Below the pieces are notes generated by a model that was not told the origin of the DNA, made no database searches, and was given only the letters and a program-made list of their open reading frames with translations. The position numbers and the translations under genes were made by a program. From NCBI GenBank assembly GCA_028875855.1, contig JAGWVA010000035.1, positions 1 to 41,137 of the forward strand: a stretch of DNA of 41,137 nucleotides, in the 5' to 3' direction. Source of the stretch: Paracoccaceae bacterium (GTDB taxonomy: Bacteria > Pseudomonadota > Alphaproteobacteria > Rhodobacterales > Rhodobacteraceae). Below, piece after piece: positions 1 to 41,137 of the stretch. Position 1 is the first letter of the stretch. Every line of letters begins with the position of its first letter.

Positions 1-115
1 GACCGCCGACCCGCCGGTGAACGTGCGGGGCTTCCCCGTCTCGGTTTACTGGCACCGCCGCAACGATGCCGACCCGCAAACGGTCTGGGTGCGCCAGCAG
101 ATGACGACGCTGTGA
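1..115 (+). CDS. LysR-family regulator, C-terminal fragment (5' end outside window)
   Basis: Only the last 37 codons are present, read from base 2 to the TGA at 113-115. The peptide ends with a stretch around residues VYWHRRNDADPQ followed by VWVRQQM. This is the usual end of LysR-family effector domains, where a substrate-binding strand is followed by a 'hrr-d-DPa--W-r--l' segment. The DNA-binding half lies to the left, outside the window. It is convergent with the hydroxyacyl-CoA dehydrogenase gene that ends at 173, so it is not co-transcribed with the phenylacetate genes. Its target cannot be told from this fragment. LysR assignment is by pattern of the tail only. Confidence 0.6.
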   Translation, partial: TADPPVNVRGFPVSVYWHRRNDADPQTVWVRQQMTTL

Positions 116-118
116 CAG

Positions 119-171
119 CCCCCGCCGGCGCCTGACCGGACGGGGGCACTGTCGCCCGGGGCCTGCGCCCC
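119..171. terminator. Possible bidirectional terminator hairpins
   Basis: Two GC-rich inverted repeats lie between two converging genes: CCCCCG (119-124) pairs with CGGGGG (141-146), and GGGGC (158-162) pairs with GCCCC (167-171). There is no clear T-run, so termination efficiency is unsure. Confidence 0.35.
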
Positions 172-172
172 G

Positions 173-2116
173 TTACCCGCGCCGCCCCGTGGCAAACATC
201 GGCCCGCCGCGCCAGCGTGGAAAGCCGTAGCCGTGGATCTCGACAAGATCGATGTCGGCAGGCGTCGCCGCTATGCCTTCGGCAAGGATGGTGTCCCCCT
301 CTGCCGCCATCTCGGCGATCAGGCGATCGGCGATCGCCGGGCGGTCCAGCGCCACCTTCCCGGCAATGAGCGGCGCAAGGAGTTTGGCGACCGCGGCCGA
401 GGCCATCGGCGCCCGGCTGCCCGGCGCATAGTCATACCAGCCGCCGCCCGTCTTCTGCCCCTTGCGGCCCGCGCGGACGAGGATGTCGCCCAGCGTCTCC
501 GGCACCGTCCGGCCCGCCGCCCGCGCGCCCTCGCGCTGAAGATAGGCGATGTCGAGACCGCCAAGGTCCTGCGCCTCGAAGGGACCCATGGCAAAGCCAT
601 AGTCCCGCATCGCGGCATCCACCTCTGCAATCGGGACGCCCTCGCGCACCAGCGCCTCGGCGGCCGCGCGCATGCGTTTGAGGATGCGATTGCCGATGAA
701 GCCTTCGCAGATGCCCGCCTGAACCGGCACCTTGCCCAGCATCCGGGCCAGCGCGAAGCCGGTGGCCAGCGTCTCGGGCGAGGTGTCGGGCGTGGGCACG
801 ATCTCCAGCAGCTTCATCACGTTGGCCGGGCTGAAGAAATGCAGCCCGATGAAACGGTCGGGATTGGGCAGCCCTTCCGCGATCGCGCGGGGATCGAGGT
901 AGGAGGTGTTGGTTGCAAGCACGGCATCCGGGCGGCAGGCGCGGGCAAGCTCGGCAAAGACCGCGCGCTTGACGCCAATTTCCTCGAACACCGCCTCGAT
1001 CACCAGATCGGCCTCGGCCAGCGCCGCGTAATCGGTCGCGCCGGTGACGCCCGCGAGCCTGTCCGCCGCGGCCTCAGCCGTGAGGCGGCCCCGGCTGACC
1101 GCGCCGTCGAAGATGCCCCTGAGCGTATGCAGACCCCGCTCCAGCGCCGCCGCGTCGCGCTCGATCAGCGTCACGGGCAGGCCCGCGTCCCGCAGCGCCG
1201 CCGCGATCCCGGCCCCCATCGTGCCGGCCCCGACGACGCCGACCCGCGTCAGCGGCCGGGGCGTCACATCCTTCAGATGCGCGGGCCGTGGCGCGGCGCG
1301 TTCGGCGAAGAACACCGCCCGCAGCGCCGCCGACTGGTCAGAACCGCGCAGGTCGAGGAACGTCTGCCGCTCGAAGGCGAGCGCCTCGGCCAAAGGCGCC
1401 TCCGCCGCCTTGCGGATGCACTCAAGCGCCCGCAGGGGCGCGGCGGCACCCTTGGCCGCCTTGGCAACCCGACCGCGCGCTTCGGTCCAGAAGCCTTCGT
1501 CCGGCGCCGTCACCGGGCGGACCGAGACCGGCGCGGGCAGCGGCGCCTCCAACGCCTGCCGCGCGAAGGCCAGCGCCCCGGCGCGCAGATCGCCCGGCAC
1601 GATGGCGTCGATCAGCCCCATCTCTCGCGCCTTGGCGGCCTTCACCGGCTTTCCCGTGGTGATCAGCTCCACCGCCGCCGCCACGCCCGCAAGCCGCGGC
1701 GTGCGCACCGTGCCCGACGCGCCGGGGACAATGCCAAGGTTCACCTCGGGCAGACCGACCGAGGCGCCCTCTGCCGCGACGCGGACCCGGCAGCCAAGCG
1801 CCACCTCGAACCCGCCGCCAAGGGCCGAGCCGTGGATCGCCGCGATCCACGGCTTGGCCGCCGCCTCGATGCGGTTCACGAGGTCGGGCAGATGCGGGGG
1901 GACAGGCGGCTTGCCGAATTCGGTCACATCGGCACCCGCGATGAAGGTGCGCCCCGCGCAGATCAGCACGACGCCCCGGATGCCGGGATCGGCGTCCAGC
2001 GTCTCGGCCGCGTCCCAAAGCCCCTGACGGACCGAAGCCGACAGCGCGTTCACCGGCGGATTGTCCACCGTGACCACCGCCAGATCCCCGTCCCGCTCGA
2101 TCCTGACCACCGACAT
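173..2116 (-). CDS. paaH: Fused enoyl-CoA hydratase / 3-hydroxyacyl-CoA dehydrogenase (PaaF+PaaH-type activity)
   Basis: This 647-residue bifunctional beta-oxidation enzyme probably hydrates 2,3-dehydroadipyl-CoA and oxidises 3-hydroxyadipyl-CoA to 3-oxoadipyl-CoA. The N-terminal crotonase domain (about 1-190) keeps the oxyanion-hole segment IAGADV, GGGFE and LPE, with the two catalytic Glu near 104 and 124. A Rossmann domain follows with GVVGAGTMGAG near 293. The dehydrogenase His/Glu pair lies in LHFFSPANVMKLLE (about 426/438), then a C-terminal helical domain. I chose the ATG at 2116, eight codons inside the longest frame, because GGGAGAGAC precedes it. No separate paaF exists in the window, so this fusion likely covers both steps. 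It diverges from paaG across a TetR-type palindrome. It could instead be a general FadJ-like enzyme; the location argues for the phenylacetate role. Confidence 0.85.
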   Translation of the reverse strand: MSVVRIERDGDLAVVTVDNPPVNALSASVRQGLWDAAETLDADPGIRGVVLICAGRTFIAGADVTEFGKPPVPPHLPDLVNRIEAAAKPWIAAIHGSALGGGFEVALGCRVRVAAEGASVGLPEVNLGIVPGASGTVRTPRLAGVAAAVELITTGKPVKAAKAREMGLIDAIVPGDLRAGALAFARQALEAPLPAPVSVRPVTAPDEGFWTEARGRVAKAAKGAAAPLRALECIRKAAEAPLAEALAFERQTFLDLRGSDQSAALRAVFFAERAAPRPAHLKDVTPRPLTRVGVVGAGTMGAGIAAALRDAGLPVTLIERDAAALERGLHTLRGIFDGAVSRGRLTAEAAADRLAGVTGATDYAALAEADLVIEAVFEEIGVKRAVFAELARACRPDAVLATNTSYLDPRAIAEGLPNPDRFIGLHFFSPANVMKLLEIVPTPDTSPETLATGFALARMLGKVPVQAGICEGFIGNRILKRMRAAAEALVREGVPIAEVDAAMRDYGFAMGPFEAQDLGGLDIAYLQREGARAAGRTVPETLGDILVRAGRKGQKTGGGWYDYAPGSRAPMASAAVAKLLAPLIAGKVALDRPAIADRLIAEMAAEGDTILAEGIAATPADIDLVEIHGYGFPRWRGGPMFATGRRG

Positions 2117-2156
2117 GCGCGTCTCTCCCGATGCCTTCACTTTCTCTTTAACATTG

Positions 2157-2170
2157 ACCGACCGGTCGGT
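2157..2170. promoter_or_regulatory. PaaR (TetR)-type operator in divergent promoter region
   Basis: ACCGACCGGTCGGT is a perfect 14-bp palindrome midway between the divergent starts at 2116 and 2224. A TTGACC that could serve as a rightward -35 element overlaps it (2154-2159); I see no convincing -10. Palindromes of this type are operators of TetR-family regulators of phenylacetate genes, and a TetR gene is in the right-hand operon. A near-identical copy lies at 13405-13418. Confidence 0.75.
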
Positions 2171-2223
2171 TTATGCAACATGATTCTCGGGCTCCTCGCG
2201 GCAAGAGGGTGAGGGAGAAGACG

Positions 2224-3027
2224 ATGACCGGATCCGAAACCGTTCTGGCCGAGCTGCGCGACAGCGTGCTGCACCTGACGCTGAACCGGCCCGACAAGCT
2301 TAACGCCTTCACCGAAGAGATGCACCTTGCGCTGCGGGCCGGGCTCGAGCGGGCGCGGGACGAAGACACGGTGCGCGCCGTCCTGCTGACCGGGGCGGGG
2401 CGGGGCTTCTGCGCCGGGCAGGATCTGGGCGACCGCGATCCCCGCCGGGGCGGCCCGCCACCCGATCTGGGCCGCACGCTCGAGACCTTCTACAACCCGA
2501 CGCTGCGACTGATCCGCGATCTGGAAAAGCCGGTGGTCTGCGCCGTCAATGGCGTTGCCGCGGGCGCCGGGGCGAATATCGCACTCGCCTGCGACATCGT
2601 TCTGGCCGCGCGGTCGGCGAAGTTCATCCAGTCGTTCGCCAGGATCGGCCTTGTCCCGGACGCGGGCGGCACATGGAGCCTTGCGCGCATTCTGGGCGAG
2701 CCGCGCGCCAAGGCGCTGGCGCTGACGGCAGAGCCGCTGATGGCGGAGACCGCCGCCGACTGGGGCCTGATCTGGAAGGCGGTCGAGGACACGGCGCTGA
2801 TGACCGAGGCGGAAACGCTGGCCCGGTCGCTTGCCGCGGGGCCGACGCTGGGCCTTGGCATGACCAAGCGGCTCATTCAGGCGGCCGCCGGCAACAGCCT
2901 CGAGGCGCAGCTCGACCTTGAACGCGACTGCCAGCAGATCGCGGGGCGCAGCGCGGACTACGCCGAGGGCGTCACCGCCTTCCTCGAAAAGCGCAAGCCC
3001 GTGTTCCGGGGGGAGCGAGAACCATGA
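2224..3027 (+). CDS. paaG: 2-(1,2-epoxy-1,2-dihydrophenyl)acetyl-CoA isomerase
   Basis: PaaG is a 267-residue crotonase-family enzyme that converts ring-1,2-epoxyphenylacetyl-CoA to the seven-membered oxepin-CoA, just after the epoxidase PaaABC(D)E. Visible family features are LNRPDKLNAF near the N terminus, GRGFCAGQDLGDRD (CoA and oxyanion region), AVNGVAAGAGANIALACD, and FIQSFARIGLVPDAGGTW, which is characteristic of PaaG. I chose the ATG at 2224, preceded by GGGAGAAG, over an upstream in-frame start at 2173 that would overlap the promoter region. It is the first gene of the rightward operon and overlaps paaI by four bases (ATGA). Confidence 0.9.
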   Translation: MTGSETVLAELRDSVLHLTLNRPDKLNAFTEEMHLALRAGLERARDEDTVRAVLLTGAGRGFCAGQDLGDRDPRRGGPPPDLGRTLETFYNPTLRLIRDLEKPVVCAVNGVAAGAGANIALACDIVLAARSAKFIQSFARIGLVPDAGGTWSLARILGEPRAKALALTAEPLMAETAADWGLIWKAVEDTALMTEAETLARSLAAGPTLGLGMTKRLIQAAAGNSLEAQLDLERDCQQIAGRSADYAEGVTAFLEKRKPVFRGEREP

Positions 3028-3467
3028 AACCGGTCTCAGAAATGACGCCGCAAGAGCTTGCCGAAGCCTCGGCGCGCGCGATGTGGGCCGAGGATCATGC
3101 CAGCCAGCGGCTGGGCATGGTGCTGGACCATGTCGGCCCCGGCGAGGCGCAACTGTCGATGACGGTGACCGAGGCGATGTCGAACGGGCATGGCAATGCC
3201 CATGGCGGCTTCATCTTCACGCTGGCCGACAGCGCCTTTGCCTTTGCCTGCAACAGCTACAACCAGCTTGTCGTGGCGCAGCACTGCTCGATCACCTACC
3301 TGATCCCCGGCCGGATCGGCGACCGGCTGACCGCCACCGCGCGCGAAGTGTCGCGCCGCGGCCGCTCGGGCATCTACGACATCCGCATCACCAACCAGAA
3401 CGGTGACCACGTGGCCGAATTCCGCGGCCATTCGCGCACCGTGAAAGGCACCCATCTGCCGGAGTGA
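3024..3467 (+). CDS. paaI: Hydroxyphenylacetyl-CoA thioesterase PaaI
   Basis: This is a 147-residue single hot-dog-fold thioesterase. The motif NGHGNAHGGFIFTLAD holds the conserved Asn, His-Gly-Gly and Asp of the PaaI family. It probably rescues trapped CoA from dead-end intermediates such as 2-hydroxyphenylacetyl-CoA formed when the epoxide or oxepin opens wrongly. Its start overlaps the paaG stop (ATGA) and its end lies just before paaK, so the three are translated together. Length matches the family. Confidence 0.88.
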   Translation: MKPVSEMTPQELAEASARAMWAEDHASQRLGMVLDHVGPGEAQLSMTVTEAMSNGHGNAHGGFIFTLADSAFAFACNSYNQLVVAQHCSITYLIPGRIGDRLTATAREVSRRGRSGIYDIRITNQNGDHVAEFRGHSRTVKGTHLPE

Positions 3468-3493
3468 CCGGCCCGCTCTCGAGGGAGGAGAGA

Positions 3494-4804
3494 ATGGAAG
3501 ACCTGACGCCTCGCAAGCAAGACCTCGACCCGATCGAGATCGCCTCGCGCGATGAGATCGAGGCGCTGCAATTCCACCGCATGAAGCGGTCGCTGAAACA
3601 CGCCTTCGAGAATTCGCCCTTTTACCGCAAGTCCTTCATCGCCCACGACGCGCATCCCGAGGATCTGAAATCCCTCGCGGATATCGCGAAATTCCCGTTC
3701 ACGACGAAGCAGGACCTGCGCGACAGCTATCCCTTCGGCATGTTCGCCGTGCCGCAGTCGAAACTGGTGCGCATCCACGGCTCGTCGGGCACGACGGGCA
3801 AGCCCACGGTGGTGGGCTACACGGCGGCCGACATCGAGGTCTGGTCCAAGCTCGTCGCCCGCTCGATCCGCGCGGCCGGGGGGCGGCCGGGGGACATCCT
3901 GCACAACGCCTATGGCTACGGCCTCTTCACCGGCGGTCTTGGCGCGCATTACGGCGGCGAACAGCTTGGCTGCACCGTCGTCCCCGTCTCGGGCGGCATG
4001 ACCGAGCGGCAGGTGACGCTGATCACCGACTTCAAGCCGCGCATCATCATGGTCACGCCCTCCTACATGCTGTCGATCCTCGACGAGTTCCGCCGCCAGG
4101 GCGTGGACCCGCGTCAAAGCTCGCTTCAGGTCGGCATCTTCGGCGCCGAGCCCTGGACCAACGCGATGCGCGAAGAGATCGAGCAGGCCTTCGACATGCA
4201 TGCCGTGGACATCTACGGCCTGTCCGAGGTGATGGGCCCCGGCGTCGCGCAGGAATGCGTCGAGACGAAGGACGGCCTGCACATCTGGGAGGATCACTTC
4301 TACCCCGAGGTGATCGACCCGGTGACGGGCGAGGTTCTCCCCGACGGGCAGATCGGCGAGCTGGTCTTCACCACGCTGACGAAGGAGGGCCTGCCGATGG
4401 TGCGCTACCGCACCCGCGACCTGACCCGCCTGCTGCCCGGCACCGCCCGCACGATGCGGCGGATGGAGAAGATCACCGGGCGCAGCGACGACATGATCAT
4501 CCTGCGCGGCGTGAACGTCTTCCCGACCCAGATCGAGGAACAGATCCTGAAATGCGCGGGCCTTGTGCCGCATTTCCAGATCGAGCTGACCCGCTCGGGC
4601 CGGATGGACAGCATGACCGTTCACGCCGAAGCCTCGGGCACGCATGCGAGCGACGATGCCCGCGCGGCCTCGGCCCGGGAACTGGCGCATCACATCAAGA
4701 GCGTCATCGGCATCACCGCCCGGATCGAGGTGCATGAACCGGGCGGCGTCGTCCGGTCGGAAGGCAAGGCCAAGCGCGTCGTGGACAACCGGCCGAAGGG
4801 CTGA
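3494..4804 (+). CDS. paaK: Phenylacetate-CoA ligase
   Basis: PaaK is a 436-residue adenylate-forming ligase making phenylacetyl-CoA from phenylacetate, ATP and CoA, the entry step of the pathway. The phosphate-binding loop reads GSSGTTGKPTVVGYT, an aromatic-acid ligase signature YGLSEVMGPG follows, and a GRSDDMIILRGVNVFP hinge leads to the small C-terminal domain. The ATG at 3494 has GGAGGAGAG directly upstream; the frame is open back to 3464, which would overlap the paaI stop by four bases. I prefer 3494 because of the Shine-Dalgarno match and homologue-like N terminus. It is third in paaG-paaI-paaK-paaR. Confidence 0.93.
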   Translation: MEDLTPRKQDLDPIEIASRDEIEALQFHRMKRSLKHAFENSPFYRKSFIAHDAHPEDLKSLADIAKFPFTTKQDLRDSYPFGMFAVPQSKLVRIHGSSGTTGKPTVVGYTAADIEVWSKLVARSIRAAGGRPGDILHNAYGYGLFTGGLGAHYGGEQLGCTVVPVSGGMTERQVTLITDFKPRIIMVTPSYMLSILDEFRRQGVDPRQSSLQVGIFGAEPWTNAMREEIEQAFDMHAVDIYGLSEVMGPGVAQECVETKDGLHIWEDHFYPEVIDPVTGEVLPDGQIGELVFTTLTKEGLPMVRYRTRDLTRLLPGTARTMRRMEKITGRSDDMIILRGVNVFPTQIEEQILKCAGLVPHFQIELTRSGRMDSMTVHAEASGTHASDDARAASARELAHHIKSVIGITARIEVHEPGGVVRSEGKAKRVVDNRPKG

Positions 4805-4813
4805 GGGCCAGGA

Positions 4814-4835
4814 CCCGCGACAGCGGCGTCGCGGG
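4814..4835 (+). other. Hairpin between paaK and paaR
   Basis: CCCGCGAC (4814-4821) and GTCGCGGG (4828-4835) form an 8-bp stem with a 6-base loop, right after the paaK stop. There is no T-run. It may lower read-through into paaR or protect the paaK message. Confidence 0.4.
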
Positions 4836-4893
4836 GGGGCGTTACGGGGCACGACCGGAGCCGTTTCCGGGCGGCCCGCAGGGAAGGGACGAC

Positions 4894-5493
4894 ATGGCTC
4901 GGACACGGGCACAGGATTTCGAGGAAAAGCAGCGCGGTATCCTGGACAAGGCGGCCGCGGTCTTTGCCGAACAGGGGATGGAGAAAGCCTCCATGTCCCA
5001 GATCGCCGCCCATGCGCAGGTGTCCAAGGCGCTTCTCTACCACTACTACCCCAGCAAGGACGCGCTGATCTTCTCGATCATCGCGGGCCATCTCGAGGAA
5101 GTGGACGCCGCGACCGAGGCCGCCGACGATGCAAGCCTGCCGCCCGAGACGCGGCTGCGGCATCTGGTGGGCGCGGTTCTGGAAAGCTACCGGGGCGCGG
5201 ACAACCAGCATAAGGTCCAGCTCAATGCCAGCTCGGCCCTGTCCGAGGAACAGCGCGCCGGGATCACGGCGCTGGAACGCCGGATCGTCAAGCGGTTTTC
5301 AAGGGTGATCGCGGCGATCAACCCGGCGCTGACGGATGCCAGGCGTCCGCTGCTGACGCCCGTGACCATGTCCGTCTTCGGCATGATGAACTGGATGTAC
5401 ATGTGGTTCCGCGACGGCGGCGCGATCAGCCGGGCGGACTACGCCGATCTGGTCACGACCCTGACGCTGGAAGGCATCAAGGCCCTGCGCTGA
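4894..5493 (+). CDS. paaR: TetR-family regulator, probable PaaR repressor
   Basis: This 199-residue TetR-family protein has an N-terminal helix-turn-helix (about 15-60; QIAAHAQVSKALLYHYYPSK) and a helical ligand domain. It is the last gene of the rightward paa operon and is preceded by GGGAAGGGACGAC. Two TetR-type palindromes occur at 2157-2170 and 13405-13418, at the two places where paa transcription should start. I infer that this protein binds both and is released by phenylacetyl-CoA, as described for PaaR regulators elsewhere. The ligand is not visible in the sequence. Confidence 0.8.
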   Translation: MARTRAQDFEEKQRGILDKAAAVFAEQGMEKASMSQIAAHAQVSKALLYHYYPSKDALIFSIIAGHLEEVDAATEAADDASLPPETRLRHLVGAVLESYRGADNQHKVQLNASSALSEEQRAGITALERRIVKRFSRVIAAINPALTDARRPLLTPVTMSVFGMMNWMYMWFRDGGAISRADYADLVTTLTLEGIKALR

Positions 5494-5514
5494 CCCGCGC
5501 CCTTGGGGCGCGGG
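5494..5514. terminator. Bidirectional terminator between converging paa operons
   Basis: CCCGCGCCC (5494-5502) and GGGCGCGGG (5506-5514) form a perfect 9-bp stem with a TTG loop directly after the paaR stop and 19 bases before the paaZ stop on the other strand. There is no long T-run. Confidence 0.65.
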
Positions 5515-5532
5515 CGCGTGGCGTTCCGGCCC

Positions 5533-7605
5533 CTACCCCGCCGCAGGAACCGGCGGCCAGGTCTTGGCGACCATGGTCAGCACGTCGTATTGCGCGACCA
5601 CCGCGCCCTCCTGGTTCGTCACGCGGCAATCCCAGCGCACCTCGCCATGATCGGCGGTGGCCCGGGGGGTGATCTCCTTGCAGGTCAGCCGCACCTGAAG
5701 GCTGTCGCCGAAATAGACCGGGGTCAGGAAGCGCAGGTTGTCCACGCCGTAGTTGGCCAGCACCGGGCCGGGGTTCGGCTCCACGAACAACCCGGCGGCA
5801 AAGCTCGCGATCAGGTAGCCATGGACCACCCGATCCTCGAAGAACGGGTTGGCCTTGGCAGCATCGGCATCCATGTGGGCGTAGAAGGTGTCGCCGGTGA
5901 AATGGGCGAAATGCTCCACGTCCTCTTGCGTCACCACGCGGCTTTCGGTCACGAGCTGGTCGCCGATCTTCAGTTCGGCCAGCGACTTGCGGAACGGGTG
6001 GGTGCCGTGCTGCACATCCGCCCCCTCGATCCAGCGGCCGGTGACGGCCGACAGAAGGCGCGGCGCGCCCTGCACGGCGGTGCGCTGCATGTAATGCTTC
6101 ACACCCCGGATGCCGCCCATCTCCTCGCCCCCGCCGGCGCGGCCCGGGCCGCCGTGGACAAGCCCCGCGAGCGGCGAGCCGTGGCCGGTCGAGGTCTTGG
6201 CCGACAGCCGGTTGCCGATCATCACCCGCCCGTGGAAGGGCGCAAGGCCCAGCACGACCTCTTCCGCGACCGCCTTGTCATCGGTGAAGACCGAGGCGAC
6301 CAGCGATCCCTTGCCCAGATGCGACAACGCGATCGCCTCGTCCAGATCGTCGTAGGGCAGCACGGTCGAAACGGGACCGAAGGCTTCGACCTCGTGCACC
6401 GGCCCGGCTGCAAAGGGCTTGTCCGCGTAAAGCAGCACGGGGTTCAGGAAAGCCCCCCGGTCGGCATCGCCGGTGGCGAGCGTCACAGCCCCGGGATCGC
6501 CCGCGACGATCTCGGCCACGGCTTGCAGATCGCGCACGCGCGCGCGCACCTCGTCGCGCTGCGCGAGGCTCGCGAGAGGGCCCATCCGCGTCCCCTCGGC
6601 CCCCGGCAGGCCGACGGCGGTCTTTGCCAGCCGGTCGCGCAGCGCGGCGATCAGCGGCTCGGTCAGCGCGCGCGGCGCCATCACGCGGCGGATCGCGGTG
6701 CACTTCTGGCCGGCCTTCACGGTCATCTCGCGGGCGACCTCTTTCACGAACAGGTCGAACTCGGGCGTGCCCGGCACCGCGTCGGGGCCAAGGATCGCCG
6801 CGTTCAGGCTGTCGGCCTCCATCGTGAAGCGCGTCGAATTGGCGATCACCGCCGGATGCGCCTTGAGCTTCCGCCCCGTCGCGGCCGACCCGGTGAAGGT
6901 CACCGCGTCCTGCCCCGTCACGTGATCGAGCAGGTCGCCCACCGACCCGCAGATCAGTTGCAGCGCGCCTTCCGGCAAAAGCCCCGTGCCAATGATGCGG
7001 CGCACCACCAGCTCGGTCAGATAGGCAGTCTGCGAGGCGGGTTTGACGACGCAAGGCACGCCGGCCAGCAGCGTCGGCCCGATCTTCTCGAGCATCCCCC
7101 AGACGGGGAAGTTGAAGGCGTTGATATGGACTGCCACGCCATGAAGCGGCGTCAGGATGTGCTGCGCGCTGAAGCTCTGGTCCTTGGACAGAGGCTCCAC
7201 ATCGCCGTCGGTCAGCACCCGCGCGTTGGGCAACTCGCGCCGCCCCTTGGAGGCGAAGGTCAGCATCGTGCCGATGCCGCCCTCGATATCCACCCAGCCA
7301 TCGGGCCGCGTGGCGCCGGTATGAAGGCTTTCGGCGTAGAACTCTTCCTTCATCTCCATCAGCGCAAGGCCAAGCGCCTTCAGCATGGCGGCGCGGTCGT
7401 GGAAGGACATCGCGCGCAGCTTCGGCCCGGCGACGCGGCGGCCGTGGTCCAGCACGGCGGCGAAGTCGATGCCGGAGGAGTCGATGAAGGCAACCGTCTC
7501 ACCGGTCGCCGCATCCAGCAGGGGTTGGCCGTCTGCCCGGCCGGGCGTCCAGCCACCGCAGACATAGCTTTCAAGACGGCGCGGGGGGCGGGCCGGGGCG
7601 TTCAT
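5533..7605 (-). CDS. paaZ: Bifunctional oxepin-CoA hydrolase / 3-oxo-5,6-dehydrosuberyl-CoA semialdehyde dehydrogenase
   Basis: PaaZ (690 residues) opens the oxepin-CoA ring and oxidises the resulting aldehyde. The N-terminal aldehyde dehydrogenase domain (about 1-530) has the catalytic Glu in FTMEADS (about 263) and Cys in GQKCTAIRR (about 302). The C-terminal MaoC-like (R)-hydratase domain (about 540-690) keeps the FTGDTFYAHMD motif with its Asp and His, so both activities look intact. The ATG at 7605 is preceded by GAGGAAA; the frame stays open upstream, but that part is not PaaZ-like. It is the last gene of the leftward operon, ending at the terminator shared with paaR. Confidence 0.92.
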   Translation of the reverse strand: MNAPARPPRRLESYVCGGWTPGRADGQPLLDAATGETVAFIDSSGIDFAAVLDHGRRVAGPKLRAMSFHDRAAMLKALGLALMEMKEEFYAESLHTGATRPDGWVDIEGGIGTMLTFASKGRRELPNARVLTDGDVEPLSKDQSFSAQHILTPLHGVAVHINAFNFPVWGMLEKIGPTLLAGVPCVVKPASQTAYLTELVVRRIIGTGLLPEGALQLICGSVGDLLDHVTGQDAVTFTGSAATGRKLKAHPAVIANSTRFTMEADSLNAAILGPDAVPGTPEFDLFVKEVAREMTVKAGQKCTAIRRVMAPRALTEPLIAALRDRLAKTAVGLPGAEGTRMGPLASLAQRDEVRARVRDLQAVAEIVAGDPGAVTLATGDADRGAFLNPVLLYADKPFAAGPVHEVEAFGPVSTVLPYDDLDEAIALSHLGKGSLVASVFTDDKAVAEEVVLGLAPFHGRVMIGNRLSAKTSTGHGSPLAGLVHGGPGRAGGGEEMGGIRGVKHYMQRTAVQGAPRLLSAVTGRWIEGADVQHGTHPFRKSLAELKIGDQLVTESRVVTQEDVEHFAHFTGDTFYAHMDADAAKANPFFEDRVVHGYLIASFAAGLFVEPNPGPVLANYGVDNLRFLTPVYFGDSLQVRLTCKEITPRATADHGEVRWDCRVTNQEGAVVAQYDVLTMVAKTWPPVPAAG

Positions 7606-7651
7606 GGGCGTTTCCTCATTTCGGCGGGCGCGGCGGAGGGCCGGTGCCCTG

Positions 7652-8407
7652 TCACAGGTTGCAGGCGGCAAGATGCGCGGTCGCAAGCGCCTCCCACCGG
7701 GCCAGAAGCTCTTCGTTGGGCGCATGGCGCAGGCCGAAGCGGCGCAGCATGTCGAAGCGGTCGGAGCCCGCGATGCCGAAGCTCGCCGCCACACGCGGGC
7801 GCCAGTAGGCCAGAGCGGCGCGGGCCTCGGCGCGTCCCTCGGCGCGGGCGGCGATTTCCTTCAGACCGTCCAGCCCCAGTTCGACATGGCGCGCCTCGCG
7901 CGGGGCAATCTCGCGGAAGACCTCGGCCAGCGGCGCATAGGAGACGCGGGTGAGTTCGGTCATCTGCACCCCGGCGGCAAGGCCTTGCAGGACGTTCATC
8001 ACCACCGCATCGACCCAGCCGGTGATCGGGTAATGAAAGACCGACAGCCGCATGTCCCCACCCCGCCGGGCCGTGCCCAGATCGGCATCGCGCGGCAGGC
8101 GCGCGGCCCAGTCATGCGCGGATTGATAGCGCGCCTCGTCGGTCCCGAAGCTGCCCATCACGGCCAGCACCCGGCCCGCGTGATCGGCCTTTTCCAGCGT
8201 GATCCGGCTGGCCGCGATGCGCGCGGCGATGCCGGGGGCGAAGTTGATCGCATCCGCGAAGCCCGCCGACCCGGCAAGCTCGCTGTCCACGAAGGAGGCC
8301 ATCAGCCGCATCAGTTCCCCGCGATACCGCGGCGGCACGTTCTCGGGCGCGCTCAGCACGCCGCCCTTGGCCAGATAGTCCTCGATCTTCATCGTGTCGT
8401 CGCTCAT
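7652..8407 (-). CDS. Extra PaaA/PaaC-family (ferritin-like) protein of unknown role
   Basis: This 251-residue protein belongs by pattern to the phenylacetic acid catabolic (PaaA/PaaC) four-helix family but is neither PaaA nor PaaC, which are both present elsewhere in the operon. The core FHYPITGWVDAVVMNVL followed by ELTRVSYAPL parallels the PaaA segment around [11 protein letters not shown] and QRTSYGPY. A Glu-x-x-His (EARH, 171-174) matches the second PaaA iron motif, but the first is not a clean Glu-x-x-His (the region reads EKADH, 72-76). It may be a structural or accessory epoxidase subunit or an independent diiron protein. I chose the ATG at 8407 (GAGG upstream) over 8425. It sits between paaE and paaZ. 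Confidence 0.75.
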   Translation of the reverse strand: MSDDTMKIEDYLAKGGVLSAPENVPPRYRGELMRLMASFVDSELAGSAGFADAINFAPGIAARIAASRITLEKADHAGRVLAVMGSFGTDEARYQSAHDWAARLPRDADLGTARRGGDMRLSVFHYPITGWVDAVVMNVLQGLAAGVQMTELTRVSYAPLAEVFREIAPREARHVELGLDGLKEIAARAEGRAEARAALAYWRPRVAASFGIAGSDRFDMLRRFGLRHAPNEELLARWEALATAHLAACNL

Positions 8408-8414
8408 CGCGCCC

Positions 8415-9491
8415 TCATTCGTCATAGGTCACGACGACGCGGTCGCTGAGCGGCCGCGCCTGACAGGACAGCACGTAGCCCGCGCGGACCTCGTAATCTT
8501 CCAGCGCGTGGTTCACGGCCATCTCGACCTCGCCCTCCAGCAGCTTGCAGCGGCAGGTCGAACAGACCCCGGCCCGGCAGGAATAGGGCGCGTCCATATC
8601 GGCCGCGAGCGCCGCATCGAGGATGGTTTGCCCCTCGCGGGCAAGCGCGACCCGGCGCGTCGCCCCGTCCAGCGTCACCGTCGCGTCCACATCCGCGCCG
8701 CCGGCATGGGCGGCCCGGGCCACGGGCTTTTGCTGCGCACGGCCCGGCTGGCCGCTGGCAAAAAGCTCGAACTTGATCTGATCGTCGCGCAAGCCATGGT
8801 CGCGCAGGCTGGCCGCGATCGTCAGCATCATCGGCTCCGGCCCGCAGATGAAGGCGGTGTCGATCGCGCTGGCGTCCAGCCAGTGATCGAAGAGGCCCGC
8901 CATCTTCTGCGCATCGATCCGGCCGGTGAAAAGGTCGATCTCCTGCCCCTCCTGTTCCAACACATGGATGACCGAGAAGCGGCCGAGGTGAAGGTTCTTC
9001 AGATCCTCCAGTTCCTCGCGGAACATGATCGAGCTGATCTGGCGGTTGGCATAGATCAGCGTGAAGTCGGACCGGGGCTCGCGCGCCAGCACCGTCTTGA
9101 TGATCGACAGGACCGGGGTGATGCCGGAGCCGCCGGCAAAGCCCACGTAGTGCCGCGCCGCCTCGGGCATGAGGGGGGTGTGGAACTTGCCCATCGGCGG
9201 CATCGCCTCGATCTCGTCCCCGGGGGCGAGGTTCTCGTTGGCCCAGGTCGAAAAGGCGCCACCCTCGACGCGCTTGATGCCGACCTTCAGGCAGCCTTCG
9301 TCAAGCCCCGCGCAGATCGAATAGCTGCGGCGCAACTCGACCCCGTCGAAATCGCGGCGGAAGGTCAGATACTGGCCTTGGGTGAAATCGAACAGCGCCC
9401 GATCCTCGTCGCGCGGGGCAAGGGTGACGACCACCGCGTCGCGGGTTTCGCGGCGCACATCGGTGACTTTCAGGGAATGGAAACGGGCCAT
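8415..9491 (-). CDS. paaE: Phenylacetyl-CoA epoxidase reductase subunit
   Basis: PaaE (358 residues) passes electrons from NADPH to the PaaABC epoxidase. The N-terminal ferredoxin-reductase part has an FAD motif RRSYSICAG, and the nucleotide-binding domain has GFAGGSGITPVLSI. The C-terminal plant-type [2Fe-2S] domain shows cysteines in CRAGVCSTCRCKLLEGEV and a fourth in YVLSCQARP. GAGGAACCC precedes the ATG at 9491. It lies between paaD and the extra PaaA/C-family gene. Confidence 0.93.
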   Translation of the reverse strand: MARFHSLKVTDVRRETRDAVVVTLAPRDEDRALFDFTQGQYLTFRRDFDGVELRRSYSICAGLDEGCLKVGIKRVEGGAFSTWANENLAPGDEIEAMPPMGKFHTPLMPEAARHYVGFAGGSGITPVLSIIKTVLAREPRSDFTLIYANRQISSIMFREELEDLKNLHLGRFSVIHVLEQEGQEIDLFTGRIDAQKMAGLFDHWLDASAIDTAFICGPEPMMLTIAASLRDHGLRDDQIKFELFASGQPGRAQQKPVARAAHAGGADVDATVTLDGATRRVALAREGQTILDAALAADMDAPYSCRAGVCSTCRCKLLEGEVEMAVNHALEDYEVRAGYVLSCQARPLSDRVVVTYDE

Positions 9492-9507
9492 GGGTTCCTC
9501 GGCGGCG

Positions 9508-10032
9508 TCAGATGCACTTGAAGTAGTCGAAAGGTTCCAGACAGTCCTTGCAGCGGTAGCTGGCCTTGCAGGGGGTCGATCCGAACTGGCTGATCTTCTC
9601 GGTCAGCGCGGACCCGCAGCGCGGGCAGGCGACGGTCAGGTTCGACGCGCCCGACAGCCGCGCGATGCGCCCGGCAAGGCGGCCGTCGGCGGCGGTGCCG
9701 TCAACGGGGGGCGCGATGCCGAAGGACCGCAGCTTCGCGCGCGCCGCATCGCTCAGCCAATCGGTCGTCCAGGCGGGCGACAGGCGGCGGTCTATGCGCA
9801 TCCGCGTCACGCCATGATCGCGCAGCACGCGTTCCAGCTCGAGGTTGATGAGGCTGGTGGCCGGGCAACCCGAATAGGTCGGCGTGACGGTCACGACGAG
9901 CGTGTCCCCGTCCCAGGCGACATCGCGCACGATGCCGAGGTCGGTGACGGAAATCACCGGGATCTCGGGGTCCGGCACCTCGGCCAGCCAGGACCAGACC
10001 GTCGCGAGGTCGGGATGGGCGGGCGCGTCCAT
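9508..10032 (-). CDS. paaD: Phenylacetyl-CoA epoxidase maturation/assembly protein PaaD
   Basis: PaaD (174 residues) is the small DUF59/MIP18-like protein of the epoxidase cluster, thought to help assemble metal centres. The N-terminal part has VPDPEIPVISVTDLGIVRDV and TVTPTYSGCPA, and the C-terminal tail carries a four-Cys zinc-ribbon-like set (CPRCGS and CKDC) before the end FDYFKCI. It starts five bases after the paaC stop, with AAGG upstream. Its exact biochemical role is still inferred in the family. Confidence 0.9.
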   Translation of the reverse strand: MDAPAHPDLATVWSWLAEVPDPEIPVISVTDLGIVRDVAWDGDTLVVTVTPTYSGCPATSLINLELERVLRDHGVTRMRIDRRLSPAWTTDWLSDAARAKLRSFGIAPPVDGTAADGRLAGRIARLSGASNLTVACPRCGSALTEKISQFGSTPCKASYRCKDCLEPFDYFKCI

Positions 10033-10037
10033 CGGCC

Positions 10038-10814
10038 TTACCAGGTCGCGCCGGGATAGGCACGTTGCAGGAACTGCATCTCGGCCAGGATATAGCCAAG
10101 GTGTTCCGAATGGACCCCGCGCTTGCCGCCCTGATGCTGGAAGGTCTCGCCCGGATGGGACAGCGTCGCCTCGTGCAGCACCGCGCGGACGGTTTCGTCC
10201 CAGGCGCTGCGCAGACTGGACGGCAAGGGCGCAATCCCGGCCTCGGCCACGGCGCGGTCAGTCGCGTCGTCGGCGAAAAGCTCGCCCGTGTAGGGATAGA
10301 GCCGGTCCAGCGCCTTCTGCATCCGGTCATGGCTTTCCGCGGTCCCGTCGCCCAGCCGGATCACCAGATCGGCCGAACGTTCGAGGTGATAGGCCGCCTC
10401 TTTCGCGGCCTTCGCGGCGATCTCGGCCACGCGCGGGTCGGTCGAGCCCTGCAAGGCGCGCAGCATCTCGATATGGAAGGCGTCGAACAGGAACTGCCGC
10501 ATCAGCGTCTGGCCGAAATCGCCGTTCGGGCGTTCGACCAGCAGCGCGTTGCGAAAGCCCCCCGCGTCGCGCAGATAGGCCAGCGCATCGGCCGTGCGCC
10601 CCTGCCCTTCGACCGCGCCCGCCAGTTCCAGCCAGAGGCGGCACTGCCCGATCAGGTCCAGCGCCTGATTGGCCAGCGCGATGTCTTCTTCCAGCACGGG
10701 GGCATGGCCGCACCATTCCGACACGCGATGGCCAAGGATCAGCGCGTTGTCGCCCATCCGCATCAGCCAGTCGGCGAAGGCCGCGCGATCGACCGTTTCA
10801 GCCGGGGCCGCCAT
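10038..10814 (-). CDS. paaC: Phenylacetyl-CoA epoxidase structural subunit PaaC
   Basis: PaaC (258 residues) is the non-catalytic four-helix partner of PaaA. Diagnostic segments are LGHRVSEWCGHAPVLEED, ANQALDLIGQCR, KAAKEAAYHLERS and the C-terminal GGKRGVHSEHLGYILAEMQ followed by LQRAYPG. The ATG at 10814 overlaps the paaB stop (TGATG on the coding strand), which marks translational coupling; a much longer open frame upstream is non-coding. Length and tail match PaaC closely. Confidence 0.93.
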   Translation of the reverse strand: MAAPAETVDRAAFADWLMRMGDNALILGHRVSEWCGHAPVLEEDIALANQALDLIGQCRLWLELAGAVEGQGRTADALAYLRDAGGFRNALLVERPNGDFGQTLMRQFLFDAFHIEMLRALQGSTDPRVAEIAAKAAKEAAYHLERSADLVIRLGDGTAESHDRMQKALDRLYPYTGELFADDATDRAVAEAGIAPLPSSLRSAWDETVRAVLHEATLSHPGETFQHQGGKRGVHSEHLGYILAEMQFLQRAYPGATW

Positions 10815-11098
10815 CACATGTGCCCCACTTCGTCGGGGATGTCGAAGAAGGTCGGGTGACGATAGACCTTGCTGTTCGACGGATCGAAAAGCGGGCCCTT
10901 CTCCGAGGGCGACGAGGCGGTGATGTCGTTCGACCGCACCACCCAGATCGAGACGCCTTCGTTCCGCCGCGTATAGACGTCGCGCGCGTTGCGAATGGCC
11001 ATTTCGGCGTCGGGCGCGTGAAGGCTGCCGACATGGCGATGGTTGAGACCGTGCTGGCCGCGGATGAACACTTCCCAGAGGGGCCAATCCTTGGACAT
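10814..11098 (-). CDS. paaB: Phenylacetyl-CoA epoxidase subunit PaaB
   Basis: PaaB (94 residues) is the small subunit linking epoxidase heterodimers. The sequence WPLWEVFIRGQHGLNHRHVG, then HAPDAEMAIRNARDVYTRR and GVSIWVV, is typical. The ATG at 11098 has GGGAGGAAG just upstream; the frame continues farther but is not PaaB-like. It follows the true paaA stop (11155) by 56 bases and overlaps paaC. Confidence 0.93.
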   Translation of the reverse strand: MSKDWPLWEVFIRGQHGLNHRHVGSLHAPDAEMAIRNARDVYTRRNEGVSIWVVRSNDITASSPSEKGPLFDPSNSKVYRHPTFFDIPDEVGHM

Positions 11099-11154
11099 TC
11101 TTGCTTCCTCCCGATGCTCGGACAGGGGGCGGGCGGCAGATCGCCCGCCGGGGA

Positions 11155-12141
11155 TCACTCGGCGGCCACGCGGCGCGCGGCGGCTTTCTCGGCATGGGCC
11201 ATCAGCCCATCGCGGAACCATGCGCCCTCTTCCCAGGCGCTGACGCGGGCCTCCATCCGCTCGGCGTTGCAGGGGCCATTGCCTGCCACGACGGCGTAGA
11301 ATTCGTCCCAGTCGGGTTCCGAGAAGTCGTAGCCGCCCTTCTCGTCGTTCCAGCGCAGGTTTTCGTCCGGAACCGTCAGGCCAAGGTATTCGGCCTACGG
11401 CACGGTCTGATCGACGAATTTCTGGCGCAGCTCGTCATTGGTGTTGATCTTGATCTTCCACGCCATCGACTGCGCGGAATGGACCGAGTCCTTGTCCGAT
11501 GGCCCGAACATCATCAGCGAGGGATACCAGAAACGGTTCAGCGCATCCTGCGCCATCGCCTTCTGCTCGGGCGTGCCACGGGCCATCTTCATCATGATGT
11601 CGTAGCCCTGCCGCTGGTGGAAGCTTTCCTCTTTGCAGATGCGGATCATCGCGCGGGAATAGGGCCCGTAGGAGGTCCGCTGGAGCGGCACCTGGTTCAT
11701 GATCGCCGCGCCATCGACCAGCCAGCCGACCGCGCCGATATCGGCCCAGGTCAGCGTGGGATAGTTGAAGATCGACGAATATTTCATCTTGCCCGCATGC
11801 AGCAGGTCGATCAGCTCGTCGCGCGACACGCCCAGCGTCTCGGCGGCGGAATAGAGATACAGCCCGTGGCCCGCCTCGTCCTGCACCTTGGCGAGCAGGA
11901 TCTGCTTGCGCTCCAGCGTGGGCGCGCGGGTGATCCAGTTGCCTTCGGGAAGCTGGCCCACGATCTCGGAATGGGCGTGCTGGCCGATCTGGCGGATCAG
12001 CGTCTTGCGGTAACCCTCCGGCATCCATTCCTTGGGCTCGATCTTCTCGCCGCGATCGACGCGGTCCTGAAAGGCGATCTCTTCCGGCGTCATCTCGGCG
12101 CGGGATTTCGCCCCTTCGGATTTCACGAGTTGCGCATACAT
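11155..12141 (-). pseudogene. paaA: Phenylacetyl-CoA epoxidase catalytic subunit PaaA, interrupted by an in-frame amber codon
   Basis: PaaA is the diiron subunit that epoxidises phenylacetyl-CoA. Reading from the ATG at 12141 (GGAGGAG upstream) gives 248 residues, including the iron-site regions [13 protein letters not shown] and [13 protein letters not shown], and then TAG at 11397-11395. Past it the same frame stays open for 79 more codons to TGA at 11155-11157. These encode a good PaaA C terminus (AEYLGLTVPD, NDEKGGYDF, GNGPCNAERMEARV). The stop replaces a codon that is Gln (CAG) in PaaA proteins as I know them, so a single C-to-T change explains it. It may be real inactivation, an assembly error, or a strain-specific mutation. 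Neighbouring paa genes are intact. Confidence 0.88.
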
Positions 12142-12156
12142 GCGGGCTCCTCCCCT

Positions 12157-13362
12157 TCAGACACGTTCGATGATGAGTGCGATGCCCTGCCCCACGCCGA
12201 CGCACATGGTGCAAAGCGCATAACGCCCACCGCTGCGGCGAAGCTGATACATCGCGGTCGTCACAAGCCTTGCGCCCGACATGCCGAGCGGATGGCCGAT
12301 CGCGATGGCCCCGCCGTTGGGATTCACATGGGGGGCGTCGTCGGGAATGCCAAGTTCGCGCAGCACGGCAAGCGATTGCGCGGCGAAGGCCTCGTTCAGC
12401 TCGATCACATCCATCTGATCGAGACGCAGTCCCGCGCGGGCCAGCACCCGGCGCACGGCCGGCACGGGCCCCACGCCCATCACGCGCGGCTCGACCCCGG
12501 CGGCGGCCATGGCGACGATGCGGGCCTTCGGCTCGAGCCCCTGCGCCTTGGCTGCGCCCTCCGACAGGACCGCGAGCGCCGCGGCACCGTCGTTGACGCC
12601 CGAGGCATTGCCCGCGGTGACCGACAGTTCCGGCCCGTTCACGCCCTTCAGCCGCGCCAGCGCCTCGGCCGTGGTGCCGGGGCGGGGATGTTCGTCCGTC
12701 GTGACGATCACCGGGTCGCCCTTCTTCTGGGGCAGGCTGACGGGCACGATTTCTTCGGCGAAGACGCCGGCTTCCTGCGCGGCGGCCCAGCGGGCCTGAC
12801 TGCGGGCGGCGAAGGCATCCTGATCCGCGCGGCTGATGCCATAGTCGGCCGCCACGTTGTCGGCCGTCTGCGGCATCGTATCGACGCCGAAAGCGCGCTT
12901 CATCGCCGGGTTCACGAAGCGCCAGCCGATCGTCGTGTCATAAACGGCATTGGTGCGGGAAAAGGCGGTCTCGGCCTTGGGCATCACGAAGGGGGCGCGG
13001 CTCATGCTTTCCACGCCGCCCGCGATGACGAAGTCGCAATCGCCCGCCCGGATCGCCCGAGCGGCCATGCCGACCGCGTCCATGCCCGAGCCGCACAGCC
13101 GGTTGACCGTCGTGCCCGGCACCGCGATGGGCATGCCCGCCAGAAGCGCCGCCATGCGGGCAACGTTGCGGTTGTCCTCGCCCGCCTGATTGGCGCAGCC
13201 ATAGACGAGATCGTCCACCGTGGCCCAATCCACGCCGGGGTTGCGATCCATCAGCGCCTTGAGCGGCAGGGCGGCCAGATCGTCCGCCCGCACCGCGGAC
13301 AGGGCCCCGCCGTAGCGCCCCACCGGGGTCCGGATCGCATCGCAGATGAAGGCTTCGGCCAC
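12157..13362 (-). CDS. paaJ: 3-oxoadipyl-CoA / 3-oxo-5,6-dehydrosuberyl-CoA thiolase
   Basis: This 401-residue thiolase cleaves 3-oxoadipyl-CoA and the dehydrosuberyl intermediate to acetyl-CoA plus shorter acyl-CoAs. The nucleophilic Cys is in [11 protein letters not shown] (Cys90), the active His in [14 protein letters not shown] (His357), and the second Cys in [11 protein letters not shown] (Cys387). The start codon is GTG at 13362 with AAGGGAG upstream. It is the first structural gene of the leftward operon. The same enzyme (PcaF-type) could also serve the benzoate/catechol branch encoded at the right end of the window, since that branch also yields 3-oxoadipyl-CoA. Confidence 0.92.
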
Positions 13363-13404
13363 AGGCTGCTCCCTTGCTGGGCGGACTGGGCGATTCCCGA
13401 ATTC

Positions 13405-13418
13405 ACCGACCGCTCGGT
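13405..13418. promoter_or_regulatory. Second PaaR (TetR)-type operator upstream of paaJ
   Basis: ACCGACCGCTCGGT matches the perfect palindrome at 2157-2170 at 13 of 14 positions. It lies a few bases downstream of the predicted -10 element of the paaJ promoter, over the expected transcription start, where a bound repressor would block initiation. Confidence 0.7.
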
Positions 13419-13421
13419 CAG

Positions 13422-13450
13422 CTTATAGCGCGGAAACATTACACCGTGAA
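13422..13450 (-). promoter_or_regulatory. Sigma-70-type promoter of the paaJABCDE operon
   Basis: On the minus strand, TTCACG (13450-13445) and TATAAG (13427-13422) are spaced by 17 bp. The start would be near 13415. The paaJ GTG lies about 50 bp downstream. Confidence 0.6.
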
Positions 13451-13482
13451 GCGAAATTTAATGTCTGGCGTAATGTTTGGCG
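13434..13482. repeat. Inverted and tandem repeat, candidate PaaX operator
   Basis: AAACATTAC (13434-13442) and GTAATGTTT (13470-13478) are perfect 9-bp inverted repeats 27 bp apart. The right part is also a tandem repeat of TAATGTYTGGCG (13459-13470 and 13471-13482, one mismatch), so the TAATGT half-site appears three times. The set spans the spacer and -35 of the paaJ promoter and sits directly downstream of paaX, making PaaX the likely binder. The binding protein is inferred. Confidence 0.5.
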
Positions 13483-13501
13483 GCGTGATCGGCGCGCGCG
13501 C

Positions 13502-14347
13502 CTAGCCGAGCGCCATGAGACGCGCCCGCGTCTGCGGCGTTGCACCGGGCAAAGGGGCATCCTCGCCTTCCAGCGTGGCGCCGATCTCGGCCTCGGCCGC
13601 GGGCGACAGCGCTCGGTAGAGATCGCGGAAAAGACCGCGCGCCGCTTTTCCCGGCCAGCCCTCGGGCAGCGCCCCTTCCGGCAGGCCCGGATCGCGCAAG
13701 AGCACGCCGCGATAGACATGGACCAGCAGCAGCCGCGCCATCAGCGCCTCGGCCCCGCCGGGCAGATCGCCGGCGGCGACCCGTCCGGCAAGCGGACGGA
13801 AGCGGTCCAGAAGCGCCTGATAGCGCGCGCCCAGCCCGGGAATATCCCAAAAGCCCGCCATCGCGGGCAACGTTGCAACATCATCGGGCGTCGCGGCGCG
13901 GAACACCAGCGCCCCCGTCGGCAAAGGCTCGTCCCGATCCGGGCCGATCCAGACATCGCCCCCCATCCGGGCCAGCCTGTGGCGGCGGGATTCCTCGTCG
14001 GAAAGGCCCGGGGCATGCAGGATCAGCCAGCCCCGCGCGCCCCGGCCGGGCGCATAAAGCTGGTGGGCGGCCTGCAGGAATTCGGCGCGCGCGGCAGGCG
14101 CAAGGCGGTAGAAACTGCGCCGCCCCGCACGCTCCCCCTCGAGCCGCCCGGCCGCGACAAGGCGCGACACGGCGGTCCGCACGAGGTTCTCGCTGATCCC
14201 GATCTGGCCGCACAGACGGATCAGGCTGCCCATCCAGAGCACCTCGCCGCGTGGCATGACCACGTCGCCATAAACCGTCACGATGAAGGCCGCGGCCGTC
14301 AGAGGCAGCCCCTCGATCAGGGGGGCGATGGCGGGATCGGTGCCCAT
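13502..14347 (-). CDS. paaX: PaaX-family transcriptional repressor
   Basis: This 281-residue protein shows the PaaX layout: an N-terminal winged helix (about 15-90; ITVYGD-like FIVTVYGDVVMPRGEVLWM, then GISENLVRTAVSRLVAAGRL and RRSFYRL), a central domain (RGWLILHAP), and a C-terminal helical domain (VHVYRGVLLRDPGLP and LPEGWPG). PaaX senses phenylacetyl-CoA and represses catabolic promoters. The ATG at 14347 follows AAAGGAG. The gene lies upstream of paaJ on the same strand, separated by a 139-bp region holding a promoter and two kinds of repeat. Having PaaX and PaaR together suggests layered control. Confidence 0.9.
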   Translation of the reverse strand: MGTDPAIAPLIEGLPLTAAAFIVTVYGDVVMPRGEVLWMGSLIRLCGQIGISENLVRTAVSRLVAAGRLEGERAGRRSFYRLAPAARAEFLQAAHQLYAPGRGARGWLILHAPGLSDEESRRHRLARMGGDVWIGPDRDEPLPTGALVFRAATPDDVATLPAMAGFWDIPGLGARYQALLDRFRPLAGRVAAGDLPGGAEALMARLLLVHVYRGVLLRDPGLPEGALPEGWPGKAARGLFRDLYRALSPAAEAEIGATLEGEDAPLPGATPQTRARLMALG

Positions 14348-14747
14348 CGGGCTCCTTTCGTCTCAAACCCGCGCGTCGGGACACGGGACTGCCCTTCTAT
14401 CGCGCAAGCCCCGCCAAGGTCCAACGGCATTCGCGCATCCGCGAGCTGTGCTTGCAGAAGAACCGGCCCCGGTCGCAGAACTGATCGAGCGGCTTCGTCC
14501 GGACCTGTCTCGGGATCGGGGTCCGTGTTTTCATGCGGGCCGGGATGGTCTCGACAACGAACGAAGCCTCGACGGGACACGGCGGAGGCGCGGCATCTCT
14601 GGCCGTTTGAAAATATCAGATGGTTTGGCGGCTCTGGCAGCCCGGCGGGCGGGATGCAGCGAAGCTTTGCCGCAGCGCCCATCGATGGCTTCCAACCGGC
14701 CCGGCAGGCAGCTACCCTTTGCCTGCGCTGAAAGGACGAGGCACCAC
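14348..14747. other. 400-bp divergent intergenic region between paaX and rpoN
   Basis: The region must hold the starts for paaX (left) and rpoN (right). The rpoN frame stays open through it, but the translation is not sigma-54-like before 14748. I searched for a -24/-12 element reading toward rpoN and found none with correct spacing, and no convincing -10/-35 pair. No RNA gene or repeat is apparent. Confidence 0.4.
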
Positions 14748-16088
14748 ATGGCCATGACGCCCGCACTGGGCATCTCGCAAAGGCGGACGTTGTCCATGAC
14801 GACCATGCTTCGTCAGGCAATCGGGCTGCTGAAATGCAACAACGCCGAACTCCATGACTTTCTGACCAAGGCGACAGAGGCCAATGCCTTTCTGGAACTG
14901 ACCCCGCCGCCGGCTGTGCCCGCTCGCCCGCCCACCGACACGCGGGGCCGGGCGATCTGGCGCAAGGTCTGGAACGGAGCGGGCGACGACGGCATCGACC
15001 TTCTGCGGCGCCCGGCGGCAAGCCTGGTGGAACATATAGCCCAGCAGATCGCGCTGTCCTTTCCGGACCCCGGGGAACGGCACATCGCCTTTGGGTTTCT
15101 GGAAGCGCTCGAACCTTACGGCTGGCTTGGCGACTCCGTGGAAGACATCGCGAGGTCCCGCGGATGTAGCCTGACGGCGGCCCATCGTGTTCTGGATCGC
15201 CTTCAGGATTTCGAGCCCTCCGGGATCTTCGCGCGGTCGCTTGCGGAATGCCTGCGCCTGCAGGCGCGTGACGCGGGCGTGCTCGACGATGGCTTCGCCT
15301 GTCTCCTCGACCATCTTTCGGTGCTTGCCGAGGACGGCCCGGACCGGCTTGGCGAGCTGTGCGGCCTGCCCCCGGAGACCGTCCGACGCCATCTTGCCAC
15401 GTTGCGGAGTTTCGACCCGAAACCGGGCGCGCGGTTTCTTGAGGCCGCAGAGATGCCCATCCGGCCGCCCGATCTGGTCGCAGAGCGCACGCGCGACGGC
15501 TGGAGGGTCGATTTGAACGGCGCCAGCCTGCCCACCGTCGTCTTGCGGGATGACCGGATCAACGACCGGGCGACCCGCGAAAGCGCCGGGGCCGATGCCC
15601 TGACGTTTGCGCGCGATCTCAAGCGCGCCGTGGACCAGCGCAACGCGACGGCCCTGCGTGTCGCCGCCGAGGTGGTGCGGCGGCAATCCGCGTTCCTTTC
15701 CGATCCGCTTGCCCTTCCGGCCCCGCTGTCGCTTCAGGACATAGCCGACGCCATCGGCCTGCACGCCTCGACCGTGAGCCGGATCGTGCAGGGCATGACC
15801 ATCGACACACCGCGCGGTCTTCTTGAACTTCGCCGCTGCTTCGCGCGCGGGCTTCCTGCCGAGGGGGGCCGCGGCGCGCTGTCGGTCGGGGCGCTCAAGC
15901 GCCGCATCCGGGAGATGGTGGAAGCCGAGGACAAGGCCCGGCCCTTGAGCGATGCGGCGCTGTGCGCGGCGTTGCAGGCGGACGGCATCCGGGTCGAGCG
16001 GCGCACGGTCGCCAAATACCGCGAAGAGGCAGGCCTGCCGTCTTCCGTGGCGCGCGCGGCAGCGGCGCGGCAGGGGCCCCGTTCCTGA
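14748..16088 (+). CDS. rpoN: RNA polymerase sigma-54 factor (RpoN paralogue)
   Basis: This 446-residue RpoN begins with the activator-contact region I (QRRTLSMTTMLRQAIGLLKC then NAELHDFL), has a short linker, the core-binding region (about 95-290), a helix-turn-helix (SLQDIADAIGLHASTVSRIV) and, near the C terminus, the RpoN box RRTVAKYREE (about 418-427). The ATG at 14748 has AAAGGACGAGG upstream; the longer frame back to 14283 would run into paaX. The acidic region II is short. It is followed by a sigma-54 promoter, transporter genes and a sigma-54 activator, which suggests a dedicated sigma factor. Rhodobacter relatives are known to carry several rpoN copies. Confidence 0.92.
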   Translation: MAMTPALGISQRRTLSMTTMLRQAIGLLKCNNAELHDFLTKATEANAFLELTPPPAVPARPPTDTRGRAIWRKVWNGAGDDGIDLLRRPAASLVEHIAQQIALSFPDPGERHIAFGFLEALEPYGWLGDSVEDIARSRGCSLTAAHRVLDRLQDFEPSGIFARSLAECLRLQARDAGVLDDGFACLLDHLSVLAEDGPDRLGELCGLPPETVRRHLATLRSFDPKPGARFLEAAEMPIRPPDLVAERTRDGWRVDLNGASLPTVVLRDDRINDRATRESAGADALTFARDLKRAVDQRNATALRVAAEVVRRQSAFLSDPLALPAPLSLQDIADAIGLHASTVSRIVQGMTIDTPRGLLELRRCFARGLPAEGGRGALSVGALKRRIREMVEAEDKARPLSDAALCAALQADGIRVERRTVAKYREEAGLPSSVARAAAARQGPRS

Positions 16089-16109
16089 CGCGTGCGTTTT
16101 CCCCGTCGG

Positions 16110-16124
16110 GCGTGATATTCACGC
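16110..16124. promoter_or_regulatory. Candidate upstream activator site of the ABC-operon sigma-54 promoter
   Basis: GCGTGATATTCACGC has 6-bp inverted arms (GCGTGA/TCACGC) around TAT, starting 110 bp upstream of the -24 element at 16220, the usual distance for a sigma-54 activator. A related GCGTGA site lies 109 bp upstream of the second sigma-54 promoter. Confidence 0.5.
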
Positions 16125-16219
16125 GACAGGGGGCCAGCTTCTGGCGGGACTTTGCAGACACCCCCGCTGTCGCCCTGAATTGGTTGAGTTTTTTCGCCAG
16201 TGCCTGTGTGTTCGATTGT

Positions 16220-16235
16220 TGGCGTCCAATTTGCA
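16220..16235 (+). promoter_or_regulatory. Sigma-54 (-24/-12) promoter of the ABC transporter operon
   Basis: TGGCGTCCAATTTGCA matches the TGGCAC-N5-TTGCA form: the GG and GC dinucleotides have exact spacing and the -12 part TTGCA is complete. Transcription should start near 16246, about 73 bases before the first ATG. Confidence 0.75.
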
Positions 16236-16318
16236 TGTATGCAGATGACGGCGCCTCATCCCAGAGCCGACGTTCAAGAGCGAAAACGCCTTCAAGTCCA
16301 AACACGGGAGACTGATCC

Positions 16319-17833
16319 ATGAGAAAGCTCACCAGCGCCGGTCTGGCCGCGCTGATCGCCTTCGGCGCGACAAGCCAGACCGCTGCCGCGAAGGACCTGG
16401 TGATCGGCTTCAGCGCGGATGCCGCCACGCTTGACCCGGCCAACCATCGCGACACGAACACGGAAACGATCATCCGCGAGATGTATGACGGCATCCTGAC
16501 CCGCGATCCCGCGATGCATGTCGTCCCCCAGCTTGCCGAGTCCTACAAGCAGATCTCGCCCACGGTTTACGAGTTCAAGATCCGCAAGGGCGTCAAGTTC
16601 CACGACAGCGGCACGATGACCGCCGAGGACGTGAAGTTCACGCTCGACCGGATCTGGCAGAAGGGCGGGCTTGGCGATGGCCAGACCAGTCCGCGCCAAA
16701 GCCTGTTGGGGCCGATCAAGTCGGTGGACGTGGTGAACGGCGACACGGTGCGCGTGACGCTGTCCGCGCCGTGGTCGCTCTTGCCCGCCATGCTTCCCTT
16801 CCAGGAGATCGTGTCGAAGGCCTTCGTGGACAAGGTCGGCACGGCCGGCATGGCCACGCAGGAAGACGGCACCGGTCCGTTCCAGCTTGTTCAGTGGAAC
16901 AAGGGGGACTCGGTCGTGATGAAGCGCTTTGACGCCTACTGGGGCGGCAAGGCCTGCGTGGATCGCGTGATCTTCAAGACGATCCCGGAATCCTCGTCGC
17001 GCGTTGCGGCACTTCTGGCCGGGGACGCGCAGATCATCGACCATCTGCCGCCCTATGCCGTGTCGCAGGTGAACGCGAGCGGCAATGCCAAGGCGGTCTT
17101 CGTGAACGGCACGCGCAGCTATTTCATCGCCATGAACCTGACCGAAAAGCCGTTCACCGACATCCGGGTGCGCGAGGCGATCGCCCATGCCATCGACAAG
17201 CCGCTGGTCATCAACAAGATCCTTGGCGGCCATGCGGTGGCGATCAACGGCATTCTCAGCCCCGATGCCTTCGGCAAGAACAAGGCGCTGAAGGGCATGG
17301 CCTACGACCCCGCACTGTCGCGCAAGCTGTTGAAGGAGGCGGGGTATCCCGACGGCATCAAGATCACGATGGATGTGACCGGCCCCGACAAGGACACCGC
17401 GGAAGCCGTCGCCTCGCTGATGGCGAAGGGGGGCATCACGACCAAGGTTCAGGTCGGCGAAAGCGCGATGCTCGGGTCCAAGTGGCGCACGATGGGCAAG
17501 CCCAAGACCGGCGACATGTTCTTCTCGTCCTGGGGCAACGGCTCGCTCGACCCGCAGGGCATCTTCATGCCGACGCATCACACCGACGGCCGCGGCAATG
17601 CCTCGGGCTATTCGAACCCCAAGGTGGACAAGCTGCTGGACGACGCGGCCGTCGAGGTCGATCGTGCCAAGCGCGCCGCGATGTATGAAGAGGCCGAGGC
17701 GATCGCGGCCAAGGATGTCGCCTACATCTACCTGTGGGTGCCTCAGGACATCTATGGCGTGTCCAAGCGCCTGACCGGCTGGCAGCCAAGCCCGGATGGC
17801 CGGCTGAACCTCGTCAAGACCTGCCTGAACTGA
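16319..17833 (+). CDS. ABC transporter periplasmic substrate-binding protein (family 5, peptide/nickel/glutathione type)
   Basis: This 504-residue secreted solute-binding protein starts with a signal peptide (MRKLTSAGLAALIAFGATS, cut after about residue 24). Family-5 features follow: DLVIGFSADAATLDPANHRD, the signature near FKIRKGVKFHDSGTMTAEDV, and GTGPFQLVQW. It binds a peptide-like or other amide-rich ligand in the periplasm for the permease encoded next. The ATG is at 16319. It is the first gene after a sigma-54 promoter, in an operon with two permeases, two ATPases, a C45-type hydrolase and a sigma-54 activator. The ligand cannot be told from sequence; the hydrolase suggests an N-acyl or amide compound. 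Confidence 0.88.
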   Translation: MRKLTSAGLAALIAFGATSQTAAAKDLVIGFSADAATLDPANHRDTNTETIIREMYDGILTRDPAMHVVPQLAESYKQISPTVYEFKIRKGVKFHDSGTMTAEDVKFTLDRIWQKGGLGDGQTSPRQSLLGPIKSVDVVNGDTVRVTLSAPWSLLPAMLPFQEIVSKAFVDKVGTAGMATQEDGTGPFQLVQWNKGDSVVMKRFDAYWGGKACVDRVIFKTIPESSSRVAALLAGDAQIIDHLPPYAVSQVNASGNAKAVFVNGTRSYFIAMNLTEKPFTDIRVREAIAHAIDKPLVINKILGGHAVAINGILSPDAFGKNKALKGMAYDPALSRKLLKEAGYPDGIKITMDVTGPDKDTAEAVASLMAKGGITTKVQVGESAMLGSKWRTMGKPKTGDMFFSSWGNGSLDPQGIFMPTHHTDGRGNASGYSNPKVDKLLDDAAVEVDRAKRAAMYEEAEAIAAKDVAYIYLWVPQDIYGVSKRLTGWQPSPDGRLNLVKTCLN

Positions 17834-17857
17834 GCCCGCTGGACCGGAGGCACCAGG

Positions 17858-18865
17858 ATGTCCCTCACCAAACTCGTGGAACGTCTGGTGCAACTCGTGC
17901 CGGTGCTTCTGGGGGTCAGCGTCATCGTCTTTCTGATGATGGCAATGACCCCCGGCGATCCCGTCCAGATCATGATCGGCGACCAGAACGTGACCGCGGC
18001 ACAGGAAGCCCAGCTGCGTCACGATCTGGGGCTGGATCGCCCCGCCTACGAGCGTCTGGCCCTCTTCATCGGCCATGCGGCGACGGGGCATTTCGGCGAA
18101 AGCTTCTACTACAAACGCCCGGTCGCGCAGGTGATCGCCGAACGCCTGCCGGCCACCATCGAACTGAGCGTGGTGGCGCTTCTGATCGCGCTCATGACGT
18201 CGATCCCGCTTGGCGTTCTGGCCGCCGTCAAGAAGAACTCCGTGCTGGACAGACTGGCGACGGTCGGATCGCTGCTGGGGGTCTCGTTGCCGGGCTTCTG
18301 GTTCGGCATCCTGCTGCTGATGCTGTTCGCGGTGCAGCTGCACATCCTTCCCGTCTCCGGCCGCATGGGGTTTGCGACCAGCATAAGACCCATCACGGGC
18401 TTCCTGCTGATCGACACGCTGCTGCGCGGCGATCCCGCGGCCTTCGTTGATGCGCTCAAACACATCCTGCTGCCCGCCATCACGCTTGGCCTGCCGATGA
18501 CGGCCGTCCTGATGCGCGTCACGCGCACCTCGATGCTGGAGGTGCTGCGCCAGGATTACATCACCTTTGCCGAGGCAAAGGGCCTGTCGCGCACCCGCGT
18601 CCTTGTCCGCCATGCGCTGAAGAACGCACTGATCCCGACCGTCTCGGTCGCCGCGATCGAGACCGGCTCCCTGCTTGGCGGCAACATGATCGTCGAGACC
18701 GTCTTCGGCTGGCCCGGGCTGGGGCGGCTGGTGGTGGACAGCATCTTCGTGCGCGACTACCCGCTGGTCCAGACGGCGGTGCTGCTCTACGCGGTCACCT
18801 ACGTGCTGCTGAACTTCGTCGCCGACATCCTCTACACCTTCCTGAACCCGCGGGTGAAACTATGA
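17858..18865 (+). CDS. ABC transporter permease, DppB/OppB type
   Basis: This 335-residue inner-membrane permease has a first transmembrane segment near residues 10-30 (LVPVLLGVSVIVFLMMAMTP) and five more after a periplasmic loop. The cytoplasmic EAA-like loop reads FAEAKGLSRTRVLVRHALKN. It pairs with the next gene (DppC type) to form the channel. An acceptable GGAGGCACCAGG precedes the ATG at 17858, and it overlaps the next gene by four bases. Confidence 0.88.
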   Translation: MSLTKLVERLVQLVPVLLGVSVIVFLMMAMTPGDPVQIMIGDQNVTAAQEAQLRHDLGLDRPAYERLALFIGHAATGHFGESFYYKRPVAQVIAERLPATIELSVVALLIALMTSIPLGVLAAVKKNSVLDRLATVGSLLGVSLPGFWFGILLLMLFAVQLHILPVSGRMGFATSIRPITGFLLIDTLLRGDPAAFVDALKHILLPAITLGLPMTAVLMRVTRTSMLEVLRQDYITFAEAKGLSRTRVLVRHALKNALIPTVSVAAIETGSLLGGNMIVETVFGWPGLGRLVVDSIFVRDYPLVQTAVLLYAVTYVLLNFVADILYTFLNPRVKL

Positions 18866-19755
18866 GCGACGCCGACGTGACCCGCCCGGCCCCGTCCCAG
18901 TCCCTTCTGGTGCGCAACCTCGTCGTCTTCGCCGAGAACCGGCTGGCCGCCGGCAGCGCCGTCATCGTGCTGGTCTTCGTGGCGCTCGCGCTTTTCGCGC
19001 CGCTCATCGCACCTCAGGACCCGAACGCGACGGACCTCTTCAGCCGCCTCCAACCGCCGGCTTGGCAGGCGGGCGGCGACTGGGGCCATGTGCTGGGCTG
19101 CGACGCCCTTGGCCGGGACATCCTGTCGCGCATCATCTACGGCTCTCGGGTGTCGATGCTGGTGGGAGCGACGGTCGTCTTCATCGCGACAAGCATCGGC
19201 ATTCTGGCGGGGCTTGCCGCAGGCTATCTGGGGGGCTGGGTCGATACGATCATCTCGCGCACCGTCGATATCCTGCTGGGCTTTCCCTACCTGATCTTCG
19301 CGATCGGCCTGATGGCGATGATGGGCGCGGGGCTGGGCAATATCATTCTGGCCCTGGTTTACAAGGAATGGGTCATCCCCTGCCGCGTTGTCCGGGCCGA
19401 GACGCTGGCCACGCGGGAACAGGAATATGTCGAGGCCGCGCGGGCACTCGGCGCCTCGAACCGGCACATCATGCTCCGGGAAATCCTGCCCAACTTCCTG
19501 TCGCCCGTCATCGTCGTATCGACCATCCGCATGGCGAACGTCATCATCCTCGAGGCGAGCCTCAGCTTTCTTGGCCTTGGCGTGCAGCCGCCGACCGCGT
19601 CCTGGGGCGCGATGGTGGCGGACGGGCGCGCCTTCATCATGCAGGCGTGGTGGGTGAGCACCTTCCCGGGCCTTGCGATCCTGCTGCTGGTGCTGGCGCT
19701 GAACGTGGCAAGCCAGGGCCTGCGCGACGCTTTCGACCCGAGGTTCCACGAATGA
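18862..19755 (+). CDS. ABC transporter permease, DppC/OppC type
   Basis: This is a 297-residue partner permease with a cytoplasmic N terminus, a first membrane segment near 32-52 (AAGSAVIVLVFVALALFAPL), the DppC hallmark GCDALGRDILSRIIYGSR, and the EAA-like loop EAARALGASNRHIMLREILP. It overlaps both neighbours by ATGA junctions, so subunits are probably made in fixed ratio. Length fits the family. Confidence 0.88.
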   Translation: MSDADVTRPAPSQSLLVRNLVVFAENRLAAGSAVIVLVFVALALFAPLIAPQDPNATDLFSRLQPPAWQAGGDWGHVLGCDALGRDILSRIIYGSRVSMLVGATVVFIATSIGILAGLAAGYLGGWVDTIISRTVDILLGFPYLIFAIGLMAMMGAGLGNIILALVYKEWVIPCRVVRAETLATREQEYVEAARALGASNRHIMLREILPNFLSPVIVVSTIRMANVIILEASLSFLGLGVQPPTASWGAMVADGRAFIMQAWWVSTFPGLAILLLVLALNVASQGLRDAFDPRFHE

Positions 19756-20768
19756 CCGAACCGCTTCCCGGATGCCTGCTCGAGGTTGCGGGCCTGCGCA
19801 CCGCCTTTCACACCCGCGCGGGCACCGTGCGCGCCGTCGATGGCGTCGATGTCATGGTCCGGCGCGGCGAATGCATCGGCGTGGTGGGGGAATCCGGGTC
19901 GGGCAAGAGCGTCACCTTCGCCTCGGTCATGGGCCTGATCCGGTCGCCGGGGCGGATCGAGGCGGGCACCATCCGCTTCGACGGGCAGGACCTGCGCGCG
20001 CTTTCGCCCCGCCAGATGCGCGCCATCCGTGGCCGGGACATCGCGATGACGATGCAGGATGCGCTGACCGCGCTCAATCCTGCGCTCACCGTGGGCGAGC
20101 AGATCGCGGAGGTGCTGGAAGCGCATGACGAGGACCTCCCCCGTCGCGGCCCGGCCCGGCGGCGGGCGATCACCGACCGCGCGGTCGAGATGCTGCGCCT
20201 TGTCGGCATCCCCTCCCCCGCCGAAAGACTGCGGCAATACCCGCACGAATTCTCGGGCGGGATGCGGCAGCGCATGATGATCGCGATTGCGCTGTCCTCG
20301 CGGCCGAAGCTCTTGATCGCGGATGAACCCACCACCGCGCTGGACGTGACGATCCAGGCGCAGGTTCTGGAACTGATCGCCGACATCCGCGCACGTCTGG
20401 GCATGAGCGTGGTTCTGATCACCCATGACCTTGCCGTCGTGGCCGAGCATTGCGACCGTGTGATGGTCATGTATGCCGGCGAGGTCGTGGAAGAGGGGCC
20501 GACGCAGGCCGTCATCGGCGATCCGCGCCATCCCTACACGAAGGGGCTGCTGGCTTCGATCCCGCGCCCCGCCTTGCGCGGCGAGAAGATCCACCCGATC
20601 AAGGGCCAGGTCCCCGACCTCATCAATCTGCCCGATCAGTGCCGCTTCCAGTCGCGCTGTCCCGAGGCGGGGCCGGACTGCCTCGCCCGCATTCACATGC
20701 ATCCTGCCGGACCCGGTCGCAGGGCCCGATGCATTCGACGTCTCGATGGGGGACAGGCCGATGAGTGA
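19752..20768 (+). CDS. ABC transporter ATP-binding protein, DppD/OppD type
   Basis: This 338-residue ATPase has Walker A GESGSGKS (about 43-50), signature FSGGMRQRM, Walker B LLIADEPTTALD, and a C-terminal oligopeptide-transporter extension with Cys residues (CRFQSRCPEAGPDC) that in this family can bind an iron-sulfur cluster. I chose the ATG at 19752, which overlaps the DppC-type stop; the open frame extending to 19062 is not ATPase-like. It overlaps the next ATPase by eight bases. Confidence 0.9.
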   Translation: MTEPLPGCLLEVAGLRTAFHTRAGTVRAVDGVDVMVRRGECIGVVGESGSGKSVTFASVMGLIRSPGRIEAGTIRFDGQDLRALSPRQMRAIRGRDIAMTMQDALTALNPALTVGEQIAEVLEAHDEDLPRRGPARRRAITDRAVEMLRLVGIPSPAERLRQYPHEFSGGMRQRMMIAIALSSRPKLLIADEPTTALDVTIQAQVLELIADIRARLGMSVVLITHDLAVVAEHCDRVMVMYAGEVVEEGPTQAVIGDPRHPYTKGLLASIPRPALRGEKIHPIKGQVPDLINLPDQCRFQSRCPEAGPDCLARIHMHPAGPGRRARCIRRLDGGQADE

Positions 20769-21777
20769 ACCGCTGCTGTCCGTCTCCGGTCTGACCAAGG
20801 TCTATCGCGGCACGCCCGGCATCGTCGGCCGCCTGATGGGGCGGCCGACGCTTGAGGTGAAGGCCGTGAGCGATGTCAGCCTCTCCGTCGAGCGGGGCGA
20901 GATCCTTGGCCTGATCGGCGAAAGCGGCTGCGGGAAATCGACGCTTGGCCGGACGATCCTGCGGCTGCACGAGCCGACCGAAGGCGCCATCCGTTTCGAC
21001 GGCATCGACGTGGCGGCCCTCCCCCCGCGCGAGATGAAGGCGATGCGGCGGCGGATGCAGATCATCTTTCAGGACCCCTATGCCTCGCTCAATCCCCGGC
21101 GCACCGTCGCTGACATCGTGGGCCTGCCCTTGCAGCTTCACGGTCTGGCCAGGAGCAAGGCCGAGACGCGCGACAGCGTTGCCGCGATCATCGAGAAGGT
21201 GGGCCTCAAGACGGCGCATCTGGACAGGTATCCCCACCAGTTCTCGGGCGGACAGCGCCAGCGGATCGGCATCGCCCGCGCGCTAGTCAGCCGGCCCGAG
21301 TTCATCGTCTGCGACGAACCCGTCTCGGCGCTCGACGTGTCGATACAGGCCCAGATCATCGAGCTTCTGTCCGACCTCAAGCGCGACATGGGGCTGACCT
21401 ATCTCTTCATCTCGCACGACATCTCGGTGATCGGCTATCTCAGCGACCGCGTGGCCGTGATGTATCTGGGAGAAGTGGTCGAGATCGGACCGGTTCAAGC
21501 GATCCTCGAACGGCCGCGGCATCCCTATACGCAAACGCTGATGTCGGCCGTGCCCAGGGTCGAGGCCGAGGGCGGGCGGAAGCGTGTCCGGCTGATGGGC
21601 GATCTGCCGTCGCCGCTCGATCCGCCCGGCGGGTGCAAGTTTCACACGCGCTGTCCGCTGGCGACCGATCTCTGCCGCAGCCGCGCGCCGGTGTCGCAAA
21701 GCGTGGGCATCGGCCATCATGCCTCCTGCCACCGGTTGAACGAGAGCTTCAACCTGCTGGAAGGGGAAACGGCATGA
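20761..21777 (+). CDS. ABC transporter ATP-binding protein, DppF/OppF type
   Basis: The second ATPase (338 residues) has Walker A GESGCGKS, signature FSGGQRQRIGIA, Walker B FIVCDEPVSALD and a C-terminal Cys pattern CKFHTRCPLATDLC. GGGGGACAGG precedes the ATG at 20761. With the preceding four genes it makes a complete importer. Its stop overlaps the C45-type hydrolase start, which ties the hydrolase to the imported compound. Confidence 0.9.
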   Translation: MSEPLLSVSGLTKVYRGTPGIVGRLMGRPTLEVKAVSDVSLSVERGEILGLIGESGCGKSTLGRTILRLHEPTEGAIRFDGIDVAALPPREMKAMRRRMQIIFQDPYASLNPRRTVADIVGLPLQLHGLARSKAETRDSVAAIIEKVGLKTAHLDRYPHQFSGGQRQRIGIARALVSRPEFIVCDEPVSALDVSIQAQIIELLSDLKRDMGLTYLFISHDISVIGYLSDRVAVMYLGEVVEIGPVQAILERPRHPYTQTLMSAVPRVEAEGGRKRVRLMGDLPSPLDPPGGCKFHTRCPLATDLCRSRAPVSQSVGIGHHASCHRLNESFNLLEGETA

Positions 21778-22865
21778 CCGAGTGGTCCCCGACAGAGGGC
21801 GACAGCGTCGCGCTTGAAGGGACGCCCTTCCAGCGCGGGCTGGGGCAGGCCGCTGCCGGCCGCGCGGCCTGCGACGCGGTGCGTCAGGTCACCGCCGACC
21901 GGCTGGCGGCGGCCGAGGCTCAGGGACTGCTTGGCCCCCGCGCGCGGCAATTCCTCGCGGCGCAGATGGACTTCGCCCGCGCGGTCTGCCAGCCGGAACT
22001 GGCGGAACTGACCGGCATCGCCGAAGGCTTCGGCCTTCCCGTGGACCGGTTGTTCGCGGCGCTTCACCTTGGCATTCTGCACGATCTCTCGGCCGTGCCG
22101 GACGGCGTTTCGGACGGATGCAGCGCGTGGGCGGTCGATCGCGGCAGGGACGGCCCGATGGTTGTCAAGAACCGCGACTTTTCCGGCGCACATTCCGGCA
22201 TCCAGCGCATCTTCCGGCACGAGGGCCCGGATCTGGCGCGGGGCCCGATGTTCTGCCTTGGCAGTCTGGGCAGTCCCGGCGCCTATTCCAGCGGGATGAA
22301 TTCCGCGGGCCTTGCCATCGTGGACACGCAGATCGGCACGCGCCGGCATCGGCCCGGCTGGCTGCGGTATTTCCTGATGACCCGGCTGCTGTCGCAGTTC
22401 GCATCGGTCGCGGAGGCCGTCCGGTTCATCCGGGCACAGCAGCACGTGGGCGGCGGCACGCTGGTGATGGCGGATGCTCGGGGCGAGGTCGCCGCGGTCG
22501 AATTGGGCGCCGCAGAGGTCGCGGTCGAGATCGCGCCGCGGGTCTGTCGCACGAACCACTTCACCCTGACCGTGACAGCGCCGGAGACCCTGACCGATCC
22601 CGCCAGCACGATCGAGGATACATCGCACGACCGGCGCGCGTTCCTCGACCGGACCATTCCCGGTGCCGACTGGTCGGCGGAGGCCGCATCCCGCCTCATG
22701 GCCACGCATCGCGGGGATGGGCCGCAGGCGGGGCCGCTCTGCCAGCATCCGGATGCGGGGGGCAGCCGCACGATATCCAGCGTCGTTTATTGCTGCGCGT
22801 CGCGGCTCATGTATGCTTGCCTCGACAACCCCTGCACCGGTCCGTGGCACGTCCTGCGCCTCTAG
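21774..22865 (+). CDS. C45-family Ntn hydrolase / acyl-CoA:6-APA acyltransferase-like protein
   Basis: This 363-residue protein resembles the C45 peptidase family of N-terminal-nucleophile hydrolases, whose members break or form amide bonds after self-cleaving a Gly-Cys bond. The expected nucleophile is Cys116 in SDGCSAWAV, followed by GPMVVKNRDFS and SSGMNSAGLAIVDTQ; a later NHF motif (CRTNHFT) fits the acyltransferase fold. No signal peptide is visible, so it should act in the cytoplasm on the imported substrate. ATG at 21774 overlaps the ATPase stop, with GGAAGGGGAAA upstream. Peptide, N-acyl amino acid or lactam-like substrates are all possible. Confidence 0.75.
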   Translation: MTEWSPTEGDSVALEGTPFQRGLGQAAAGRAACDAVRQVTADRLAAAEAQGLLGPRARQFLAAQMDFARAVCQPELAELTGIAEGFGLPVDRLFAALHLGILHDLSAVPDGVSDGCSAWAVDRGRDGPMVVKNRDFSGAHSGIQRIFRHEGPDLARGPMFCLGSLGSPGAYSSGMNSAGLAIVDTQIGTRRHRPGWLRYFLMTRLLSQFASVAEAVRFIRAQQHVGGGTLVMADARGEVAAVELGAAEVAVEIAPRVCRTNHFTLTVTAPETLTDPASTIEDTSHDRRAFLDRTIPGADWSAEAASRLMATHRGDGPQAGPLCQHPDAGGSRTISSVVYCCASRLMYACLDNPCTGPWHVLRL

Positions 22866-22879
22866 GCCGGGGGGGCGGC

Positions 22880-23887
22880 ATGGACAGGGCAATGGCGCAA
22901 TACAACGATGGCCTGATCGGTCAGCACGAGAGCATCCGCACCCTGCGCAGCCTGATCGAGCGCGTGGCGAAAAGCCCCGTGCGGACGGTCCTGATCTACG
23001 GCGAAACCGGCACCGGCAAGGGCCTTGTGGCGCGGATGCTGCATCGCGGATCGTCCCGCGCGGCGGGCGAATTCGCCGAGATCAACTGCGCCGCGATCCC
23101 GGCGGGCCTGATGGAATCCGAACTCTTCGGCCATGAAAAGGGCGCTTTCACCGGCGCGGTCGAACGCAAGATCGGCCTGATCGAGGCCGCCGACAAGGGC
23201 ACCGTGTTCCTCGACGAGATCCGCGAGATGGAACTGACGTTGCAGGCGAAGTTGCTGACGCTGCTCGATACGCACCAGTTCCGCCGTGTCGGGGGCGTGC
23301 GCGCGACCTCTGTCGATGTGCGCTACATCGCGGCCACCAACAAGGTGCTCTTGTCCGAGGTGAAGGCCGGGCATTTTCGTGAAGACCTTTACTACCGGCT
23401 TCAGGTCGTGGCCCTCAACATCGCGCCGCTGCGCGACCGCGGCGAGGATGTCCTGATCCTCGCGCGGCATTTCATCGACAAGTTCAATCGCCAGTACGAC
23501 CGCCGCATCAAGGGGCTGAGCGACGAGGTCGCGCAGATCTTCCTGAAATATCCATGGCCCGGCAACGTGCGGGAGCTCGAGAACCTGCTGGAGCGGATCT
23601 TCATTCTGGAAGACGACGACATCGTGCTGCCCTCGCATCTTCCCGACCGTATCCTGCGGGCCGTACGCGCGGGCACATCGACCGCGACAGGCGGCGGACA
23701 TGCCGACCCCGCCCAGCTGCCCGCCGAGGCTGGCTTTCACCCCGCGACCGCCGCCTTTCAGAAGGCGTTGATCCAGCGGGCGCTGAACGAGGCGAACAAC
23801 AACTTGCAGCAGGCGGCGGCGGCGCTGAAGATCAGCCGCCATGCCCTGCGACACCAGATGCTCAAGCTCGGCATCCTCGACGCGTGA
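22880..23887 (+). CDS. Sigma-54-dependent transcriptional activator without sensor domain
   Basis: This 335-residue enhancer-binding protein consists of an AAA+ domain almost from residue 12, with Walker A GETGTGKG (41-48), the sigma-54 contact loop GAFTGA (88-93), Walker B VFLDEI (109-114), YPWPGNVRELENLLER, and a C-terminal Fis-like helix-turn-helix (NNLQQAAAALKISRHALRHQ). There is no receiver, GAF or PAS domain, as in PspF. The ATG at 22880 is 14 bases after the hydrolase stop, so it is the last gene of the operon it probably activates. A second sigma-54 promoter starts about 100 bases after its stop. How its activity is controlled is not visible. Confidence 0.9.
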   Translation: MDRAMAQYNDGLIGQHESIRTLRSLIERVAKSPVRTVLIYGETGTGKGLVARMLHRGSSRAAGEFAEINCAAIPAGLMESELFGHEKGAFTGAVERKIGLIEAADKGTVFLDEIREMELTLQAKLLTLLDTHQFRRVGGVRATSVDVRYIAATNKVLLSEVKAGHFREDLYYRLQVVALNIAPLRDRGEDVLILARHFIDKFNRQYDRRIKGLSDEVAQIFLKYPWPGNVRELENLLERIFILEDDDIVLPSHLPDRILRAVRAGTSTATGGGHADPAQLPAEAGFHPATAAFQKALIQRALNEANNNLQQAAAALKISRHALRHQMLKLGILDA

Positions 23888-23917
23888 AAATCCCCTCGTG
23901 ACGCGCGCAATACGCGC
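23882..23917. promoter_or_regulatory. Candidate upstream activator sites of the atuA-like sigma-54 promoter
   Basis: GCGTGAAAATC (23882-23892) overlaps the activator's own stop codon and lies 109 bp before the -24 element. GCGCG-CAATA-CGCGC (23903-23917) is an inverted repeat two helical turns closer. Each agrees with the palindrome at 16110-16124 at 10 of 15 positions. Confidence 0.4.
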
Positions 23918-23990
23918 AAGCGCCTGCCCACACCACGTGCATGCTGCATTTTCTTTAGCTTTCCCAATGACCTGAGAATTCCTCCGGCAT

Positions 23991-24006
23991 TGGCATGCGA
24001 CGTGCA
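23991..24006 (+). promoter_or_regulatory. Sigma-54 (-24/-12) promoter of the AtuA-family/DUF4387 operon
   Basis: TGGCATGCGACGTGCA has exact GG-to-GC spacing, with TGGCA at -24 and TGCA at -12. Transcription should start near 24017, about 23 bases before the ATG at 24040. Confidence 0.75.
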
Positions 24007-24039
24007 TGTAATGTGGTGACGGAATTGCTGGAGAGCCCC

Positions 24040-25419
24040 ATGAAGTCGCTGAAGATCATCTGCCCGAACGGCCACCTGGGTTTTGCCCCGCTGAAGGTGG
24101 AAAGCTTCCGGCTCGGCGTGGCGGCCAAACCCGACTACATCGCCGCCGACTCCGGCAGCGACGACATCGGACCCGTGCCGCTCGGGACGGACACCTGCGC
24201 GAGCCCCGCGGCCTGGCAGGAGCACGATTTGGAACACATGCTTCTGGCCGCGCGGGAACTGGACGTGCCGATGCTGATCGGTTCGGCCGGCGACACCGGC
24301 ACCAATTCGCGCGTGGACATGTATGTCGAGATGATCCGCAAGATCGCCCGGCGCCACGATCTGCCGCCCTTCCGCATCGGCTGGTTCTATTCGGAAGTGG
24401 ACCGCGAACTGGTCCGCACCCAGATCCGGTCCGGGACCGCGGTCGCGGGCCTCGACGCGCGCCCCGACCTGACCGAAGACGAGCTTGACGCGACGACGCG
24501 CGTTGTCGCCATGGCCGGCGTCCATCCTTTCGTGGAACTGCTGAAACAGGAGTGCGACGTCATCATCGGCGGCCGCAGTTCCGACAGCGCGATCTTCGCA
24601 GCCCCCGCGCTTTACCACGGCTTCCCCGAGGCGCAGGCCTATTACCTTGGCAAGGTGCTGGAATGCGCCTCGTTCTGTGCCGAACCCTATGGCGCCAAGG
24701 AAACCGTGCTGGGCAAGATCACCGAAGACTGGGTGGAAGTCACGGCCATGCATCCCGGCCAACGCTGCACCGTCGCTTCGGTTGCCGGTCACGCGATGTA
24801 TGAGCGCTCCAACCCCTACCACGAATACGTTGCGGGCGGGATGCTGGACATGACCGACTGCCATTATCGGCAAGTGTCGGAAAAGACGACGCGGGTCACC
24901 GGAATGCGCTTCGTTCCGGCAACCGAGCTTCGGGTGAAGCTGGAAGGCTCGGGCAAGGTCGGCGAGCGGTTCGTGGGCATGGCGGGCATCCGCGATCCCT
25001 ACACCATCGCGAACGTGGACGAGGTCATCGCCTGGAGCCGGGCCCAGGTGATCGAACGCTTCGGGCCCGACGGCTGGGAGCTGCACTACAACGTCTTCGG
25101 GCGGGACGGCATCATGGGCCCGCTCGAGCCGCTGCGCGACAAGCCGGGGCATGAGCTTCTGGTCGTGGTGCAGGGCCTCGCCCCGACCCGCGAGATGGCC
25201 GAGGAAGTCACCATGACGGGCACCCGGCAGTTGTTCTATGCCCGCCTGCCTGATGTGAAGGGAACCGCAGGCGGCGTGTCTTTCGTGCTCGACGAGGTGC
25301 TTCCGGCCAGCCCGGCGCATCGCTGGACGCTGAACCACACGATGCGGATCGACGACCCGCTGTCGCTTTTCCCGACGCAAACCGCGACCATCGGCGAAAC
25401 CGCCACTTCGGACGCCTGA
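24040..25419 (+). CDS. AtuA-family (DUF1446) acyclic terpene utilization-like protein
   Basis: This 459-residue protein has the AtuA/DUF1446 pattern: an N-terminal GFAPLKVESF then IAADSGSDDIGPVPLG, a glycine-rich loop LIGSAGDTGTNS, and IIGGRSSDSAIFAAPAL. AtuA is named from acyclic terpene catabolism in Pseudomonas, but family members occur with many acyl-type pathways and the reaction is not settled. GGAGAG precedes the ATG at 24040; an upstream in-frame ATG at 23995 lies inside the promoter and is rejected. It is the first gene after its own sigma-54 promoter and is paired with DUF4387. Confidence 0.85.
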   Translation: MKSLKIICPNGHLGFAPLKVESFRLGVAAKPDYIAADSGSDDIGPVPLGTDTCASPAAWQEHDLEHMLLAARELDVPMLIGSAGDTGTNSRVDMYVEMIRKIARRHDLPPFRIGWFYSEVDRELVRTQIRSGTAVAGLDARPDLTEDELDATTRVVAMAGVHPFVELLKQECDVIIGGRSSDSAIFAAPALYHGFPEAQAYYLGKVLECASFCAEPYGAKETVLGKITEDWVEVTAMHPGQRCTVASVAGHAMYERSNPYHEYVAGGMLDMTDCHYRQVSEKTTRVTGMRFVPATELRVKLEGSGKVGERFVGMAGIRDPYTIANVDEVIAWSRAQVIERFGPDGWELHYNVFGRDGIMGPLEPLRDKPGHELLVVVQGLAPTREMAEEVTMTGTRQLFYARLPDVKGTAGGVSFVLDEVLPASPAHRWTLNHTMRIDDPLSLFPTQTATIGETATSDA

Positions 25420-25432
25420 GACAGGACACGCC

Positions 25433-25759
25433 ATGACCACGATGAAACTGAGCGACCTTGCCAAGACGATCCGAAGCAAGAATGCCGGCACCGACAAGAT
25501 CACCTTCGACGTCATCTTCCGCGAGGCAGCGGCCTATGAACAGGTCAAGCGCTCGCGTGCGCTGACACGGCAGAGCGTCAGCCAACTTCTGAAGATCAAT
25601 CCGAACCGGATCACCGACTTTGTCGAATACGACCCGGCCTATGCGATCAAGTTCACGATCCTGCGCGATCGCCCCAGCGGCAGCGCGGGGGACGGCGACA
25701 TCTTCGGGGCGCAGCAATACGCCCCGCTTCTGGATATCGAGATCGCGCTGGACAGCTAG
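25433..25759 (+). CDS. DUF4387 family protein
   Basis: This 108-residue protein matches DUF4387 by pattern: KLSDLAKTIRSKNAGTDKIT, FDVIFREAAAYEQVK and YDPAYAIKFTILRD. The family usually follows an AtuA-type gene, as here, 13 bases after it, and the two are thought to act together; no reaction is established. The ATG at 25442 is an alternative start. It ends seven bases before a strong hairpin terminator. Confidence 0.82.
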   Translation: MTTMKLSDLAKTIRSKNAGTDKITFDVIFREAAAYEQVKRSRALTRQSVSQLLKINPNRITDFVEYDPAYAIKFTILRDRPSGSAGDGDIFGAQQYAPLLDIEIALDS

Positions 25760-25766
25760 CGCGCCG

Positions 25767-25787
25767 GGCGCCCCTTGGAGGGGCGCC
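25767..25787. terminator. Bidirectional terminator
   Basis: GGCGCCCCT (25767-25775) and AGGGGCGCC (25779-25787) form a perfect 9-bp stem with a three-base loop, followed by TTCCGTTT. It separates the DUF4387 gene from the converging hydrolase gene ending at 25795. Confidence 0.75.
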
Positions 25788-25794
25788 TTCCGTT

Positions 25795-26982
25795 TCAGGG
25801 CTCGGACAGGAAATCGATGGCCCGCGCCATGAGATCCTGCCATGCCGGGTCCTGGCGGAGCGGAATGTGGTTGCGGCTTTCCAGCAGGTGGAACTCTGCC
25901 CCCGGGATACGGGCCGCGATCAATCGCGACTGTTCCAGCGGCTGGACGGCATCGTCGCGTCCGTGCAGCACAAGCGTCGGGCAGCGGACCGCCGCGAGCA
26001 TCGCGGTGACATCGAACCCGTCGATGGCTCGGCGCAGGTTGACCGCGGCCTCCGGCGTGGCCGAGGCAAGTTGCAGCCGCACCAGATCCTCGATCTGCGC
26101 ATGGTCGGCGTCGGGGGCGTATAGCGCTGCAAAGGCCGTCGCAAAGGCAACCGAACGCCGCCCCCACCCCTCGCGGATGAGGGTCAGGATCGCATCGGCG
26201 CGGTCGCGATCCTCCGGCGTCTGACGCAGCGCGCGCCCCTGCGCGTAGCCTCCGTAAAGCACGAGGCGGGTGATCCTGTCGGGATGGCGCGCGGCAAAGG
26301 CAATCGACACCGGAACGCCTTGCGAGGCCGCAAGGACCGGGAACCGGTCCAGCCCCGCGGCATCCGCGACAGCCTCGAGATCCTGCACGAGCGTATCGAG
26401 CGTCACGGGACCGTTGGCCTCGGCGGAAAGTCCGGTCGTGCGCTGGTCGTAGCGCGTCACCGAGAAATGACGGCCAAGGTGATCGAGGAACGGATGCCAG
26501 ATCGGACTTTGCCAGTCGTATTCGAGATGCGTGAGAAAATGCCCCGCGCGCAGCAAGGGCGGCCCGGAACCGGTCGTCGTCCATGCCAGCGCCGTTCCAT
26601 CGCGCGAACGGGCAAAGCGGATGCGCTGCGGCGCTGGTTTCGGCAGCGGCGATGAGGCGGGCGCCCGTTCCGTCGTCACCTCGGCCATCAGCCGGAAGCC
26701 CCGGCGGGGGACCGTCGCCAGAACCGCCTGCGCCTTGCCCGTGTCGCCAAGCGCGCGGCGCAGCGCGTTGATGCGCGACGAGATTGCCGCCTCGGAGACG
26801 ATGCGGTTCTGCCAGATCTCGGCGACAATCTGGTCGCGGGTCACCAGCGCGCCGGGCGCGCGCAGGAACAGGCAGAGCAGGTCGAACACCTGCGGCTCCA
26901 GCGGCAGGAGGCGGCCGGATCGGCGAAATTCATGCCGGTCTTCGTCGAGTTCGCAATCTGCAAAGCGATGGATCATGCCCAC
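25795..26982 (-). CDS. Winged-helix (OmpR/CadC-type) DNA-binding domain fused to alpha/beta hydrolase
   Basis: This 395-residue protein combines an N-terminal winged helix (about 1-103: LPLEPQVFDLLCLFLRAPG, then VTRDQIVAEIWQNRIVSEAA and VPRRGFRLMAEV), with a Pro-rich linker, and a C-terminal alpha/beta hydrolase (about 120-395). The hydrolase keeps a nucleophile Ser220 in the elbow AASQGVP, an acid in HGRDDAV and a His in SRNHIPLR, so it may be active or use the fold to bind a ligand. No membrane segment is seen. It is divergent from a small gene at 27124. The fold order suggests a regulator that senses or turns over an ester- or lactone-like compound. Confidence 0.82.
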   Translation of the reverse strand: MGMIHRFADCELDEDRHEFRRSGRLLPLEPQVFDLLCLFLRAPGALVTRDQIVAEIWQNRIVSEAAISSRINALRRALGDTGKAQAVLATVPRRGFRLMAEVTTERAPASSPLPKPAPQRIRFARSRDGTALAWTTTGSGPPLLRAGHFLTHLEYDWQSPIWHPFLDHLGRHFSVTRYDQRTTGLSAEANGPVTLDTLVQDLEAVADAAGLDRFPVLAASQGVPVSIAFAARHPDRITRLVLYGGYAQGRALRQTPEDRDRADAILTLIREGWGRRSVAFATAFAALYAPDADHAQIEDLVRLQLASATPEAAVNLRRAIDGFDVTAMLAAVRCPTLVLHGRDDAVQPLEQSRLIAARIPGAEFHLLESRNHIPLRQDPAWQDLMARAIDFLSEP

Positions 26983-27123
26983 AGCCTAACGCGGACGCCA
27001 CCTTCGGGCCATTGCGTCGTGCAGGATCAGCGAAATCTCAAGAAGTTCCACAGGCCTTCCTCAAGCGGGACGGACAGGAGCGGCGCAGGATCGGCCCATG
27101 TCCACCGTGCAAGGGGAACCGAG

Positions 27124-27312
27124 ATGATCCGTGATACCTTTCCGATGATCCTGACGCGGCCCGACGGCTCGTTCGACACCGACCGTTACCAAGCGATCGC
27201 CCGGTCTGAACGCCGGGCGGAGATGACCCGGCTTTTCCAGACGCTGCGGTCCCTGATGAGGCGCGTGTTTCGGCTCAGGCCCGTCCTGCACGCCGAACGG
27301 GCGCGGCACTGA
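27124..27312 (+). CDS. Small basic hypothetical protein
   Basis: This is a 62-residue protein not matched to a family I recognise. It reads MIRDTFPMILTRPDGSFD, then a charged, probably helical stretch (YQAIARSERRAEMTRLFQTL) and a very basic end (RRVFRLRPVLHAERARH). AAGGGG lies upstream of the ATG. Its helix resembles small DUF1127-neighbour proteins of Rhodobacterales, but that is an impression. It stands alone, divergent from the winged-helix hydrolase and convergent with the MFS gene. Confidence 0.55.
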   Translation: MIRDTFPMILTRPDGSFDTDRYQAIARSERRAEMTRLFQTLRSLMRRVFRLRPVLHAERARH

Positions 27313-27383
27313 CGGCCCCGCGCCCGCCGGAGTCGGCCGGGTCGCAAGGCAACGGACGTCGGACCGTCCCTGCCGCTGTCCGC

Positions 27384-28640
27384 TCAGATCGCCTCGCGCG
27401 CCACGGGCTGCGCGACGGCCCAGATATGGCGCGGCATCGCCAGAAGGATGCCCCCCGCGATCAGCTTCAGCCCGCAGGGCACGAGCGCATAAAGCAGCAC
27501 CAGCCGCGCGTCTGCCGCCGCGCTGTTGGCCTGCCCCGCGACGAAGCCGCTGGCCTGAAGCGCGGGCAGCACTGTCGCCGCGGCAAGCGGAAGCGACAGC
27601 TTGTTGGCAAAGGACCAAAGCCCGAAGGACTGGTTCGGCGCGAGACCCGAGCGGCCCAGAAGGCTCGCGAAGACCGCAGGCAGGATCACGAGGTCCGCGC
27701 CGATCGCGATGCCGGAGGCCATCGAGATCAACCCGAAGCCGATCGCCGCCCCCGGCGCGACAAGGCCCGCCCAGACAAAGCTCACGACGGCAAGCAGCAT
27801 GCCCGACAGCAGGACGGGCCGCGCACCGCGTCTGCGGGCAAGCGCGCTCCAGCCCGGCAGGCTCGCCCCGGCGCCCGCGAAGAACAGAAGCAGGAACGGG
27901 CCCGCCTGTCCGGTGAGCCGCAGGTGATCCTCGACGAAGAAGACGAAAAGCGTCGAGGTGATCGCCACGGGCAGGCTGTTGATGACGGCAAGGCCCAGAA
28001 GCCAGCCGCCGCCGCTGCGCAGGAACGGGGCCAGCGCGAAGGCCGGGCGGAAGCGGGGCGCGTGGCTCCAGATGCGCCGCGTGGCAAGCACGGCCAGCAC
28101 CGCGAGAACGGCCAGCGCCCAGCCAAAACCGCCAAGACTGCCCGGAAGCGAGGCGGGCGCGACCACGGCCACGATCACGCCCAGAATACCGCCCGCCTCG
28201 CGCCATGCCGACAGGCGCAATTGCGCCTCGGCAGCGGCAGACCCGGCCAGCGCCTCGCTGTCGCCGTAAAGCAGGATCGACGCGAGGCTGTGGCCCGAGA
28301 AGACCAGAACCAGCGACATCACCAGCCACAGGCGCGGATCGACCGGCGCCGGGATCGAGAACAGCAGGACAAAGCCCGCGGCCATCGCGCCAAGGCCGAT
28401 CAGCGCCAGCCGGTCGCGCCCGCCCCGCCACGCGTCGATGAGCCGCCCCAGAGCCGGGTCCTGCACCACGTCGAGGATGCGTATGCCCAGCAGGATCGCC
28501 CCCACGGTGGCGAGGTTCAGCCCCATCTCAACCGTCGCATAGCGCGGCAGCAGGATGTAAACCGGCAGTCCCGCCGCGGCCAGCACCATGGCAAAGAGGC
28601 TCACCCGCCACGGGGCGGCCCCGGCACGCGACGGGGTCAT
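27384..28640 (-). CDS. MFS/GPH-family transporter
   Basis: This is a 418-residue membrane protein with about 12 hydrophobic segments. The signature between helices 2 and 3 (RILDVVQDPALGRLIDAWRG) resembles the D-x-x-x-D-P-x-x-G motif of sugar:cation (GPH) symporters, here probably moving an organic solute. I chose the ATG at 28640; the frame is open far upstream, but that DNA belongs to the epimerase on another frame. A 19-codon ORF with a strong Shine-Dalgarno overlaps its start. The substrate is unknown; the epimerase-like gene lies upstream on the same strand. Confidence 0.75.
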   Translation of the reverse strand: MTPSRAGAAPWRVSLFAMVLAAAGLPVYILLPRYATVEMGLNLATVGAILLGIRILDVVQDPALGRLIDAWRGGRDRLALIGLGAMAAGFVLLFSIPAPVDPRLWLVMSLVLVFSGHSLASILLYGDSEALAGSAAAEAQLRLSAWREAGGILGVIVAVVAPASLPGSLGGFGWALAVLAVLAVLATRRIWSHAPRFRPAFALAPFLRSGGGWLLGLAVINSLPVAITSTLFVFFVEDHLRLTGQAGPFLLLFFAGAGASLPGWSALARRRGARPVLLSGMLLAVVSFVWAGLVAPGAAIGFGLISMASGIAIGADLVILPAVFASLLGRSGLAPNQSFGLWSFANKLSLPLAAATVLPALQASGFVAGQANSAAADARLVLLYALVPCGLKLIAGGILLAMPRHIWAVAQPVAREAI

Positions 28641-28696
28641 GCCGCCTGCCCCGCCGGGCCTCGGGGCCGGTTCCGCCCGTGATGATCCGTCCGCAT
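28637..28696 (-). CDS. Possible 19-residue leader peptide coupled to the MFS gene
   Basis: An ATG at 28696 with a strong GGAGG five bases upstream opens 19 codons (MRTDHHGRNRPRGPAGQAA) whose TGA overlaps the MFS start as ATGA. The MFS gene itself has a weak ribosome-binding site, so this ORF could load ribosomes for it. The frame continues open upstream to the epimerase TAG at 28784. Confidence 0.3.
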   Translation of the reverse strand: MRTDHHGRNRPRGPAGQAA

Positions 28697-28783
28697 GTCC
28701 GCCTCCGCGAAATCCGTCGCCAGATCCCGCGACAGGTGGATTACGCGACGGCCCGCCGCCCGGATCTGTCGCGCCCGCCGCCC

Positions 28784-29746
28784 CTAGCGGACCCGAAGGC
28801 CGGCGAGCGTCGCGCCGACCGCCTGAGGCAGCGGGGTCCGGGGTTCTTCGCCTAGGAAGGCCACCAGCCGGCGATTGTCGAGTCGGATCGACCTGCGCCA
28901 GAGATACCGCATCCTGCAGATTTCGCGGGCGGTCGTATCGAACAGCCCCGCAAGGTGCAGCAAGGCCCAAGGCAGGGGTCTTACGCGTAGGCCGGGGCGC
29001 CCGAGGGCCGTTGCGATGGCGCGGGGCATCAACGTGCCGTCCGGATCCCAGACGCCCTCGAAGTGGAAGCGGGCGAAAGGCTCCAGATCCTCGGCCCTGT
29101 CGAGAAGCCGCGCGATGGTCTCGGCCGCGTCGGGCAGATAGGCCCAGGCATGACCCACGCCCTTGCGGCCGGGATAGGTGACGAACCGGAGCCGTTTGCC
29201 CGGCGTCACCAGCCCCTGCCCGAACCATGTATTGCCCGCCTGCGGCCCGAAGAAATCCCCGAACCGCACGACAAGGACCCCGAGCCCCGTGGCGCTGGCC
29301 TCCTGCAGCCGCCGCTCCAGCGCCACGCGGATGCGGCCCTTTTCCGTCACGGGACGCTGCGGCGCATCTTCCGTCAGATCGGGGAAGGCGTCGGGTCCGT
29401 AGTTGTAGATCGTCCCCGGCAAGACGATCCGCGCGCCGGTCGCCCGCGCAGCCGCGATCGTGTTGTCGATCATCGGCAGGACGAGCTTGTCCCAATCCCG
29501 GTAGCCCGGCGGATTGACGGCATGGACAATGACCTGCACCCCGTCCGCCGCGCGGCGCACGTCGTCTGCCGACATCGCGTCGCCGATCACCCAGTCCACG
29601 CCGTCCGCGATCTGCGCGACCGGGCCGGTCGCCGGGTGGCGGGCCATCGCCGTCACCCGCCAGCCGTGACGCCGCAGGGCCGCCACGGTCTCGCTTCCGA
29701 TGCCGCCCGTCGCGCCCAGAACAAGTGCTCGTTTCGCCAAGATCAT
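28784..29746 (-). CDS. NAD(P)-binding epimerase/dehydratase-like (extended SDR) protein
   Basis: This 320-residue protein opens with a Rossmann motif (ALVLGATGGIGSETV) and has the pattern of NAD-dependent epimerase or NmrA-like proteins (VIGDAMSADDVRRA and VIHAVNPPGYRDWDKL). The active-site Tyr may be in GTIYNYGPDAF, as in atypical SDRs with a Tyr but a shifted Lys. AGGAGG precedes the ATG at 29746. It diverges from a LysR gene, which is likely its regulator, and an MFS gene follows. Substrate unknown. Confidence 0.75.
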   Translation of the reverse strand: MILAKRALVLGATGGIGSETVAALRRHGWRVTAMARHPATGPVAQIADGVDWVIGDAMSADDVRRAADGVQVIVHAVNPPGYRDWDKLVLPMIDNTIAAARATGARIVLPGTIYNYGPDAFPDLTEDAPQRPVTEKGRIRVALERRLQEASATGLGVLVVRFGDFFGPQAGNTWFGQGLVTPGKRLRFVTYPGRKGVGHAWAYLPDAAETIARLLDRAEDLEPFARFHFEGVWDPDGTLMPRAIATALGRPGLRVRPLPWALLHLAGLFDTTAREICRMRYLWRRSIRLDNRRLVAFLGEEPRTPLPQAVGATLAGLRVR

Positions 29747-29797
29747 CGCGTGCCTCCTGTCTTCGCACAGAGGATGACCAGAGCCGGCCCTGAAGGT

Positions 29798-29813
29798 AAT
29801 TGCCTAATTGGCT
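29798..29813. promoter_or_regulatory. Possible LysR binding region
   Basis: AATTGCCT and AATTGGCT form an 8-bp tandem repeat with one mismatch in an AT-rich patch between the divergent epimerase (29746) and LysR (29826) starts. Confidence 0.3.
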
Positions 29814-29825
29814 TCACGTGCTAGC

Positions 29826-30746
29826 ATGAAATCTATGAACAGAACGATCGACTGGAACGATCAGCGTGCGTTCCTTGCGGTGCTGGACGCAGGCAGCCTT
29901 TCGGCCGCCGCCCGCCAGATGGGGGTGGCCCAGCCCACCATGCGCGCCCGGATCGAGGCGCTGGAACAGGCGCTTGGCGTGCGGCTCTTCACGCGGTCGG
30001 TGCGGGGGCTGGTGCCCACGGCCGAGGCCCGCGCCCTTGGGGACGCCGCACGGGCCATGGCGCGCGCCTCCGATGCCTTCGTCCGCGCCGCCGCCTCGCC
30101 GCCCGGGCTGGCCGAGGGGGTCGTGCGGATCAGCGTCTCCGATTTCATCGGGCTGGAAGTCCTGCCGGCCATGCTCGTGCCCCTGCGCCAAGGCCATCCG
30201 GCCCTTCGGCTTGAGATCGACATCAGCAACGCCCCGGCCAATGTGCTGGAACAAGAGGTGGACGTGGCCGTGCGCATGTATCCGCCGCGACAGGAGGCGC
30301 TGGTGGCGCAAAAGGTTCCCGCGATCCGGCTCGGCCTGTTCGCGCATGCCGGCTATCTCGAGGCGCGGGGGATGCCGAAGACGGCCGATGACCTGAGGGA
30401 TCACGACCTGATCGGGCCGGACCGGTCGCCTGCGGAACGCCAACTGGCCCGCGCGCTTTTTCCCGGGCTGGACGACCGCCGCTTCGTGATCCGCACCGAC
30501 AACCATCCCGCGCAGCTTGCCGCCGCGCGCGCAGGGCTGGGGATCGCCCTCGTGCAGCGCGCCATCGGCCGACGGGATCCGCAATTGCGCGAGGTGCTGC
30601 CGGGACTGGTGCTGCCAAGCCTCGACGCATGGATCGTCACGCATGACAGCCTGCGCACCCTGCCCCGGGTCAGGGTCGTGTTCGATCATCTGGTGGCGGC
30701 CTTCCGCGCCTACGGCAAGGACGCGGTCCGCGAGGTCGGCCGCTAG
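29826..30746 (+). CDS. LysR-family transcriptional regulator
   Basis: This 306-residue LysR protein has an N-terminal helix-turn-helix (DWNDQRAFLAVLDAGSLSAA and QPTMRARIEALEQALG) and a C-terminal effector domain. The start may be the ATG at 29826 or 29835; an upstream TTG at 29808 is less likely. It is divergent from the epimerase-like gene and probably controls it and its own expression. Its stop overlaps the end of a 21-codon ORF on the other strand. Confidence 0.88.
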   Translation: MKSMNRTIDWNDQRAFLAVLDAGSLSAAARQMGVAQPTMRARIEALEQALGVRLFTRSVRGLVPTAEARALGDAARAMARASDAFVRAAASPPGLAEGVVRISVSDFIGLEVLPAMLVPLRQGHPALRLEIDISNAPANVLEQEVDVAVRMYPPRQEALVAQKVPAIRLGLFAHAGYLEARGMPKTADDLRDHDLIGPDRSPAERQLARALFPGLDDRRFVIRTDNHPAQLAAARAGLGIALVQRAIGRRDPQLREVLPGLVLPSLDAWIVTHDSLRTLPRVRVVFDHLVAAFRAYGKDAVREVGR

Positions 30747-30808
30747 TCGGCGCGTCCGAACAACGACCGCAGACGCTTTCGAAGGCGCTTGAGAAAAATC
30801 AGGATCAT
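30743..30808 (-). CDS. Possible 21-residue basic peptide
   Basis: MILIFLKRLRKRLRSLFGRAD is an amphipathic, strongly basic peptide with GGAG upstream, 37 bases downstream of the TetR gene on the same strand. It may be chance in a short region; no family recognised. Confidence 0.2.
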   Translation of the reverse strand: MILIFLKRLRKRLRSLFGRAD

Positions 30809-30845
30809 CCCGGCACTCCGTTCGACCGTTTGCCTGCCCTTGATC

Positions 30846-31421
30846 CTAGTGCCGCCGCCGCAGACCGTCGATGAAGATGTCAAGAAGGCGGCGCACCTGC
30901 GTCTCCCATCCCGGCTCGGGGGGCCGCGCATAGCAGAGCGCGTAGAACGTCTGGGTCAGGTCCTCGGCGGAAACATCGGCGCGCACTTCGCCTTCGGCAA
31001 TGGCGCGCTGCAAGAGCCCATCCACCGCGCGCAGGATGCGCGCCGAGAGTTCGCTGTACATCGCCTTGGAGTCGTCGCCCACCACCACGGCCAGCGCGCC
31101 AAGCAGGCCCCGCTTGGTCCCGACGAGCGCCACGTTGGCATGCATCCATTCCCGCAGCGCCGCGACCCCGCCGCCGGGGCGTTCCAACGCCTCGGCCAGT
31201 CTCAGCAGGTCCTCCACATCGTGTCGATAGACCGCCTGAAACAACGCCTCACGCGTGGGAAAGTGGCGATAGAGCGTGCCGATGCCCACCCCCGCCTCGC
31301 GCGCGACGGCTTCGAGGCTTGCCTCGGGGCCGCCGCGCCCTAGCACTTCCTTGGCCGCCTCGATCAGACGGGCGCGGTTCTTGAGCGCATCCGATCGGGG
31401 TTTTCGGTGCGTTTCGTCCAA
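30846..31421 (-). CDS. TetR-family repressor of the aldehyde oxidase operon
   Basis: This 191-residue TetR protein has the DNA-binding part at about 12-60 (RARLIEAAKEVLGRGGPEAS, then VAREAGVGIGTLYRHFPTRE) and a helical ligand-binding rest. It diverges from the molybdenum hydroxylase operon. A palindrome between the two genes sits in the spacer of the operon promoter, which makes this protein the probable local repressor. The inducer, possibly an aromatic aldehyde, is inferred from context. Confidence 0.85.
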   Translation of the reverse strand: MDETHRKPRSDALKNRARLIEAAKEVLGRGGPEASLEAVAREAGVGIGTLYRHFPTREALFQAVYRHDVEDLLRLAEALERPGGGVAALREWMHANVALVGTKRGLLGALAVVVGDDSKAMYSELSARILRAVDGLLQRAIAEGEVRADVSAEDLTQTFYALCYARPPEPGWETQVRRLLDIFIDGLRRRH

Positions 31422-31435
31422 GGCTCAGGTTCCTG

Positions 31436-31464
31436 TTGCTAAACGGAGGCATCCTCCGTATAAC
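31436..31464 (+). promoter_or_regulatory. Sigma-70 promoter with embedded TetR operator
   Basis: TTGCTA (31436-31441) and TATAAC (31459-31464) are 17 bp apart. The spacer holds ACGGAGG-CAT-CCTCCGT (31443-31459), a perfect 7-bp inverted repeat that extends to TAAACGGAGG/CCTCCGTATA with one mismatch. Repressor binding would block the polymerase at the aldehyde oxidase operon, whose first ATG is at 31549. Confidence 0.75.
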
Positions 31465-31548
31465 TATATCACGCGATCGCCGCCGACTCGAGTCCGCTTG
31501 CCGCGCGGCCCCAGCCGATCCAATCCTCACCCCGCGACCGGAGGCTTC

Positions 31549-32046
31549 ATGTCCTTCTCGATCAGCCTGACCATCAACGGCACGCGCCGCGACGTCCTCT
31601 TGGAGGACGCGCGCGTGACCCTTCTCGATCTTCTGCGCGAACGCCTCGCGCTTCCCGGCACCAAGAAAGGCTGCGACCGCGGCCAATGCGGCGCCTGCAC
31701 CGTTCTTGTGGACGGCCGCCGGGTGAACTCCTGCCTCTCCCTTGCCGTCACGCTCGACGGGGCCGAGGTCACCACCATCGAGGGCCTCGCCCAGGGCGAC
31801 CGGCTGCATCCCGTGCAGGCGGCCTTCATCGACCATGACGGCTTCCAGTGCGGCTATTGCACCCCGGGCCAGATCATGAGCGCGGTGGGCCTGATCGCCG
31901 AGGGCCATGCCGGCACCGACCCCGACCGCATCCGCGAAGGCATGAGCGGGAACCTGTGCCGCTGCGCCGCCTATCACGGCATCGCGGAAGCGGTGCAGGA
32001 CGCGACCCGCCGGATGGCGGCGGAAGACGAAAGGGCATCGGCATGA
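31549..32046 (+). CDS. Aldehyde oxidase/xanthine dehydrogenase family, [2Fe-2S] subunit (PaoA-like)
   Basis: This 165-residue subunit carries two [2Fe-2S] clusters: a plant-type one with CDRGQCGACTVLVDGRRVNSC and a C-terminal helical one with CGYCTPGQIM and GNLCRCAAY. E. coli PaoA has a Tat signal; this protein starts at MSFSISLTING with no such leader, so the enzyme is likely cytoplasmic. GGAGGC precedes the ATG at 31549. It overlaps the FAD subunit gene by ATGA. Confidence 0.9.
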   Translation: MSFSISLTINGTRRDVLLEDARVTLLDLLRERLALPGTKKGCDRGQCGACTVLVDGRRVNSCLSLAVTLDGAEVTTIEGLAQGDRLHPVQAAFIDHDGFQCGYCTPGQIMSAVGLIAEGHAGTDPDRIREGMSGNLCRCAAYHGIAEAVQDATRRMAAEDERASA

Positions 32047-33086
32047 CCCCCTTCGACTACGTTCGCCCCGCAAGCCTTGCGGATGCCATCGCGGCATGGG
32101 AGCCCGGCGCGGCCTATCTGGGCGGCGGCACCAACCTTGTCGATCTGATGAAGACCGGCGCCCTGCGGCCGGGCAAGCTGATCGACCTGACCCGCTTGCC
32201 CGGCCTTGACCGGATCGAGGCGCTGGCGAACGGCGACACCCGCATCGGCGCACTGGTGCGCAATGCCGATCTGGCCCATGACGCGGATTTTGCGCGCGCC
32301 TTCCCGATGGTGGCCGAGGCGCTGCTGTCCGGGGCCTCGGGCCAGTTGCGGAATGCCGCGACCGTCGGCGGGAACCTTCTGCAACGCACCCGCTGCGCCT
32401 ATTTCCAGGACCCCCACAGCCCCTGCAACCGCCGCGATCCCGGCGCGGGCTGCGCGGCGCGGAGTGGCGACAACGGGGGGCTTGCGATCCTCGGGTGGAG
32501 CGCGGCCTGCATTGCCACCAACCCTTCGGATTTCTGCGTGGCCCTTGCCGCGATGGACGCCGTGGTCGAGGTCGAAGGCCCCGATGGCGCGCGCCAGATC
32601 TCCTTCGCCGATTTCCACCTGCTGCCCGGCGAGACGCCCGAGCGGGAAACCGCGCTGCACCCGGGCGAGGTGATCGTGGCCATCCGCCTGCCCGCCGCCA
32701 GCGCAGGGTTCCGCGCCCATTCCCGCTATCTCAAGTTGCGCGACCGGACGTCCTACGCCTTCGCGCTGGTCTCTGCCGCGGCGGCGCTGCGGTTCGAAGG
32801 GGGCAAGATCGCCGGGGCGCGGCTCGCGCTTGGCGCGGTCGCCGCCCGCCCCTGGCGCGTGGCCGAGGCCGAGGCGCTGATGATCGGCCAGACCCCGGAT
32901 CGCGCGCTGTTCGACACGGCGGCAGACGTCGCGCTGAACGGCGCCGCGCCTTCGGGCGACAACGGCCACAAGATCGCCCTTGCCCATCGCACTGCGGCCC
33001 GTGCGCTTGCGCTTGCCGCCGAAGGCACGCCGGCCCAGATGCCGGCCTTCCCCGCATCCGTCTTCGGAGGTCACGCCCATGCCTGA
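32043..33086 (+). CDS. Aldehyde oxidase family FAD-binding subunit (PaoB-like)
   Basis: This 347-residue FAD subunit has the FAD-binding loops YLGGGTNLVDLMK and SGQLRNAATVGGNLLQRTRC. Four cysteines (118, 128, 137, 156) in RTRCAYFQDPHSPCNRRDPG and the following segment match the extra [4Fe-4S]-binding insertion known from PaoB, which separates this subgroup from ordinary xanthine dehydrogenases. It overlaps the third subunit gene by eight bases. Confidence 0.9.
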   Translation: MTPFDYVRPASLADAIAAWEPGAAYLGGGTNLVDLMKTGALRPGKLIDLTRLPGLDRIEALANGDTRIGALVRNADLAHDADFARAFPMVAEALLSGASGQLRNAATVGGNLLQRTRCAYFQDPHSPCNRRDPGAGCAARSGDNGGLAILGWSAACIATNPSDFCVALAAMDAVVEVEGPDGARQISFADFHLLPGETPERETALHPGEVIVAIRLPAASAGFRAHSRYLKLRDRTSYAFALVSAAAALRFEGGKIAGARLALGAVAARPWRVAEAEALMIGQTPDRALFDTAADVALNGAAPSGDNGHKIALAHRTAARALALAAEGTPAQMPAFPASVFGGHAHA

Positions 33087-35334
33087 CACCCTTCCCTTCG
33101 CGACCCGCTTCGGGTCGAACGCCGGTCAGCCTGTCTCGCGCCGCGACGGCGTGGCCAAGGTCACCGGCACCGCCACCTTCGCCGCCGACAACCATCCCGA
33201 GGGGATGCTGCACGCGGTCTATGTCCCCGCCACCATCGCGCGGGGCCGCGTGACCCATCTCGACGTGGCCGCCGCCAGGGCGCATCCCGGCGTGGTCGAG
33301 GTCATCACACCCGCCAACCGGCCCCTGCTGGAAGGCGACCCGGAAGCCAAGCACTTCATGTTCGCCTTCCGCTTCGAGGCGCTACAGGACGACACGGTGC
33401 GCTATGCCAACCAGCCCATCGCGCTTGTGCTGGCCGAGACGCTGGAGGCCGCAACCGAAGGCGCGCGCCTTCTCGACCCGCGCTATGAGGCCGAGTCCCC
33501 CCGCGTGGGTCTGGACGGGAACACCCCCTACACCGTGGAGGTCGGTGCCTTCGGTCGCCGCGGCCAGACGGTGCATGGCGACGTGGCGGCCGGTCACGCG
33601 GCGGCGGTGCAGTCGCTTGACGTGACCTACGAGACGCCCGCGCAATATCACAATGCGATGGAAACCCATGCCGTCGTGGCGCAGTGGCAGGGCGATCAGG
33701 TCACGCTCGACATGCCGAACCAGGCCATCGTGATGTCGCGCGGGGCCTATGGCTATTACTTCGGCATCCCGGCCGAGAACGTCCTGATCCGCAGCCCCTA
33801 CCTTGGCGGCGGCTTCGGATCGAAGGCGATCCCGAACGGGCCGACCGTGCTGGCGATCCTTGCCGCCCGGATGACGGGGCGCCCGGTCAAGCTGATGCTG
33901 CGGCGCGATCAGATGTTCGGCCCCGTCGGCCATCGCGGTGCGACCCGCCAGCGCCTTCGGATCGGCATCGACGCCGAGGGCCGGATGACCGTGCTGGATC
34001 ACGAGTCGCTGGCCACGACCTCGACCTTCGACGATTTCGTGGAAAGCGCCGCCAATGCCTCGCAGGGTCTCTATGCGGCCGGGGCGCTGCGATCGGCCCA
34101 TTCCGGGGTGCGCGTCGATACCGGCACCCCCGGGCCGATGCGCGCGCCGGGCGAGGCGTCGGGCTCTGCCGCGCTGGAATGCGCGATGGACGAGATGGCG
34201 GAAAGGGCGGGCCTCGACCCGCTCGAGTTCCGGCTGCGAAACTATGCCGAGACCGAGCCCGGCACCGGCCTGCCCTATTCGTCGAAGGCTCTGCGCGAGT
34301 GCTACCTGCGCGGGGCGGAACGCTTCGGATGGGCCAAGCGCCCGCTGCAACCGCGCCAGATGCGCGACGAGGACGGGATGCTGGTCGGCTGGGGCATGGG
34401 CACGGCGCTGTTCCACGCGCCGATGTTCCAGGCCCAGGCCCGCGCAGTGCTGCGCCCGGATGGCACCGGGCTTGTCGAAACCGCCGCCGCCGACATGGGT
34501 CAGGGCGCATGGACCGCGCTGGCGCAGATCGCTGCCGACAGCCTCGGTCTGCCGCTGGACAAGGTGGAATTCCGTTCCGGTTCCTCGGACCTGCCCGATG
34601 GCGGGGTCGCGGGCGGCTCGGGGCACACCGCGACGGCGGGCGGCGCGCTGCATGCGGCGGGCCGCGACGCCATCGACCGGCTGGCCCAGATCGCCACCGC
34701 CGATCCGGCCTCGCCGCTCTTCGGGGCGGGCAACAAGGGTGTGACCGCGCGCGACGGGCGTCTTTTCGTCACCGACGACGACAGCCGCAGCGAAAGCTAT
34801 GCCGAGATCATCGCCCGCGCCGGCGGGTCCGAGGTCATCGGCACAGGAAGCGCCGCCCGCCCGCCGGAACAGGCCGCGAAACACGCGATGTATTCCCACG
34901 GCGCCGTCTTCGCCGAGGTGAAGGTGGACCCCGACCTTTACCAGATGCGCGTGACCCGCCTTGTGGGCGCCTTCGCCGCGGGCCGGATCATCAACCCCAA
35001 GCTGGCGGAAAGCCAGCTGATGGGCGGCATGATCTGGGGCATCTCCTTCGCGCTGCATGAAGAGGCGCGCTTCGACGCCCGCACCGGCCGAATCATGAAC
35101 GCGGATTTCGCGGGCTATCACATCCCGGTCAATGCCGATGTCTCGGGCCTCGAGGTGATCACGGTGCATGAGGACGACCCCCATGTGAACGCGCTTGGCA
35201 TCAAGGGGGTGGGCGAGATCGGCATCGTGGGCACCGTGGGCGCCATCGGCAACGCGATCTGGCACGCGACCGGCCACCGCATCCGCCGCTTCCCGATCCG
35301 GATCGAGGATCTTCTGCGGGCCGAGCGGGGCTAG
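33079..35334 (+). CDS. Aldehyde oxidase family molybdopterin-binding catalytic subunit (PaoC-like)
   Basis: This 751-residue catalytic subunit has the molybdenum cofactor motif LGGGFGSKA and the catalytic Glu in GVGEIG (about residue 713). With the two genes before it, it forms a PaoABC-type oxidase that turns aldehydes, especially aromatic ones, into acids. CGGAGG precedes the ATG at 33079. No PaoD/XdhC-type chaperone follows. The nearby ben genes suggest an aromatic acid product such as benzoate. Substrate not provable from sequence. Confidence 0.9.
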   Translation: MPDTLPFATRFGSNAGQPVSRRDGVAKVTGTATFAADNHPEGMLHAVYVPATIARGRVTHLDVAAARAHPGVVEVITPANRPLLEGDPEAKHFMFAFRFEALQDDTVRYANQPIALVLAETLEAATEGARLLDPRYEAESPRVGLDGNTPYTVEVGAFGRRGQTVHGDVAAGHAAAVQSLDVTYETPAQYHNAMETHAVVAQWQGDQVTLDMPNQAIVMSRGAYGYYFGIPAENVLIRSPYLGGGFGSKAIPNGPTVLAILAARMTGRPVKLMLRRDQMFGPVGHRGATRQRLRIGIDAEGRMTVLDHESLATTSTFDDFVESAANASQGLYAAGALRSAHSGVRVDTGTPGPMRAPGEASGSAALECAMDEMAERAGLDPLEFRLRNYAETEPGTGLPYSSKALRECYLRGAERFGWAKRPLQPRQMRDEDGMLVGWGMGTALFHAPMFQAQARAVLRPDGTGLVETAAADMGQGAWTALAQIAADSLGLPLDKVEFRSGSSDLPDGGVAGGSGHTATAGGALHAAGRDAIDRLAQIATADPASPLFGAGNKGVTARDGRLFVTDDDSRSESYAEIIARAGGSEVIGTGSAARPPEQAAKHAMYSHGAVFAEVKVDPDLYQMRVTRLVGAFAAGRIINPKLAESQLMGGMIWGISFALHEEARFDARTGRIMNADFAGYHIPVNADVSGLEVITVHEDDPHVNALGIKGVGEIGIVGTVGAIGNAIWHATGHRIRRFPIRIEDLLRAERG

Positions 35335-35380
35335 CCATGGGCTGCCCCGTTCGTTCCCCGGCACCGGAACAGCCGTCGGA

Positions 35381-35536
35381 TCAGAGCGGCGGCAGGCAGT
35401 TCCCCGACAGATCGTGAACGGGATCGTTTGGCGAACAGGGCTGGCCCGAAAGCGGGTATGTTCCGCGCTCCGGGCTTTCGCATCCGGACAGCGTCAGGAC
35501 GCCGAGCACGATCAGCAGCAGGGCGAACACTCTCAT
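35381..35536 (-). CDS. Small lipoprotein (51 residues)
   Basis: MRVFALLLIVLGVLTLSGCE has a signal peptide with the lipobox LSGC (Cys19), then a short mature part with two more Cys (GQPCSPNDPV and GNCLPPL). AAGGAGGCAAC in front of the ATG is an excellent ribosome-binding site. It stands alone, 220 bases downstream of pcaD. Function unknown. Confidence 0.7.
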   Translation of the reverse strand: MRVFALLLIVLGVLTLSGCESPERGTYPLSGQPCSPNDPVHDLSGNCLPPL

Positions 35537-35580
35537 GTTGCCTCCTTGGGTTCGAAGCGCTGGCGTCGCGTCCTGCCTGC

Positions 35581-35603
35581 GACGGCCTCGGGTTGGGGCC
35601 GTC
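35581..35603. terminator. Possible terminator hairpin
   Basis: GACGGCC (35581-35587) and GGCCGTC (35597-35603) form a 7-bp stem followed on the plus strand by TTTC. It may end transcription from the aldehyde oxidase operon or from the ben operon. A weaker GGAACC/GGTTCC repeat lies at 35628-35652. The rest of the 35537-35756 region shows no gene. Confidence 0.35.
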
Positions 35604-35756
35604 TTTCAGGCGCTGCGTCGCCTTCCCGGAACCAAGCGTAATCGCCGGTTCCCGGGGGGCATTGACGCCGCTCAAAGCCCTGAAACGTCGGGGCTGCGGG
35701 ACGGGTGCTTGGTGCGGCAACCCGGGTCTGGGGCGACGGCAAGACCGGCGGAAGCG

Positions 35757-36536
35757 TCAGGCAAGAAATGCCATCACGTGATCGCTGAATTCCGGCGCGG
35801 CTTCGACGTTCACGATGTGGCGGCCCGGCAAGGTCACATGCCGCCCGTCGCGCACGGTGCGGGCAAGGGAGTCGAGGTGATCTGGGGGGCAGACCGCGTC
35901 CTCGGCACCCGAGAGTGCAAGCACGGGCCGGGCGATGCGGGCGATGTCCCCGCGCAGGTCGGCACCCGCAAGGGCGGCGCAGCAGCCGGCGTAGCCCATC
36001 GGCGGGGTCGCGGCGAAGGTCCCGATGATCCGGTCCACGACCTCGGGTGCAGCCGCGCGGAAGCCGGGCGAAAACCAGCGGTCGGCGGTAGCCTCGGCCA
36101 TCGCGGGAAGCCCGTCGGCCTGCACGGCCCGGACCCGGTCCTGCCAGCCCGCCTCGGTCCCGATCCGGGGGGCGGTGGCGCAGAAGATCATGCGGTCGAA
36201 CCGTTCCGCAGCGTGCAGGCCAAGCCATTGCCCGGTCAGCCCACCGATCGACAGGCCGCAGAAATGCGCGCGCGCGATCCCGAGGGCGTCGAGCAGGGCT
36301 ATGACGTCCCGTCCAAGATCGGCGAGCACATAGGGCCCCGGCGGGACCGACGACCGCCCATGGCCGCGCCGGTCATAGCGCAGCAGCCGGAACCTGCGCC
36401 CCAGCGGTTCGACCTGCGCATCCCACATGTGCAGATCGGTGCCGAGCGAGTTGCAGAACACAAGCCACGGTGCCGTGCTGTCCTGCCCATCCACGCGGTA
36501 CTGCAAGCGGTGCGTGCCAAGATCGAGGACGGGCAT
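35757..36536 (-). CDS. pcaD: 3-oxoadipate enol-lactonase
   Basis: PcaD (259 residues) is an alpha/beta hydrolase that opens 3-oxoadipate enol-lactone to 3-oxoadipate, after the catechol and protocatechuate branches join. The nucleophile Ser is in CGLSIGGLTGQW, the acid in LSGAEDAVCPPDHL, and the His in LPGRHIVNVE; LRYDRRGHGRSS is typical. The ATG at 36536 has AAGGGAACC upstream, 17 bases after benD. It is the last gene of the cat-ben operon. catB, catC and pcaIJ are not in the window. Confidence 0.88.
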   Translation of the reverse strand: MPVLDLGTHRLQYRVDGQDSTAPWLVFCNSLGTDLHMWDAQVEPLGRRFRLLRYDRRGHGRSSVPPGPYVLADLGRDVIALLDALGIARAHFCGLSIGGLTGQWLGLHAAERFDRMIFCATAPRIGTEAGWQDRVRAVQADGLPAMAEATADRWFSPGFRAAAPEVVDRIIGTFAATPPMGYAGCCAALAGADLRGDIARIARPVLALSGAEDAVCPPDHLDSLARTVRDGRHVTLPGRHIVNVEAAPEFSDHVMAFLA

Positions 36537-36553
36537 CGCGGTTCCCTTCAGGT

Positions 36554-37336
36554 TCAGCCGAGGTCGCCGCCCGCGACGGGCAGAACGTCCCCGGTGATGT
36601 AGGAGGCCTCGTCGGAGGCCAGAAACAGGATCGGGGCGACCTGTTCCTCGATGGTGCCGTAGCGCTTCATCAGCGAAGTATCCTTCACCTGCGCCACGAC
36701 CTCGGCCATCCATGCCTTCTCGGCCTCGGTATCGCCTTCGGCGTTTCGCGGGATGCGGCGGGGCGGGGCTTCGGTGCCTCCGGGGGCGGTGGCGACGACG
36801 CGGATGTTGCGCCCGGCAAGTTCCATCGCCAGCGATTGCGTGATGCCGTTCACCCCGCCCTTGGCGGCGGAATAGGGCACGCGATGGATGCCGCGCGTCG
36901 CGTTCGACGAGACATTGACGATGGTCCCGCCGTTCCGGGCGAAGAGATGCGGCAGCACGGCGTGGCAGCAATAGAGCGTCGGCATCAGCGAACGACGGAT
37001 TTCGGCGTCGATCTGCGCGGGCTCGAACTCGGCGAAGGGGCGCATCCGGATGGCGCCGCCGACGTTGTTGATCAGGATGTCGATACCCCCGAAGCGCTGT
37101 GCGGCAAAGTCCATCGCGGCCTGCGCGCCGTCCCAGGTCTCGAGGTCTGCCGCAAAGGCCGCAGCCTCGCCGCCCTGCGCCTCGGCGGCGACATCGGCGA
37201 CGAAATCCGCCCGGTCCACCAGCAGGACGCGACCGCCCTCCCGTGCCGCCCGAAGGGCGACCGCGCGGCCGATGCCCTGCGCGGCGCCGGTGACGACCAG
37301 CACCTTCCCGGCAAACCTGTCTGGAAAGTAGGCCAT
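36554..37336 (-). CDS. benD: 1,6-dihydroxycyclohexa-2,4-diene-1-carboxylate dehydrogenase
   Basis: BenD (260 residues) is a short-chain dehydrogenase that oxidises and decarboxylates the benzoate cis-diol to catechol. The cofactor motif is TGAAQGIGRA, the segment NNVGGAIRMRPF is typical of BenD, and the catalytic pair is in VPYSAAKGGVNG. The start at 37336 lies two bases after the benC stop; the longer open frame upstream belongs to benC DNA. Confidence 0.9.
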   Translation of the reverse strand: MAYFPDRFAGKVLVVTGAAQGIGRAVALRAAREGGRVLLVDRADFVADVAAEAQGGEAAAFAADLETWDGAQAAMDFAAQRFGGIDILINNVGGAIRMRPFAEFEPAQIDAEIRRSLMPTLYCCHAVLPHLFARNGGTIVNVSSNATRGIHRVPYSAAKGGVNGITQSLAMELAGRNIRVVATAPGGTEAPPRRIPRNAEGDTEAEKAWMAEVVAQVKDTSLMKRYGTIEEQVAPILFLASDEASYITGDVLPVAGGDLG

Positions 37337-37338
37337 GG

Positions 37339-38367
37339 TCAGGCGACCTCGCGCATGGAGGGGGCGTTGGGGGTGAATTTCTCGTAATGGAAGCTGGCCG
37401 GCGTGATGCCCGCGTCTTCGAAATGGCGCCGCACGGCGTCCACCATGGGCGGCGGGCCGCACAGATAGACATCGGCCGCACCGTTCAGATCGTCAGGCAT
37501 GTGCTGCGTCACCCAGCCCTTGCGCGGATGGGACGACGCCGCATCCGCCACCACGGTGGCAAAGCTGAAGTTCGCAAGCCGCGCGGCATAGGATTCGAGC
37601 GCATCCACCAGCACGAGATCAAGATCGCGGGTCACGCCATAGACAAGACGGATCTGCTGGGTGCTGCCCGCCTGTGCAAGCACTTCGAGCATCGACAGGA
37701 ACGGGGCAAGACCGGTGCCGCCCGCCAGAAACAGCAGCGGCCGGGTCACGTCGCGCAGGTAGAAGCTGCCCATCGGGCCGGTCAGCGACAGGCTGTCCCC
37801 CGGCTGCGCGTCGGCAAGCCAGCCGCTCATCGCGCCCCCGGGGATCGTCTTGATCAGAAAGCTGATGCGCTGCGCGCCCGGTTCGGAGCTGAAGGAATAG
37901 GACCGGGTCAGGCTGGTGCCGGGCACGTCGATGTTGACATATTGCCCCGGCAGGAAGGCGGGCGGGATCGCGTCCGGGGCCACGGCAAGGTCAAGGACAA
38001 CCGCCGCGTCGTTATGGGGCGCGATCCGGGTCACGGTCGCCTCGAAGCGCTGTTGTGCGGTCTTGCAGGCGCTTGCGGTCGTGGGCACGGCGATGACGCA
38101 ATCGCTCGAGGGCACCATCTGGCAGGTCAGCACCATCCCGTTCGCGGCCTCGTCCGCTGTCAGGGCGTCATCGATGAAATCGTCTCCCAGATCGTAGCGG
38201 CCCGCCTCGGCGCGGCACTTGCAGGTGCCGCAGACCCCGTCCGAACAATCCATGGGCAGGTTGATCTTGTGACGATAGGCGGCGTCGAGCACCTTCTCGT
38301 CATCCCGGCAATCGATGATCCGGGTGACACCGTCTTCGAAATTCAGGGCGATGGTGTAGCTTGGCAT
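37339..38367 (-). CDS. benC: Benzoate 1,2-dioxygenase electron transfer component
   Basis: BenC (342 residues) joins an N-terminal plant-type [2Fe-2S] ferredoxin (LPMDCSDGVCGTCKCRAEAG and MVLTCQM) to an FAD domain (LTRSYSFSSEPG) and an NAD-binding domain (FLAGGTGLAPFLSM). It passes electrons from NADH to the BenAB oxygenase. It follows benB after a 55-base gap that holds two hairpins. Confidence 0.92.
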   Translation of the reverse strand: MPSYTIALNFEDGVTRIIDCRDDEKVLDAAYRHKINLPMDCSDGVCGTCKCRAEAGRYDLGDDFIDDALTADEAANGMVLTCQMVPSSDCVIAVPTTASACKTAQQRFEATVTRIAPHNDAAVVLDLAVAPDAIPPAFLPGQYVNIDVPGTSLTRSYSFSSEPGAQRISFLIKTIPGGAMSGWLADAQPGDSLSLTGPMGSFYLRDVTRPLLFLAGGTGLAPFLSMLEVLAQAGSTQQIRLVYGVTRDLDLVLVDALESYAARLANFSFATVVADAASSHPRKGWVTQHMPDDLNGAADVYLCGPPPMVDAVRRHFEDAGITPASFHYEKFTPNAPSMREVA

Positions 38368-38383
38368 GATGGGTCCTCCTCGA

Positions 38384-38423
38384 CGGGGGCGTCCCCCGGG
38401 GGATGCGGGCGCGCGGCCCGCAT
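38384..38423 (-). other. Two hairpins between benB and benC
   Basis: CGGGGG-CGT-CCCCCG (38384-38398) and ATGCGGGC-GCGCG-GCCCGCAT (38403-38423) are perfect inverted repeats with 6- and 8-bp stems; the second touches the benB stop codon. They may set different stability of the benAB and benCD parts of the message. Confidence 0.5.
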
Positions 38424-38911
38424 CAGATGTGGTAGACGTCGATCACCTGGCGGATGTAGTCGTTCTTCAGGACGATCTTCTTGGACCCGATCCGCAGCCC
38501 CTCGGCGGTCTCGCGCAGGGTCACGAAGATCGTGCCGAAGAAGGTGTCCGTCACCTTGTAGCGGTGGTTCAGCGTGACGAAGTTGTAGCGCAGGTCCACC
38601 TCGGTCGTGCGATCCGCGAGGATCTCGACGTTGCTGATCATGTGGCTGGTGCGCGGCTCCGGGGTCGAGGCGCCCGACCGTTCGGTCTTGATGCGGAAGA
38701 CCCGGTCCTCGAGCCCGTCGCGGCTGGGGTAGTAGATCAGCGAAAGCTGCGACTGCGGGTCTTCGGTCAGCCTGTCGTCATCGTCCCAGCAGGGCATCCA
38801 GTAGGTGACATCGGCCGCGTAGCAGGTCAGCCATTCGTCCCATTCCCGGTCGTCCAGCAGACGGGCCTCGCGATACAGGAAATCGCAGGCCATTTGGTAA
38901 GTGATGCTCAT
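38423..38911 (-). CDS. benB: Benzoate 1,2-dioxygenase small (beta) subunit
   Basis: BenB (162 residues) is the structural beta subunit of the ring-hydroxylating dioxygenase; [40 protein letters not shown] and [11 protein letters not shown] are typical. Its ATG overlaps the benA stop (ATGA), so alpha and beta subunits are coupled in translation. Confidence 0.92.
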
Positions 38912-40272
38912 GCCGGAACCCCTTCTGCGTCCATTTCAGCGGCGAGTGCCTCGCGCATGACCTTGGCCCAATAGGCGTGCTGGCGGACGAAGAGCCCCTC
39001 GTCCTCGCTGCGTTCGCCCGACAGAAGCGGCGTCATGCCCATGCGGCGTGCATTTTCGTCCGGGCCGTCGATCCAGAGCGGCGCCCCGCGGGACAGGTCG
39101 TTCCACAGCGCCGCCGTGCCGGCATAGCCTTCCTGGCAGGCGCGGAATTCCTCGAGGTCGTCCGATGTGCCCATGCCCGAGACGTTGAAGAAATCCTCAT
39201 ACTGCCGGATGCGCAGGGCGCGGTCGGCGGCGCTTTCGCCCTTGGGTGCGAAGCAGAAGATCGTGACCTCGGTCTTGTCCACGCTGATCGGCCGGACGAC
39301 GCGGATCTGCGTGCTGAACTGGTCCATCAGGAAGACGTTGGGATAAAGGCACAGGTTACGCGTCTGGTTCACGATGAAATCCGCGCGCGCGGCGCCGACG
39401 CGGGCGGCGATCTCGTCCCTTGCGTTGAAGACCGGGCGCACGGCCGGGTTCATCGCGGTGGTCCAGAGCAGGATATGGCCGTTCTCGAAGCCATAGACGC
39501 CCGCGACCGAGCGACTCCAGCCGCTGGCATCGACCGCCTTCGTGCCGGTTTCGCTGCGCCGGCCCATGGTGGCGGAATAGTTCCAGTGGACCGAGCTGAC
39601 GTGGTAGCCGTCGCAGCCGTTCTCCATCTGGAGCTTCCAGTTGCCGTCGTAGATGTAGGAGGAATTCCCGCGCAGCACCTCGAGGCCGTCGGGGGCCTGA
39701 TCCACGATCTGATCGATGATCACCTTCGTCTCGCCCAGGAATTCCTCGAGCGGGGCGACATCCGGGTTCAGGCTGCCGAACAGGAAGCCGCGGTAACTTT
39801 CGAACCGCGCCACGCGGCGCAGGTCGTGCGAGCCGTCGGTATCGAATTGTTCGGGATATTCGGTCGTCTTGGCGTCCTTCACCTTCAACAGCTTGCCCGT
39901 GTTGGAGAAGGTCCAGCCATGGAACGGGCAGGTGAAGCTGCCCTTGTTGCCATGCTTGCGCCGGCACAGCATCGCGCCGCGATGGGCACAGGCGTTGATG
40001 ACGGCGTTCAGCATGCCGGTCTTGTCGCGCGTGATGACCACGGGCTGGCGGCCGATATGCGTGGTGTAATAGTCGTTGACCCCGGGGATCTGGCTCTCAT
40101 GGGCCAGATAGACCCAGTTGCCTTCGAAGATGTGCTTCATCTCCAGTTCGAAGAGGTCGGCATTCGTGAAGATGTCGCGGCGGCAGCGGAAGACGCCGGC
40201 CTCCTTGTCGTCCTGCACGGCGGTTGCCAGCAGGGTCTCTAGATCGCGGGCTTTGTCGATGATGGCGGACAT
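38908..40272 (-). CDS. benA: Benzoate 1,2-dioxygenase large (alpha) subunit
   Basis: BenA (454 residues) holds the Rieske centre and the mononuclear iron. The Rieske ligands are CAH (95-97) and CPFH (115-118), and the iron ligands are in [14 protein letters not shown] (Asp221, His224, His229). It adds O2 to benzoate to give the cis-diol acid. The segment [18 protein letters not shown] is typical of benzoate/toluate dioxygenases. GGGAGAGAAGCC precedes the ATG at 40272. It follows catA by 101 bases. Confidence 0.93.
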
Positions 40273-40342
40273 GGCTTCTCTCCCGTTCGCGGAATGCCGC
40301 AGTCGGTTGGAACTGGATGGGCTGTTGGGTCTGGGGGAGCGG

Positions 40343-40373
40343 CGACGGCCCCGGGGGCCGCCGCCGGCCGTCG
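40343..40373 (-). other. Hairpin between catA and benA
   Basis: CGACGGCC (40343-40350) and GGCCGTCG (40366-40373) form an 8-bp stem directly after the catA stop, with further pairing possible inside the GC-rich loop. No T-run follows in the direction of transcription, so partial termination or message protection is more likely than full termination. Confidence 0.4.
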
Positions 40374-41137
40374 TCAGGCGGCGGCGCGCTTGCGCAGCTC
40401 GTTCACCTGATTGTCCACGCCGTCGATCAGCGCGGTCAGACGGATGTCGAACTCGATCTCGGCGAAGGGGCCGTTGAGCTTGTTGGCCTGGATGCTTTCC
40501 GCATCCGTCCGCTCGACCACCGAGGGAACCAGCCCGTCGCGGGTCGCATAGGCGAAGTCGTCGTTGATCAGCGGATCGCCTTCGATGTTGATCTGCGTCG
40601 TGAGCTTGCGATGGCCGTCGGCGCTGATGAAGAAGTGGATATGCGCCGGGCGCTTGCCGTGACGGCCAAGCGCGGACAGCAGCGCCTCGGTCGGGCTTCC
40701 CGGCGGGACGCCGTAACCGCTGGGCAGGATGCTCTGGAAGCGATAGCGCCCCTCGGCATCGGCGATGATCGTGCGGCGCATGTTGAAGGGCGCCTGCTTG
40801 CCCGTCGGATCGAAGTGCGAATAGAAGCCGCGCGTGTCGCAGTGCCAGACCTCGACCTTTGCCCCCGGCAGCGGCGCGCCGTCGGCGTCATAGACGGTCC
40901 CGTGCATGATCAACGTCTGGCCGTTGGTGTCGCTGCCGTCGTCGAGACGGGCGAAGCCCTCGCTGACCGGCGCGCCTGCGACATAAAGCGGCCCCTCGAT
41001 GGTGCGCGGCGTCGGGTTCGTGATGCCAAGGGCCGCATCGATCGCGTCGAGCCGTTCGTCGATGAAGTGGTCCAGACCCAGACCGGGAGAGATCAGGCCC
41101 GCCTGCCCCGCCGCGCCGATCTCGTTCAGCCAGGCAA
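40374..41137 (-). CDS. catA: Catechol 1,2-dioxygenase (N terminus outside window)
   Basis: The last 254 residues are present, read on the minus strand from 41135. This intradiol dioxygenase cleaves catechol to cis,cis-muconate. The iron ligand Tyr and His sites are in [26 protein letters not shown] and [10 protein letters not shown]. Comparison with the usual length of about 300-310 suggests that some 50-60 N-terminal residues are missing. The frame has no start codon inside the window that would fit; a TTG at 40913 is internal. catA reads into benA across a hairpin, so cat and ben are probably one operon. Confidence 0.92.

Follow-up and report, generated by a model that had tools for sequence, protein, structure and literature searches.

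Does a sigma-54 gene that lies beside an importer operon serve that operon and little else? Sigma-54 is usually viewed as acting globally, together with many different activators, and the question is raised by ten genes with intact open reading frames (14748-25759) within the window, i.e., the whole stretch of 41,137 nucleotides that was analysed. Pfam and profile searches matched all ten to the domains given in a preliminary description (Sigma54 AID, CBD and DBD; SBP_bac_5; two BPD_transp_1; two ABC ATPases with oligo_HPY; AAT/C45_proenzyme; Sigma54_activat with HTH_8; AtuA; and DUF4387). All genes lie on the + strand, beginning with rpoN for the cassette-specific sigma-54 (14748..16088, 446 aa; PF00309, PF04963, PF04552; TIGR02395 316 bits, cut-off 277.35), followed by a dyad (16110..16124), a -24/-12 promoter, P1 (TGGCGTCCAATTTGCATGTA; 16220..16239, +), and genes for a family-5 solute-binding protein (SBP5; 16319..17833; PF00496, E 2.5e-82; best solved relatives 5u4o and 1uqw YliB), an OppB-type permease (17858..18865; PF00528, PF19300), an OppC-type permease (18862..19755; PF00528, PF12911), an OppD-type ATPase (19752..20768) and an OppF-type ATPase (20761..21777; both PF00005, PF08352), a C45 autoproteolytic Ntn hydrolase (21774..22865; NF040521, PF03417; 3gvz, 2x1d) and a sensorless sigma-54 activator, in which an AAA+ domain with GAFTGA precedes a Fis-type HTH (22880..23887; PF00158, PF25601, PF02954). 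From the SBP5 gene through the activator gene neighbours overlap or sit within 25 nt, so they probably form a single operon. A second -24/-12 promoter, P2 (TGGCATGCGACGTGCATGTA; 23991..24010, +), precedes the genes for an AtuA-family protein (24040..25419; PF07287; PDB 9erq_A, E 1.4e-71) and a DUF4387 protein (25433..25759; PF14330; PDB 9erq_B, E 8.3e-24), homologues of citramalate lyase subunits A and B, respectively. The GC-rich hairpin 3' of the last gene (25766..25788, +), which lacks an evident T-run and is no more stable in folding than shuffled sequence (z -1.08), is a putative terminator. A link of the cassette to the upstream phenylacetate-type genes was rejected, as no window gene turned up in any of the 14 most populous neighbour clusters within 6 kb (4 to 16 loci per cluster).

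The cassette recurs as a unit. With rpoN and in the same gene order it was found complete in 9 of the 13 relatives retrieved, which bears out the expected conserved linkage of RpoN, activator, C45 and AtuA/DUF4387 genes, and in a tenth relative (G129) it is split across two contigs. RpoN has diverged to 36-47% identity among relatives while AtuA holds 78-84%, and the linkage is kept nonetheless. Most cassettes outside Rhodobacterales lack the cassette rpoN; 18 tested hosts of such cassettes had exactly one sigma-54 each, unlinked to the cassette in 17, and importer, C45 and AtuA/DUF4387 genes stay together from Rhodobacterales to Burkholderiales. Searches of open-licence literature found no paper naming DUF4387 and, going by the listings, none on a cassette combining rpoN, activator, importer and citramalate in Paracoccaceae.

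In the cassette RpoN a single protein carries the activator-interacting, core-binding and DNA-binding domains. A second rpoN of the window genome occupies the usual lptB-rpoN-hpf-ptsN housekeeping locus (G000:C70; gene names by eye), and since the window copy sits outside it, the latter is an accessory copy in its own genome. Among 23 rpoN-bearing genomes the cassette RpoN was the sole sigma-54 found in 11, a count made up of 7 of 11 genomes of one set (window genome included) and 4 of 14 named genomes, with two genomes common to both sets; the seven of the first set are given as 95-100% complete, and some sole-sigma-54 genomes are incomplete drafts or MAGs, in which an unseen second rpoN is possible. 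Maritimibacter sp. HL-12 and M. fusiformis are culturable relatives with a single sigma-54, and Solirhodobacter olei carries two rpoN genes. The preliminary description had taken a sole, housekeeping RpoN as evidence against dedication; the first half of this was found in those 11 genomes, yet because RpoN stays tied to the cassette there, they argue for dedication and against a housekeeping role. In a first tree, 33 cassette RpoNs grouped together, apart from 62 others (SH-aLRT 93), and they appear to lie apart from the four RpoNs of G051; in a careful tree the values were 74/35, with 72% of bootstraps, which lends weak support to a single origin. G051 resembles Cereibacter sphaeroides in having four RpoNs, one of them beside flagellar and one beside nif-type genes (names by eye).

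Both -24/-12 promoters were found where previously proposed (from 16220 and 23991), identified by an extended pattern and by conservation in rpoN-bearing relatives. The generic pattern TGGC-N8-TGCA, with 245 genome sites versus 120 for a reversed control, is unconvincing alone. A fuller pattern, TGGC-N8-TGCATGTA, occurs in its exact form at two places in the genome only (16220-16239 and 23991-24010); with one mismatch it has 10 sites versus 8 in the reversed control, so that only the exact form stands out, and for these reasons conservation across relatives was used as the stronger evidence. On a scale of 12 (GG and GC 10 bases apart within TGGCACG-N4-TTGCA; threshold at least 9) the window promoters score 9 and 10, and a score of at least 9 is kept at 32/32 and 31/31 rpoN-bearing loci scanned, the window included. 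Sigma-54 autoregulation of rpoN is not supported, since 2 of 30 rpoN upstream regions score at least 9, against 10.5% by chance. Base -11 of the importer promoter is A in 32/32 loci with cassette rpoN versus 2/27 without; A at this position also occurs away from the private sigma-54, in 13 of 22 atuA promoters at loci without cassette rpoN. L170, which lies inside the rpoN-bearing clade and has no rpoN, shows T at -11 in both promoters. The shift at -11 rests on about two evolutionary events, and as a Fisher test on this base ignores kinship, its result is not taken as a probability; the base difference is only suggestive as a sign that the RpoNs are not interchangeable.

Upstream of P1 lies a feature missed by the preliminary description, a perfect 6+6 dyad of 15 bp, GCGTGATATTCACGC (16110-16124), which an even-length palindrome search passed over and a 15-bp search recovered. 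The genome holds three perfect copies, and 51 places match when up to one mismatch is tolerated. With up to two mismatches, it precedes the importer in 28 of 32 rpoN-bearing loci, where resampled sequence would give 0.9, and the same dyad type is kept upstream of both operons, so we propose it as the likely binding site, or upstream activating sequence, of the activator. That protein (first ATG at 22880) was correctly described as sensor-less, its AAA+ match beginning near the N-terminus with no sensor domain before it; an N-terminal sensor domain is optional in sigma-54 enhancer-binding proteins, whose Walker A, GAFTGA loop and HTH are all in place here. A survey of 7 single-sigma-54 genomes, in which all PF00158 matches with E <1e-8 were read one by one, turned up no intact GAFTGA activator besides it in 6 of them; G074 has one sigma-54 and two GAFTGA activators. 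The window genome has a second activator, with GSFTGA, and because a second RpoN is present as well, cross-talk is possible there. In G183, no sigma-54 was found, the activator has GSFAGA in place of GAFTGA and every site scores below 9 of 12; as natural losses, G183 and L170 would fit a private circuit.

The C45 enzyme reaches 138.3 bits against NF040521 (cut-off 85), and Cys116 in its DGC motif, in the C45 family the nucleophile after the autoproteolysis point, is invariant (14/14 aligned); solved members are remote (3gvz 1.4e-11, 2x1d 2.9e-9). The AtuA and DUF4387 proteins have solved homologues in a pair entered in the PDB as citramalate lyase CmlAB (9erq, 9evf), with alignments spanning both subunits (residues 2-442 and 5-104, respectively). 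The earlier metabolic claim, in which an imported amide-type compound is cleaved and its product passed to AtuA/DUF4387, is only partly supported, and is extended by this homology, which does not prove the same substrate; citramalate cleavage is a prediction, as is the amide nature of the imported compound. Open-licence papers on 'citramalate lyase' were found, none about the CmlAB/AtuA-DUF4387 pair going by the listing, and among the matches listed for the PDB codes and the names of CmlAB none was relevant.

What the sequence shows directly is an RpoN linked to the cassette, a single activator whose GAFTGA is intact, two -24/-12 promoters that relatives conserve and, upstream of them, a dyad that is conserved too. 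The regulatory part of the earlier claim is well supported by the linkage, the shared activator, the two promoters, the second RpoN at the housekeeping locus and the sole-sigma-54 relatives. We consider it probable that the locus is a self-contained regulon of one sigma, one activator and two promoters, through which a hydroxy-acid conjugate is taken up, hydrolysed and split. The rpoN gene would be transcribed from a non-sigma-54 promoter, and the activator would bind the dyad and remodel the cassette RpoN at P1 and P2. P1 would drive importer, hydrolase and the activator's own gene, and because this gene is part of the operon, positive feedback would result; P2 would drive AtuA/DUF4387. The importer might take up an acylated hydroxy-acid or amide conjugate, from which the C45 hydrolase would free the acid, to be split by AtuA/DUF4387 in a citramalate-lyase-type reaction (yielding pyruvate and acetate, if the acid is citramalate). 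The cassette may at first have used the host's housekeeping sigma-54, until a Rhodobacterales ancestor gained rpoN within it and promoter base -11 turned to A. A bolder extension, to which we give somewhat less than an even chance, is that the cassette, having taken its own sigma copy and A at -11, became free of host sigma-54 as a portable, largely orthogonal circuit of one sigma, one activator and two promoters, with no other targets, that could persist in genomes without other sigma-54.

The two sigma-54 genes of the window genome, and G074, where a further GAFTGA activator accompanies the cassette RpoN alone, would also suit a general accessory sigma-54 for many genome-wide promoters, merely parked beside one target operon. 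We regard this as improbable, given that 6 of 7 single-sigma-54 genomes yielded no other intact GAFTGA activator, that the exact extended promoter pattern is confined to the two cassette sites in the window genome, and that linkage has outlasted the divergence of RpoN relative to AtuA. Even less credible is a cassette driven by the housekeeping RpoN, with a linked copy that is redundant or decaying: the linked RpoN does evolve fast, and a single, unlinked RpoN is the usual situation for cassettes outside Rhodobacterales, but the linked gene has an open frame and still encodes all three domains, 11 of 23 genomes yielded no other RpoN, and the importer promoter base -11 tracks the presence of linked rpoN, being T where rpoN was lost.

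A far more serious contender, which falls not much short of even, leaves the regulation of the self-contained regulon as proposed and changes its metabolism: AtuA/DUF4387 might act on another hydroxy acid and the C45 protein might be an acyltransferase or an enzyme for an unrelated amide, so that their steps would not be consecutive. Its strengths are the remoteness of the solved C45 members, the moderate similarity of AtuA/DUF4387 to CmlAB, and the separation of P2 from P1, by which the hydrolase and lyase steps can be set apart; against it, the genes for the importer and both enzymes remain clustered in hosts from Rhodobacterales to Burkholderiales, and one type of dyad is retained ahead of each operon.

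An entire sigma-54 regulon seems to fit into some 11 kb here and to recur across genera, and the gains, losses and promoter changes that it has undergone in nature can serve as experiments already in place for probing sigma-54 specificity, both at base -11 and in the pairing of RpoN with activator. A testable role, the catabolism of a hydroxy-acid conjugate, is suggested as well for AtuA/DUF4387 and C45 proteins beside family-5 importers.

Among known systems, CmlAB (PDB 9erq, 9evf; known from the entry names) is likewise a two-subunit enzyme of AtuA-family and DUF4387 proteins, tied to the cassette pair by sequence homology alone, and the cassette hydrolase shares the C45 profile and invariant DGC Cys with the isopenicillin N acyltransferase 2x1d and its family, to which its homology is remote (E 2.9e-9). 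In Enterococcus faecalis, RpoN with its cognate activator MptR controls carbon uptake through the Mpt mannose PTS, a different transporter, and the abstract mentions no dedicated sigma-54 gene lying within the cassette that is controlled (PMC8262876). In Rhodobacter capsulatus, nifU2-rpoN encodes the one RpoN of the whole genome next to genes that it serves; NifA and AnfA alone activate it, and NtrC works with RpoD. That system differs in serving nitrogen fixation, in its two activators and, in the excerpts of PMC6925177, in that rpoN is also under a NifA-RpoN promoter, whereas a sigma-54 promoter before rpoN is not evident here (2 of 30 regions, as above). A further parallel is C. (Rhodobacter) sphaeroides, for which the portions of PMC11999139 consulted describe RpoN1/NifA, RpoN2/FleQ and RpoN3/AprX pairs, each studied paralogue working with an activator and a gene set of its own, with a contribution of promoter base -11 to RpoN1/RpoN2 specificity and GAFTGA or GSFTGA as the mark of a true activator. 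The cassette RpoN similarly appears to have its own cognate bEBP and targets (conserved linkage; 6 of 7 single-sigma-54 genomes), but, as far as those portions go, it differs in that one conserved cassette for import and catabolism unites sigma, activator and every target recognised, and in that 11 of 23 genomes yielded no sigma-54 besides the cassette copy. Specialised RpoN paralogues are already known in Rhodobacterales, and a copy packed with its proposed targets into one catabolic cassette is a new variant.

The ten cassette genes of the window (14748-25759: rpoN, SBP5, oppB, oppC, oppD, oppF, a C45 hydrolase gene, an activator gene, atuA and a DUF4387 gene) lie at the positions stated in the preliminary description, and their domains were confirmed as well. 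RpoN is complete (446 aa), neighbouring genes from SBP5 through the activator overlap or are at most 25 nt apart, and the activator (22880-23887) has an AAA+ domain with GAFTGA followed by a Fis-type HTH, without a sensor domain. Two genes of this genome match PF04552, the window copy and one on contig C70 that is flanked by LptB-like, HPF-like and PtsN-like genes (named by eye from translations), the usual housekeeping surroundings. Because the C70 copy occupies the housekeeping locus, the window RpoN is accessory in its own genome. Upstream of the cassette, the window carries phenylacetate-catabolism-like genes with a PaaX-like regulator (9508-14347, minus strand; by eye), and the recurrent neighbours of cassettes elsewhere do not include them; a convergent gene (25795-26982, minus strand) appears by eye to encode a fusion of a winged-helix domain with an alpha/beta hydrolase.

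Relatives of the C45 protein (E <= 1e-30) occur in 14/295 genomes of the family, the own genome included. Nine of the 13 others carry the full set of ten genes with their order conserved, with identities to the window across these nine complete cassettes of 36-47% for RpoN and 78-84% for AtuA, and a tenth cassette (G129) is split, with rpoN-SBP5-oppB on one contig and oppF onwards on another. The remaining three (G183, G040 and G014) have related cassettes with no rpoN seen adjoining, and in G014 the activator was not found. In the related cluster of G040 (L041, on C17), both the AtuA/DUF4387 pair and the C45 gene are present twice. In a wider scan, from which 80 named loci were retained (the best 80 of 115), rpoN in cassette direction was present in 31/80 (window not counted), absent from 31/80, each with 2.3 kb or more of sequence ahead of its first cassette gene, and undecided in 18/80 with too little sequence upstream. 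The rpoN-bearing loci belong to Rhodobacterales (28), unplaced Alphaproteobacteria (2) and one Hoeflea MAG, with a cassette that nests among Pseudotabrizicola and is possibly a binning error. Loci without rpoN are mainly from Hyphomicrobiales (13), Rhodospirillales (6), Acetobacterales (4) and Burkholderiales (2); two are labelled Rhodobacterales, one nesting in Stappia (L181), the other with a degenerate activator motif (L226).

When mapped on a tree built from five concatenated cassette proteins (79 rows), rpoN presence requires two changes, which we read as one putative gain and one putative loss in a MAG labelled Saccharospirillum (L170). The RpoN tree (n=95) placed all 33 cassette copies on one side of a single branch (SH-aLRT 93), the 62 other RpoNs being 60 of the 101 non-cassette matches plus those of loci L165 and L220; a more careful tree keeps the split, but at 74/35 support and in 72% of bootstraps. 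A single origin of the cassette RpoNs is likely, if not proven. In Paenochrobactrum gallinarii (L165), the only sigma-54 gene found (1129-2448, minus strand) lies divergently beside the cassette, whose importer gene begins at 2851, so that the ~400 bases between them are too few to hold an lptB gene ahead of rpoN. Its RpoN groups with other RpoNs, outside the cassette group, and L165 may represent a second case in which a sigma-54 gene became associated with the cassette independently. At L220, rpoN (9816-11333, minus strand) lies ~3.5 kb downstream of a cassette with an LptB-like gene (11699-12328, minus strand) upstream of it, the usual housekeeping arrangement.

By PF04552 in the 14 C45-bearing genomes, the cassette rpoN was the only sigma-54 found in 7/11 genomes that have it (these seven 95-100% complete); G040 has one sigma-54, away from the cassette, and none was found in G183 and G014. 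Only one sigma-54 was found in 4/14 named rpoN-bearing genomes, a set that includes MAGs and comes without completeness figures, and two of which are repeats (coordinates of Thioclava marina and Frigidibacter albus match G254 and G205). With both sets merged without repeats, the cassette rpoN is the only sigma-54 found in 11/23 genomes. Hosts of cassettes without cassette rpoN had exactly one sigma-54 in 18/18 tested, not near the cassette in 17, the eighteenth being P. gallinarii (L165). The second RpoN of G254 (L281, G254:C1:1976000-1995500; RpoN at 12579-13832) adjoins PotC-like permease, aldehyde dehydrogenase and glutamine-amidotransferase genes, with a GAFTGA activator (in L103) and a PotD-like binding protein ~5-7 kb away (by eye); this region appears to be a private sigma-54 cassette in its own right, with polyamines as a possible substrate.

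When the GAFTGA position was read in every PF00158 match (E < 1e-8) of the seven single-sigma-54 genomes, the cassette activator was the only intact one in six, the other matches lacking the loop or having GAFPGA and the like (L120 of G168, reading RRG-FTGQ, was scored not intact). The exception, G074, has one more GAFTGA activator, in which PAS-like regions were recognised by eye. Strong PF00158 matches with GAFPGA or GAMPGA replacing GAFTGA (L102, L106, L107, L113, L138 and L139) suggest activators that left sigma-54. In G183, where no sigma-54 was found, the cassette activator reads GSFAGA and no promoter site scored >=9 (best 8). In G040, where the one sigma-54 is unlinked, the activator still reads GAFTGA and a site scoring 11 of 12 precedes the first atuA. 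The other activator of the own genome (L149, on C35) reads GSFTGA and has a receiver-like domain, adjoining a receiver/Hpt-like protein (by eye); similar activators are present in three genomes that likewise have a non-cassette RpoN (G205, G199 and G040).

Promoters were scored against TGGCACG-N4-TTGCA (>=9 of 12). A site precedes the importer in 32/32 and atuA in 31/31 rpoN-bearing loci, window included, and in 32/36 and 37/46 other loci, contig-cut ones included. Among the 80 named loci, 72 have an intact GAFTGA and one or both promoters, one has intact GAFTGA without a promoter (L234), two have a promoter with no intact activator seen (L230 and L223, the latter truncated directly behind its C45 gene), and five have neither. 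With -11 left out of scoring and undecided loci excluded (A in 3/5 importer and 14/16 atuA promoters), A stands at -11 in 32/32 importer promoters with rpoN (window again included) versus 2/27 without, and in 31/31 versus 13/22 atuA promoters, statistics that, given kinship, should count as about two events rather than 59 sites. Both promoters of L170 have T at -11. In C. sphaeroides, this base is reported to be important for telling RpoN1 and RpoN2 promoters apart (PMC11999139, in excerpt). A dyad (GCGTGA-N3-TCACGC, <=2 mismatches) was found upstream of the importer in 28/32 loci with rpoN (0.9 expected) and 24/36 without, and upstream of atuA in 20/31 (0.2 expected) and 22/46 (0.8 expected for each count without rpoN). 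In the window, the 15-bp dyad (16110-16124) is confined to the importer upstream region, the best before atuA having 3 mismatches. The dyad alone is not specific, because the own genome has 51 places with <=1 mismatch, including three perfect copies.

In the PDB entries 9erq/9evf, where citramalate lyase subunits A and B are among the molecule names, chain A is matched by AtuA and chain B by DUF4387; solved relatives of the C45 protein are remote, and those nearest the binding protein are 5u4o and YliB (1uqw). We infer that the imported compound would be hydrolysed and then cleaved by the lyase. Searches of open-licence papers found no publication describing the cassette. In C. sphaeroides, dedicated sigma-54 paralogues are established (PMC11999139, in excerpt), and R. 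capsulatus, as excerpted from PMC6925177, has a single RpoN that is encoded next to nif genes and has no activators other than NifA and AnfA. This kind of system is therefore already known, and what is new is the packed catabolic cassette.
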